Source: Candidatus Tyloplasma litorale (GTDB lineage Bacteria; Bacillota_I; Bacilli_A; Mycoplasmatales; Hepatoplasmataceae). Taken from it: 64,000 nt of DNA. The notes below the pieces were generated by a model, which saw only the letters and a list, made by a program, of their open reading frames with translations, made no database searches and was not told the DNA's origin. This document shows positions 1 to 64,000 of this stretch, in pieces; the first letter of the stretch is position 1, and each line of letters begins with the position of its first letter. The position numbers and the translations under genes are program-made. Where the stretch lies: assembly GCA_027943885.1 (NCBI GenBank), contig AP027078.1, positions 434,001-498,000 of the forward strand. Reading direction: 5' to 3'.

Positions 1-3000
1 ATCAACGGGAGTTGATGTTGTTAGATCACCATCATGATTAGCAAGATGAAGAATTAAATTATCTGCATTAAAGTTTGTTGTTGAAGTAGTGACTTTAATT
101 TGGGCAGAAGAATCTGTGATTGAATCATTAACAACTTCAATGGAATTAACTACAGCAAGAGTAATTCCTGTTGTGAATGATACATCAACAGTTATTTCAT
201 TACCATTAAGTTCTGCACTAGTGATTGTATATTGTGTATTTTGTTCTAAACCTGAAATTGTGTATATGATTTCTGTTTCGTCAGTTGAATCATGAGTTAG
301 AGTTATTCCATCAACGGGAGTTGATGTTGTTAGATCACCATCATAACCTTCAAGATGAAGAACTAAATCATCTGCATTAAAGTTTGTTGTTGAAGTAGTG
401 ACTTTAATTTGGGCAGAGGAATCTGTGATTGAATCATTAACAACTTCAATGGAATTAACTACAGCAAGAGTAATTCCTGTTGTAAAGGATACATCAACAG
501 TTGTTTCAGTACCATTAAGTTTTGCACTAGTGATTGTATATTGTGTATTTTGTGCTAAACCTGAAATTGTGTATATAATTTCTGTTTCGTTTGTTGAATC
601 ATGAGTTAGAGTTATTCCATCAACGGGAGTTGATGTTGTTAGATCACCATCATGATCTTCAAGATGAAGAACTAAATCATCTGCATTAAAGTTTGTTGTT
701 GAAGTAGTGACTTTAATTTGGACAGAAGAATCTGTAACTGAATCATTAACAACTTCAATAGATTTAACTGTTGCTGAAGGAATTCCTGTTGTGAATGATA
801 CATCAACAGTTGTTTCAGTACCATTAAGTTCTGCACTAGTGATTGTGTATTGTGTCTCTTGTTCTAAACCTGAAATTGTGTATGTAATTTCTGTTTTGTT
901 TGTTGAATCATAAGTTAGAGTTATTCCATCAATTGGATTTGATGTTGTTAGATCACCATCATGACCTTCAAGATGAAGAACTAAATCATCTGTATTAAAG
1001 TTTGTTGTTGAAGTAGTGACTTTAATTTGGGCAGAAGAATCTGTGACTGAATCTGTGATAACTTGAATAGAGTTAACTACTGCAAGAGTAATTTCTGTTG
1101 TAAAGGATACATCAACAGTTATTTCATTACCATTAAGTTTTGCACTAGTGATTGTATATTGTGTGCCTTGTGCTAAACCTGAAATTGTGTAATAAACTTC
1201 TGTTTCACTAGTTGAGTCATGAGTTAAAGTTATTCCATCAATTGGAGTTGATGTTGTTAGATCACCATCATGATCAGCAAGGTGAAGAGCTAAATCATCT
1301 GCATTAAAGTTTGTTGTTGAATTAGTAACTTTAATTTGAACACTTGAATCTGTAATTGAATCATTAACAACTTCAATAGATTTAACTATCGCTGAAGGAA
1401 TTCCTGTTGTAAAGGATACATCAACAGTTGTTTCATTACCATTAAGTTCTACACTAGTGATTGTATATTGTGTATTTTGTGCTAAACCTGAAATTGTGTA
1501 TATAATTTCTGTTTCATTTGTTGAATCATAAGTTAGAGTTATTCCATCAACTGGAGTTGATGTCGTTAGATCACCATCATGACCATCAAGATGAAGAATT
1601 AAATCATCTGCATTAAAGTTTGTTGTTGAAGTAGTCACTTTAATTTGGGCAGAAGAATCTGTGACTGAATCATTAACAACTTCAACAGTATTAACTATTG
1701 CTAAAGAGATTGCTGTTGTAAAAGATAAATTAATATTATTTGTTGAAATGCCATTAAGTTTTGCACTAGTGATTGTATATTGTGTATTTTGTGTTAAACC
1801 TGAAATTGTGTATGTAATTTCTGTTCCACTAGTTGAATCATGAGTTAGAGTTATTCCATCAACAGGAGTTGATGTTGTTAAATCACCATCATGACCTTCA
1901 AAATGAAGAACTAAATCATCTGCATTAAAGTTTGTTGTTGAAGTAGTGACTTTAATTTGGGCAGAAGAATCTGTAATTGAATCTGTGACAACTTGAATAG
2001 AGTTAACTATTGCAGGAGAGATTCCCGTTGTAAAGGATACATCAACAGTTGTTTCATTACCATTAAGTTTTGCACTAGTGATTGTATATTGTGTATTTTG
2101 TGTTAAACCTGAAATTGTGTAATAAACTTCTGTTTCATTTGTTGAATCATGAGTTAGAATTATTCCATCAATTGGATTTGATGTTGTTAAATCACCATCA
2201 TGACCAGCAAGGTGAAGAATTAAATTATCTGCATTAAAGTTTGTTGTTGAAGTAGTCACTTTAATTTGAACAGAAGAATTTGTAACTGAATCTGTAACAA
2301 CTTGAATAGAGTTAACTACTGCAAGAGTAATTCCTGTTGTAAATGATACATCAACAGTTGTTTCATTACCATTAAGTTTTGCACTAGTGATTGTATATTG
2401 TGTATTTTGTGCTAAACCTGAAATTGTGTATGTAATTTCTGTTCCACTAGTTGAATCATGAGTTAGAGTTATTCCATCAATTGGATTTGATGTTGTTAGA
2501 TCACCATCATGACCATCAAGGTGAAGAATTAAATTATCTGCATTAAAGTTTGTTGTTGAAGTAGTCACTTTAATTTGGACAGAAGAATCTGTGACTGAAC
2601 CATCAACAACTTGAATAGAGTTAACTATTGCAGGAGAGATTCCTGTTGTAAAAGATGTATTAATATTTGTTTCATTACCATTAAGTTTTGCACTAGTGAT
2701 TGTATATTGTGTATTTTGTGCTAAACCTGAAATTGTGTATGTAATTTCTGTTTCACTAGTTGAATCATGAGTTAGAGTTATTCCATCAATTGGATTTGAT
2801 GTTGTTAGATCACCATCATGACCAGCAAGGTGAAGAGCTAAATCATCTGCATTAAAGTTTGTTGTTGAAGTAGTGACTTTAATTTGGGCAGAGGAATCTG
2901 TAATTGAATCAGTGATAACTTGAATAGAATTAACTATCGCAGGAGAGATTCCTGTTGTAAAGGATACATCAACAGTTGTTTCATTACCATTAAGTTTTGC

Positions 3001-5450
3001 ACTAGTGATTGTATATTGTGTATTTTGTGCTAAACCTGAAATTGTGTATGTAATTTCTGTTCCACTAGTTGAATCATAAATTAAAATTATTCCATCAACT
3101 GGAGTTGATGTTGTTAGATCACCATCATGACCAGCAAGGTGAAGAATTAAATTATCTGCATTAAAGTTTGTTGTTGAAGTAGTCACTTTGATTTGGGCAG
3201 AAGAATCTGTGACTGAATCTGTAACAACTTGAATAGAATTAACTACTGCAGGAGTAATTCCTGTTGTAAATGATACATCAACAGTTGTTTCATTACCATT
3301 AAGTTTTGCACTAGTGATTGTATATTGTGTATTTTGTGCTAAACCTGAAATTGTGTATATAATTTCTGTTTCATTAGTTGAATCATGAGTTAGAGTTATT
3401 TCATCAACTGGAGTTGATATTGTTAGATCACCATCATGACCTTCAAAATGAAGAACTAAATCATCTGCATTAAAGTTTGTTGTTGAAGTAGTCACTTTAA
3501 TTTGGGCAGAAGAATCTGTGATTGAACCATCAACAATTTGAATAGAGTTAACAACTGCTAAAGAGATTGCTGTTGTAAATGATTCATTAACAACTTTTTC
3601 ATTACCATTAAGTTTTGCACTAACAATTGTGTATTTTGTATTTTGTGCTAAACCTGAAATTGTGTATGTAATTTCTGTTCCATTTGTTGAATCATGAGTT
3701 AGAGTTATTTCATCAATTGGAGTTGATGTTGTTAGATCACCATCATGACCAGCAAGTTGAAGAGCTAAATCATCTACATTAAAGTTTGTTGTTGAAGTAG
3801 TGACTTTGATTTGGGCAGAAGAATCAGTGATTGAATCAGTGATAACTTGAATAGAGTTAATTGTGGCTGGAGAAATTCCTGTTGTAAAGGATACATCAAC
3901 AGTTATTTCAGTACCATTAAGTTCTGCACTAGTGATTGTATATTGTGTATTTTGTGCTAAACCTGAAATTGTATATATAATTTCTGTTCCGTTTATTGAA
4001 TCATGAGTTAGAGTTATTCCATCAACAGGAGTTGATGTTGTTAGATCACCATCATGACCAGCAAGGTGAAGAATTAAATTATCTGCATTAAAGTTTGTTG
4101 TTGAAGTAGTGACTTTGATTTGGGCAGAAGAATATGTAACTGAATCTGCAACAACTTGAATAGAATTAACTATCGCAGGAGAGATTCCTGTTGTAAAGGA
4201 TACATCAACAGTTGTTTCAGTACCATTAAGTTCTGCACTAACAATTGTGTATTCTGTGCCTTGTGTTAAACCTGAAATTGTGTAGTAAATTTCTGTTCCA
4301 TTTGTTGAATCATGAGTTAGAGTTATTCCATCAACAGGAGTTGATGTTGTTAAATCACCATCATGACCAGCAAGTTGAAGAGCTAAGTCATTTGCATTAA
4401 AGTTTGTTGTTGAGGTAGTGACTTTAATTTGGGCAGAAGAATCTGTGATTGAATCTGTGACAACTTGAATAGAGTTAATCACTGCTAAAGAGATTGCTGT
4501 TGTAAATGATTCATTGATAACCTTTTCAGTATCATTAAGTTCTGCACTAACAATTGTGTATTGTGTGCCTTGTGTTAAACCTGAAATTGTATATGTAATT
4601 TCTGTTCCATTTGTTGAATCATGAGTTAGAGTTATTTCATCAATTGGAGTTGATGTTGTTAGATCACCATCATAACCAGCAAGTTGAAGAGCTAAATCAT
4701 CTGCATTAAAATTTGTTGTTGAAGTAGTGACTTTGATTTGGGCAGATGAATCTGTGATTGAATCATTAACAATTTCAATGGAATTAATTATTGCTAAAGG
4801 AATTTTTGTTGTAAATGATACATCAACAGTTGTTTCAGTATCATTAAGTTTTACACTATCTATTGTGTATTGTGTACCTTGTGTTAAACCTGAAATTGTG
4901 TATATAATTTCTGTTCCATTTGTTGAATCATGAGTTAGAGTTATTCCATCAATTGGAGTTGATGTTGTTAACTCGCCATCATGACCAGCAAGATGAAGAG
5001 CTAAATCATCTTCATTAAAATTTGTTGTTGAAGTAGTGACTTTAATTTGGGCAGATTGAACTGTAATTGAATCAGTGACAACTTCAACAGAATTAACTAT
5101 TGCTAAAGAGATTGCTGTTGTAAAGGATAGATTAATATCTTCTGTTGAAATATTATTAAGTTTTGCACTAGTGATTGTGTATTCTGTGCCTTGTGTTAAA
5201 CCTGAAATTGTGTATATAATTTCTGTTCCATTTGTTGAATCATGAGTTAGAGTTATTCCATCAATTGGAGTTGATGTTGTTAGATCGCCATCATGACCAG
5301 CAAGTTGAAGAGCTAAATCATCTGCATTAAAATTTGTTGTTGAAGTAGTGACTTTGATTTGGGCAGATGAATCTGTGATTGAATCAGCAACAATTTCAAT
5401 GGAATTAACTACTGCAGGGGAGATTCCTGTTGTGAATGATAAATTAAAAT
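1..5450 (-). repeat. Tandem 309-bp coding repeats of paralog E
   Basis: The block repeats with a 309-bp period (103 codons). The antisense landmark aaacctgaaattgtgta recurs about every 309 bp, near 250, 560, 868, 1178, 1487, 1797, 2106 and onward to about 5523. I count about 18 occurrences, the last in the divergent first unit. Units differ mostly by single substitutions and small blocks at the unit junction. Near-identity makes copy-number change by recombination likely. Confidence 0.9.
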
Positions 5451-6297
5451 TAGTACCATCATGATAACCATTGTAATAATAAAGGGCAGCTTCTTTTATT
5501 GTATATTCTGTTTCTGATTCTAAACCTGAAATTGTAAATAAAAAATCATATTCAAAATAAATTCCATTATCACCTTCATTAATATCATTAGAATAAGAAT
5601 AAATATTTTCATCATATGTTAAAGAAATATCACCAATTGGATTACCAATTGATAAAATTTCATCGTAACCTTCCAATTTTAAATAAAGATTTCAATTTAT
5701 ATCATCATAATTAATATAACTTTGTAAAGGAATAAATCCAGAAACAAATCTTGCCTTAATTTGAACTGAATTAGAAGTAATTGAATCATCAACAACTTCA
5801 ATATCTTGTACATATGGATAGTAATTAACTGTAAAAGATAAATTATTAGTACTATTTCAAGTATTATCATCATCATCAATAGAAATATATTCCATATGAT
5901 AAGTAGTATGTAGATCTAAATTTCATAAAGTATAAATTATGGCATTATCACCACCTAATAATAAAGTTTTAGTTAAATAAGGTTCATTATCACTAGAAGA
6001 TCCACCATAAGTTATAGGTTCTTCAAATTCAGCTAACTTTATTTGAATATCATCAAAATGATTAGCTGCATAATCATAATCATTAAAATGAACTTCAACA
6101 AAAACTGCATCTGTATTGTTGTTAGGATATATTTCTACATAATCTATATATGAATCTTGGCTATAATCTTTATTTGTATTATAAGAAGAATTAGAAGTAG
6201 AATTTAAATTTTTCTTTTCTGAAGTATTGAATATTAAGATTATTGAAAATAGAGAAATCAATAAAATTGTTGAAAATAAAAGTATTTTTCTTAACAT
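1..6297 (-). CDS. Giant FN3-like repeat surface protein (paralog E), C-terminus beyond window
   Basis: This reads as an uninterrupted code-4 frame from ATG at 6297 to base 1, at least 2099 residues, with its end outside the window. The N-terminus (MLRKILLFSTILLISLFSII) is a signal/anchor segment with no lipobox cysteine. A head domain of about 150 residues follows (motifs YIDYVEI, TYHMEYISIDDD, YPYVQDIEVVDD), then one divergent and about 17 near-identical units of 103 residues. Each unit carries DSSAQIKVTTSTTNF, DGITLTHDST, YTISGL, TQYTI and VSFTT. The YTISGL-x-TQYTI and SFTT strands resemble fibronectin type III or bacterial Ig-like folds, so extracellular adhesion or shielding is my inference. 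The other paralogs visible to their ends finish with a transmembrane anchor, which this one probably has too. The homopolymer promoter upstream suggests switching. The specific ligand is unknown. Confidence 0.8.
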
Positions 6298-6303
6298 AAT
6301 AAT

Positions 6304-6331
6304 ATTGTAATTAAAAAAAAAAAAAAACAAG
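6304..6331 (-). promoter_or_regulatory. Putative phase-variable promoter with 15-A tract
   Basis: On the minus strand a -35-like TTGTTT (6330-6325) is followed by a homopolymer and then a -10-like TACAAT (6309-6304), 6 nt before the ATG at 6297. The plus strand shows 15 consecutive A at 6313-6327. As read here the spacer is 15 nt, two short of the usual 17. A homopolymer in the promoter spacer is the known switch of Mycoplasma hyorhinis vlp genes. That this promoter switches is inference. Confidence 0.5.
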
Positions 6332-6410
6332 AAAAAAAAATAGAATATATATAAAAAAAATAGAATATATTTTTAATTTAATTTATTTGTTTTTTTAATA
6401 AAATATTAAT

Positions 6411-8129
6411 TTAAATAAGTAAATAAATAATAAACAATAAAATTAAAAGAAGTATGATTATTGTTGTTATTACCATAAATAAATCTAAGTTGCTTAAATC
6501 AATTGTAAGATCAAACTCAACTCAAGTTGAGTGATCATTATCAATTGATGCATCAGTAATCTCATAAATATTTCCCTCTTCTAAACCTGAAATTGTGTAT
6601 GTAGCTGTATTATTAACTTTATCATTATTGTATGTTAAAGTAATATCATCTATTGAAGTTGATGTTGTCAATAATTGATCTCCATAACCATCAAGATGAA
6701 ATGCTAAATTATTTACATCAAAATTTTCATGAGATGTTTTAATTTTTATTTCAATGGAGTCTTCTTCAGCTAAATTATTTACAAATGATAATTCTTCAAT
6801 AAGAATATCAGAAGTTGTAAATGATATATTAGTATTCATTACAGTATTATTAAGTTCTATACTAATTATTTTATATGTTATTTCCGGTTCTAATCCTGAA
6901 ATTGTGTAGTAAATTTCGGTTCTGTTAGTTGAATCATATTCTAAAGTTATTCCATCAACTGGAGTTGATGTTGTTAGACCATTAGAATATCCATCAAGAT
7001 AAAGAACTAAATCATTTTCATCAAAACTTGTTGTTGAAGTAGTAACTTTAATTTGAACACTTGAATTTGTAATTGAATCATCAACAATTTCAATATTAGT
7101 AACTTCTGCTGGTGAGATTAATGTTGTAAATGATTTATTAATAGTTGTTGTGACAGAATTAAGTTCTGCACTAGTGATTGTGTATTTTGTATTTGATTCT
7201 AATCCTGAAATTGTGTATATAATTTCTGTTTCATTTATTGAATCATAAGTTAGAGTTATTCCATCAACTGGAGTTGATGTTGTTAGATCACCATTATGAC
7301 CATCAAGATGAAGAATTAAATCATTTTCATCAAAGCTTGTTGTTGAAGTAACAACTTTGATTTGAGCAGATGAATCTGTAATTGATTCATCAATAATTTC
7401 AATAGAATTAACTATTGCTGGTGTTTCTAATGTTGTAAAAGATAGATCGATATCATTTGTTGAAATGCCATTAAGTTCTGCACTCAGTAATTGTGTATTG
7501 TGTATTTTGTGCTAAACCTGAAATTGTGTATATAATTTCTGTTTCATCAAGTGAATCATAAGTTAGAGTTATCCCATCAACCGGAGTTGATGTCATTAGA
7601 TCACCATCATGACCTTCAAGATGAAGAACTAAATCATCTACATCAAATCTTGTTGTTGAAGTAGTGACTTTAATTTGGGCAGAAGAATCTGTGACTGAAT
7701 CATCAACAAGTTCAATAGAATTAACTACAGCAAAAGTAATTCCTGTTGTGAATGATACATCAACAGTTGTTTCAGTACCATTAAGTTCTACACTAGTGAT
7801 TGTATATTGTGTATTTTGTGCTAAACCTGAAATTGTGTATATAATTTCTGTTTCATTAGTTGAATCATATTCTAAAGTTATTCCATCAACTGGAGTTGAT
7901 GTTGTTAGACCATTAGAATATCCATCAAGATAAAGAACTAAATCATTTTCATCAAAACTTGTTGTTGAAGTAGTAACTTTAATTTGAACACTTGAATTTG
8001 TAATTGAATCATCAACAATTTCAATATTAGTAACTTCTGCTGGTGAGATTAATGTTGTAAATGATTTATTAATAGTTGTTGTGACAGAATTAAGTTCTGC
8101 ACTAGTGATTGTGTATTTTGTATTTGATT
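6411..8129 (-). pseudogene. 3' part of repeat surface protein D, separated by frameshifts
   Basis: This stretch continues the gene that starts at 12323 but is out of frame with it until about 7485. It holds about five 103-residue-type units, a divergent last unit (TISGLEEGNIYEIT, DNDHSTWVEF) and a C-terminal transmembrane segment (LDLFMVITTIIILLLILLF), ending in TAA at 6411-6413. A missing base near 8157 throws the upstream frame into a stop at 8130-8132. An extra C at 7485 restores the original frame, so the 3' end is again in register with the 5' part. It could be a decayed end, an off-state of a variable gene, or an assembly error in a duplicated region. The C-terminal module is of the same type as that of the gene at 14586-17144. 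Confidence 0.7.
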
Positions 8130-11100
8130 CTAATCCTGAAATTGTGTATATAATTTCGTTTCATTTATTGAATCATAAGTTAGAGTTATTCCATCAACTG
8201 GAGTTGATGTTGTTAGATCACCATTATGACCATCAAGATGAAGAATTAAATCATTTTCATCAAAGCTTGTTGTTGAAGTAACAACTTTGATTTGAGCAGA
8301 TGAATCTGTAATTGATTCATCAATAATTTCAATAGAATTAACTATTGCTGGTGTTTCTAATGTTGTAAAAGATAGATCGATATCATTTGTTGAAATGCCA
8401 TTAAGTTCTGCACTAGTAATTGTGTATTGTGTATTTTGTGCTAAACCTGAAATTGTGTATATAATTTCTGTTTCATCAAGTGAATCATAAGTTAGAGTTA
8501 TCCCATCAACTGGAGTTGATGTCATTAGATCACCATCATGACCTTCAAGATGAAGAACTAAATCATCTACATCAAATCTTGTTGTTGAAGTAGTGACTTT
8601 AATTTGGGCAGAAGAATCTGTGACTGAATCATCAACAAGTTCAATAGAATTAACTACAGCAAAAGTAATTCCTGTTGTGAATGATACATCAACAGTTGTT
8701 TCAGTACCATTAAGTTCTACACTAGTGATTGTATATTGTGTATTTTGTGCTAAACCTGAAATTGTGTATATAATTTCTGTTTCATTAGTTGAATCATGAG
8801 TTAGAGTTATTTCATCAACTGGAGTTGATGTTGTTAGATCACCATCATGACCAGCAAGGTGAAGAATTAAATTATCTGCATTAAAGTTTGTTGTTGAGGT
8901 AGTGACTTTAATTTGGGCAGAAGAATCTGTGATTGAATCACTAACAACTTCAACAGTATTAATTATTGCTAAAGAGATTGCTGTTGTAAATGATACATCA
9001 ACAGTTGTTTCAGTACCATTAAGCTCTGCACTAGTGATTGTGTATTGTGTCTCTTGTGCTAATCCTGAAATTGTGTATATAATTTCTATTTCATCAGTTG
9101 AATCATGAGTTAGAGTTATTCCATTAATTGGAGTTGATGTTGTTAGATCACCATCATGACCTTCAAGATGAAGAACTAAATCATCTACATCAAATCTTGT
9201 TGTTGAAGTAGTGACTTTAATTTGGACACTTGAATCTGTAATTGTTCCATCAACAATTTCAATATTGGTAACTTCCGCTGGTGAGATTAATGTTGTAAAA
9301 GATAAATCAATATTATTTGTTGAAATGCCATTAAGTTTTGCACTAGTGATTGTATATTGTGTATTTTGTGTTAAACCTGAAATTGTGTAGTAAATTTCTG
9401 TTTCATTAGTTGAATCATGAGTTAGAGTTATTCCATCAATTGGATTTGATGTTGTTAGATCACCATCATGACCTTCAAGATGAAGAACTAAATCATCTGC
9501 GTTAAAGTTTGTTGTTGAAGTAGTGACTTTAATTTGGGCAGAAGAATCCGTGATTGAATCATCAACAAGTTCAATAGAATTAATTACAGCAAGAGTAATT
9601 TCTGTTGTGAATGATACATCAACAGTTGTTTCAGTACCATTAAGTTCTGCACTAGTGATTGTGTATTGTGTATTTTGTGTTAATCCTGAAATTGTGTAGT
9701 AAATTTCTGTTTCATTAGTTGAATCATGAGTTAGAGTTATTCCATCAACAGGATTTGATGTTGTTAGATCACCATCATGACCTTCAAGATGAAGAACTAA
9801 ATCATCTACATCAAATCTTGTTGTTGAAGTAGTTACTTTGATTTGGGCAGATGAATCTGTGATTGATTCATCAATAATTTCAATAGAATTAACTGTTGCT
9901 GGTGTTTCTAATGTTGTAAAAGATAGATCAATATCATTTGTTGAAATGTCATTAAGTTCTGCACTAGTGATTGTATATTGTGTATTTGAATCTAAACCTG
10001 AAATTGTGTATATAATTTCTGTTTCATCAGTTGAATCATAAGTTAGAGTTATTCCATCAATTGGATTTGATGTTGTTAGATCATCATCATAACCAGAAAG
10101 GTGAAGAGCTAAATCATCTGCATTAAAGTTTGTTGTTGAGGTAGTGACTTTAATTTGGACACTTGAATCTGTAATTGTTCCATTAACAATTTCAATATTG
10201 GTAACTTCTGCTAGTGATATTAATGTTGTAAAGGATAGATCAATATTATTTTTTGAAATACCATTAAGTTCCGCACTAGTGATTGTGTATTGTGTATTTT
10301 GTGTTAAACCTGAAATTGTGTATATAATTTCTGTTTCATCAGTTGAATCATGAGTTAGAGTTATTCCATCAATTGGAGTTGATGTTGTTAGACCACCATC
10401 ATGACCTTCAAGATGAAGAACTAAATCATCTACATCAAATCTTGTTGTTGAAGTAGTCACTTTAATTTGAACACTTGAATTTGTAACTGAATCATCAACA
10501 ATTTCAATATTGGTAACTTCTGCTGGTGTGATTAATGTTGTAAAAGATAGATCAATATCATTTGTTGAAATGCCATTAAGTTCTGCACTAGTGATTGTGT
10601 ATTCTGTATTAGATTCCAATCCTGAAATTGTATAGTAAATTTCTGTTTCATTAGTTGAATCATGAGTTAGAGTTATTCCATCAATTGGAGTTAATGTTGT
10701 TAGACCACCATCATGACCTTCAAGATGAAGAACTAAATCATCTACATCAAATCTTGTTGTTGAAGTAGTCACTTTAATTTGGACACTTGAATTTGTAACT
10801 GAATCATCAACAATTTCAATATTGGTAACTTCCGCTGGTGTGATTAATGTTGTAAAAGATAGATCAATATCATTTGTTGAAATGCCATTAAGTTCTGCAC
10901 TAGTGATTGTGTATTCTGTATTAGATTCCAATCCTGAAATTGTATAGTAAATTTCTGTTTCATTAGTTGAATCATGAGTTAGAGTTATTCCATCAATAGG
11001 AGTTGATGTTGTTAGACCATTAGAATATCCATCAAGATAAAGAACTAAATCATCTATATCAAATCTTGTTGTTGAAGTAGTGACTTTAATTTGGGCAGAA

Positions 11101-11460
11101 GAATCTGTAATTGATTCATTAATAACTTCAATATTGGTAACTTCCGCTGGTGAGATTAATGTTGTAAAGGATAGATCAATATTATTTGTTGAAATGCCAT
11201 TAAGCTTTGCACTAGTGATTGTATATTCTGTATTAGATTCCAATCCTGAAATTGTATATATAATTTCTGTTTCATTAGTTGAATCATGAGTTAGAGTTAT
11301 TCCATCAACTGGAGTTGATGTTGTTAGATCACCATCATGACCTTCAAGATGAAGAACTAAATTATTTTCATCAAAGTTTGTTGTTGAAGTAGTCACTTTA
11401 ATTTGGACAGAAGAATCTGTGATTGAATCATCAACAACTTGAATAGAATCAACTGTTGCT
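6860..11460 (-). repeat. Tandem 309-bp coding repeats of paralog D
   Basis: About 15 to 16 units with the same period and motifs as in paralog E, but with more variation between units at the junction segment (for example STNDIDLSFTTL against ETTVDVSFTT). Two alternating junction classes are visible, which suggests mosaic exchange between unit types. Confidence 0.85.
6937..8795. repeat. Recent direct duplication of about 929 bp
   Basis: The segment from about 6937 to 7865 recurs from about 7866 to 8794. By eye the copies differ at only three places: an extra C at 7485 in copy 1, a missing T after 8157 in copy 2, and one C/T change (7572 against 8501). The length is three repeat units, so it was probably made by unequal recombination between 309-bp repeats. 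It contains both frameshifts of gene D. Confidence 0.8.
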
Positions 11461-12323
11461 TCTACTGGTTTTGTTGTAAAAGATAAATCAAAATAAGTAA
11501 ATTCTTCACCATCTATAGATGCTTTCGTTATTTCATATGTATCATTTGCTCTTAAACCCGAAATTGTGTATAAACAATACTGTTCATAATACATTTCCTT
11601 ATTATTTTTATTTTTAGTATAAGAAGAATCTTCTCCATCATATGTCAATGTAATATCATTAATTGAATGAGTAAGTGTTAAAGTTGTAGTATATCCTTCC
11701 AATTGTATTTCCAAGTCTTCTTCATGAGTAGTAGTTGGAGGAATTGATGTTACAAAAGGATAGACAAATCTTACTTTAATTTGAACAGAACTAGAAGTTG
11801 TTTTATCATCAACAAGATTAATACTTTCTATATAATCATCTTCTATATAAGAAAATGTAGTATCAACACTAGTTCAAGTATCAGGATCATCATCTATAGA
11901 AATATACTCCATATGATAAACTGTATGTGGTTCTAAATATGAAAATTTATAAGTTACATAATTATTATTTAAATATTTTCAATTACTAGTTATTGCAATT
12001 CCATTTGCAGAAGAAGCATGTTGATTATATTTTACAGGTTCTTCAATTCCAGTAAATTTTACTTGAATATCCTCAACATGATCTTCCACATAATCATCAT
12101 CATTAAAATAAACAGATATAAAAATATAATCTTCTCCATCAGAAGTATTAAAATCATCAGAAACATAATCTATATATGGATCTGGAGTATAATCTTTACT
12201 TTGATTTGTATTATAAAAAGAATTAGAACTTAAATTATTTTGCTTTGAGATATTAAAAATTAAAAATAATGAAAATAATGAAAATAATGAAATTATTAAA
12301 AACAAAATAATTTTTTTTAGCAT
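8130..12323 (-). CDS. FN3-like repeat surface protein D (frameshifted, truncated at 1397 aa)
   Basis: The ATG at 12323 opens MLKKIILFLIISLFSLFSLF, a signal/anchor segment of a different subtype from paralogs A-C. A head domain follows (YTPDPYIDYV, TVYHMEYISIDDD), with UGA read as Trp after about residue 115. Then come a degenerate unit (ending near QLEGYTTTLTLT) and about 11 complete 103-residue repeats. The frame ends abnormally as NETKLYTQFQD-stop at 8130, where other units read NETEIIYTISGL, because one T is absent after position 8157. No membrane anchor remains in this reading, so the product would be secreted or non-functional unless the frameshift is corrected. No Shine-Dalgarno sequence is visible before the ATG. 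Confidence 0.8.
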
Positions 12324-12351
12324 AGTAATTTTATTATATAAAAAAAATAAT

Positions 12352-12449
12352 ATAATAAATAACTCTTTTAAACTTAAATATAATATTTTTTTCTATATAG
12401 TATGTAAGTTATAAAAAGGATTTAATTTATTTATTTTTTAAAAACTAAT
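12352..12449. repeat. Intergenic repeat of the surface-protein cluster, copy 1
   Basis: An AT-rich element containing aacttaaatataatattt, then ttctatatagtatgtaagtt and a tail ending at the stop codon of the upstream gene. Nearly the same about 90 bp lies at 14498-14585 and 17333-17424, always between the 3' end of one paralog and the 5' region of the next. It may carry a weak terminator or promoter; I see no strong hairpin. Confidence 0.75.
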
Positions 12450-14405
12450 TTAAATAAAAATTAAATAACAAATAATTAAAAATATTAAAAGAATTATTAT
12501 CTCTATTATTATTCAAAAAGCTGGGCTTAAAGAATTACTTTTAATTTCTGTTCTTTTTGTTGTAAATGATAAATCAATATTTTTTTCAACATTATTAAGT
12601 TTTGCATTAGTTATTGTAAATTCTTGTTCTGATTCCAAACCTAAAATTGTGTAGTAAATTTCTGTTCCATCAGTTGAATCATGAGTTAGAGTTATTCCAT
12701 CAACTGGAGTTGTTGTTGTTAAATCACCATCATGATTAGCAAGATGAAGAATTAAATCATTTTCATCAAAGTTTGTTGTTGAAGTAGTGACTTTAATTTG
12801 GGCAGATGAATTTGTAATTGATTCATCAATAATTTCAATAGAATTAACTATTGCTGGTGTTTCTAATGTTGTAAAAGATAGATTAATATCATTTGTTGAA
12901 ATGCCATTAAGTTCTGCACTAGTGATTGTATATTGTGTATTTGAATCTAAACCTGAAATTGTGTAATAAATTGATGTATTACTTGTTGCAATATAATTTA
13001 AGCTTATACCTTCAATTGAGTTTTCTATTGTTAATTCTTCATCATAATCATCAAGATGAAGAATTAAATCATTTTCATCAAAGTTTGTTGTTGAAGTAGT
13101 GACTTTAATTTGGGCAGAAGAATTTGTAACTAAATCATCAACAATTTCAATAGAATTAACTGTTGCTGGTGTTTCTAATGTTGTAAAAGATATATCAATA
13201 TCATTTGCTGAAATGTCATTAAGTTCTGCACTAGTTATTGTATATTTTGTATTGGAATTCAATCCTGAAATTGTGTAGTAAATTTCTGTTTCTGTTTCAC
13301 TAGTTAAATCATGATTTAAAGTTATTCCATCAACTGGGTTTCCTATTGTTAGATTACCATCATGACCATCAAGTTGAAGAACTAAATCATTTTCATCAAA
13401 GTTTGTTGTTGAAGTAGAGACTTTAATTTGGGCAGAGGAATCTGTAATTAATCCATTAATAATTTCAATATTAGTAATGGTCGCTAGAGGTGGATTTGTT
13501 GTAAAAGACAAATTAAAATTAGTAGTTACAGCATCTCCATGTTCTATATCATCATAATATGTACCATCAAGATTAGCTTCTTTTATTGTATATGTTGTTG
13601 ATGGTTCTAAACCTGAAATTGTAAATAAACAAATTTCTTCATAATAAGATTCATCATTTAAAACATCATAAACATTAGAATAAGAATAAATATTTTCATC
13701 ATATGTTAAAGTAATATCATCAATTGGATATCCAACTGCTAAAAGTTCATCATAATCTTCTAATTTTAATCTAAAATTTATATCTTGGTCTTCCACACCT
13801 TCAATACCTTCAATAAAAGATTGAAGAGAATATCTCATAGAAATAAATTTTGCCTTAATTTGAATGGAGTTAGAAGTGATTGAATCATCAACAAGTTCAA
13901 TATCTTGTACATATGGAAATCTATTAGCTGTAAAAGAAATATTATTAGTATTATATTGAGTGGTGCTATCATTATCGATAGTAACATATTCTACATGATA
14001 AGTAGTAAACTGATCTAAATTATAGATAATATATGTAACATGATCAGCAGAGTGAGCTAAGTCAAGTATGTAAGGTTCTTCATGATCATAATCATCACTA
14101 TAAACTATAGGTTCTTCAAATTCAGCAAATTTTATTTCGAAATCTTTATAGATATCTTCATAATGTTCATTTACATAATCAACATCATTAAAATCAACAC
14201 GCATTGAAGTATAAGTTTCAGCTGGATATCCAATAGAAAAAGAATCTATATATGGATCCGGGCTATATTCTTCATTTTCTTTTACATTATAAGAAGAATT
14301 AGAAATAGGAGTTAAATTATTTTTTTCTAAAATATTAAAAATTGAAAATATAAAAAATAATGGAATTAATAATATTGAAAGAAAAATAATAATTTTTTTA
14401 AGCAT
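12450..14405 (-). CDS. FN3-like repeat surface protein C (651 aa)
   Basis: Complete: ATG at 14405, TAA at 12450-12452, with UGA-Trp just before the anchor. It starts MLKKIIIFLSILLIPLFFIF (signal/anchor), has a head domain (YSPDPYIDS, TYHVEYVTIDND, FPYVQDIELVDDSIT), one divergent FN3-like unit and only about four 103-residue units, making it the shortest member. One unit is an atypical variant (ELTIENSIEGISLNYIATSN) that also occurs in paralog A. The end, TKRTEIKSNSLSPAF then W and a hydrophobic run, is nearly the same as in paralog A. No Shine-Dalgarno sequence is visible; an extended -10 lies 9 nt before the ATG. Surface location is inferred from the two hydrophobic ends. Confidence 0.85.
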
Positions 14406-14414
14406 AACAAACTA

Positions 14415-14423
14415 ATTTTATCA
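14415..14423 (-). promoter_or_regulatory. Extended -10 of paralog C
   Basis: The minus strand reads TGATAAAAT, ending 9 nt before the ATG at 14405. The same block stands at the same distance before the genes starting at 17144 and 20298. Transcripts would begin at or within a few bases of the ATG, in keeping with the absence of a Shine-Dalgarno sequence. Confidence 0.5.
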
Positions 14424-14482
14424 TATTCAAAATATATTTTAGAAATTATCTTTTAATGCTTTTATAACTAATGAAGTTATTT

Positions 14483-14497
14483 AAAAAAAAAAAAAAA
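14483..14497. repeat. 15-A homopolymer upstream of paralog C
   Basis: Fifteen A residues on the plus strand, about 78 nt upstream of the start codon at 14405, the same length as the tract in the promoter of the gene starting at 6297. Here it does not lie between recognisable -35 and -10 boxes, so any role in switching is less clear. Confidence 0.7.
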
Positions 14498-14585
14498 CTC
14501 TTTTAAACTTAAATATAATATTTTTTTCTATATAGTATGTAAGTTATAAAAAGAATTTAATTTATTTATTTTTTAAGAAACTAAT
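14498..14585. repeat. Intergenic repeat of the surface-protein cluster, copy 2
   Basis: Nearly identical to 12352-12449 over about 85 bp, with the same core (aacttaaatataatattt, then ctatatagtatgtaagtt). It lies directly downstream of the stop codon of the gene ending at 14586. Confidence 0.75.
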
Positions 14586-17144
14586 TTAAATAAATAAGTA
14601 AATAATAAATATTAAGAATAAAAGAAGTGCGATTATTGTCATTACTACTATAAATCAACCTAATGAATTATTGCTTAAATCTATTGTAAGATCAAATTCA
14701 ACTCAAGTTGAATGATCATTATCAATTGATGCATCAGTAATCTTGTAAATATTTCCTTCTTCTAAACCTGAAATTGTGTATGTAGCTATATTATTAACTT
14801 TATTACTATTGTATGTTAGGGTAACACCATCTATTGAAGTTGATGTTGTCAATAATTGATCTCCATAACCATCAAGATGAAATGCTAAATTATTTTCATT
14901 AAAATCTTCATTAGATGTTTTAATTTTTATTTCAATAGAATTTTCTTCGATTGAATTGTTTACAAATGATAAATCTTCAATAAAAATATCAGAAGTTATA
15001 AATGATAAATCAATATTTTTTTCAACATTATTAAGTTTTGCACTAGTGATTGTATATTCTGATTCTGATTCTAAACCTGAAATTGTGTATATAATTTCTG
15101 TTCCATCAGTTGAAACATGAGTTAGAGTTATTCCATCAACTGGAGTTGTTGTTGTTAAATCACCATCATGATTAGCAAGATGAAGAACTAAGTCATTTAC
15201 ATTAAAATTTGTTGTTGAAGTAATGACTTTAATTTGGGCAGAAGAATCTGTGACTGAATCTGTGACAACTTGAATAGAATTAACTATTGCTAAAGAGATT
15301 GCTGTTGTGAATGATTCATTAATAACCTTTTCAGTATCATTAAGTTTTGCGCTAACAATTGTGTATTGTGTATTTTGTGTTAAACCTGAAATTGTGTAAT
15401 AAATTTCTGTTTCGTTTGTCGAATCATAAGTTAGAATTATTCCATCAAGTGGGGTTGATGTTGTTAGATCACCATCATGACCAGCGAGTTGAAGAGCTAA
15501 ATCATCTACATTAAAGTTTGTTGTTGAAGTAGTGACTTTAATTTGAGCAGAAGAATCTGTGACTGAATCTGTGACAACTTGAATAGAGTTAACTACCGCA
15601 GGGGAGATTGCTGTTGTAAAGGATACATCAACAGTTGTTTCAATATCATTAATTTCTGCAGTAGTGATTGTGTATTGTGTACCTTGTGTTAAACCTGAAA
15701 TTGTGTATATAATTTCTGTTTCATTTGTCGAATCATAAGTTAGAGTTATTCCATCAACTGGAGTTGTTATTGTTAAATCACCATCATGATTAGCAAGATG
15801 AAGAATTAAATCTTTTTCATCAAAGTTTGTTGTTGAAGTAGTGACTTTAATTTGAGCAGAAGAATCTGTAACTGAATCTGTGACAACTTGAATAGAGTTA
15901 ACTACCGCAGGGGAGATTGCTGTTGTAAAGGATACATCAACAGTTGTTTCAATATCATTAATTTCTGCAGTAGTGATTGTGTATTGTGTACCTTGTGTTA
16001 AACCTGAAATTGTGTATATAATTTCTGTTTCATTTGTCGAATCATAAGTTAGAGTTATTCCATCAACTGGAGTTGATGTTGTTAGATCACCATCATGGCC
16101 AGCAAGTTGAATAGCTAAATCATCTTCATTAAAATTTGTTGTTGAAGTAGTGACTTTAATTTGGGCAGAAGAATCTGTGATTGAATTAGCAACAAGTTCA
16201 ATAGAATTAATTGTTGCTAAAACTGGTTTTGTTACAAAAGATAAATCAAAATTATTAATTAAATATTTTTCATAATCCTCATCATAAGGATCCGGATTAA
16301 AAAAAGAAGCTTTTGTTATTTTATATGTAGTTTCTGGTTCTAATCCTGAAATTGTAAATAAAAGATCTGTTTCAAAATAAATAACCGGACCTTCATCATA
16401 ATAATAATCAGAATTAATAACATTATAATCATAATAAACAATATCATCATAAGATAAATTAATGTCATTAATTTCATTATTAATTGATAAAATTTCATCA
16501 TAATTTTCTAATTGTAATCAAAACTCAAAGTTACCATTATAAAGATTTTCACTTTCTTCTAGAAAAAAGAACGGAATGACAAATCTCACTTGAATTTGAC
16601 TAGAATTATAAGTAATTGAATCATCAACAAGTTCAATATCTTGTACATATGGAAAATCATTAACTGAAAAAGCAAGATTATCACAACTAGTTCAAGTATT
16701 ATCATCATTATCAATAGAAATATATTCAATATGATAAGTAGTAAAGAAATCTAAATTTGAAAAATAATACATTATTGAATTTGAATCACTTAATGTTGGT
16801 GCTTCAAGTAAAGCGATTTCATCTTCAACATAAGATTCATTATAAATTATAGGTTCTTCAAATTCAGCTAATTTTATTTCAATATTATCATAATTTGAAT
16901 TTGCATAAGCTAAATCATTGAAAAAAACTCTTACATACATTCTATCATTATCTGGAACAGCTCCAGGACCTAATCAAATTCCATCTATATATGGATCTGG
17001 AGTATATTCTTCATTTTCTTTTACATTATAAGAAGAATCAGAAATAGAAGTTAAATTATTTTTTTCTGAAATATCAAAAATTGAAAATATAAAAAATAAT
17101 GGAATTAATAATATTGAAAGAAAAATAATAATTTTTTTAAGCAT
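14586..17144 (-). CDS. FN3-like repeat surface protein B (852 aa)
   Basis: ATG at 17144, TAA at 14586-14588, open in code 4. It begins MLKKIIIFLSILLIPLFFIF, has a head domain (YTPDPYIDGIW, MYVRVFFNDLAYA, TYHIEYISIDND, FPYVQDIELVDD) with UGA-Trp residues, a divergent first FN3-like unit, about five 103-residue units, and a last unit and anchor of the same type as gene D (GLEEGNIYKIT, DNDHSTWVEFDL, then WFIVVMTIIALLLFLIF). Two adjacent units are almost identical over about 250 bp (15520-15770 and 15829-16079), a recent tandem duplication. An extended -10 (TGATAAAAT) lies 9 nt before the ATG. Ligand or host target unknown. Confidence 0.82.
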
Positions 17145-17153
17145 AACAATTTA

Positions 17154-17162
17154 ATTTTATCA
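17154..17162 (-). promoter_or_regulatory. Extended -10 of paralog B
   Basis: TGATAAAAT on the minus strand, 9 nt before the ATG at 17144, in the same context as at 14415-14423 and 20308-20316. Confidence 0.5.
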
Positions 17163-17163
17163 T

Positions 17164-17310
17164 ATTCAAAATATAATCTTCTCCATCAGAAGTATTAAAA
17201 TCATCAGAAACATAATCTATATATGGATCTGGAGTATAATCTTTACTTTGATTTGTATTGTAAAAAAATTGAAACTTAAATTATTTTGTTTTGAGATATT
17301 AAAAATTGAA
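17164..17310 (-). pseudogene. 5' remnant of a D-type surface-protein gene
   Basis: The sequence from about 17164 to 17310 matches the N-terminal coding region of gene D (about 12120-12260), including the YTPDPYIDYVSDDFNTSDGE codons. It has lost most of the signal segment and its start codon and has no downstream body. It lies between the 5' end of paralog B and the intergenic repeat, so it marks the scar of a deleted or recombined paralog. Confidence 0.75.
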
Positions 17311-17332
17311 AATATTATATAAAAAAATATAA

Positions 17333-17424
17333 TAAATAACTCTAAACTTAAATATAATATTTTTTTCTATATAGTATGTAAGTTATAAAAAGAATTTAAT
17401 TTATTTACTTTTTAAAAAACTAAT
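17333..17424. repeat. Intergenic repeat of the surface-protein cluster, copy 3
   Basis: Third copy of the element at 12352-12449 and 14498-14585, ending at the stop codon of the gene at 17425-20298. It has lost a few bases at its left end (ctctaaactt instead of ctcttttaaactt). Confidence 0.75.
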
Positions 17425-20298
17425 TTAAATAAAAATTAAATAACAAATAATTAAAAACATTAAAAGAATTATTATCTCTATTATTATTCAAGAAGTTGGG
17501 CTTAAAGAATCATTTTCAATTTCTGTTCTTTTTGTTGTAAATGATAAATCAATATTTTTTTCAACATTATTAAGTTTTGCATTAGTTATTGTAAATTCTT
17601 GTTCTGATTCCAAACCTAAAATTGTGTAGTAAATTTCTGTTTCATCAGTTGAATCATGAGTTAGAGTTATTCCATCAACTGGAGTTGTTGTTGTTAAATC
17701 ACCATCATGATTAGCAAGATGAAGAATTAAATCATTTTCATCAAAGTTTGTTGTTGAAGTAGTGACTTTGATTTGGGCAGATGAATCTGTGATTGATTCA
17801 TCAATAATTTCAATAGAATTAACTGTTGCTGGTGTTTCTAATGTTGTAAAAGATAGATCAATATCATTTGCTGAAATGTCATTAAGTTCTGCACTAGTGA
17901 TTGTATATTGTGTATTTGAATCTAAACCTGAAATTGTGTAATAAATTGATGTATTACTTGTTGCAATATAATTTAAACTTATACCTTCAATTGAGTTTTC
18001 TATTGTTAATTCTTCATCATAACCATCAAGATGAAGAATTAAATCATCTTCATTAAAATTTGTTGTTGAAGTAGTCACTTTGATTTGGGCAGATGAATCT
18101 GTGATTGAATCATCAATAACTTCAATGGAATTAACTATTGCTAGAGAAATTTCTGTTGTAAAGGATACTTCAACAGTTGTTTCAATACCATTAAATTCTG
18201 CACTAGTGATTGTATATTGTGTGCCTTGTGCTAAACCTGAAATTGTGTAGTAAATTTCTGTTCCATTTGTTGAATCATTAGTTAGAGTTATTCCATCAAC
18301 TGGAGTTGATGTTGTTAAATCACCATCATGACCAACAAGTTGAAGAGATAAATCATCTACATTAAAGTTTGTTGTTGAAGTAGTCACTTTGATTTGGGCA
18401 GATGAATCTGTGATTGAATCAGCAACAATTTCAATATTGGTAACTTTTGCTAAAGAGATTGCTGTTGTAAATGATTCATTGATAACCTTTTCAGTATCAT
18501 TAAGTTCTGCACTAACAATTGTGTATTGTGTGCCTTGTGCTAAACCTGAAATTGTGTAGTAAATTTCTGTTTCGTTTGTTGAATCATTAGTTAGAGTTAT
18601 TCCATCAACTGGAGTTGATGTTGTTAAATCACCATCATGACCAACAAGTTGAAGAGATAAATCATCTACATTAAAGTTTGTTGTTGAAGTAGCGACTTTA
18701 ATTTGGGCAGATGAATCTGTGATTGAATCATCAATAACTTCAATGGAATTAACTATTGCTAGAGAAATTTCTGTTTTAAAGGATACTTCAACAGTTGTTT
18801 CATTACCATTAAGCTCTGCACTAGTGATTGTGTATTGTGTCTCTTGTTCTAAACCTGAAATTGTGTATATAATTTCTGTTTCGTTTGTTGAATCATTAGT
18901 TAGAGTTATTCCATCAACTGGAGTTGATGTTGTTAGATCACCATCATAACCTTCAAGATGAAGAACTAAATCACCTGCATTAAAGTTTGTTGTTGAAGTA
19001 GTAACTTTAATTTGAGCAGAAGAATCTGTGATTAAATCTGTGACAACTTGAATAGAGCTAACCGCTGCTGGAGTGATTCCTGTTGTAAAGGATACATCAA
19101 TAGTTTTTTCAGTACCATTAAGTTCTGCACTAGTGATTGTGTATTGTATCTCTTGTTCTAAACCTGAAATTGTGTATATAATTTCTGTTTCGTTTGTTGA
19201 ATCATTAGTTAAAGTTATTCCATCAACTGGAGTTGATGTTGTTAGATCACCATCATGATCTTCAAGATGAAGAACTAAATCATCTGCATTAAAGTTTGTT
19301 GTTGAGGTAGTGACTTTAATTTGGGCAGATGAATCCGTAATTGATTCATCAATAATTTCAATAGAATTAACTGTTGCTGGTGTTTCTAATGTTGTAAATG
19401 ATAAATCAAAATTATTAATTATAAATTTATCATAGTCTGCATCAGCATCATTAAAATAAATATTAGATTCTTTTATTGTATATGTTGTTGATGGGTTTAA
19501 GCCTGAAATTGTAAATAGAAAATCTCCTTCAGAATAAGTATTTAAAAGGCTTTCATCTTCTAATGATTGATTAAGAACATTAGAATAAAGATAAATATTT
19601 TCATCATATGTTAAAGTAATATCATCAATTGGATTTCCAATTGATAAAAGTTCATCATAATTTTCTAATTTTAATCAAAAATTTATATCATATTCTTCTT
19701 CATAACCTCCCACGCCTTCAATGAGTTGTTGGAAAGTGTAAAAACCAGAAATAAATCTTGCTTTAATTTGAACAGAATTAGAAGTAATTGAATCATCAAC
19801 AACTTCAATATCTTGTACATATGGAAAATAATTATATGCGAAAGTAAAATTATCAACACTAGTTCAAGTATCAGAATCATTATCTATAGAAATATATTCA
19901 ATATGATAAGTAGTAAAGGGATCTAAATTATATACTGAATAAGTAATTTTACCCTCATTATTTACAAAAATTTTACTTACATAAACTACATCCACAATAC
20001 CTTCATTATAATCATTATAAAGTACAGGTTGGTCCAATTCAGCAAATTTTATTTGGATATCCATATAATGATTATGTGCATAATCAGAATCATTTACAAA
20101 AACATTAAGTCAAAAAAAAGAATCGATTTCCACAGAATCTATATATGGATCTGGAGTATATTCTTCATTTTCTTTTACATTATAAGAAGAATCAAAAATA
20201 GAAGTTAAATTATTTTTTTCTGAAATATCAAAAATTGAAAATATAAAAAATAATGGAATTAATAATATTGAAAGAAAAATAATAATTTTTTTAAGCAT
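17425..20298 (-). CDS. FN3-like repeat surface protein A (957 aa)
   Basis: ATG at 20298, TAA at 17425-17427, open in code 4. It opens with MLKKIIIFLSILLIPLFFIF, then a head domain (YTPDPYIDSVEI, VNDSDYAHNHYMDIQIKFAE, TYHIEYISIDND, FPYVQDIEVVDDSITSNSVQ), a divergent FN3-like unit, about seven 103-residue units, and a C-terminus (NDSLSPTSW followed by a hydrophobic run of I, L, F, M) shared with paralog C. The C-terminal units are almost the same as those of paralog C, including the ELTIENSIEGISLNYIATSN variant, which points to recombination between the two. It is transcribed away from cas9, sharing a 127-bp intergenic region with it. Surface adhesin or shield by inference. Confidence 0.85.
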
Positions 20299-20307
20299 AA
20301 CAATTTA

Positions 20308-20316
20308 ATTTTATCA
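20308..20316 (-). promoter_or_regulatory. Extended -10 of paralog A
   Basis: TGATAAAAT on the minus strand, 9 nt before the ATG at 20298. The surrounding 100 or more bases are almost the same as those upstream of paralog B, so the two 5' regions are recent duplicates. Confidence 0.5.
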
Positions 20317-20383
20317 TATTCAAAATATAAAATATATTTTAGAAAATATTTATTAAAATTAACTATTAAAGATGGTTTTTTAA

Positions 20384-20420
20384 TGTATAAATTTCATATA
20401 CAAATAAATAAACTAGGAGA
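20384..20420 (+). promoter_or_regulatory. cas9 -10 region and Shine-Dalgarno
   Basis: A TATAAA preceded by TG (20384-20391) is a candidate -10, about 35 nt before the ATG. AGGAGA at 20415-20420 is a good ribosome site 5 nt before the ATG at 20426 and fixes the start. No clear -35 box is seen. The surface genes of this cluster lack such a ribosome site. Confidence 0.5.
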
Positions 20421-20425
20421 GAAAA

Positions 20426-23400
20426 ATGTCCAAAAAAATACTAGGTTTAGATATAGGAGTTGCATCATTAGGATGAGCAGTTACTAAATATAGTGAAGAA
20501 AACAAAAAATGAGAAATTGATGATTTTGGAGTTAGACTTTGAAACGCATCTGAAGAAAGTAAAACTTTAGAATCAAAAGCTCAAAAAGCAAGAAATTTTA
20601 GATCTCAAAGAAGATTAGTTAAGAGAAGACTTCAAAGAACAATTGATTTAAAAAATTACTTTATTAACCAAAATTTCATGACAAAGGATGAAATTGAAGA
20701 ACACTTTAAAAAATTAACTGAAAAAGATAATGGATATAATTCTGAAAATGAAGAATTAAATCCACTTGAATTAAGATTTAGGGGTTTAAACAATGAATTG
20801 ACATTAAAGCAAATATTTATTGTTTGTTTTCATATTGCTAAAAATAGAGGATATGAAAATATGTTCTCTTTTGATAGTCTAGATAACAAAGATTCAAGAC
20901 AAGGGTTAAAATTTGCACAAGACTTAATCAATAAATATGGAACACCTATTGAAGCAATTAAAGAGGATGAATTTTTTAAAGGCAATTGATATAGAAATAC
21001 AAAAACAAAAGATTCAAAAGGAAAAGTAATTTTAAGAAAAGAAAAAGATATTTTATTTACAAGACAAGATCTTAAAAATGAATTAACAAAAATACTTGAT
21101 AAGCAAATTGAATTTAATAAAATAAACGAAGAACAAAAAAATGAAATATTAAATAAAATCATATTTAGACAAAGATACTTCGAAGATGGTCCAGGTAGAG
21201 CAAATGAGGAAATGAGAAAGAAAGAATATGATATTTCAAAAAGAAATTTTTCATCTTTCCATGATACTATAGGAAAATGTAGATTTTATCCTGAAGAAAA
21301 TAGATTATCTTACAATTCTATATATGGAGATATATTCTTTATTATTAATGAATTATCTAAAATGTTCACTGGAGAATTAAAAGATATTAATGAAGAAGAT
21401 TTAACTCAAGAAAATTTTGAATTAAATGAAAAAGCTAAAGAAAATCGTATAAAAATTTTAAAATATGTTATTCAAAAATACCTAGATAAAAAAGAATTTA
21501 AAGAAAGATATGTAAAGGAAATATTTGAAAAATTAGAAATTCCATATTCAAGAAAAGAAAAAGGAATAAGTTTTTCTAGTGCTAAATTATTTTTATACAA
21601 TTTAAATAAAAATTTTCCTAATTGAACTAAAAGTGAATTAGAAAAAAGCAATTATGAATTAAATTTAATTGATTCAAATTCCAAAATTGAACAATTAGGC
21701 GAAATTCTTTCTAATTACATGACACCTAAAAAAATCATTGAAGAAATTAAAAAAGAAGAAATTAATATTAATCAACTAGATGAAATAGAAAATGAAATTG
21801 ATTTACTAAAAAGAATGAACAAAATAAGTAATTCTGGAAGATTTAATGTTTCTAAAAAATATGTTCAAGATTTAATCGATGAGTCATTTGATAATGGAAT
21901 CATCATTGGCAAATTTCAAGATCAAAAAATAAAAGAAAATGAAGAGTTAATAATAAACAATAGAAAAGAAAAAATCAATAATCCCAAAGATATTTGAAAT
22001 CATGTTTTCAATATAAATAGTATTGATAAAGACACAAAATCTAATGCTGTTGTATTTAGATCTATTAATCAAACTAGAATTATTATTAGAGCTTTATTAA
22101 AAAAATATAACAATTTTTCAACAATAAATATTGAAGCAGCAAGGGATTTATATGCTGCAAAAACTGAAAGAACTGCTATTAGAAAAAGTCAAGATAAATT
22201 TGAAGATTATAATAACAAAATTAAAATTGAATTAGAAGAAATTGGTGCAATAGTAAATTCAACAAATATTGAAAGATTAAAATTATTTAAACAACAAGCA
22301 TATAAAGGTTCAGATTCTATAGCGATTGATTTTTATGACATCAACTTAAAAGAACAAATTAAAAAAGAGGATATATTCACTAATGAATATGAAGTTGATC
22401 ATATATATCCTTTTTCAAAAAGTTCTGATAATACATTGTGAAATAAAGTTTTAACAAAAAGAGTTTATAATCAAGCAAAAGGAAATAGAACTCCTATTGA
22501 ATATTTTGAATCAAAAAATATCAATAATAAACAAATAGCTCTTTGATTAAAAAATTTAAAAACTAATTTTAAAATATTTTCAAAAAAAGAAATTGCTAAA
22601 GATTCACATACTAGAAAATTTAATTATCTTTCTTTAAACAAAGCATTAAGAGAAGAAGACTTTTCTTCAAGGGATCTTAATGATGTTAGATATATTGGTA
22701 AATATTTATTAGGATACTTTAGAAGAGAATTTAATTTATATGAAGAATTAACTGGTTATAAAGTGCCTAAAATAAATGTGATTAGAGGAATGGTAACTAG
22801 TCAATTTAGAAAAGAATGATTAAAATTTTATATAGAAGATGGTGAAAGACATTTAAATCCATGAGGATTTGATGTTAAAACAAGAGATTTAAGCCCTTAT
22901 CATCACTCTGTTGATGCCATAATATTAGCTCAATTTGAAAGCTATTCTCAAATTGAATATTATTCAATGTTTATTAAATTAAAATCATATACATCAACAT
23001 TAAGAAAAAAAGTACGTTTAGATAAAAACTTTACTTTAAATGATGCTAAAGAAGAATTATATAAAGCTTTTGATTCATTAAAAAAATCAATTAAAAATTT
23101 ATATATTTCAAACAAAAATGAAGAAAAAATAAATTCATTTATTAAAGAAGATTTAACAAGAATGTTAGATCCAATAAATAAAGCACAAGTTTGATTTAAT
23201 TTATATCCAATAATAAATAGCCTTTCTTTAAAAATTAAAAATCTTGTTCCTGTTCAACTTGAAGTTACAAAAACATGAGATGATGAAAAAAATAGAACTA
23301 TTTATAATGTAGAATATAAAGATGAACTTCTACCCAAAGATTGATCAAGAATTAATAATAGAAATATAAATGAATTTCCTTACCCTTCTTATAAAATTGA

Positions 23401-23803
23401 AAGAAGAATTCGTGGACCAATCACAGGTAGTGAATTAATGGTTGCAAAAAAAGAATTTAAAGAAGATAAACACTTTAAAGATCAAAATGGAAATATTTGA
23501 GATAAATCTAAATATATAGGAATGAATCTTGATGATGGTTCTAAATTAAGTAGATATGATATTTTAAATAAGAAAATATCAACAACTAAAATCCTTTCTA
23601 TTAATGAACCATTTGAATTTGAAGGAAAAATTTATTTATATAAAGGTTTCTCAAACAATCAAATTATTCGTGGAAATATATTTTATAAATGAGCGTCAAA
23701 TGAAAAATATAAAAAAATTTATGGAGAATGACCCTATACAAATATAAATAAATATATGAATTTTAAAAAAATTAATATATCAAAAATGGGAAAAATACAA
23801 TAA
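20426..23803 (+). CDS. cas9: Cas9 RNA-guided DNA endonuclease, type II-A (1125 aa)
   Basis: Cas9 cuts DNA complementary to the crRNA guide, using RuvC and HNH nuclease sites and a tracrRNA:crRNA duplex. Code 4 is needed, since many Trp are UGA. RuvC-I is ILGLDIGVASLGW with D9. The arginine-rich bridge helix (KARNFRSQRRLVKRRLQR) is at about 53-70. RuvC-II IEAARDL has E570. The HNH motif EVDHIYPFS has D658 and H659, with Asn in KGNRTP. RuvC-III PYHHSVDAI has H827 and D830. All catalytic residues are present, so it should be active. About 870-1125 should hold the wedge and PAM-interacting parts. At 1125 aa it is compact beside SpCas9 (1368) and nearer SaCas9 (1053). It stands apart from cas1-cas2-csn2, with the array in between; csn2 in the locus assigns it to II-A. 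Confidence 0.97.
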
Positions 23804-23831
23804 AACAAAAGACCAAATGGTCTTTTGTTTT
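23802..23831 (+). terminator. Rho-independent terminator of cas9
   Basis: A perfect 14-bp inverted repeat (aaaacaaaagacca / tggtcttttgtttt) with a 2-nt centre starts inside the cas9 stop codon. It ends six bases before the first CRISPR repeat. Confidence 0.85.
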
Positions 23832-23836
23832 ATAAT
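23831..23836 (+). promoter_or_regulatory. Candidate -10 for the CRISPR array
   Basis: TATAAT lies immediately after the terminator stem and 1 nt before the first repeat at 23838. Initiation would fall in the first repeat. There is no room for a conventional leader, so this box, if used, is the whole array promoter apart from the terminator sequence. No -35 consensus is seen. Confidence 0.4.
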
Positions 23837-23837
23837 T

Positions 23838-26800
23838 GTTTTGGTTGATAGATAATTATGAGTGGATGAACACAATTGTTTTCCATATCAAACTAATTAT
23901 ACGTTTTGGTTGATAGATAATTATGAGTGGATGAACACGAATTTATGAAAGCGTATCAAGGTATGTTAAGTTTTGGTTGATAGATAATTATGAGTGGATG
24001 AACACAGACATTAAATTAATTTGCTCTTTTAATGCGTTTTGGTTGATAGATAATTATGAGTGGATGAACACGCAATTAGAAATACATCAAGAATTGACTA
24101 TGTTTTGGTTGATAGATAATTATGAGTGGATGAACACTTAGTGTTATCGAGGAAAAAGAATAATGGCGTTTTGGTTGATAGATAATTATGAGTGGATGAA
24201 CACGTGCCTTATATAGGAAGGACATAAATCATAGTTTTGGTTGATAGATAATTATGAGTGGATGAACACTAACTCTAAAAATTGTTCTTCAATTCTATCG
24301 TTTTGGTTGATAGATAATTATGAGTGGATGAACACTGAAAAAAGAAAGGAGAGATGTAAAATGGAGTTTTGGTTGATAGATAATTATGAGTGGATGAACA
24401 CATTCTTTAACAGATTTTTTAACAGATGATTGTTTTGGTTGATAGATAATTATGAGTGGATGAACACGGAATGATGTAGAGGAACAAGAATAGTTTTGTT
24501 TTGGTTGATAGATAATTATGAGTGGATGAACACTTTAGATTTTCTTAATCTTGTTAATATTCTGTTTTGGTTGATAGATAATTATGAGTGGATGAACACT
24601 ATTGTAAATGACGAAAGGGTTTGGATACTGTTTTGGTTGATAGATAATTATGAGTGGATGAACACTTACCAGCTGCTTAATTAAAATATAACATAGTTTT
24701 GGTTGATAGATAATTATGAGTGGATGAACACTACCAGCTGCTTAATTTAATATTACCATAAGTTTTGGTTGATAGATAATTATGAGTGGATGAACACAAA
24801 TACATCACCTTACCATGTTTTCATAAAGTTTTGGTTGATAGATAATTATGAGTGGATGAACACTTTAATTCTTTCCTCGCACATATCGTCTATGTTTTGG
24901 TTGATAGATAATTATGAGTGGATGAACACCAAATATTTCAAAATTTTTAAATTCTATTTGTTTTGGTTGATAGATAATTATGAGTGGATGAACACAAACA
25001 ATATCTTATGCAGCATACGAAAGGAGTTTTGGTTGATAGATAATTATGAGTGGATGAACACTATTATAATTACAAATCCTCCTTATAGTGTGTTTTGGTT
25101 GATAGATAATTATGAGTGGATGAACACAATTGATGACCACATCACTCATTTGATTGGGTTTTGGTTGATAGATAATTATGAGTGGATGAACACATAAAAA
25201 AAATAAAAAAAATTGGAACAAATGTTTTGGTTGATAGATAATTATGAGTGGATGAACACAGTGAACAAGTTTCTAACTGAGAAAGTTGAGTTTTGGTTGA
25301 TAGATAATTATGAGTGGATGAACACCCTCCTTTCTCATGTAGTTTTAAACTACTCGTTTTGGTTGATAGATAATTATGAGTGGATGAACACAAAAGCTGT
25401 TACATAAGGTTGATAAGCTACGTTTTGGTTGATAGATAATTATGAGTGGATGAACACTTGCAACAATAGACCAATTTGATGATGCTCGTTTTGGTTGATA
25501 GATAATTATGAGTGGATGAACACAATATTATTATATGCTACCAGAATTTTTACGTTTTGGTTGATAGATAATTATGAGTGGATGAACACAAGAATCTTTC
25601 AATTTCAGGAACATCATTAGTTTTGGTTGATAGATAATTATGAGTGGATGAACACTATTGTATATAACGAAAGGGTCGGGGTATTGTTTTGGTTGATAGA
25701 TAATTATGAGTGGATGAACACATTCGCCTTTAATTTCATAAATTCATTATAGTTTTGGTTGATAGATAATTATGAGTGGATGAACACAAAAATTTAAAAA
25801 AAAATAAAAAATGTATAGTTTTGGTTGATAGATAATTATGAGTGGATGAACACGAATTGATTTTTTTGAGACTCCTTATTTTCGTTTTGGTTGATAGATA
25901 ATTATGAGTGGATGAACACTAGGAATCGCTTCTCATCCGGCGTATTTTTGTTTTGGTTGATAGATAATTATGAGTGGATGAACACATTCAATTAAATTTA
26001 TCTTAAACATCTCTCGTTTTGGTTGATAGATAATTATGAGTGGATGAACACGGTTAGCGGCGATACAGGTAAAATTAGGATGTTTTGGTTGATAGATAAT
26101 TATGAGTGGATGAACACCATCACTTGTTGAGTAGTTTCTATATGTTCGTTTTGGTTGATAGATAATTATGAGTGGATGAACACTCAATTAATATATAAAG
26201 AAAATTTTAGATAGTTTTGGTTGATAGATAATTATGAGTGGATGAACACAAGTTATTGAGGTCAATGACCCTAATACTTGTTTTGGTTGATAGATAATTA
26301 TGAGTGGATGAACACTCAACTGGAGTATGATAAAGAGTTTTATAAGTTTTGGTTGATAGATAATTATGAGTGGATGAACACGAATCAAATTTAAATTCAA
26401 ATCTTAAATTTGTTTTGGTTGATAGATAATTATGAGTGGATGAACACAAAAATTAAATTAAATAAATAAAAATAAAAGTTTTGGTTGATAGATAATTATG
26501 AGTGGATGAACACATGACTAAAGAATTTATTTCTGATGCAGTTGTTTTGGTTGATAGATAATTATGAGTGGATGAACACATAAATAGTTATCACGATCTG
26601 CATCGTTCTGTTTTGGTTGATAGATAATTATGAGTGGATGAACACACTAAATATATACAATGTTATAAACAACAAGTTTTGGTTGATAGATAATTATGAG
26701 TGGATGAACACTTTAGTGATTCTATCACCCCCTTTTCTCGTGTTTTGGTTGATAGATAATTATGAGTGGATGAACACAAGGTTTTAAGAAATATAGATTC

Positions 26801-29800
26801 AAAGGGTGTTTTGGTTGATAGATAATTATGAGTGGATGAACACAAAATGAAAATAAAAGAAAATAGTTTTAACGTTTTGGTTGATAGATAATTATGAGTG
26901 GATGAACACGACAAACAAAAAAATAAAACTAACGTCTTTGTTTTGGTTGATAGATAATTATGAGTGGATGAACACGATGTCGAAGGTGAAGCAATTGATT
27001 TATCTGTTTTGGTTGATAGATAATTATGAGTGGATGAACACAGTCTCTACCTAATTTACGCAATCTGTTTCGTTTTGGTTGATAGATAATTATGAGTGGA
27101 TGAACACTTTTGTCCGCAAATAACGGAAAAGATTTTTGTTTTGGTTGATAGATAATTATGAGTGGATGAACACTTGTTCTTCGATACTTCACGCTTTGTA
27201 CGTGTTTTGGTTGATAGATAATTATGAGTGGATGAACACATTGATTCGAATATACAAATGGAGATTTCAGTTTTGGTTGATAGATAATTATGAGTGGATG
27301 AACACTTATCTTGTTCGCTTCACGCTAAATATGTGGTTTTGGTTGATAGATAATTATGAGTGGATGAACACAAACGCAACGGTATCTTATTCACAAATAA
27401 CGTTTTGGTTGATAGATAATTATGAGTGGATGAACACAATATCTCTTAATTTTAACACTCTTTCATTGTTTTGGTTGATAGATAATTATGAGTGGATGAA
27501 CACATTGAAGGGGGTGGAATGAGAAAACTAAACGTTTTGGTTGATAGATAATTATGAGTGGATGAACACTGGAAAGTTTCAATTTTCTGAAAAATATAAG
27601 TTTTGGTTGATAGATAATTATGAGTGGATGAACACAACCTATTATAGCAATTCAATAAACTTCATGTTTTGGTTGATAGATAATTATGAGTGGATGAACA
27701 CTGTAGATTGAAATGCTAACTCTGATGAATGGTTTTGGTTGATAGATAATTATGAGTGGATGAACACCACAAAAAAGGACCAGAAAGGTTTGGAAAAGTT
27801 TTGGTTGATAGATAATTATGAGTGGATGAACACACCGCCAAACTTTTTCTTAATTCTTTATACGTTTTGGTTGATAGATAATTATGAGTGGATGAACACT
27901 AAAAGCCTTAAATGGACCAGAAAAAAAAGGTTTTGGTTGATAGATAATTATGAGTGGATGAACACACTTTATTTTCATATTCCTCTGTTTTACCTGTTTT
28001 GGTTGATAGATAATTATGAGTGGATGAACACGATCAATTTTAAAAATTGGCCCAGCTATTTGTTTTGGTTGATAGATAATTATGAGTGGATGAACACAAT
28101 TAGGAATTCTTTTTCGATATCCTTCAAGTTTTGGTTGATAGATAATTATGAGTGGATGAACACTTTTGGTCGTGATTTATTAAATCTCTATTTGTTTTGG
28201 TTGATAGATAATTATGAGTGGATGAACACATTTAAATATTCCCAAAAATATAAATTCATGTTTTGGTTGATAGATAATTATGAGTGGATGAACACTAAAA
28301 CTAAGAGAATATTGAGATAATGAACGTTTTGGTTGATAGATAATTATGAGTGGATGAACACTAGAGTTTTAAGAACAAACTCTAGCTATTTGTTTTGGTT
28401 GATAGATAATTATGAGTGGATGAACACAGAGTTTCTTTTAATTGTGGATAACTCAATGTTTTGGTTGATAGATAATTATGAGTGGATGAACACATTTATA
28501 TTTTTGAGAATATCAAAATTTATGTTTTGGTTGATAGATAATTATGAGTGGATGAACACAAAATAAAAAAAATTAAGCAAGAGGGGTGAGTTTTGGTTGA
28601 TAGATAATTATGAGTGGATGAACACTAAAGGTACCGGCGTACAATCTCCGACTACGTTTTGGTTGATAGATAATTATGAGTGGATGAACACTATAAAAGC
28701 TAAACAAAACCAATTTTTCTTGTTTTGATAGATAATTATGAGTGGATGAACACTCTATTTTTGTAATTCTTTCGAAGTTATCAGTTTTGGTTGATAGATA
28801 ATTATGAGTGGATGAACACTTTTATTGAAATTAAAGACATGCAGTTAATGTTTTGGTTGATAGATAATTATGAGTGGATGAACACAATTTACCTTATAAT
28901 TCTGCAACGTCGGAAGTTTTGGTTGATAGATAATTATGAGTGGATGAACACTAAAGAATTTAGAAACTATGGTGGAGACCGGTTTTGGTTGATAGATAAT
29001 TATGAGTGGATGAACACCAGATACACTAAAGAATTGAATGAAATTGTGTTTTGGTTGATAGATAATTATGAGTGGATGAACACCCTTTCTTAAAAAGAAA
29101 GGGGAAAACAAAGGTTTTGGTTGATAGATAATTATGAGTGGATGAACACTTATTACTTCGAAGGTGCTCTAAATGTGCTGTTTTGGTTGATAGATAATTA
29201 TGAGTGGATGAACACTGAGATATCTGATTGAATTGTTTGCGATACGTTTTGGTTGATAGATAATTATGAGTGGATGAACACATCAAAACATTCGGTAGCA
29301 TTTGTTTGAGAGTTTTGGTTGATAGATAATTATGAGTGGATGAACACGCTCGAATGCTACTCACCTAATAAGAGACCGTTTTGGTTGATAGATAATTATG
29401 AGTGGATGAACACAAAGAATTTAGAAATTATGGCGGAGACCTGGTTTTGGTTGATAGATAATTATGAGTGGATGAACACAAATAATGAAACGGATGAAGT
29501 TGTTATTGGGTTTTGGTTGATAGATAATTATGAGTGGATGAACACGACTAAAGAATTTATTTCTGATTCTATTAAGTTTTGGTTGATAGATAATTATGAG
29601 TGGATGAACACTTGTTAAATCTTTTAATGTTGTTGAATGATGTTTTGGTTGATAGATAATTATGAGTGGATGAACACGTAAATTAATTATTGAAAGAGAA
29701 TTTGAATGTTTTGGTTGATAGATAATTATGAGTGGATGAACACTTAAATCTGAACCTGATATTGACCCAATTAGTTTTGGTTGATAGATAATTATGAGTG

Positions 29801-32800
29801 GATGAACACTTAGAATTAATAACAGAAACAACATTTAATGTTTTGGTTGATAGATAATTATGAGTGGATGAACACAAATGAATGAGTTTGTAGCATTACA
29901 GGCACGTTTTGGTTGATAGATAATTATGAGTGGATGAACACGCGGGCATACGCTACCACCCCATCAGGAGAGTTTTGGTTGATAGATAATTATGAGTGGA
30001 TGAACACTATTAATAATTCGTTAGAAAATAAATTTACGTTTTGGTTGATAGATAATTATGAGTGGATGAACACTGCTGTTAAAGTTTCTTTTAAACCCTC
30101 TTTGTTTTGGTTGATAGATAATTATGAGTGGATGAACACACGATGCGGATTCGTTTCTAAATTACGACTGTTTTGGTTGATAGATAATTATGAGTGGATG
30201 AACACATGGTTCAGCAAAATTTAAAGAAGCCTTTAGTTTTGGTTGATAGATAATTATGAGTGGATGAACACGTTAAGTTAAATTTATATGATGATTTAAC
30301 TGTTTTGGTTGATAGATAATTATGAGTGGATGAACACAAAATAAAGTAGATCAATTAGTTAAATATAGTTTTGGTTGATAGATAATTATGAGTGGATGAA
30401 CACTCATCTGTTAAAGAGTCAATTTTATCATTCGTTTTGGTTGATAGATAATTATGAGTGGATGAACACACTTTTTAACTTCTTAATTAAATTATACATG
30501 TTTTGGTTGATAGATAATTATGAGTGGATGAACACTATAAAAGCTAAACAAAACCAATTTTTCTTGTTTTGATAGATAATTATGAGTGGATGAACACTCA
30601 ATCCAGAAACAGGCAAACGTGGAATCTGTTTTGGTTGATAGATAATTATGAGTGGATGAACACAGATCAATTTAACTAGCAATTAATTAGATGGTTTTGG
30701 TTGATAGATAATTATGAGTGGATGAACACATTGTCGATGTTGCTAAAATTAAGCCAATTGTTTTGGTTGATAGATAATTATGAGTGGATGAACACATTTA
30801 AGAAAACCTACAAAAAGCACATACAGTTTTGGTTGATAGATAATTATGAGTGGATGAACACAAATAAAATCGAAATCACTGGTATAACAATGTTTTGGTT
30901 GATAGATAATTATGAGTGGATGAACACCAATCCCTTAACATCGACAACAGGAAGCGGGTTTTGGTTGATAGATAATTATGAGTGGATGAACACACTATTC
31001 AACAAGTGATGTTGAATTTACAGGTTTTGGTTGATAGATAATTATGAGTGGATGAACACAAAAAAATATTATTTCAGGGCACTTTTCAGGTTTTGGTTGA
31101 TAGATAATTATGAGTGGATGAACACTGATGTTAAAAGAATTTTTAAAGAAGATGTGTTTTGGTTGATAGATAATTATGAGTGGATGAACACAAAACTTGA
31201 AAAACAAATAACTGAAACTGTGTTTTGGTTGATAGATAATTATGAGTGGATGAACACTATGATGTTAATTGAATCATTACCAGAACAGTTTTGGTTGATA
31301 GATAATTATGAGTGGATGAACACGATATGAATTGTTTTTGTGATTTCTCTATGTTTTGGTTGATAGATAATTATGAGTGGATGAACACCGGCTGCGTGTC
31401 TTTTTAATATTATTCGTTGTTTTGGTTGATAGATAATTATGAGTGGATGAACACTTAAAAATCAAAAAAATTAAGCAAGGGGGTGTTTTGGTTGATAGAT
31501 AATTATGAGTGGATGAACACTGTTTTAAATTCTTGCCCTTTTTGAGCTGTGTTTTGGTTGATAGATAATTATGAGTGGATGAACACTCTATTTTCAAAAA
31601 TAGACACTTATAAAATGTTTTGGTTGATAGATAATTATGAGTGGATGAACACGGGATCAATAAAAAAATTGGCCTAGCTATTGTTTTGGTTGATAGATAA
31701 TTATGAGTGGATGAACACTGAAAATACAGGGCTATTTTTTGAGAAAATGTTTTGGTTGATAGATAATTATGAGTGGATGAACACAGATTGTGTAGTTTGA
31801 TTAGCACATTGAATGTTTTGGTTGATAGATAATTATGAGTGGATGAACACTAACAATTAATAATTTATATTTAACATTATGTTTTGGTTGATAGATAATT
31901 ATGAGTGGATGAACACTTATGAAAGTGATCTTTGTGAATACATAGAGTTTTGGTTGATAGATAATTATGAGTGGATGAACACCTTCTTTTAATTTATAAT
32001 TTTCACAAATTTGTTTTGGTTGATAGATAATTATGAGTGGATGAACACTAAATGATGATGGCGACATTCTAGCCGACTGTTTTGGTTGATAGATAATTAT
32101 GAGTGGATGAACACGTATTAAAATTAATTAACTTTTTAACAACCGTTTTGGTTGATAGATAATTATGAGTGGATGAACACAAGGCAATTTTTTGAGAATT
32201 AGAAAGTCCTGTTTTGGTTGATAGATAATTATGAGTGGATGAACACTTGGACCAGAAAAATAAGGCAGCTTAAGCTGTTTTGGTTGATAGATAATTATGA
32301 GTGGATGAACACTGTTCTCCAATGTTAGCAAATATTGGGTTAGTTTTGGTTGATAGATAATTATGAGTGGATGAACACAATTTTAAAATTAATAAATTAC
32401 TTAACAACGTTTTGGTTGATAGATAATTATGAGTGGATGAACACCTTTTTTAACCGATGCTGATATAGCTCAATGTTTTGGTTGATAGATAATTATGAGT
32501 GGATGAACACTAAAAAAATTCAAAATAATACAGTATTGTTGTTTTGGTTGATAGATAATTATGAGTGGATGAACACATATGCAGCAAAAATTAATTAAAC
32601 TATGATGTTTTGGTTGATAGATAATTATGAGTGGATGAACACCAAGAGTTAATTTTTTATTTGTGAAAATATGTTTTGGTTGATAGATAATTATGAGTGG
32701 ATGAACACCTCTGACTCTCCAGAGTTTAATTCTAAATAGTTTTGGTTGATAGATAATTATGAGTGGATGAACACCAATTTCGTTATTTATTGTTGCTGTT

Positions 32801-35800
32801 GTGTGTTTTGGTTGATAGATAATTATGAGTGGATGAACACAAAATTCTTAAAGGTTTTGGAGATATCAATGTTTTGGTTGATAGATAATTATGAGTGGAT
32901 GAACACTCCGTAGTCTTTTAGACGACCAGGCACCAAGTTTTGGTTGATAGATAATTATGAGTGGATGAACACAATATTCCGGTCTTTTATGATATGAAAT
33001 GGGTTTTGGTTGATAGATAATTATGAGTGGATGAACACTGATTGAACAGTTGATGAGTCATCTGCTAAGTTTTGGTTGATAGATAATTATGAGTGGATGA
33101 ACACAAACACTATGGAGAAATATTAGATTACCTAGTTTTGGTTGATAGATAATTATGAGTGGATGAACACTAGACAATTTCAAAAGTGTGGATTTTACTA
33201 GTTTTGGTTGATAGATAATTATGAGTGGATGAACACTGGAAATAGATTTAATAAAGTGATTGGTTAGTTTTGGTTGATAGATAATTATGAGTGGATGAAC
33301 ACAGAGTTTATGAAAGATTATATGAAAGTATAGTTTTGGTTGATAGATAATTATGAGTGGATGAACACCCTGGAGGTTTAAATTAATATGACTTCATGGT
33401 TTTGGTTGATAGATAATTATGAGTGGATGAACACAAAAGGACTTACTTCATTGATTGAAACTTAGTTTTGGTTGATAGATAATTATGAGTGGATGAACAC
33501 TTTTATATACATATATAAAATTATATTAAGTTTTGGTTGATAGATAATTATGAGTGGATGAACACGAAGGAGTCAAAGGTGCTTCTCAAGTTGGTGTTTT
33601 GGTTGATAGATAATTATGAGTGGATGAACACAACTACCAGAATTGTTAGTGAATAAGTTATGTTTTGGTTGATAGATAATTATGAGTGGATGAACACTCT
33701 CTCTTTTTAAAATTTGAATTTCATCCTGTTTTGGTTGATAGATAATTATGAGTGGATGAACACGATTTTGAAAGAATGTTAAATTTTGAGGTTGTTTTGG
33801 TTGATAGATAATTATGAGTGGATGAACACGCCGTCAATATCGTCTTTCATGTTGTAATTGTTTTGGTTGATAGATAATTATGAGTGGATGAACACTTATT
33901 AAAAAATGATTGATTTGAATCTAATGTTTTGGTTGATAGATAATTATGAGTGGATGAACACGAGTTTTTTTAAAAGAAGCAATTAATGAACGTTTTGGTT
34001 GATAGATAATTATGAGTGGATGAACACTGAAGTACCTCAAATACATACCAATGACTCGTTTTGGTTGATAGATAATTATGAGTGGATGAACACAATTAAT
34101 TTCATCAATGAAAAAAACAAAACGTTTTGGTTGATAGATAATTATGAGTGGATGAACACAGAAGTTGTACCAGGAGATAGTTTTAAAGTGTTTTGGTTGA
34201 TAGATAATTATGAGTGGATGAACACAAATGATACAGAATAGAGATATTCTAGGTTGTTTTGGTTGATAGATAATTATGAGTGGATGAACACACCAGGTGT
34301 AGTAATCATTGCTACGGTCATGTTTTGGTTGATAGATAATTATGAGTGGATGAACACGAATTAATTGGTGGATCTTATAATAGAGTTGTTTTGGTTGATA
34401 GATAATTATGAGTGGATGAACACATCTTTGATCCCTTTTCTTTTTCCAGCCATGTTTTGGTTGATAGATAATTATGAGTGGATGAACACATTATCTTAAG
34501 AATATTATTTTTAATAATAGTTTTGGTTGATAGATAATTATGAGTGGATGAACACAAAGTTTTTTTATTGTTATCTATATTTTTAGTTTTGGTTGATAGA
34601 TAATTATGAGTGGATGAACACCCACAAATTTAAAGACCAAGAAGGTCAAAAGTTTTGGTTGATAGATAATTATGAGTGGATGAACACAGAAGCAGTTAAT
34701 GCTATAGTACCATTTATGTTTTGGTTGATAGATAATTATGAGTGGATGAACACTTAATAATACTCTTTACCCCCTTTCTCGTTGTTTTGGTTGATAGATA
34801 ATTATGAGTGGATGAACACATTTTCCATCCCCATTTACATAAGCATTACGTTTTGGTTGATAGATAATTATGAGTGGATGAACACACGATGATTGAAAAT
34901 AATATTCACTATTTTGTTTTGGTTGATAGATAATTATGAGTGGATGAACACAAACAATTCATACTGGTAATACAACAATTGGTTTTGGTTGATAGATAAT
35001 TATGAGTGGATGAACACAGAATTAATTCAAAACTTCGGATATTTAGCGTTTTGGTTGATAGATAATTATGAGTGGATGAACACTTTTGAAAAGGTTATCT
35101 CACTCTCTTCCTTGTTTTGGTTGATAGATAATTATGAGTGGATGAACACTTGCACTACTCAATTCATCTACCCACAATAGTTTTGGTTGATAGATAATTA
35201 TGAGTGGATGAACACAATGTTAGGCAAAAAAATAAACGAGTATGTGTTTTGGTTGATAGATAATTATGAGTGGATGAACACCAAAGTTGATGTATATATC
35301 TCCGACATCATGTTTTGGTTGATAGATAATTATGAGTGGATGAACACATTTATTTTAATTGCAGTTATTAACGGAGTGTTTTGGTTGATAGATAATTATG
35401 AGTGGATGAACACCGAATATATTCGATATTATAAAGTTAATATGTTTTGGTTGATAGATAATTATGAGTGGATGAACACATTTTACAAAGAAATAACTTT
35501 TTATACAGAGTTTTGGTTGATAGATAATTATGAGTGGATGAACACTTTTTTACTCAACTTTCAAAATTAGAATTGGTTTTGGTTGATAGATAATTATGAG
35601 TGGATGAACACTCGAAAATTTTGGTTATATAGCAAAAAATTGTTTTGGTTGATAGATAATTATGAGTGGATGAACACTAAATAACTATATCCAGTAATTT
35701 CGTTTAGGTTTTGGTTGATAGATAATTATGAGTGGATGAACACCTAAATCTTCAGCATTTGAATAAATTTCTTGTTTTGGTTGATAGATAATTATGAGTG

Positions 35801-38800
35801 GATGAACACCATTTATATTATGATGTTTATGAATGATCCGTTTTGGTTGATAGATAATTATGAGTGGATGAACACTATGGCTAAATCATCTGATGTATAT
35901 CAATTGTTTTGGTTGATAGATAATTATGAGTGGATGAACACCAATTATTCGCGGACTATACAACTACATCGGTTTTGGTTGATAGATAATTATGAGTGGA
36001 TGAACACACAATTGATGACTATGGTGGTGGTGATGTGGTTTTGGTTGATAGATAATTATGAGTGGATGAACACACCGCAAAATTATTCCTAAATTCTTTA
36101 TACGTTTTGGTTGATAGATAATTATGAGTGGATGAACACTTCTGATCTTGGTGATAATTTATTATATACGTTTTGGTTGATAGATAATTATGAGTGGATG
36201 AACACAGATTATTTATTATCTAATTGAAAAGGCAGGTTTTGGTTGATAGATAATTATGAGTGGATGAACACATAACTTACTAAATATAATTCTATAACAT
36301 AGTTTTGGTTGATAGATAATTATGAGTGGATGAACACACCTTCTTTTTTTAAGAGAAAAAAAAGAAGGTTTTGGTTGATAGATAATTATGAGTGGATGAA
36401 CACAAAACCTTGAGAAGTACATGATTACATTATGTTTTGGTTGATAGATAATTATGAGTGGATGAACACAAACAATTCACACTGGCGAAACAACTATCGG
36501 TTTTGGTTGATAGATAATTATGAGTGAATGAACACTGTTAATAGCAAATTTAACGATATTGTTATGTTTTGGTTGATAGATAATTATGAGTGGATGAACA
36601 CAATTGTTAAAGAAAAAACAACTGAATATTTGTTTTGGTTGATAGATAATTATGAGTGGATGAACACCAAAGTTGATCAATATTTCGCCGGTATCTTGTT
36701 TTGGTTGATAGATAATTATGAGTGGATGAACACTGACCTTTAAAATCGAGTACAGCTTTTAATATTTTGGTTGATAGATAATTATGAGTGGATGAACACA
36801 CGGTGGTGTGTGAACGGATTCAACTAAAAGTTTTGGTTGATAGATAATTATGAGTGGATGAACACTAAAAATTATAATGTATGATATATGTTTTAGTTTT
36901 GGTTGATAGATAATTATGAGTGGATGAACACAGTAATAATTAAATCTAAATCATTAATATTGTTTTGGTTGATAGATAATTATGAGTGGATGAACACGGT
37001 ATTGCAGAGAAAAAAATTTTTAACAGGTTTTGGTTGATAGATAATTATGAGTGGATGAACACAAATACAATATTATTTTGAGCAATAACAAAGTTTTGGT
37101 TGATAGATAATTATGAGTGGATGAACACATTATTTTTATTTGCCATATATCTAAATTAGTTTTGGTTGATAGATAATTATGAGTGGATGAACACTTTTGT
37201 AAATAACAATATATGTGAAGATTAGTTTTGGTTGATAGATAATTATGAGTGGATGAACACTTTAAAAGAGGGACTCAAAAAACACATGTGTTTTGGTTGA
37301 TAGATAATTATGAGTGGATGAACACCATAAGCTTCATATATTTAAGCTGCAATTCGTTTTGGTTGATAGATAATTATGAGTGGATGAACACACCTTCTTT
37401 TTTTAAGAGAAAAAAAAGAAGGTTTTGGTTGATAGATAATTATGAGTGGATGAACACTCTTTAAAAAAATTTTAAATTATCAAACTCGTTTTGGTTGATA
37501 GATAATTATGAGTGGATGAACACATTAAACGGCAAAGTCTTTTTAAATGATTCGTTTTGGTTGATAGATAATTATGAGTGGATGAACACTAAAAGATAAA
37601 GAATATTTTTATCAGGAAGGTTTTGGTTGATAGATAATTATGAGTGGATGAACACAAAATCGTAAAATGAGAGTGAGTGAAGTAAGTTTTGGTTGATAGA
37701 TAATTATGAGTGGATGAACACTTTACCAAATATATTAATTAAATCATGGTTGTTTTGGTTGATAGATAATTATGAGTGGATGAACACGGAAAGGCTGGAG
37801 TTTTGGAAAAAAGGAAAGTTTTGGTTGATAGATAATTATGAGTGGATGAACACGGAAAGGCTGGAGTTTTGGAAAAAAGGAAAGTTTTGGTTGATAGATA
37901 ATTATGAGTGGATGAACACGGTTATCCTTCAATGACATAAATGGAGCATGTTTTGGTTGATAGATAATTATGAGTGGATGAACACTTTTTATAAATTTTT
38001 ATAAACTCGTTAAGAGTTTTGGTTGATAGATAATTATGAGTGGATGAACACTAAAAATAAATTTGAAAATTCAACTGTAATGTTTTGGTTGATAGATAAT
38101 TATGAGTGGATGAACACTTCAGAAAACTGATTTGAATTTAGATGAGTGTTTTGGTTGATAGATAATTATGAGTGGATGAACACAATATGGCCTTTGTAAA
38201 GGCTGTTAAAGCCGTTTTGGTTGATAGATAATTATGAGTGGATGAACACTAATTTCGATTTTATTCCCGTATGTTTTATGTTTTGGTTGATAGATAATTA
38301 TGAGTGGATGAACACAAAATGAATGAATTCGTAGCGCTGTAAACTGTTTTGGTTGATAGATAATTATGAGTGGATGAACACAATTGGACCAGAAAAAGGC
38401 AGCTTATTAGTGTTTTGGTTGATAGATAATTATGAGTGGATGAACACAAGGATTTCGTGGGGCAAAAAATGCCTATGGTTTTGGTTGATAGATAATTATG
38501 AGTGGATGAACACTTAACAGAAGTCTTAGACTATGTTGAAACAGTTTTGGTTGATAGATAATTATGAGTGGATGAACACTTATAAATTTCTTGAGCTTTA
38601 TAATTTTCAGTTTTGGTTGATAGATAATTATGAGTGGATGAACACGAAAGAGATTATTATCTCAAAACCAGAAGTGTTTTGGTTGATAGATAATTATGAG
38701 TGGATGAACACTTTCTTGCTCTTCTTTAATATTATATATAAGTTTTGGTTGATAGATAATTATGAGTGGATGAACACATAGCGTTTTGATCGCCGTTTAA

Positions 38801-40424
38801 TTTTAGAGTTTTGGTTGATAGATAATTATGAGTGGATGAACACAGATTTCGAGCATTTAAGAGAGAAAAAATAGTTTTGGTTGATAGATAATTATGAGTG
38901 GATGAACACTTCCTCTTTTCAATTTTCGTGAAGTGTTTCGTTTTGGTTGATAGATAATTATGAGTGGATGAACACAATCTAACCTAGAATCAGCAGACAC
39001 CACACGTTTTGGTTGATAGATAATTATGAGTGGATGAACACTAATGATTCTACTTTTGAAGCAATATCCATGTTTTGGTTGATAGATAATTATGAGTGGA
39101 TGAACACCTACATCTTCATATTCCATTAGTATGTTATGTTTTGGTTGATAGATAATTATGAGTGGATGAACACTAGATTTTTGAAGAAGTGAATTAAGAG
39201 AACGTTTTGGTTGATAGATAATTATGAGTGGATGAACACAAAAATCAGTTTTTATTTCTCCAGTTTCATGTTTTGGTTGATAGATAATTATGAGTGGATG
39301 AACACAGCAATATTAAATGGGGTACTCCATTAAGTGTTTTGGTTGATAGATAATTATGAGTGGATGAACACTTCTCACTTCATCAAGAAAGATATGCTGG
39401 TGTTTTGGTTGATAGATAATTATGAGTGGATGAACACTCATCTATTAACTCATCGATTTTATCACTTGTTTTGGTTGATAGATAATTATGAGTGGATGAA
39501 CACTCTTTTAGTTATTTATTTAATGGAGTGGTTGTTTTGGTTGATAGATAATTATGAGTGGATGAACACGGAGTGTTGGTTTTTATATTGAAAAAAATAG
39601 TTTTGGTTGATAGATAATTATGAGTGGATGAACACCCGCAATTGCTAAATTCGACGACGATTTTAGTTTTGGTTGATAGATAATTATGAGTGGATGAACA
39701 CAACTAAAACTCTCCTTAGATTTTCTCTATCGTTTTGGTTGATAGATAATTATGAGTGGATGAACACTGATTCAATTGATAACATAAGCGTCATCAAGTT
39801 TTGGTTGATAGATAATTATGAGTGGATGAACACAAAGACCAGATATCACTCAACTAATTTTTTGTTTTGGTTGATAGATAATTATGAGTGGATGAACACT
39901 TCAGAAAACTGATTTGAATTTAGATGAGTGTTTTGGTTGATAGATAATTATGAGTGGATGAACACGCTAATGACGAACAAACTTTAAAAACCATTGTTTT
40001 GGTTGATAGATAATTATGAGTGGATGAACACTTACCGCAAACGAACTTTCAAAAGACATTTGTTTTGGTTGATAGATAATTATGAGTGGATGAACACAGA
40101 TATAATTATATGGTAAAGGAAAGGACAGTTTTGGTTGATAGATAATTATGAGTGGATGAACACGTAATTTCATATACTTCAACTGCAACTCTAGTTTTGG
40201 TTGATAGATAATTATGAGTGGATGAACACAAACTAAAATTGATAAAGAAATTGATATTCGTTTTGGTTGATAGATAATTATGAGTGGATGAACACTAATA
40301 AATCGGGAATCCCAGGTTGTTGATAGTTTTGGTTGATAGATAATTATGAGTGGATGAACACTTATTGAGTAGTTAACGCTCAAAATCATTTGTTTTGGTT
40401 GATAGATAATTATGAGTGGATGAA
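23838..40424 (+). CRISPR. Type II-A CRISPR array, 252 repeats and 251 spacers
   Basis: The 36-bp repeat begins GTTTTGGTTGATAGAT and ends GGATGAACAC. By tracking repeat starts I count 251 spacers, nearly all 30 nt. Exceptions are 29 nt (23874-23902, 31324-31352, 33501-33529, 36998-37026, 37261-37289) and 31 nt (23939-23969). Repeats look identical except those at 28722 and 30566 (same 4-nt deletion of GGTT), 36500 (one G to A), 36764 (first G to A) and the terminal copy at 40392, which loses its last bases. A GTTTT start and a degenerate right end indicate transcription left to right, with the newest spacers next to cas9. Because 66 nt is a multiple of three and UGA is sense, three of the six frames stay open through the repeat; these are not genes. 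Confidence 0.99.
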
Positions 40425-40446
40425 TTTTTTAAAATAAATTCAACTT

Positions 40447-40480
40447 AAAAAGGCAATAAATTAATTTATTGCCTTTTTTT
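40447..40480 (+). terminator. Bidirectional terminator at the array end
   Basis: A palindrome (ggcaataaattaatttattgcc) flanked by A5 and T7 lies 22 nt after the last degenerate repeat and just before the stop codon of the convergent minus-strand gene. It can terminate the array transcript rightward and the helicase gene leftward. Confidence 0.8.
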
Positions 40481-40483
40481 ATT

Positions 40484-42427
40484 TTATAAACCATTGGTTC
40501 TATTTTCTATCAATCTATTATTAATTCTCTTCTTTAATTTTTCAATTTCTATATTTTCTTCATAAAATAAATAATTTTTTAATAATTTATCTTGTTGTTT
40601 TGTTTCTAATAAATTTCAATCTTCTTCTGTTATATATTTTCCAATAAATCAATTTCTACTTGTTAGTATTTCAAATTTAATATTTTTCAAACCATATTTT
40701 CTAATAGTTTTAGAAACTTGTTGTTTTTTCTTCAGTTTTAATTTATCATCAAATGCATTGCTGACATGATAACAAAGTCTTTGGATTAAATTTTGAGATT
40801 GGCCAATATAAACTCTATTTTCATTATTATGATCCAATATTGTAATTTTATAAATTCCTGCTTGATTCATATAATATTTATATTCAAATTGATTAATTAA
40901 TTTAGTATTAATTAAATTTTCTTGAACTCATTTTTCATCTCTTCAAATATTATTAATGTAACTTTTATATATTTTTGTTTTGAATATACTTATTTCATTT
41001 AAATTATTAAATTTACTAAAATTACTTTCTCCCAAAGGTATAAATTTCTTATTTTTTGAAAAATAAAAACCAAGAGCTTCTTTATTTGTTTTGATTTTAT
41101 CAATTGAAATATTTTGAACATTTATTTTTAAAGCATCCTTGCCTCTAGAAAGAGCAACATAAGTTTGACCATCAGCAAAAATATTTTTACAATCAACATC
41201 AAAACTATCTAAAGTCATTCCTTGGGATTTGTGAATAGTTATTGCATATGCAGGTTTAATAGGTAATTGTTTAAATGAAAGTGCTATTTTATTAGGGTTA
41301 TTAAATTCATATAATGTATGTTTGTAAAAATTAAGTTTTTGTTCACCTACACCATCCCAATCAACAATTATCTTACTATAGTTAATATGCTTTATAGTTC
41401 CTAAAGATCCATTAACTAATTTATTATCAAAATCATTTTTTAAATGAATAACTCTTATTCCTTTTTTAATAATTAATCTCTCACTAAATGTTTCTTTAAA
41501 TGAATTAATTTCATTCTTATACAAATCTCAATTAGAAGAATAAATTTTAGATTTAAATAAAAAAGACTTATTATTATTGGATTCAATAAATTTATTGTTT
41601 ATTGAATCAACTTCATCTTTCTTAGCACGTAAATTTAATGATTCTGATTTACTTTCATTTTTTAAATTATGAAAATAATTTATATCATCTTTATTAGTAA
41701 TTCCAATTCTTAAACGATTTAAATGTCTTATAAAATCTTTATCTTTTTGTCTATAATGTTTATTTAAAGTTAAATAAACAAAATTCATACTTTCTCATAT
41801 TCTACTTTTAAAAATTCAAGGAGTAAAAAATCCATTTTTAGATATAGGTGGTAATTGAAGAAAATCACCAAACAAAATTAATTTTACACCACCAAAATAT
41901 TCATTATTATTTCTTGCATCTTGTAATACTTTATTAAGTAAATCAAATTGCATATAACTTAAAATTGAAATTTCATCTATTATCAAAACATCAATTTTTT
42001 GTAGTTTTAATTTTATTTCTTGTTTATATTTTTTAGAATTTAATATTTTATTTATGTCATCTAGACTCTTTTTATTTCCTATTCCTGAAAAAGAATGAAT
42101 AGTCATTCCATTCTCAAAATTAACAACAGAAATGCCAGTTGTTGAAGTTATTTGATATTCTAAATTTAAATATTTAGTAAATTCATTTATAAAAGTAGAT
42201 TTACCTGAACCAGCAGGACCTGAAAAAAAATAATAATTTGAATTATTTCCATCAAAAATAGTAATAAATTTTTTAAGATATTCATTTTTAGTTTCAAAAT
42301 CTTTTCTTTCATCTAATGTTTGAACTTTTGCTTTTTCAAAAAATGAAATTCGAATTATTAAAATAAAAAATATTGCTAATACTAAAGAAAATATTGCTAA
42401 TACTAAAAGAATTGAAAATAAAATCAT
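40484..42427 (-). CDS. Membrane-anchored PIF1/RecD-like helicase fused to GIY-YIG nuclease (647 aa)
   Basis: One code-4 frame; read with the standard code it breaks into four pieces at UGA-Trp codons. Residue numbers are from the upstream GTG at 42451; I prefer ATG 42427, since a TATAAT (42443-42438) sits between the two. A long hydrophobic stretch (MILFSILLVLAIFSLVLAIF) is followed by an SF1B helicase core: Walker A GPAGSGKST (78-86), Walker B DVLIIDE (154-160), GDFLQLPP (195-202), and a C-terminal AITIHKSQGMTLD ... YVALSRGKD module typical of PIF1/RecD. From about 528 comes a GIY-YIG domain: AGIYKI, then VYIGQSQNLIQRL, His in CYHV, FEIL and a basic tail. Function unknown. Helicase plus nuclease at the membrane suggests processing or restriction of incoming DNA. 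It lies between array and cas1, divergent from cas1 and convergent with the array. Confidence 0.85.
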
Positions 42428-42508
42428 ACTAAAAAAATTATATATTTTCACTTAAGTAAAAAAATTAAAAAATTATTAAATTATAATTTAAGTAAAAAAG
42501 GATGAAAA
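42428..42508. promoter_or_regulatory. Divergent promoter region of helicase gene and cas1
   Basis: A TATAAT at 42482-42487 lies 21 nt before the cas1 ATG, with an AAGGA ribosome site at about 42498. On the minus strand TATAAT (42443-42438) lies 10 nt before the helicase ATG at 42427. A direct repeat ttaagtaaaaaa occurs at 42452 and 42489. No -35 consensus is evident. Confidence 0.5.
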
Positions 42509-43459
42509 ATGGGATGAAAAACTATTCTAATAGAAAGTGAAAATAAATTTTCTATCAAAAATAATTTTTTAAAATTAACAAGTTACAATGATGAAAAAGA
42601 AAAAGAAAAAGAAATAAAAATATCATTAGAAGAAATAGATTTAATAATAATTCAAAATTATAAATCTTGAATTACAATTAGAACTTTAATTGAACTATCA
42701 AAAAAGAATATAACTTTTATAATTTGTGATCTTTCACATGATCCAATTTCAATGTTAATTCCATTAGCATTACACCATAAACCATTGCAAAATTTTAATT
42801 TACAAATTGAACAAAATTCAAGATCTAAAAATATTTTACATAAAGAAATAATTAAACAAAAAATAATAAATCAAAAATCAGTATTAATAGATATTGAAGC
42901 AAGTGAAGAAATAATCAATAAATTTTCCAATTTTGCAAATGATGTATTACAAGGTGATAAAACAAATAGAGAAGCAGTATCTGCAAAAATGTTTTTTAAA
43001 GAAATATATGGAAGTTCATTTGTAAGGTTTTATGATGATGGAATCAATTCTTTTATGAATTTTGGATATAAGATTTTAGCTTCTAAAATTTCTAATTGCT
43101 TAATAAAATATGGTTTACATCCAACTTTAGGTGTATTCCATAAAAATAAAAGTAATTATTTTAATTTATCTTATGATTTTATTGAACCCTTTAGACCATT
43201 AGTAGATTGATTAGCTAATTATCTTAAAATAGAACTAAAAGATACATTAACTATTTCATTAAAACTTAAAATATTAAGAATTTTAGATATGAAGGTACAA
43301 ATAAATGAGAAGATATATCTTGTAAAAAACGCTATAGATATTATGGTAAAAAGCTATATATCATTTTTACAAAATGAAAGAGAAGATCTTTCACTACCAA
43401 CTATTCATTTATCATTAATAAAGGAACAAATAGATAAATATGAATTCAAGGAGTTCTAA
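42509..43459 (+). CDS. cas1: Cas1 integrase of type II-A (316 aa)
   Basis: Cas1 forms the spacer-integration complex with Cas2. The ATG at 42509 gives MGWKTILIESENKFSIKNN, the usual N-terminus of type II Cas1, with a ribosome site (AAGGA) ahead. UGA-Trp codons occur throughout. Metal-binding residues are visible: Glu155 in TNREAVSAKMFF, His211 in GVFHKNKSNYF and Asp223/Glu226 in SYDFIEPFRP. The length is normal to slightly long. Its last 20 bases overlap the start of cas2, so cas1, cas2 and csn2 form one translationally coupled operon. This adaptation operon lies 18.7 kb from cas9, beyond the array and the helicase gene. Confidence 0.96.
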
Positions 43460-43778
43460 TTTTAGAGTTATGAGATTAATAATTTTATATGATTTACCGA
43501 CAGTTACTAAAAAAGATATTAAAATGGCTAGTAAATTTAGAAGTGAAATAATAAAAAAAGGATTTATAATGATGCAAGAATCTGTTTATATAAAACAATG
43601 TATAAATATTGATCACTTAAATAAAGAGTTAATTAAATTAAGTTTAATCCTTCCTAAAGAGGGTGATGTAAGAGCAATATCAATAACAGAAAAACAATAT
43701 TTTGATATGAAAATATTAAAAGGTGAAAAAAGCGTTGATGAAAAAATAACAGAGAAAGGTAGTTTAATTTTAATATAA
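43440..43778 (+). CDS. cas2: Cas2 (112 aa)
   Basis: Cas2 is the structural dimer at the centre of the Cas1-Cas2 integrase. The sequence shows the typical first strand MRLIILYDLPT with Asp18, then VYIKQ and DVRAISITEKQYFDM. A basic N-terminal extension (MNSRSSNFRV) precedes the usual start; Met11 is a possible alternative, but the ATG at 43440 has AAGGA-like spacing only within cas1. It overlaps cas1 by 20 bases and shares one base with the csn2 start (TAATG). Confidence 0.94.
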   Translation: MNSRSSNFRVMRLIILYDLPTVTKKDIKMASKFRSEIIKKGFIMMQESVYIKQCINIDHLNKELIKLSLILPKEGDVRAISITEKQYFDMKILKGEKSVDEKITEKGSLILI

Positions 43779-44827
43779 TGAAAATAATTTTTAGTAAAAA
43801 AGAAATATTATTTAAAAATAATATTGCATATTTGTTTTATAACAATCCAGAAGAAAAAGAAGATATTTTATCAGAATTAATACAATCAATTAATAAGGGA
43901 GATTTTATTTATGATGAAGAAGAATTTGATAAATTTGATTCATTAGAATATGTAGATTTAAGTAAAAATTTAGTAAAAGAATTTGCATTATTAAAAACTT
44001 CTGGAATTAGAAGAAAAATAGAAAATGATGTAAAGGATTTTTTCATTCAAAATGAAATCGAAAATGTATTTAATAAAGATATATTAAATGAACTTTTTAA
44101 AAAAATTGAAGCAAATTTTAATACTGAGGAATATAAAATATACTTTGAGAATAAAAATGATGATGCAACAAAATTAATTGATAACTTATTTAAAATAAAA
44201 ATCAATACAAAAGATGGAGAGGAAATAAATACAAAATTAAATCAATGAGTTTTATCTCCAATTTACTTAGAAATGATGTTAGATGATAATATTAAAAATA
44301 AAATAATTATTATTAATAATTATGATTCTAATGAAGATTATTCTAATGAATTTATCAATAAAAAAATAACTAAATTAATTAAAAATAATTTAGTCTTATT
44401 AATAACTAGAAAAAATAATTTTTTTAAAAATCAAAATTGTTCATCCAAAAATATAAATATAATAACTGGAGAAGATGAAATACAAAATATTAAAATGAGT
44501 AAGGAAATCTTGAAAGATATTTATTTACTAAATAATGATTTTTCAATTTATGATTATGATATTTTTAAATCAAATAGTGATTATTTAACTAGTGAAAATG
44601 AATTACAAAGAATGGAAAATATATTATTTTCAGCAATGAGTATTCATATGAAGGATTTAGTATTTAAAGAAAAAAGTTCCATAGATTTAACATATTTAAA
44701 TGATGAATTATATTATGGTGTTCTTTTATTTTTAGATCTTAATAGTGATTTATTTAAAAATCCCAAAATTACTTATAGTAGGGAAACAAAGAAAACAATA
44801 AAAGAAAAAATAAAATTAATAAAATAA
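43778..44827 (+). CDS. csn2: Csn2, long form (349 aa)
   Basis: Csn2 is a ring-forming, DNA-end-binding protein needed for spacer acquisition in type II-A. This one has 349 residues, like the long Csn2 type of Streptococcus thermophilus rather than the about 220-residue SpCsn2. The N-terminus MKIIFSKKEILFKNNIAYLF and the late hydrophobic strands (KIIIINNYDS, NNLVLLITRK) fit the degenerate P-loop-like fold; I see no clear Walker A. A UGA-Trp at 44246 joins its two halves. It starts within the cas2 stop codon and ends 2 nt from the stop of the convergent AAA_13 gene, with no clear terminator between them. Confidence 0.87.
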
Positions 44828-44829
44828 AT

Positions 44830-47169
44830 TTATTCTTCTATTCCAAAGGCAACTATTGTAGAAGATAAATAATTTCTATGTCTTATTCTTCTAAGTAGAT
44901 TTTCATCTTTCTTTTCATGTGCATTTTGTATTAAAAGTGAAAATCTTTTAGAAAAGTTAATTAAAATATCCTTTTCTCCACAATCTATTTCAAATAATTT
45001 TTCAAAATTAATCATAGATTTTTTTATTGGAAGAAAGTCATTTTCAGAATTAAAAATTTTATTTGAAATTTCTTTAATTCTTTCATTATCTTTTGATAAT
45101 ATTTTAGAATTTAATATTTTATGAATATTTTTACAAATGTTTTCCTCCTTATTTTTTGGATAATTTCCTCCTCATATTTCATTTTGGATAAGATTTTTAT
45201 AATTATTTCTAATACATTGCTTTTTTTCATTATGAGGAATATCATTTATTCTAACAATAATATAAAATATTGTTTTTAAACTTTTAATATACTCATCTTC
45301 AATTTTAAAATTTGAATCTATAATAAAATTAATAAAAATGCTTTCTAAAAAATTAGAAATATTTTCTTCATTAGGAAAAAATGAACGAAAATTAATTATT
45401 TCATCTACTCTTGTATTTCCACTATTTAATTTTCATTCTCTTATTTCAACATCATTTTTATCATCATTTTTCATATCACTAAATAATTTCTTTTTGTCAT
45501 TCTCATTATTTTTTAAAGAAGAAGTTAATTCATATAAAACATTCAAATTATGTGTAAATATAATAAATTTAGATTTAAGCTGCTTTTCCTTCTTATTTTC
45601 ATTTATTTTTTTACCTAATCCACCAATTCCTGTTGCTATGCCAAATTTATCTAAATTAAATTTAATATTTGATAATTTATTAGCTTTTGAATGGTCATTT
45701 GAATCAAAAGGATCATCTATTAAAACAATTAAATTCTCATTTTCTTCTAGTTTATTTATTTTTATTTCTAAATGAACAAAAAAATATGAAAGTGAAAAAA
45801 TTTTCCTTTCCCCTTCTGATAATTTTTTAATTTCTTTATTAATTTCTATTTCATAATTACCTGAAGAACCTTTGCCTTGTTTTGGTTTGGGAAGTAAAAT
45901 TTTAAAACTAGCATCAAAGTGATTCAAAAAATAATTAAATCTTTTTTCTATTTTTTCACTTATTTCAACTAAATTATCTTCTCTTTGGATTTTTAATTTA
46001 TTTATTTCGCATTCAATTTTTTTATCTTCTTTAAAATTTCTATTTATTTCATAACTTTCTTTAAAAAAATTTATTTTATTTTTTTCAAATTCATTTTTTA
46101 TAATCTTTTTTTCTTTCTCAAAATCAATTCTTTTTTCTTCTATATTTAAAAATGGTAAATTTTCTAAAATTGAATAAATATTTATATTAATTTTTTTAAA
46201 ATTATCATTATTTTCATTAATTTTTTTAACTACATCACTAAATTTCTCAAATAATTCATTTACTTCTTTAATTTTTTTAATTTCTTTATAAATTCCTCTA
46301 TTAAAAATTTCCTTAATTTTTTTTTTAATTTTTTTTACATTTAAATTTAAAGAAGTTATTTTTTCATTTACTTTATTTGAATATTCCTTCAAATATTCCT
46401 CTATATCTTTTTGTTTAATTTCTATCTTTCGTATAAAAAGAAAATCTTTTTTTATTTTCATAGCCTCTTTATGAAGATTTATTATTATTGTTTCTTCATT
46501 TTTTTGTTTATTAAAATTTTCATTAATAAAATCAATAATTTTATTAGTATTATTAATTAAAAAATAAACTTTTTCACACTCTGCAAAAAAATCATTAATT
46601 ATTTCATTATTTTTTATTTTTTCAATTGAAGAAATTATTTTTTTTTCAATTTCTTTACTTGAGACTATAAAATCTTTTATTTGATCGTCTTTAAAACTTT
46701 TTTTCAATTCATTAAAAGTAGGTTCTTTAAAATCAAAATATTTTTGATTTTGTTTTATTGTTTCAATATATCCTTTTTTTATAAAATCATTTATTTTATT
46801 TTTGATTTCATCTAAACATTTTTGATTTTTATCTATTTTATCTGAAATATCCTTTATATTTTCTGCATAAAATAATTTGAATGTGCTATTTTTAATAGGA
46901 TTACTAATGTTATTAATAATTTCTGAATTTTCTTTATCAATAGATGAAATAAAAATATTATTAACTATAAAATCTTGATTATAAATTAATATATTTTCTA
47001 AATTATTTTCTTTTTTTATTTCATTTATTTTTCTTGTATATGTTGTTTTTCCAACACCATTTTTTGCAAAAACATAAGTTATAGGTTTTTTATCCATATT
47101 TTGAACATTTAATTTAATGTGTTCTTCTATAGATATATTTAATTTTTCTTTTAAATCTTCTATTGTCAT
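44830..47169 (-). CDS. AAA_13 (PrrC/RloC-like) ABC-type ATPase (779 aa)
   Basis: One code-4 frame from ATG 47169 to TAA 44830; UGA-Trp codons break it in standard-code reading. Walker A is FAKNGVGKTT (34-43), followed by IYNQDFIVNNIF, typical of the AAA_13 group. A long charged coiled coil spans about 85-430. The ABC signature is LSEGERKIFSLSYF (450-463), Walker B LIVLIDDPFDS (about 480-490) and the switch histidine is in FTHN (540). About 200 residues follow that I cannot assign. In PrrC and RloC this place carries an anticodon-nuclease domain; I do not see its R-x3-E...H signature with confidence. Relatives act in phage defence, so an abortive-infection role is a reasonable inference. It lies directly downstream of the tracrRNA terminator and convergent with csn2. 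Confidence 0.75.
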
Positions 47170-47178
47170 AATAAATTA

Positions 47179-47184
47179 ATTATA
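47179..47184 (-). promoter_or_regulatory. -10 box of the AAA_13 gene
   Basis: TATAAT on the minus strand, 9 nt before the ATG at 47169, directly after the U-run of the tracrRNA terminator. No Shine-Dalgarno sequence is seen, so the mRNA would be leaderless or nearly so. Confidence 0.45.
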
Positions 47185-47187
47185 AAT

Positions 47188-47380
47188 AAAAAAAACAAAT
47201 ACTCATTAGAGTATTTGTTTATACAGGAGGATTAATTGGTGGGGTTACCTGTGTACCCCTCAGCATAAAGCTTTATCTTGATTGATAGATAATTATGAAT
47301 GGATAAACTTATATTTAATTGTTTGTTTTGGTTGATAGACAATTATGAGTAAGTAAACTTTTCATTCAAATAACCAAGTT
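47188..47380 (-). ncRNA. tracrRNA with two tandem anti-repeats
   Basis: Minus strand. Two anti-repeats pair with the CRISPR repeat: distal 47325-47360 and proximal 47275-47310, 14 nt apart. The proximal copy can pair with repeat positions 1-34 without a mismatch; all five base differences (positions 1, 3, 7, 25, 31) give G-U wobbles. The distal copy pairs at 1-28 (wobbles at 16, 27, 28), with one mismatch at 29. After the proximal copy come a short palindrome (ATAAAGCTTTAT), a stem-loop GGGGT-loop-ACCCC (about 47239-47257) and a strong terminator. The 5' end is inferred from the -10 box at 47387. Expected length is about 190 nt before processing. It lies 23 kb from cas9 and is convergent with csn2 across the AAA_13 gene. 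Confidence 0.88.
47189..47220 (-). terminator. tracrRNA terminator
   Basis: The minus strand reads AAACAAATACTC, loop TAAT, GAGTATTTGTTT, then a U-run. The 12-bp perfect stem marks the tracrRNA 3' end at about 47188. Confidence 0.9.
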
Positions 47381-47386
47381 AAATAT

Positions 47387-47392
47387 ATTATA
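47387..47392 (-). promoter_or_regulatory. tracrRNA -10 box
   Basis: TATAAT on the minus strand, 26 nt upstream of the distal anti-repeat. It places the start of transcription near 47380. No convincing -35 is visible in the A/T-only upstream sequence. Confidence 0.5.
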
Positions 47393-47434
47393 CATAAAAT
47401 ATTATTAAATTTAAAAATATTTATTTTTTTTATT

Positions 47435-47468
47435 AAAAAAAGATTTAGCTAAATTGCTAAATCTTTTT
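47435..47468 (-). terminator. Terminator after fusA
   Basis: Inverted repeat aaaaagatttagc / gctaaatcttttt with a 6-nt loop and T runs on both strands, 13 nt after the fusA stop codon. It ends the str operon, so no tuf gene follows. Confidence 0.85.
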
Positions 47469-47480
47469 AAATTTTAAAAT

Positions 47481-49571
47481 CTAATCTTCATCCTCTATAG
47501 TTCCGCCTCTTTCAGCGATTATTTTAGAAGCAATAGATTTTGGTGCTATGCTATAATGTGAGAATTGCATTGAATACACAGCTCTCCCTTGTGACATTGA
47601 TCTTAATTGTGTTGAGTATCCAAACATTTCTGAAAGTGGAACATGAGATCTTATTATCTGTGCATTTCCTCTTTCCTCTTGTCCTTGAATCATTCCTCTT
47701 CTTGAAGAAATATCTCCCATAATATCACCAAAGTATTCTGTAGGTGTTGTAACCTCTACTTCCATAATTGGTTCTAGTAGAACAGCTTTTGCTAAATCTT
47801 TTGCTTTTTTAAGAGCTTTTGATGCAGCAATTTTATAAGCCATTTCTGATGAATCGACATCATGGTAAGAACCATCATAAAGTGTTGCTTTAACATCAAT
47901 CATTGGATATCCAGCAAGAATTCCTGATTCCATTGCTTCAACTAATCCAGCTTTAATAGAATTGATATATTCTTTAGGAATTCTTCCACCAACAATTTTA
48001 TCTACAAATTCAAATCCAGCATCTGTATTAGGTTCAAAAATGATTTTAACATGACCATATTGCCCTTTACCACCAGATTGTTTGATGTATTTAGATTCAA
48101 TATCTGCTTTGCCAGTAAGAGTTTCTCTATATGAAACTTGTGGATTACCAACATTAGCTTCAACTTTAAATTCTCTTCTTAATCTATCAACAATAATTTC
48201 TAAGTGAAGTTCACCCATTCCTGAAATAATTGTTTGTCCAGTTTCACGATCCATATGTGTTTTAAATGTAGGATCTTCTTCTGCAAGTTTAGAAAGTGAT
48301 AGACCTAATTTATCTTGGTCAGCTTTTGTTTTTGGTTCAACAGCTAAAGCAATAACTGGTTCTGGAAATTCCATAGATTCAAGAATAACTTTTGAATCTA
48401 ATGAAGTAAGAGTATCACCTGTAGTTGTATCTTTTAATCCAACTGCAGCAGCAATTTCTCCTGCAACAACTCCATCAATTTCATGTCTTGAGTTGGCATG
48501 CATTTGTAAAATTCTTCCAACTCTTTCTTTTTTATTTTTTGTAGTGTTTATTACATAAGAACCTGAATTTAAAGTTCCTGAATAAACTCTAAAGAAAGTT
48601 AACTTTCCAACAAATGGATCAGTCATAACTTTGAATGCTAAAGCTGAGAATGGTTCATCATCATTAGCATGTCTAGCAATTTCATTACCATCCATATCTT
48701 TTCCTTCAATAGAAGGAATATCAACTGGTGATGGTAAGAATGAAACAACAGCATTTAATAAGTGTTTAACACCAACATTTTTATATGCTGTTCCACATAA
48801 TACAGGAAAGAATTCAGCTGAAAGAACAGCTTTTCTAATTGTTTCCCTAATTTCTTCTTTAGTAGGCTCTTCACCTTCTAAAACTTTCATCATAAATTCT
48901 TCATCAAATTCTGCAATTGATTCGATTAGTTCCATTCTTGTTATTTCTGCTTTTTCTTTTAAATCAGCAGGAATTTCAATTTCTTGTGCTTCTTCATTAG
49001 GTTTGTGATCAAAAATGTATGCTTTCATTTCAATAACATCAACAAACCCATTAAAGTCTGATTCTTTTCCAATTGGAACATGAATAGGAGCAACTTTAGC
49101 TCCTAGCCGATCTTTGATTGTTTGGATAGAGTAATCTAAATCTGCTCCTGTTTTATCCATTTTATTAACAAACACAATTCTTGGAACATTGTAATTTGTT
49201 GCTTGTCTTCAAACAGTTTCTGTTTGAGGTTCAACACCAGCTTGTCCATCAAGAATTGCAACAGCGCCATCAAGAACTCTTAGTGATCTTTCAACTTCAA
49301 CAGTGAAATCAACGTGCCCTGGTGTGTCAATAATATTTATTCTGTGATCATGTCAAGTTGCTGTTGTAGCAGCAGAAGTAATTGTAATTCCTCTTTCCTT
49401 TTCTTGATCCATTCAATCCATTTGAGAAGCTCCATCATGAGTTTCTCCAATTTTATGAACTCTTCCTGTATGATAAAGAATTCTTTCAGTAGTTGTAGTT
49501 TTACCAGCATCAATATGAGCCATGATACCGATATTTCTGAACATATTTATTGGTTCTCTTCTTTTAGCCAT
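47481..49571 (-). CDS. fusA: Elongation factor G (696 aa)
   Basis: EF-G drives GTP-dependent translocation on the ribosome. The ATG at 49571 gives [20 protein letters not shown] with G1 [13 protein letters not shown]; later G motifs include DTPGHVDFT and NKMDKTGAD. Domain IV (VSYRETL ... GKGQYGHV) and the C-terminal GEMFGY-like region ([25 protein letters not shown]) are intact. UGA-Trp codons occur near the N-terminus. An AGGAGAAG site precedes the start. It is the last gene of the S12-S7-EF-G set and is followed by a terminator instead of tuf. Confidence 0.98.
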
Positions 49572-49587
49572 TTAAATTCTGCTTCTC

Positions 49588-50058
<471 letters not shown>

Positions 50059-50085
50059 CTTCTTTCCTCCTAATTAATCTTTCTA

Positions 50086-50499
50086 TTATTTCTTTGGTTT
50101 TTTTGTTCCATATAGAGATCTAGATTTATTTCTACCCTCTACTCCTGAAGTATCTAAAGTACCTCTAATAACTCTATATCTAATACCTGGTAAATCTTTT
50201 ACTTTACCACCTTTAATTAAAACAACTGAGTGTTCTTGTAGATTGTGTTTTTCTCCTGGAATGTAAGCATTAACTTCTTGACCATTTGTCAATCTAACTC
50301 TGGCATATTTTCTTAAAGCTGAGTTAGGTTTTTTAGGTGTCATTGTTGCGACCCTAGTTGCAACTCCTCTCATTTGTGGTGATGAGTGAGGAACTGTTTT
50401 ATTTTTTAATGTATTCTTTCTTGTTTGTAGAGCAGGTGTTTTTGATTTTTTAACTTTAGAACTTCTACCCTTCCTAACAAGTTGATTCATTGTAGGCAT
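50086..50499 (-). CDS. rpsL: 30S ribosomal protein S12 (137 aa)
   Basis: S12 lies at the decoding centre. [12 protein letters not shown] at the start, then [19 protein letters not shown] and the loop [14 protein letters not shown] are diagnostic. Lys in TPKKPNS is the position that matters for streptomycin response and is wild type. First gene of the str operon, with its own promoter at about 50551. Confidence 0.98.
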
Positions 50500-50550
50500 A
50501 TTTTCCTTTTCTCCTTTATTTTCTTTTGTTTTTAATATGTGATTTGTTTC

Positions 50551-50570
50551 ATTTTACCACTTTTATAGTG
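50551..50570 (-). promoter_or_regulatory. str operon promoter (extended -10)
   Basis: The minus strand reads CACTATAAAAGTGGTAAAAT: an extended -10 (TGGTAAAAT) preceded by a CACT...AGTG inverted pair, about 50 nt before the rpsL ATG. The same element, slightly varied, precedes rpsJ. Confidence 0.6.
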
Positions 50571-50701
50571 TGTAAAAATTGCTATTTTAAATCATAATAA
50601 TAATACCATATTTTTAAAAAACTTATAAATAAATTAATATACACTAAGTAAACAATGTTTATATTCTAAATTTTATACATCTTTTATACATCTAAATAAT
50701 A

Positions 50702-50735
50702 AATTAAAAAGATACCTAATAAATAGGTATCTTTT
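50702..50735 (-). terminator. Terminator of the S10-spc operon
   Basis: Stem aaaagatacct / aggtatctttt with a 7-nt loop, followed on the minus strand by a T run, 14 nt after the rplO stop. It closes the ribosomal operon at L15. Confidence 0.88.
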
Positions 50736-50748
50736 AATACTAAAGAAA

Positions 50749-51234
50749 TTATTTAGTTTGATCTTTTTGATCAACTTTTTTGTCTAAATCTTTTCTATCA
50801 GTTTTTTCTTTTAAGAAAACTACTTTTCCACCAGCATTTTTAATAGCAACTTGTGCTGATTTTGAAAATTTATGTGCAGAAACATTAATAGCTTCTTTCA
50901 TTTCACCATTAGATAAAACTTTTAATAATCCATAGTTTTTTCTAATTATTTTAGCTTCAATTAAATCTGTTGGTTTTACATCTTTTAATCCTAATTTTGA
51001 AATTGCTTCTAAATTAACAATTGTGTATTCTTTTTTAAATGGAGCATTTGAGAATCCTCTTTTAGGTAGTCTTCTGTAAAGAGGGTTTTGCCCTCCTTCA
51101 AATCCAATCTTAGCTGAATATCCAGCTCTAGATTTTTGACCATTTTCTCCTCTACCAGCAGTTTTATCTCCACGTCCAATTCTTTTTTTACTTGGTCTAG
51201 AACCAGGTGTTGGTTTCATGTCATGTAATTTCAT
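50749..51234 (-). CDS. rplO: 50S ribosomal protein L15 (161 aa)
   Basis: MKLHDMKPTPGSRPSKKRIG, GRGENGQKSRAGYS and FEGGQNPLYRRLPKRGF are the L15 signature. The C-terminus carries a charged tail (KTDRKDLDKKVDQKD) of about 15 residues beyond the usual end. It starts 2 nt after the S5 stop with no room for L30. It is the last gene before the operon terminator; secY does not follow. Confidence 0.97.
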   Translation of the reverse strand: MKLHDMKPTPGSRPSKKRIGRGDKTAGRGENGQKSRAGYSAKIGFEGGQNPLYRRLPKRGFSNAPFKKEYTIVNLEAISKLGLKDVKPTDLIEAKIIRKNYGLLKVLSNGEMKEAINVSAHKFSKSAQVAIKNAGGKVVFLKEKTDRKDLDKKVDQKDQTK

Positions 51235-51236
51235 AA

Positions 51237-51977
51237 CTATTCTCCTTTACCTTCATTAGTAGAATTTTGATTAGGATTTTGTTCAACTCTTTTTTTGTTT
51301 GGGTTGAATTTAGGATTTTTTCTAAAAATAATTTCTTTTTTTAATCCTTTAATTTCTTCACCAGTTCTCATTCTTGATAATCCATCAATTGTTGCTAAAA
51401 TAACATTGTTTGGATTATTTGTTCCAAGATTTTTTGAATAAATATTTCTGTAACCAGCTAATTCAACAACAGAACGAACAACATCTGAAGCAATGATTCC
51501 CTTACCTTCAGCAGCAGGTTTTAACATTACTTTAGCAGCTCCTTTATGTCCAATAACATTATGAGGTACTGTTGCATTTTCACCATCAATTTTTACATTG
51601 ATTAGGTTTTTTTCAGCTGCTTTAATTGCTTTTTTAATAGCTTCAGGTACTTCGATATGCTTACCAACTCCATATCCAACTTTACCTTTTTTGTCACCAA
51701 TTACAACTAGAGCTGAGAATTTAAATCTTCTTCCACCCTTTGTTACTTTGATAACTCTTTTAATTTTTAAAACTCTTTCCTCATATTTTTTTTCTCTTTT
51801 TTGAGCATTAGCAAATCTAGGGTTAACTGGTCTTGCGAATGGGTTAAAGTTTCCTGGTAAAAATTCTTTTGCAATAGGTTCTGATGTGTCTGGTGTATTT
51901 TTAGAAGGTTTTTTAACAGTAGATGGATTATCTACCATTGCTTCATTGTTTTCGATTTTTTCTTCATTAAAAAACAT
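51237..51977 (-). CDS. rpsE: 30S ribosomal protein S5 with long N-terminal extension (246 aa)
   Basis: The S5 core begins near residue 65 (YEERVLKIKRVIKVTKGGRR) and runs through VVIGDKKGKVGYGVGKH and the C-terminal domain (VMLKPAAEGKGI, VRSVVELAG). The family is usually about 165 residues. Here about 65 acidic/proline-rich residues precede the core and a basic tail with Asn and Pro follows it. The ATG at 51977 has AAGGAGT ahead, supporting the long start. No rpmD (L30) lies between rpsE and rplO. Confidence 0.96.
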   Translation of the reverse strand: MFFNEEKIENNEAMVDNPSTVKKPSKNTPDTSEPIAKEFLPGNFNPFARPVNPRFANAQKREKKYEERVLKIKRVIKVTKGGRRFKFSALVVIGDKKGKVGYGVGKHIEVPEAIKKAIKAAEKNLINVKIDGENATVPHNVIGHKGAAKVMLKPAAEGKGIIASDVVRSVVELAGYRNIYSKNLGTNNPNNVILATIDGLSRMRTGEEIKGLKKEIIFRKNPKFNPNKKRVEQNPNQNSTNEGKGE

Positions 51978-51987
51978 ATCTTACTCC

Positions 51988-52338
51988 TTAAAATTCCAAT
52001 CCTGATTTTCTTGCTGCATCTGCTAAAGCTTTGACTTTACCATGGTAAATATATCCACCTCTATCAAATACAACAGCTTTGACACCTTGATTTTTACCAT
52101 TTTCAGCTATTGCTTGGCCAACTTTGATTGCATTTTCAATGTTGTTTCCTTTTAGTTTTAAAGTTTGCGTTGATGCTGATGCAATTGTAATTCCTTTATC
52201 ATCATCAATAATTTGTGCATAAATTCCTGTATTAGATTTAAAGATGTTTAATCTAGGTCTTGCTAAAGTTCCAGCGGAAATTTTAGATCTAACTCTTAAA
52301 TGTTTAGTTTGTCTTCTTTGTTTTAATGTTTTTGCCAT
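51988..52338 (-). CDS. rplR: 50S ribosomal protein L18 (116 aa)
   Basis: L18 binds 5S rRNA in the central protuberance. The sequence has [38 protein letters not shown] and the C-terminal [20 protein letters not shown], at normal length. It lies between L6 and S5 in the standard order. Confidence 0.97.
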
Positions 52339-52351
52339 ATTAAATTCCTAA

Positions 52352-52888
52352 TTATTTAGAAGCCTTTCCAGATTTTCTAATAATAAACTCACCTTTATAT
52401 CTAATTCCTTTACCACCATATGGTTCAGGTTTTCTAAATGCTTTAATTTTTGCTGCAAACTCACCAACTTGTTGTTTATCAATTCCTGTTACTTTTAAAG
52501 CTGTTGGTGAAATTATTTCAACTTTTAAATGTTCAGGAATCTCTAAATCAACTTTATGAGATAGTCCTAGTGAAAATTGTAATCCATTACCTTGGGCTTT
52601 CACATTGTACCCAACTCCGATAATTTCTAATTCTTTTTCGAAACCTTTTGTAACTCCTGTAACCATTCCTTGGATTAATGAGTTAGTTGTTCCGTGTAGC
52701 ATTTTTGTTTGTTTGTTTTCGTTAGCTCTTGAAGTTTTAATTCCTTTATCATCGACTGAAACTGTGATTAATGGAGAAAATTCTTTTGTCAATTCACCTT
52801 TTGGTCCTTTAACAGTCACAATATTTTTATTAACATTTACTGTTACACCATCACCAAGTGTGATTGTTCTTCTTCCGACTCTTGACAT
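52352..52888 (-). CDS. rplF: 50S ribosomal protein L6 (178 aa)
   Basis: MSRVGRRTITLGDGVTV at the N-terminus, VKGPKGELTKEF, and the second domain with FAAKIKAFRKPEPYGGKGIR mark L6. Normal length. The 23-nt gap to S8 holds the ribosome site. Confidence 0.97.
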   Translation of the reverse strand: MSRVGRRTITLGDGVTVNVNKNIVTVKGPKGELTKEFSPLITVSVDDKGIKTSRANENKQTKMLHGTTNSLIQGMVTGVTKGFEKELEIIGVGYNVKAQGNGLQFSLGLSHKVDLEIPEHLKVEIISPTALKVTGIDKQQVGEFAAKIKAFRKPEPYGGKGIRYKGEFIIRKSGKASK

Positions 52889-52911
52889 ATTTAAGTTAAG
52901 TACTTAGCTTA

Positions 52912-53301
52912 TCAAATGAAAGCTAATACTTCTCCTCCTAATTTAAGTTCTCTTGCTTGATCATCAGTCATGATACCTTTTGAAGTAGAGATAATACCTG
53001 TTCCATAACCATTAAGTACTTTAGGAAGTTTTTCAGCTTCTGAATATACTCTAAATCCTGGTTTTGAGATTCTTCTAAGACCTGTAATAACTTTTTGGTT
53101 ACCTTTATATTTTAAGAAAATTACTAATTTTTTGTTTGTTTTTTCGCCATCAACTTTGAAGTCAATAATATATCCTTCATTTTTAAGAATTTTTAAGATT
53201 TCATTTTTAACTTTTGAATAAGGTGCTGAAACTGTTTTTTTCTTTCTTTGATTTGCATTTCTTATTCTAGTTAATAAATCTGCTATTGGATCATTAATCA
53301 T
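52912..53301 (-). CDS. rpsH: 30S ribosomal protein S8 (129 aa)
   Basis: MINDPIADLLTRIRNANQRK and the C-terminal GTGIISTSKGIMTDDQARE, GGEVLAFI are diagnostic. S8 binds helix 21 of 16S rRNA and represses spc translation in E. coli. Normal length. Confidence 0.98.
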   Translation of the reverse strand: MINDPIADLLTRIRNANQRKKKTVSAPYSKVKNEILKILKNEGYIIDFKVDGEKTNKKLVIFLKYKGNQKVITGLRRISKPGFRVYSEAEKLPKVLNGYGTGIISTSKGIMTDDQARELKLGGEVLAFI

Positions 53302-53320
53302 AACTAATACTCCTTACTTC

Positions 53321-53506
53321 TTATCAAGAAGATTTTTTAACTCCTGGGATTTCCCCTGCTGATGCCATATTTCTAAAACAAACTCTACAAATTCCATATT
53401 TTCTTATATATGCATGTGGTCTTCCACAGATTTGACATCTGTTATATTCTCTAACAGCAAATTTTTGATGTTTTTGCTGTCTAGCAATCATTGATTTTTT
53501 TGCCAT
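53321..53506 (-). CDS. rpsN: 30S ribosomal protein S14, zinc-binding type (61 aa)
   Basis: ATG at 53506 gives [19 protein letters not shown]. Cys pairs in [20 protein letters not shown] form the zinc site of the short type Z S14. The last residue is a UGA-Trp, and the true stop is TAA at 53321-53323. The ribosome site AGGAGAA lies within the end of rplE, 4 nt away, so the two are coupled. An upstream in-frame start within rplE is not credible. Confidence 0.96.
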
Positions 53507-53510
53507 AGTA

Positions 53511-54077
53511 TTACTGTTCTCCTCTTTTAATATTTTTGAAAGGCATTCCAAACTTCTCTAATAATTTGTATGAATCTTCATTGTTACTTGCTGAAGTAAC
53601 AATTGCAATATCCATACCCTTCATTGTGCTAACTTTATCTAAATCAATTTCAGGGAAGATAATGTATTCAGGAACTCCTAATGAATAGTTTCCTCTACCA
53701 TCAAATGCTTTATGGTTAACTCCTCTGAAATCTCTAATTCTTGGTAGAGCAATAGTAATTAATTTATCTAAGAAGTTATACATATTTTCCCCTCTTAGAG
53801 TCACTTTAACACCTAGTGCCATTCCTTCTCTAATTTTGAATGAAGCATTTGAAACTCTTGCATATGTTTCAATTGCTTGTTGTCCTGTTATTTTTGATAG
53901 TTCAAGAACAGCATCTTGGACTATTTTTTTATTATTAACAGCTTTTCCTAAACCCATATTGATAACAATTTTTTCGATTTTAGGAACTTGCATGATAGAT
54001 TTAACATTAAGTTCTTTTGCTAATGCAGGTTTGATTTCTTCATTATATTTTTTGAATAATCTTGATTCAATTGCCAT
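53511..54077 (-). CDS. rplE: 50S ribosomal protein L5 (188 aa)
   Basis: L5 binds 5S rRNA and the P-site t[38 protein letters not shown] and [20 protein letters not shown] are diagnostic. Slightly longer than the usual 179-181 residues, with a short C-terminal tail. Confidence 0.97.
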
Positions 54078-54079
54078 AA

Positions 54080-54415
54080 TTAGATTTCCTCCCCTGTTGC
54101 TTTAGCAACTCTTTTTTTATCATTTCTACCATTTTTGTTTTTCTCTAATTTATAAGCTATTTTTGTAGCTTTTGCTTTTGTTTCATCTTTAAGATTTCCA
54201 ACATTTAACATTACATTAGAAGCATCAATTGGTTTTTCAACTTTTTCAATTCCTCCATCTGGTTTTTGTTGTGTTGGTTTTACATGAATTGTTTTGATAT
54301 TGATTCCCTCAACTACCAATTTATTTTCTTTAGGGAATGTTGCTTGTACAAGACCAATTTTACCTTTATCTTTACCAGCAATTACTATAACGTTGTCTCC
54401 GACTTTAATTTTCAT
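54080..54415 (-). CDS. rplX: 50S ribosomal protein L24 (111 aa)
   Basis: [20 protein letters not shown] is the KOW motif of L24; [20 protein letters not shown] follows. A basic C-terminal tail ([20 protein letters not shown]) ends it. Starts 9 nt after rplN and ends 2 nt before rplE. Confidence 0.97.
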
Positions 54416-54424
54416 AATTGCCTC

Positions 54425-54793
54425 CTATAAAACCTCTTGAGCAAGTGACACAATTTTATTGTATCCCTTTTCTCTTAACTCTCTTGCAACAGGTCCAAAG
54501 ATACGAGTGCCTCTTGGATCCTTGTTATCTTTGATTAAAACTGCTGCATTATCATCAAATCTAACATATTCTCCTGTATTTCTTTTTAATCCATGTTTTG
54601 TTCTTACGATTACTGCTTTAACAACTTGTCCTTTTTTAATCCCGGAATTAGGTTGTGCTTTTTTAACTGTACATACAATGATGTCACCAACACTTGTGAA
54701 TTTAACTTTTGATCCACCAAGGTTTCTAATAACAAGAACTTCTTTTGCTCCTGAATTATCTGCAACGAATAATCTACTCTCTGTTTGTATCAT
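54425..54793 (-). CDS. rplN: 50S ribosomal protein L14 (122 aa)
   Basis: [20 protein letters not shown] and [12 protein letters not shown] are diagnostic, as is [20 protein letters not shown] at the C-terminus. Exact family length. It lies at the subunit interface, next to L19. Confidence 0.98.
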
Positions 54794-54796
54794 AGT

Positions 54797-55057
54797 TTAC
54801 CCCTTAGCTTTTTCCTTAATTTCAACTAATCTAAAGGATTTAGTTTTTGACATTGGTCTTGTTGCCATTATTAAAACTGTATCTCCTACTTTAGCTTTAT
54901 TTTGTTCATCATGTGCTGCAAACTTTTTAGAATATTTAACTCTTTTTCCATAAAGTTTATGAGATCTGTATGTGTCAACTTTAACAGATATTGTTTTATC
55001 TGCTGTGTTAGATACAACTGTACCAATGTAAGTTTTTCTTGATTTTGTATCTCTCAT
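54797..55057 (-). CDS. rpsQ: 30S ribosomal protein S17 (86 aa)
   Basis: [40 protein letters not shown] and [15 protein letters not shown] mark S17. Its start codon shares a base with the L29 stop (TAATG arrangement), so the pair is translationally coupled. Confidence 0.97.
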
Positions 55058-55323
55058 TATGCATCTCCTTTTTCTGTTGTTTTGGGATTAATTGTTGTGT
55101 TTTGTTTCTCTAAATTTTTTTGATTTTCAAGTTCTTGCTCTTTTTCTTTTAAAACTGTAAAGATTAAAGCAATATCTTTTCTTGTTGCTGAAGGTAAATG
55201 AGTTTCACTTAATTGACCTGTAGCAGATTCAAATCTTAAAGCAAGTAATTTACCTTTTAATTCAGAGATTAATTTTAATAAATCTTCTCTAGATTTTTCT
55301 CTTAATTCTGATGCTTTGTACAT
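55057..55323 (-). CDS. rpmC: 50S ribosomal protein L29 with C-terminal tail (88 aa)
   Basis: [37 protein letters not shown] and the following helix are L29. The usual length is about 65; here a tail rich in Glu, Asn, Gln and Thr adds about 20 residues. Extended L29 is known in mycoplasmas. Confidence 0.96.
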
Positions 55324-55325
55324 AA

Positions 55326-55745
55326 TTAAGCTTCCTCTCCTTTTTTCACAATTTTACATTGAATAGGTAATTTATGCATTCCAAGTCTTAATGCTTCTAA
55401 AGCATCTGCTTCAAGAATGTCTCCACCTAATTCAAATAAAATCATTCCCTCTTTAACATTAGCAACATAATGATCAACAGAACCTTTTCCTTTTCCCATA
55501 CGAACTTCCAATGGTTTTTTAGTCATTGGGTGTTGTGGAAAAATTCTAATGTATAGTTCTCCTTGTCTTTTTAAATATCTAGTAATAGCAATCCTTGTAG
55601 CTTCAATTTGTCTAGCTGTAATTCATGCTCCTGCTTTGGCTTGTAATCCATATTCTCCAAAATTAATTTTAGTACCTCTTTTTGCCTTACCTTGATTGTT
55701 AGGTTTAAAAGGTTTTCTATATTTCATTTGTTTTGGCTGTAACAT
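55326..55745 (-). CDS. rplP: 50S ribosomal protein L16 (139 aa)
   Basis: ATG at 55745 gives [20 protein letters not shown], then [20 protein letters not shown] with UGA-Trp and [18 protein letters not shown] standard-code reading would miss the N-terminal half. The start overlaps the rpsC stop by one base. Confidence 0.97.
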
Positions 55746-56500
55746 TATTTGTTACCTCCTTCTGGTTTTTTATAAGCAGGTCTTGATCCTCTGTTGTCTC
55801 TTTGTTGAGGTCTTCTATTATTGTTTCTTCCAGGTTTTTTTATTTCTTTTCTTTCTTGACCTTTTAATAATTCACCTTTAGAAATTCAAACTTTAACACC
55901 TAACACTCCATAAGTAGTATGTGCTTCTGCTAGTGCATAATCTAAATCATTTCTAAAAGTTTGTTGTGGCACAACACCTTCTGAATATCCTTCAGTTCTG
56001 GCCATATCAACACCATTAAGTCTTCCTGAAATTTGTGTTTTAATACCTTTTGCTCCAGATCTCATTACTCTATTAATTACTCTTTTTTGAGCAATTCTAA
56101 ATGATGTTCTATTTTCAAGAGCAATTGCAATTTCATTTGCAATAATTTTTGCATCTAAGTCAGAGTTAGGTATTTCTTTAACTTTAACTTCGATTCTCAA
56201 TTCTTTTTCTCTAATAATTTTAGAGATTTCTTTTTTGATTTTAGCTAGATTTGATGCTTCTTGTCCAATAACCATTCCTGGTTTTGAAGTATTAATAGTT
56301 ACTTTAATTTCTGAAGATGTTCTATCGATTTCAATATTTGATAATGCTCATTCTTTATTATATGCTTCTAAATATTGTCTAATTTTTTTATCTTGAATTA
56401 GTCATTTAGTTCATGTTTTATTATCAGGTGCATATCATCTTGAATTTCAATCCTTATTGATTCCAAGTCTTAATGCAATTGGATTTGCTTTTTGTCCCAT
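55745..56500 (-). CDS. rpsC: 30S ribosomal protein S3 (251 aa)
   Basis: ATG at 56500 gives [20 protein letters not shown], with several UGA-Trp codons in the first 70 residues. The KH domain has [18 protein letters not shown], where other S3 proteins have GxxG-type residues. Then come [20 protein letters not shown] and a C-terminal Arg/Asn-rich tail ([18 protein letters not shown]). The stop is TAA at 55745-55747. Part of the mRNA entry channel. Confidence 0.97.
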
Positions 56501-56503
56501 TAT

Positions 56504-56848
56504 CTATTTTCCTCTCTTTTCATCTGTAACTATTACTGTTAAATGAGCTGTTCTTCTTAATTTTTGGTCAGCTCTACCCTTTGCTCTAGCTCTAAATCTT
56601 TTCATTGTTGGTCCTTCATTAGCGAAGGCAGCTTTAACATATAATCCATCAGAAGTCATTCCGTGGTTTTCTGTTGCATTAGCAACTGCTGAGTTTAATA
56701 CTTTTCTTAAAAGTGTGGCAGATTTTAATGTTGAATTTTCTAAAATGGCAAATGATTCTTCGATAGACTTATTTCTGATTAATTCACAAACAAGTCCAGC
56801 TTTTTGTGAAGAAACTCTGACAATTTTTGATGTAGCTTTGGCTTCCAT
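56504..56848 (-). CDS. rplV: 50S ribosomal protein L22 (114 aa)
   Basis: MEAKATSKIVRVSSQKAGLV, NSAVANATENHGM and the exit-tunnel hairpin with TMKRFRARAKGRADQKLRRT are diagnostic. Normal length. Ends 3 nt before rpsC. Confidence 0.97.
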   Translation of the reverse strand: MEAKATSKIVRVSSQKAGLVCELIRNKSIEESFAILENSTLKSATLLRKVLNSAVANATENHGMTSDGLYVKAAFANEGPTMKRFRARAKGRADQKLRRTAHLTVIVTDEKRGK

Positions 56849-56857
56849 ATCTATCCT

Positions 56858-57127
56858 CTATTTCTTCTTATCATTTCCATGACCACTAAATTTTCTAGTG
56901 GCTGCAAATTCACCAAGTTTGTGTCCTACCATATCTTCTGAAATATATACATTAATAAACTCTTTACCTTGATGTACTTGGAATGTTAAACCTACAAAGT
57001 TAGGGAAAATTGTAGATCTTCTTGATCAAGTTTTAATAGGTTTTTTTGATTTTTCAGCAAGTGCTTTTTCAACCTTTTTCATTAAATGTTCATCAACAAA
57101 TGGACCTTTTTTAAGTGATCTTGACAT
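56858..57127 (-). CDS. rpsS: 30S ribosomal protein S19 (89 aa)
   Basis: ATG at 57127: [20 protein letters not shown], then [57 protein letters not shown]-Trp breaks it in standard-code reading. Normal family length; sits 3 nt after rplB. Confidence 0.97.
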
Positions 57128-57130
57128 ATT

Positions 57131-57979
57131 CTATTTTCTTCCCTTTCTTTTTTTGACAATCATTTTGTTAGATGCTTTATTTTTATCTCTTGTTTTAACA
57201 CCAAGAGCTTTTTTTCCTCATGGTGTTAATGGTGAAGGTCTACCAACAGGTGATTTTCCTTCTCCCCCTCCATGTGGGTGATCATTAGGGTTCATTACTG
57301 ATCCTCTAACTGTAGGTCTAATACCTCTATGTCTAGTTCTTCCAGCTTTTCCCCATCTAACTAAGTTATGTGCTGGATTAGATACTTCCCCAATAGTTGC
57401 TCTGTTTGTAGCAAGAAACTTTCTTACTTCTCCAGAAGCTAATTTAACAATAACATATTTGTCTGAACCATCATCTCCTAATAATTGAGCAGAAGTACCA
57501 GCTGATCTAACCAATTCTCCACCCTTACCAGGTTTAAGTTCAATATTATGAATTATTGTTCCCTCAGGAATTAAATTCATTGGTAAATTATTTCCTGATT
57601 TAATATCAGCATTTGGTCCTGACATAATTTGGTCACCAACTTGCATGTCTTTTGTTGCAAGAATATATCTTTTTTCTCCATCAGCATAATTTACTAAAGC
57701 AATAAATGCTGATCTGTTTGGATCATATTCGATTGTGGCAATTTTACCTGGGATTCCATCTTTATTTCTTTTGAAGTCAATAATTCTGTATTTTCTTTTG
57801 ACTCCACCACCTTTATGTCTAACTGTGATTGAACCAGTGTTATTTCTACCAGCAGATTTATTTAAACTAACAGTTAATGATTTTTCTGGTGTTTCAGTAG
57901 TAATTACACTTTTATAATCAATAACTGAAGAATTACGTCTACCAGGTGATGTTGGTTTATATTTTTTAATTTTTGACAT
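57131..57979 (-). CDS. rplB: 50S ribosomal protein L2 (282 aa)
   Basis: [20 protein letters not shown], then [18 protein letters not shown], the peptidyl-transferase-proximal [19 protein letters not shown] with the key histidine, and a UGA-Trp before [10 protein letters not shown]. The true stop is TAG at 57131-57133, beyond the standard-code stop. Normal length. Confidence 0.97.
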
Positions 57980-57994
57980 ATAATACCTCTTCTC

Positions 57995-58378
57995 CTAATT
58001 TTCCTTTTCTGCTTGAGCAAGAATTTTATCAGTATCAATAATTTTCATTGCTCTTTTTTGTTCTTCATTATTAACAACTGCTCCATCTGCTCCATAGACT
58101 GGAATTGAACCTGTAGATAAAGTAACTATTGCTTTTTTATAACCTTTTGTATAACCCTCATATTTACCCATTCTTTTAGGTCTAGGTTTTACTTTTAACA
58201 TATTTACTTTAGAAACTTTTGCTCCTGATTTTTCAAAAATTAATTCAACAGCAGCTTTAACATCTGTTTTTGTAGCTCTTGAATCAATTTCTAATGTATA
58301 AACATTTTTCATTAATAAAGAAGAAGATTTTTCAGTAATGATTGGTCTTTTGATTACATCATTAATATTCATTTTCAT
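57995..58378 (-). CDS. rplW: 50S ribosomal protein L23 with C-terminal extension (127 aa)
   Basis: MKMNINDVIKRPIITEKSSS and KTDVKAAVELIFEKSGAKVS, then MLKVKPRPKRMGKYEGYTKG, define L23. The family is usually about 95 residues. An extra tail of about 30 (NNEEQKRAMKIIDTDKILAQ) follows. L23 sits at the exit of the tunnel, where SRP and trigger factor dock. Confidence 0.96.
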   Translation of the reverse strand: MKMNINDVIKRPIITEKSSSLLMKNVYTLEIDSRATKTDVKAAVELIFEKSGAKVSKVNMLKVKPRPKRMGKYEGYTKGYKKAIVTLSTGSIPVYGADGAVVNNEEQKRAMKIIDTDKILAQAEKEN

Positions 58379-59013
58379 TATGATAACTTCCCTTCTACAT
58401 TTTTAAGAGCATCTTCTGTTGTTACTATTACATTTGCATTTAAAAGATCATCTAATAATATTTCTTCAACAAAAACAGGTAAAACATTTTCTAAGTTTCT
58501 AGCTGATAAGAATGTATTATATTCTTTTTCATCTCCATTTAAAACTAATAAAACTTTTCTTTCATTAGCTTTAATGTTGTTTAACATTTTTAAAAAATCT
58601 TGTGTTGCAGGTTTTTGGAAATTAATATCTTCAACAAGAATTAATTTACCTTCTTTAACTTTTGAAGATCATCCTGATTTCATTGCAAGTTTTCTAACTT
58701 TTTTATTTACTTTTATTTCGTAATTTTTTTGTGGTGTAGGACCAAATACAATTCCTCCACCTCTTCATTGTGGAGATCTAATAGAACCTTGTCTTGCTCT
58801 ACCAGTCCCTTTTTGTCTTCAAGGTTTTCTTCCTCCACCAGAAACTTCTGTTCTAGTTTTAGTTTTGTGTGTCCCTTGTCTTAATGCTGATCTTTCTGAA
58901 AGAACTGTATCAAACATTGCTTGATTGTGAGGTTCAATAGCAAAAATTGCATCAGATATTTCAGTTGTTGATACTTTTTCACCAAGTACATTAACAATTT
59001 CTAACTTTGCCAT
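58378..59013 (-). CDS. rplD: 50S ribosomal protein L4 (211 aa)
   Basis: [20 protein letters not shown], then the tunnel loop RQGTHKTKTRTEVSGGGRKP followed by W (UGA) RQKGTGRARQGSIRSPQ. Several UGA-Trp codons split it in standard code. The C-terminus is the globular LLVLNGDEKEYNTFLSARNL region. Start and stop codons overlap by one base with rplC and rplW, so the three are coupled. Confidence 0.96.
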
Positions 59014-59939
59014 TATGCTTTTTCTCCTTCACCCTTATTTCTTTTAGCTTCAATTTCTTCAGCTTTTTTAACTGCTATTCTTAAATTATCTAGTTTCATT
59101 TTTTCAAATTTTGAAACTCCTAAAGCTTTAGCTTTTTTTAATAATTCATCTTTTTCTTTTAAATCAGCTTCATGTTTAATTGTTGCTTCAGCAATGATTT
59201 CTTTCATTTCTTCAATTTCCATTTTTGAAGTAATGTTTGCACCAACTTTTTTAGCTACTTCTAATAATTCATTTTTAACATCTTCTACTTTGACGTCTAA
59301 TAATTTCATAGCTTCACTGTTGTTATTTTTTTTAATTGCTGATTTAATCACAACAAATGATTTATTTGGACCAGGAATTGATCCTTTGATTAAAATTACA
59401 TTAATCTCTGCATCAATAGCTACAATTTCTAAATTTTGCATTGTAACTTGTTCATGTCCCATATGTCCAGGCATTTTTTTACCTTTAATAACATGACCAG
59501 CAATATCACCTATTGAACCAGTAATTCTATGTGATTTAGAACCATGAGCCATAGGACCTCTATGATGATTATGTCTTTTAATGTTACCTTGGAATCCTTT
59601 ACCTTTTGAAGTTCCTGTAACATCTACAAATTGACCAGCTTCGAATAAATCAACTGAAATAGTTTGACCTAATTCTAAACCTTCCATATTTCTAATTTCT
59701 TTAATAAAATACTTAGCTGAAGTATTAGCTTTTTTAGCATTACCTAATTCAGCTTTTGTAGCTCTATTATCTTTTTTATCTTCAACACCTAATTTAACTG
59801 CTGAGTATCCATCAATATCATTTGTTTTAACTTGTAAAACAACATTTGGTTTAACTTCAACTACAGTAACTGGAACTGCATGACCATCACTAGTAAATAC
59901 AGTTGTCATTCCAGCTTTTCTACCTAAAATACCTTGCAT
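59013..59939 (-). CDS. rplC: 50S ribosomal protein L3 with long C-terminal extension (308 aa)
   Basis: The ATG at 59939 gives [20 protein letters not shown], the normal start of L3; a TTG five codons upstream (59954) is less likely. The core includes [40 protein letters not shown] and [13 protein letters not shown]. After [10 protein letters not shown] (about residue 210) come about 95 extra residues, helical and Lys/Glu-rich ([20 protein letters not shown]). Long L3 tails occur in other mollicutes. Function of the tail unknown. Confidence 0.95.
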
Positions 59940-59963
59940 AATTGCTTTATTCAATATTAAATT

Positions 59964-60272
59964 TTATAATTTAATATCAATTGATACTCCTGTAGGTAAT
60001 TGAACTCTTTTTAATTTATCTATTGTTTCTGGTGTTGATTTAACAAGTCCAATTAATCTTTTATGAGTTCTTAATTCGAATTGTTCTCTTGATGTTTTGT
60101 TAATGTGAGTAGCACGTAGAACAGTAAACACTTCCCGTTTTGTTGGAAGTGGAACTGGTCCATAAACTTCTGCACCTGTTGACTTTGCAACTTCTAAAAT
60201 CTTTAATGCCGACTTATCAATAAGTTTTGGATCATAAGATTTTAGATTTATTTTGATTGCCTTATTATTCAT
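59964..60272 (-). CDS. rpsJ: 30S ribosomal protein S10 (102 aa)
   Basis: ATG at 60272 gives [20 protein letters not shown] and exactly 102 residues, the family length. An in-frame GTG at 60284 overlaps the AGGAG ribosome site and is rejected. Motifs: [35 protein letters not shown]. First gene of the operon. Confidence 0.97.
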
Positions 60273-60320
60273 GATAAGGTTCACTCCTTTTCTAAAATTT
60301 TATAAATATTTATATGTGTC

Positions 60321-60341
60321 ATATTACCACTCATAACAGTG
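60321..60341 (-). promoter_or_regulatory. S10 operon promoter (extended -10)
   Basis: The minus strand reads CACTGTTATGAGTGGTAATAT, an extended -10 (TGGTAATAT) 49 nt before the rpsJ ATG, matching the element before rpsL in sequence and distance. Confidence 0.6.
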
Positions 60342-60402
60342 TTTTTTTATATAAATATGACACCAAAACAAGTTTACCATAAAATAGATATAAATGCTAA
60401 AA

Positions 60403-60432
60403 AAATAAAATAAAAATGCCTTAGGCATTTTT
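60403..60432 (-). terminator. Terminator of the amino-acid permease
   Basis: Stem aaaaatgcc / ggcattttt with the loop formed by the stop codon itself (tta on the plus strand), followed on the minus strand by T-rich sequence. The last two codons of the gene lie in the stem. Confidence 0.85.
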
Positions 60433-62073
60433 ATAATTATTTATTATTTCCTCTTTAAGTTTATATTGATCATCACTAACTTTAAGACTTCTTTTATTTA
60501 GTCATCAATATCAAATAGGTGTGGATAATAGTCAAATAAATGCAACAATAATTTGTACAATATACATTCTAACATAAGCATCATACCCATCACCCTCTGG
60601 TGGAGCAAATCAAAAAATTTGAATAACATAAATAATAACTATTAATCCTAAAGTAATAATTGCAGTTATAGCAGCTGGAATAAAGAATTTAAATTTTTGT
60701 GAATCAGCTACTTTTGTTTTACGGTTTCTAACTCCTGCAGCTAATAAAATAGCCATAATAATAAATGATCCAACTGAAGTTAAATTACTAAAGAAATCTG
60801 AGCCTGCTGTTAAATGATAATTATCTGCAGTTTCTCAACCTCCTGAAGGAATTGCTATAGCATCTAAAGAGACATCTATTAAGAAATAACCTATACAAAG
60901 AAGAATTACAATTTTCATTGCTCCAGGTAAAGAATTATGTTGATTTCTAATTAAAGTTTTCCCTTCTGGATCAGATATTAAATTATTTGCTGACATATCT
61001 GAAATTCCCCTCATACATGACATTGTTATTCCAGAAACTGAAGTAATAATTGAAATGGCAACTATTAAGGTTATTAAGGAAGCAAATCATTGGGCACCCT
61101 CGCCAAAAACAGAGATAATAGCATTGTTTATTTCTCCATAATTACTATCTAATGTATATGATTGTGAAGCATCATAATCAGATCATGAAACAGCATTATT
61201 AGATGCATCAACAAATGGACTTCCAAGTGCAAATACTCCTAATGAGTATGTTAAATAAACAAAGGTAATTAAAATAATTCCTATTAAAACAGCATATCTA
61301 TATGTTGAAGGAGATTTAGCTTCTTTAGATAAAGATCCAGAAGTTAAAAATCCATCAAATACAAATATTATTGCAGGCATTGTTGATGCAAAAACAAGAA
61401 GACCATTAACTCCATCATTGTTAACTTCTGAAGCATTTGTAATTGCTTGGTTAAAATCTTGGTTAAAAATAGGATTTATTTCTGAACCTGGAATCATTAA
61501 CATAATTAAAAATAAGATAAATACAAAACCCAAAGGAATAACTTTAACAGTTGTTCCAATATTTTGTAAATATTTCCCTGGTTTTGTGTAAAGACCATTA
61601 ATTGTGAAAAAATAAGTTAATAGTAATACAACAATTAATAATCTAATTAGGAAATATGAAGTTGTAGTGGATATTAAATTAGTATCTACAAATAATACAT
61701 CAACAATCCGATTACCAGCAAAAATTGTTAATGTAACTATAGAAATTGGTAAATTAACAAATATGAAATACATACTAGCAAATTTAGCAAATTTGGAATT
61801 TATTAGCATTCTTCCTCAATTGGCATAAGTTGCTTGCTCATTAGCTTTTTCTGTCATTGTAAATAATTCCATAAAAGCGATGACAATAGATAAAACTAAA
61901 ATAGCACCAACTATTCAGGCAACAAAAGTAATATATATTGATCCATTAGTGGAAACTAAACCTGCATTTTTAGCAAAAATACCAGAACCAATTACAATAC
62001 CCATCACCATAGCAATCATTGAAAGTAAACCAAATTCTCTACTTGATTGTTTTGTTTGAGTTTTTTTGTTCAT
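60421..62073 (-). CDS. APC-superfamily amino-acid permease (550 aa)
   Basis: ATG at 62073: MNKKTQTKQSSREFGLLSMI, then MVMGIVIGSGIFAKNAGLVS, the GSGIF helix-1 substrate motif of the APC family. About 12 hydrophobic segments follow, including a helix-6 region ASTMPAIIFVFDGFLTSGSL and the loop SKEAKSPSTYRYAV typical of amino-acid permeases. UGA-Trp codons split it in standard code. Substrate cannot be told from sequence. It is a single gene between two terminators. The charged C-terminus (SDDQYKLKEEIINNY) should be cytoplasmic. Confidence 0.92.
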
Positions 62074-62107
62074 AAATTAATTTTACTAAATTTTTTTATT
62101 TTTTAAA

Positions 62108-62147
62108 TAAAAAAACACCAATCATTAATAAACTAATGATTGGTGTT
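62108..62147 (-). terminator. Terminator of the PTS gene
   Basis: A perfect 14-bp stem (aacaccaatcatta / taatgattggtgtt), 6-nt loop, and a T run on the minus strand, 14 nt after the stop of the PTS gene. Confidence 0.88.
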
Positions 62148-62160
62148 AATTATAAAATAT

Positions 62161-64000
62161 TTAAGAGTTTTTTTGTTGATCTTGTTGATTTTGTTGACCT
62201 TTTTTTTCTGCTCTCATTTTGATTAAAGCTGATTTAAATATATCGGCTTCCCCTCCAAAAATAACATGAAGTGAAGCTCCTTTAAAGATATTTCCATAAG
62301 CACCAACTGCTGGTGATTTAAGGGCATCAACATCCACTTTTTTAGGATCAATCACAATTAATCTTAATCTTGAAGCACAAGCTGAAATAACAGATAGATT
62401 TTCAACTCCACCAACAGCTTTTTCTAATGCCATTAATCTTGAATTAAATGCTGCTGATTTACCATCAGTTTTTTTAGCTTGATTAGTAGTAGTAGTTTTT
62501 GTACCAGTTTTTTTAGCTTCTTTAGCTGCATCATAGTCAGCTCTTGAAACTAATTTAACTTCAGCACTTTCATCTCTACCTGGTGTTTTAATATCTTTTC
62601 TAGTAATGTAGAAGTAGAACACAAAGTAGTAAATTGGCATATATATTATTCCTAAAGGAATTACTCAGAAGAAGTTACTTCCAAATCCTGTTGCTTGTGG
62701 AATAATACCAAATAAAATCATATCAAATATTCCACCTGAGAATGTCATACCAATGTGAGTTCCTAGTAATTGTAATACTCAGAATGATAATCCAGCCATT
62801 CAAACATGGAATCCATAGTATAGGAATGGTGCTAAGAATAAGAATGTAAATTCAATTGGTTCTGTAATTCCTGTTAAGAATGATGTTAAGGCTGCGGCAC
62901 CAATAACTGACATTGCAACTTCTCTATTTTCTTTTTTAGCTGCCATTACCATAGCTGCCCCAGCGGCTGGTAATCCAAATATCATGAAAGTAAATTTACC
63001 TTGCATATATTCACCTGGATTCATATTTGCAGTTATTTCATAAACTGGGCTACCATTATTTAAAATAGTTCACATTCCATTTTCTTCAAAATAACTACCA
63101 TCTAAATTAGTTGCTATTGATCAAGTATTTGCTCCCATTTGAATTTCTCCACCACCAACAACTCCTGGAAGAATTGAGAATGGGATTCCTAGAGTTTGCA
63201 TTTCAAATCAAACACCTTGATCTCCTTGTCCTAAGATTTCACCATAATTAGCACCTTCTACATATGTAGTAAGAATTCCACCAGCTGATGTGTATCATAA
63301 TGGTGTATAGAAGGCATGGTGTAATCCAAATGGAATTAATGATCTTTCGATAAGTCCAAAGATAAGTGCGTTAATACCAATAGGTAAGCTAACTAAAGCA
63401 GCACCAAGTTTATCTAAACCAATCCCAAATAATGGTCAAATCATTAGGAAGAATATTCCTACCATTGGTGTTAATAGTAACACAATGATTGGAACAGATC
63501 TTGTTCCTGAGAAGAATCCTAAAACTTTAGGCATTTGGAATGTATGGAATTTGTTGTAAATATAAGCAACAAATAATCCTATTGTAATACCTCCAAACAC
63601 TGAAGTTTGCATTGAAGTAATTCCTACATTTGATGTAACAACAGATGCTGGAACAGATTCATATCAGAAAATATGATAATTATCACCATTTTCTCATATC
63701 ATTGTTGATTGAGTTGCATTAAATATAATTCATCCAACTAGAGCTGAGAATACAGCTACTCCTGCTTCTTCTGCAAAAGCAATTGCTACACCTAAACAAA
63801 ATAATGTAGGTAGGTTAGCAAATACCACATCTCCAATTGAAGATATAACACCAAACACAAATGATGCCTGTGTTATTTGATTTGCAAGATCAAGATTATC
63901 AGGATCATTTAAATCTAAGAAATCAGGATTCATAATTTGTGCAATTACGTTTTCCATACCTGCACCTATACCTAATAACAATCCAGCCATAGGAAGAAGT
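62161..64000 (-). CDS. PTS sugar transporter EIICB, glucose family (5' end outside window)
   Basis: The frame is open to the right edge. It begins within the first EIIC helix ([20 protein letters not shown]) and continues with many hydrophobic segments. [20 protein letters not shown] and [17 protein letters not shown] (the ITEPxEF substrate-site motif) mark the glucose/N-acetylglucosamine/maltose EIIC group. A Lys/Thr-rich linker leads to the EIIB domain, where the phosphorylated cysteine lies in [10 protein letters not shown]; the usual CATRL reads CASRL. The C-terminus is Gln-rich ([14 protein letters not shown]) and no EIIA follows. UGA-Trp codons split it in standard code. Sugar specificity is undetermined; ptsG or nagE are both possible. 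Confidence 0.9.

Follow-up and report, generated by a model that had tools for sequence, protein, structure and literature searches.

SNIPE (PD-lambda-1) is a one-gene membrane nuclease that carries an N-terminal transmembrane segment with its N terminus outside, a DUF4041 middle that binds DNA and the phage tape-measure protein, and a GIY-YIG domain at the C terminus. The enzyme cleaves the DNA of phages as it is being injected and, released from its tether, becomes toxic to the host (PMC13190303). A helicase joined to a GIY-YIG domain has been described in the Tetrahymena Tlr1 element (pPolB-SF1H-GIY-YIG), in which a PIF1-like SF1 helicase is followed by a C-terminal GIY-YIG (PMC1564403, PMC12721341), and GIY-YIG domains are known to be mobile and to fuse freely (PMC1564403). 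Here we describe a gene predicted to combine a membrane anchor, a PIF1-type helicase and a GIY-YIG module within a bacterial CRISPR locus, an architecture for which we found no described protein within the sequence searches made and the open-access literature.

The DNA analysed (the window, 64,000 nucleotides) comprises bases 434001-498000 of AP027078.1 from Ca. Tyloplasma litorale Fukuoka2020, a member of the Hepatoplasmataceae using code 4, whose genome is a single contig of 615,622 bp and which is a gut symbiont of beach isopods. The fusion gene lies at 40484..42451 on the minus strand and encodes 655 aa from a GTG start, with TAA directly 5′ of the start codon, or 647 aa from an ATG at codon 9. 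Read with code 4, the frame contains seven UGA-Trp codons, no stop and no frame change, in agreement with the earlier note's claim that the pieces visible in the standard code form one protein. A 655-codon frame is expected by chance at the local base composition at only about 1e-24 per start. GC3 stays within 4-9% from the N-terminal part through the helicase to the C-terminal part, so all three look coding. A frame artefact was dropped since the coding signal runs through the whole frame, a pseudogene was dropped since the frame has no stop, and a start downstream of the anchor was dropped since inspection by eye revealed no in-frame start in the stretch from the codon-9 ATG to the helicase. 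Judged by its position between BDU67745 (Cas9) and BDU67747 (Cas1), the gene is probably BDU67746.1 of AP027078.1. The published account of this genome gives Cas9 (BDU67745), Cas1 (BDU67747), Cas2 and Csn2 (BDU67749), regards the system as a likely intact II-A, and does not include BDU67746 in its list of defence genes (PMC10928387).

The N-terminal part consists of a single transmembrane anchor at residues about 9-36 (42344..42427, minus strand), with a KD19 maximum of 3.42, a value reached in 2 of the 659 open sequences that shuffling of these bases gave. AlphaFold2 predicted a confident helix from residue 2, with pLDDT about 90 at residues 11-30, and the proposed hydrophobic anchor therefore stands. 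Positive charge is more abundant after the anchor than before it; under the positive-inside rule the flank richer in positive charge marks the cytoplasmic side, so the rest of the protein is predicted to be cytoplasmic. An ATP-driven enzyme requires such a location, and the predicted topology would place the enzyme domains on the cytoplasmic side.

The middle of the protein, residues about 57-468 (41048..42283, minus strand), is by its motifs and predicted fold a PIF1-type SF1B helicase. It matches Pfam PF05970 (PIF1) at 8e-29 and PDB PIF1 sequences at 1.6e-45, and its predicted fold matches Pif1 structures at E 4e-36 (Foldseek). SF1B motifs I-VI are all present (I, G78-T86; Ia, 102; II, D159-E160; III, 195-202; IV, R234-Q235; V, H407-T413; VI, Y431-R436), as had been claimed, and positions that are invariant among 34 viral relatives are retained. 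PIF1 family members are 5′-3′ translocases and unwindases, and ATP-dependent unwinding in the 5′-3′ direction is predicted for this protein by family.

Assignment of the C-terminal module, residues 503-655 (40487..40945, minus strand), is real but modest. The module contains WRDEKWVQE (503-511), GIY (532-534), YIG (548-550), R558 and H562. In isolation it scored 22.1 bits against the Pfam GIY-YIG family, whose cut-off is 22.6, with the first half of the domain alone covered; the second half, where the catalytic Glu resides in the third helix, was aligned by no profile. Further matches were to PHROG 5123 (GIY-YIG homing endonuclease, 2.6e-4), to another GIY-YIG protein by hhalign (3.9e-5 across 46 columns) and, over residues 510-565, to the candidate single-gene defence family PDC-S14 of PADLOC (1.3e-6). 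The AlphaFold2 model of the module, built from 2 sequences, reached a pLDDT of 41 and gave no significant fold match, a lack of confidence attributable to too few relatives. Thus GIY, YIG and R558 are present in the GIY-YIG domain reported by the earlier note, and the domain is a weaker match than it had implied; the nuclease activity of the module is putative.

Only one clear relative of the C-terminal module was detected (E 3e-7), a 298-aa protein in a vent-shrimp Hepatoplasmataceae MAG (G006; F_Rainbow_MAG_00001, contig CAMZOE010000005, 6336-7232 of locus L049). It resembles the fusion protein in having an N-terminal anchor and a homologous C-terminal module including WRDxKWVxE (here WRDKKWV ahead of GIY-YIG), and differs in that a Lys-rich linker replaces the helicase and in that its contig is not the one holding the cas genes of that MAG. 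Anchor and nuclease module therefore go together without a helicase in this protein, which we regard, from sequence, as the best clue to the function of the fusion. An exact-motif scan of genome contigs returned the vent-shrimp MAG plus one unrelated Bacteroidales match, and no relatives of the module were found in phages or viral contigs. Weak GIY-YIG matches in other Mollicutes were rejected as not belonging to this module, their frames being either short (about 100-180 aa) or about 400-600 aa, the latter probably UvrC. A different GIY-YIG gene (266 aa; L048:16859-17659, plus strand) is located at the far side of the CRISPR array of the vent-shrimp MAG, and a similar 263-aa gene (L054:7057-7848, minus strand) is located elsewhere in genome G007.

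Examined by eye, the gene for the 298-aa protein sits at a housekeeping locus, after mnmG/rsmG-like genes and before a ParA-like gene. This setting speaks for a membrane-linked role in processing DNA that the cell takes up, for nucleotide scavenging or competence, as do the reliance of Mollicutes on imported nucleotides and the presence of ComEC in other Hepatoplasmataceae (PMC9636832). We consider such a role very improbable for the fusion protein, however, since its predicted cytoplasmic placement means that it would act only after DNA uptake, its presence is patchy, and no com genes lie beside it.

Relatives of the helicase core are far more widespread than those of the C-terminal module. 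Chromosomal relatives were found in other Hepatoplasmataceae and in 2 genomes from another family of the order, and, where the frame is complete, they measure about 400-430 aa and have neither anchor nor nuclease. The genome also encodes a paralogue (32%), likewise without GIY-YIG; a HAD-family gene adjoins the paralogue and the relatives in 3 genomes of the family, away from cas, and in H. crinochetorum the helicase (282 kb) and cas1 (307 kb) are apart. In the tree, the fusion helicase groups with the stand-alone chromosomal clade of H. crinochetorum and G008 (98/84) and not with the paralogue clade, which indicates that the core came from within the family. The fusion probably arose within Hepatoplasmataceae, when a PIF1 helicase of the resident type became joined to a GIY-YIG module with a membrane anchor. 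Separately, PIF1 proteins from Bacilli (L050-L052), about 520-540 aa long, appear by eye to carry a viroplasmin-like N-terminal domain before the helicase.

These relationships bear on two alternatives. One is that the protein is a replication/repair or recombination helicase-nuclease of the Dda/PIF1 kind that stands next to cas genes by chance, as membership of its core in that family and its sister position to stand-alone chromosomal helicases would allow. We judge this unlikely: the genome already has its second PIF1 without GIY-YIG, beside a HAD gene as in relatives, neither a membrane anchor nor a nuclease would be expected in such a role, and sister species lack the gene. The other is that a mobile-element gene or phage remnant landed in the locus, with the GIY-YIG acting as a homing nuclease. 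The earlier note had named homologues found mostly on mobile elements without cas genes as the sign of a passing mobile gene, and this was found in part, for the helicase core alone, which has relatives encoded by 572 records of phages, 72 of plasmids and many viral contigs; the mobility of GIY-YIG domains would also fit. Yet none of the 73 readable helicase frames in the 80 viral loci kept has a GIY-YIG or an anchor, searches of viral contigs and phages gave no relative of the C-terminal module, neither an integrase or other element gene nor repeats were seen in the adjoining frames read, and the nearest helicases are chromosomal and of the same family, which together make a mobile origin decidedly unlikely.

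The gene is embedded in a complete type II-A locus. The order is cas9 (20426..23803, plus strand, 1125 aa, 4e-115), the CRISPR array (23838..40427, plus strand), the fusion gene on the opposite strand, cas1 (type II; 42509..43459, plus strand, 2e-72), cas2 (43440..43778, plus strand, 3e-18), csn2 (43778..44827, plus strand, 349 aa), an AAA_13 (PrrC/RloC-like) ATPase gene (44830..47169, minus strand, 779 aa) and a probable tracrRNA (47190..47350, minus strand). Searches with cas, defence and Pfam profiles gave no match for csn2, which was assigned by position and by the HHpred result reported for BDU67749 (PMC10928387). The tracrRNA was recognized by eye from repeat-complementary segments at about 47346 and about 47296 (21/22 and 19/22 matches) followed by hairpins and a terminator, and gave no Rfam match. 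It lies far from cas9, beyond csn2 and the ATPase gene. Because they fall within the bounds set by cas9 and the tracrRNA, both the fusion gene and the AAA_13 gene are inside the CRISPR locus.

The array consists of 252 repeats of 36 bp and 251 spacers. It is very long for a 616-kb genome, and 4 of its spacers are duplicated. The array had no match among phage records, and the spacers gave 3 partial 20-nt matches only to the rest of the window and the retrieved loci, among the best 40 inspected. Its last repeat, beside the fusion gene, is degenerate, marking that side as the trailer end; the leader end would then be at cas9, with the fusion gene 16 kb away. Array and fusion gene are convergent, and a terminator-like hairpin between their ends (40447..40478), with A/T tracts on both sides, is probably common to both. 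On its other side the fusion gene is divergent from cas1, the starts being 57 bp (GTG) or 81 bp (ATG) apart, and the position between array and cas1 agrees with that first noted, where the spacing had been put at about 80 bp. The intergenic region holds a promoter-like site for the fusion gene (TTTTCA-17-TATAAT, 42480..42508, minus strand), which is a consensus match only, the regional total of such sites being the same as in shuffles. The AAA_13 gene was absent from 58 relatives and is, like the fusion, unique to this genome among the relatives, so that the locus reads as a small cluster of lineage-specific defence genes. A weak match of the AAA_13 gene to PADLOC PDC-S06 was also seen. Beside cas9 on the minus strand (8130-20298) is a run of large repeat-rich genes, probably for surface proteins, with a signal-like N-terminus and a C-terminal hydrophobic segment.

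Such a setting raises a third alternative, that of a CRISPR accessory in which the helicase-nuclease makes fragments for Cas1-Cas2-Csn2, as a feeder of the RecBCD/AddAB kind co-regulated from the cas1 intergenic region. Its place between array and cas1, the divergent spacing of 57-81 bp with a promoter-like site, the enclosure of both extra genes within the locus limits, and the complete Cas set (PMC10928387) and 251 spacers, suggestive of an adaptation module that was once active, would accord with this. The distribution of the gene argues otherwise. A cas1 scoring above the cut-off of its family is present in 14 of the 59 nearest genomes; one of these has the fusion, and the remaining 13 relatives with a clear cas1 do not. 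Inspection of the cas1 locus in each of five sister genomes (G002, G005, G006, G007 and G009) showed no copy there. Presence of the helicase showed no association with cas1, either across the 59 genomes (Fisher p 0.14) or within the family (p 0.57). No further fusion was found in any genome searched (1,193 look-ups of genomes from one phylum, in overlapping sets and thus fewer distinct genomes), nor in phages, plasmids or viral contigs, and scans for close relatives with the whole protein returned nothing from genome contigs or viral contigs. With a single genome, bare sister loci and a helicase independent of cas1, the link to CRISPR is one of location in one genome and not of recurrent linkage; the gene is also at the trailer and not the leader end of the array. 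A CRISPR-accessory role, and with it the earlier note's suggestion of fragments made for Cas1-Cas2, is thus not supported by these comparisons and seems quite improbable.

The explanation we favour, tentatively and at somewhat less than even likelihood, is that of a single-gene, membrane-tethered helicase-nuclease acting on entering DNA and guarding against it, since the protein has the same order of parts as SNIPE with a DNA-binding motor in the middle. Within the CRISPR locus it would probably be a neighbouring, independent defence gene. The surroundings of CRISPR-Cas and the AAA_13 ATPase gene favour a defensive role; against it stand the occurrence of the fusion in one genome only, the GIY-YIG score just under the Pfam cut-off, and the fact that PIF1 helicases also act in replication and repair, and we know of no phage of this host. 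In the proposed mechanism the N-terminal helix would anchor the protein with its enzyme domains on the cytoplasmic side, the PIF1 core would bind DNA emerging at the membrane and unwind or track along it, and the GIY-YIG domain would cut the DNA so handled. Tethering would keep the nuclease away from the host chromosome, as demonstrated for SNIPE (PMC13190303). The earlier proposal of degradation of incoming DNA at the membrane accordingly has a tested precedent in SNIPE (PMC13190303), while the nuclease activity, DNA target and defence role of the fusion protein itself are putative. We see only a slim chance that it is in addition a motor-fed entry barrier whose fragments supply Cas1-Cas2-Csn2 for spacer capture, coupling destruction at entry to memory.

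Only recently, with SNIPE, did it become established that nucleases anchored in the membrane can catch DNA as it enters. The fusion protein shares with SNIPE a single N-terminal transmembrane segment, a DNA-binding middle, a C-terminal GIY-YIG, a predicted N-out/C-in topology and its one-gene format, but has a PIF1 helicase instead of DUF4041, and its nuclease sequence matches no SNIPE profile. The 25 Pfam families listed at E<=1 for the protein do not include DUF4041, so the comparison is an analogy, and on these matches the protein is SNIPE-like and not a SNIPE member. If the favoured reading is true, the strategy recurs with different middle domains, in this case a DNA motor that is part of the protein, encoded within the CRISPR locus of a minimal genome of 616 kb; the protein would also make a compact one-protein system in which to ask how the host chromosome is protected by tethering and whether entry-cut DNA is used for spacer capture. 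With the PIF1/Dda SF1B helicases, such as Bacteroides Pif1 (5fhd) and human PIF1 (6hpq), the protein shares all core motifs and the fold, and differs in carrying a membrane anchor N-terminal to the core and a GIY-YIG extension C-terminal to it. Tlr1, compared by description, differs in being a eukaryotic Polinton-like element with a polymerase part and no anchor reported. As Tlr1 provides precedent for pairing a helicase with GIY-YIG, the novelty lies not in the pairing but in the membrane-anchored combination in a bacterium.

Follow-up and report, generated by a model that had tools for sequence, protein, structure and literature searches.

The window analysed here is a stretch of 64,000 nucleotides (positions 434,001 to 498,000 of the forward strand of AP027078.1) from the one-contig, 615,622-bp genome of Candidatus Tyloplasma litorale, a tiny bacterium inhabiting beach isopods. 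It contains a type II CRISPR locus in which cas9 (+) and its array are followed by a terminator, a gene for a helicase–nuclease fusion (−), cas1, cas2 and a csn2-like gene (+), an AAA_13 ATPase gene (−), a candidate tracrRNA (−) and the gene for EF-G. The features, in window coordinates, are:

20426..23803 (+): cas9 (TIGR01865, 4e-115)
23838..40427 (+): CRISPR array of 252 repeats (36 bp) and 251 spacers, 247 of them distinct
40447..40478 (no strand): terminator hairpin between the array end and the fusion gene stop (1 found, 0.2 expected)
40484..42451 (−): predicted membrane-anchored Pif1 helicase–GIY-YIG nuclease gene, in code 4 (655 aa from a GTG start; 647 aa from the ATG at 42427)
40562..40870 (−): GIY-YIG nuclease-like domain, residues ~528–630 (Pfam, hhalign, PHROG 5123)
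41042..42265 (−): Pif1-type SF1B helicase core, residues ~63–470 (Pfam PIF1, PF05970, 8e-29; PDB Pif1 matches; Foldseek)
42344..42427 (−): predicted N-terminal transmembrane helix, residues 9–36 (Kyte-Doolittle against shuffles; helix in the AF2 model)
42452..42508 (no strand): divergent promoter region common to the fusion gene and cas1; on the fusion gene side, the strongest sigma-70-like match is at 42508–42480 (−), and such matches are no commoner here than in shuffles
42509..43459 (+): cas1 (type II)
43440..43778 (+): cas2
43778..44827 (+): csn2-like gene, with no Pfam match here
44830..47169 (−): AAA_13 (PrrC/RloC-type) ATPase (Pfam AAA_13 2.9e-7, below the curated cut-off; PDC-S06 6e-6)
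47192..47350 (−): candidate tracrRNA, with two anti-repeat-like stretches and a terminator hairpin

The genome, of Fukuoka2020, was published in PMC10928387, which lists Cas9 (BDU67745.1), Cas1 (BDU67747.1), Cas2 (BDU67748.1) and Csn2 (BDU67749.1), the last named via HHpred, and describes the CRISPR system without naming the fusion gene; the word helicase is absent from its main text. To judge from the protein numbering, BDU67746.1 should be the fusion gene, which comes after cas9 and the array and before cas1. Its position between the array end (40427) and cas1 (42509), divergent from the latter, is as described in the initial annotation, and the distance of about 80 bp given there between the two starts fits the ATG (81 bp), the GTG leaving 57 bp. 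The last array repeat, at 40392, is degenerate, so the array end next to the fusion gene is probably the trailer rather than the leader. With 251 spacers, the array is more than twice the size of the largest one (105 spacers) in a survey of mollicutes (PMC6882279).

At the other end of the locus, the AAA_13 ATPase (PrrC/RloC-like) is a second candidate defence gene, putatively of the anticodon-nuclease type, and no relative of it was found among 98 other genomes of the order. The candidate tracrRNA carries its main anti-repeat-like stretch at 47278-47308 and a second such copy upstream (47325-47350, 26 nt, one mismatch), and Rfam gave no match anywhere in the CRISPR locus. Left of cas9 (8130-20298, −) are encoded four large proteins of 651-1397 aa, three of them with weak fibronectin type III matches, which are probably surface proteins.

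Architecture of the fusion protein

The fusion gene is real and has a single open frame under code 4: from 42451 to 40484 (−) the translation runs uninterrupted for 655 aa and includes seven UGA codons. The reading of UGA as Trp, and with it the frame, is supported by Trp219, a UGA-encoded residue whose aligned column is Trp in all four relatives from mollicutes and in 25 of the 26 from viruses. The four pieces visible in the standard code do join, as had been proposed, into one protein of 647-655 residues.

The central part of the protein is a Pif1-family (SF1B) helicase, as judged by motifs, sequence similarity and predicted fold. The SF1B motif set is complete, in agreement with the initial annotation: Walker A GPAGSGKST (78-86), DEIS (159-162), GDFLQLPP (195-202), RQ (234-235), TIHKSQGMT (405-413) and YVALSR (431-436). 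Structure prediction, one of the checks suggested at the outset, modelled both a Pif1 fold, with pLDDT mostly above 90 in the helicase part, and an N-terminal helix; the top 37 Foldseek matches of the model are all Pif1 (TM-score up to 0.85, by target), and a PDB sequence search also returned Pif1 proteins. Of the earlier label 'PIF1/RecD', the first half is thus confirmed by Pfam and Foldseek and the second falls, the RecD2/TraA assignment having been rejected on NCBIfam matches that are partial and far below cut-off. Bacterial Pif1 proteins (Bacteroides, Thermus oshimai, Sulfurihydrogenibium) have the same core and motifs and are the best PDB matches in sequence and fold. However, the GIY-YIG motif occurs in none of 160 Pif1 relatives (the best 80 IMG/VR and best 80 GTDB matches from broader profile scans, hence the best of each scan and not all Pif1 proteins), and just two of these may carry a hydrophobic stretch at the N-terminus.

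The predicted N-terminal anchor reaches a Kyte-Doolittle 19-residue maximum of 3.42, whereas none of 1000 shuffles exceeded 2.89, and residues 1-30 are modelled by AF2 as a continuous helix (block pLDDT 88-93), which upholds the hydrophobic anchor first read from the sequence. Lysines and arginines follow this helix and, by the positive-inside rule, would place the enzyme in the cytoplasm.

The C-terminal part, already recognised as GIY-YIG in the initial annotation, scores 22.2 bits against the Pfam GIY-YIG model when taken alone, just under the cut-off of 22.6, but hhalign aligns it to GIY-YIG with a probability of 97% (E 3.6e-11), and it matches PHROG 5123, a GIY-YIG homing endonuclease family. 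The start of the domain is complete, with GIY (532-534), YIG (548-550), R558 and H562 all present, and residues 510–565 match the PADLOC candidate PDC-S14 (E 1.3e-6). The end of the domain has diverged: E616 is a plausible, tentative assignment for the catalytic Glu, and the terminal GYN motif is not recognisable; since this motif holds the last conserved Asn, the nuclease could be weak or dead. The model of this part has low confidence, and the C-terminal part folded alone gave a poor model. An internal ATG lies at residue 528, just ahead of the GIY motif, as in free-standing GIY-YIG proteins. The nearest relatives of the domain, weakly so, are phage homing endonucleases, and no homologue of the C-terminal part came up in phage or plasmid records at E 0.01. 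One weak class-level match to it was dismissed as chance, since both the sequence of that protein and the adjacent gene suggest the gamma subunit of an ATP synthase.

Relatives, origin and distribution

The same genome also holds an intact plain Pif1 of 421 aa (L001), with orthologues in the genus at 56% and 46%. This protein and the Hepatoplasma helicases (G005/G008) are the nearest relatives of the helicase part of the fusion, which is 31% identical to L001 and 37–38% identical to the Hepatoplasma proteins, but these resident family Pif1 proteins (421–433 aa) have neither anchor nor nuclease and are not located beside cas genes. The fusion helicase joins those of Hepatoplasma in a 14-row tree (support 98/95) and again in a 164-row FastTree (0.986), there inside a mollicute group at 0.849; its branch is long and its exact place uncertain. 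Because the domain nests among Hepatoplasmataceae helicases, it seems to be a diverged Pif1 of the family, and an origin from phages or plasmids is not favoured. As for the surroundings of plain Pif1 genes, a Cof-type HAD hydrolase gene adjoins them in this genome (L047:7900-10528), in Hepatoplasma and on a Bacteroides finegoldii plasmid (L005, L006, L053). Two tandem GIY-YIG plus DUF4357-like proteins, which match PDC-S14 over nearly full length, are encoded some 2 kb away from the plain Pif1 of Tyloplasma (L047:5312-7249, +).

The fusion is apparently undescribed, with one known example within the searches and literature covered, and the initial annotation's remark that no described CRISPR accessory protein of this architecture was known has stood up to them. 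In the order-level genomes other than that of the window, matches to the full-length query were confined to helicase segments; with the C-terminal query, neither 395 genomes of the class nor 392 of the phylum (overlapping samples) yielded a credible relative. Single-protein scans of GTDB contigs and IMG/VR for close relatives returned nothing, and the full fusion was not found in phage or plasmid records. A literature search on Pif1 together with GIY-YIG and helicase yielded nothing but work on eukaryotic mobile elements, Polinton-like viruses and mitochondria. A set of homologues residing mostly on plasmids or integrated elements, which would have pointed to a passing mobile gene, did not appear, no full-length homologue having been found in these searches.

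Co-occurrence with cas1, which the initial annotation proposed to score, is confined to a single genome. A census of 59 order-level genomes, the one of the window included, found a cas1 relative in 14, and the fusion accompanies it in the window genome alone (1/14). In a congener (G002), whose cas1 is 67% identical and whose assembly is incomplete, so that a copy of the fusion might lie in a missing part, the upstream side of cas1 shows two small unrelated ORFs and gidA, with no helicase, and the fusion is also absent from the other cas1 loci of the family. In Hepatoplasma, amylase and PTS genes separate cas1 from cas9, an insertion of unrelated metabolic genes that has already been reported (PMC3942034) and that makes adjacency to cas1 weak evidence of a CRISPR role in this family. 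Given the lack of a recurrent cas association and the congener locus without the fusion, the reading as a CRISPR accessory protein is not supported. Among the relatives, one (G006) encodes a 266-aa GIY-YIG protein just past a CRISPR array (L041:16859-17659), and another (G007, L137) has a similar protein away from cas genes.

Possible roles of the helicase–nuclease

The best explanation, held tentatively and at somewhat less than an even chance, is that the fusion is a helicase–nuclease peculiar to this lineage, carried as cargo in the CRISPR locus and directed at the membrane against DNA entering the cell. We infer its inner-face orientation, activity, substrate and anti-invader role as follows. 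The N-terminal helix would tether the protein to the cytoplasmic side of the single cell membrane. There the Pif1 motor, presumably moving 5'->3' on single strands as in other members of its family, may engage phage or plasmid genomes at exposed or gapped single-stranded regions as they enter, and unwind them, while the tethered GIY-YIG domain would cut the opened strands. This reading is favoured because the catalytic motifs of the helicase are intact and its model matches Pif1 structures, because Pfam, PHROG and hhalign back the GIY-YIG assignment and the anchor stands far above shuffles, and because the gene clusters with cas genes, the 251-spacer array and the AAA_13 candidate in a 616-kb genome. 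The lineage-specific and patchy architecture is typical of defence genes, and the helicase is an extra copy beside the resident plain Pif1, which argue in the same direction. It is weakened by the single sequence from which the fusion is known, by the terminal Asn that is not recognisable, leaving a nuclease that may be weak or dead, and by the low model confidence of the GIY-YIG part. The PADLOC matches of the helicase were rejected as evidence of defence, since they are unspecific: the resident plain Pif1 obtains better scores.

It is unlikely that the gene is a duplicated Pif1 that serves DNA metabolism in general (in repair, replication restart or the handling of imported DNA at the membrane) and merely happens to lie in the CRISPR locus. 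Mollicutes rely on imported nucleic acid precursors, which would suit such a role, and the domain is akin to the family's own Pif1; non-cas genes also stand between cas genes in Hepatoplasmataceae (PMC3942034). Nevertheless, a general function fits poorly with the strong divergence of the protein, its added anchor and nuclease and the intact plain Pif1 retained in the same genome. The weak proximity to phage homing endonucleases and the internal ATG before the GIY motif would suit a selfish gene, in which a homing-type nuclease acquired a helicase and became lodged between the array and cas1, but this origin is improbable, given that neither the C-terminal part nor the full fusion has a phage or plasmid homologue in the searches above, that the helicase groups with those of the same family and not with phages, and that the nuclease domain lies in frame within a large membrane-anchored protein.

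It is rather improbable, too, that the fusion serves CRISPR adaptation, unwinding and chopping entering DNA at the membrane and passing the fragments to Cas1–Cas2–Csn2 in place of RecBCD/AddAB. Its divergence from cas1, the two starts being 57–81 bp apart and the promoter regions overlapping, is in line with such a function, as is the size of the array (251 spacers, 247 distinct, against at most 105 in the mollicutes of PMC6882279), which suggests intense acquisition. Against it, neither the cas1 locus of the congener nor any other cas1-positive genome has the fusion, Csn2 is already there (PMC10928387), unrelated genes separate cas1 from cas9 in Hepatoplasma (PMC3942034), and the gene is placed at the probable trailer end, not the leader. 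That the anchored Pif1-GIY-YIG protein intercepts entering DNA to make prespacers for a type II-A Cas1-Cas2-Csn2 set, and thereby explains the exceptionally long array, is improbable as well: the array length makes the idea attractive, but position is all that speaks for it.

Among known systems, Nhi is a single-gene anti-phage nuclease-helicase that nicks and unwinds DNA (PMC12904381) and offers a precedent for one-gene defence with both activities in one polypeptide. The nuclease domain of Nhi-like proteins is, however, of the NERD type (PMC10952713), whereas the fusion has a GIY-YIG domain, gave no NERD match in the Pfam scan and showed no homology to Nhi, so that membership in that family was rejected. 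GIY-YIG domains are present in the defence systems PD-T4-3 and PD-lambda-1 (PMC10952713), which, like PDC-S14, share this domain with the fusion but lack a helicase; moreover, the PDC-S14 match covers only the GIY-YIG start, and two proteins encoded elsewhere in the genome are better PDC-S14 members. No typeIV_RecD model appeared among the matches listed. Like the fusion, the RecD of Type IV-D CRISPR is an SF1B helicase from a CRISPR locus, but the fusion sits in a type II locus and has a nuclease joined to it, and it was not assigned to that group. The fusion could thus be regarded, by its presumed function, as a variant within the helicase–nuclease defence proteins.

Helicase–nuclease fusions recur in bacterial immunity, and a membrane-tethered Pif1 with a GIY-YIG domain was not found elsewhere in the searches and literature covered. 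The setting of the gene makes a link with spacer acquisition directly testable. If active, the protein would provide a genome of ~616 kb with a single-gene defence at the point of DNA entry, and would be a case in which a Pif1 native to the bacterium's family has been reshaped for immunity or adaptation.
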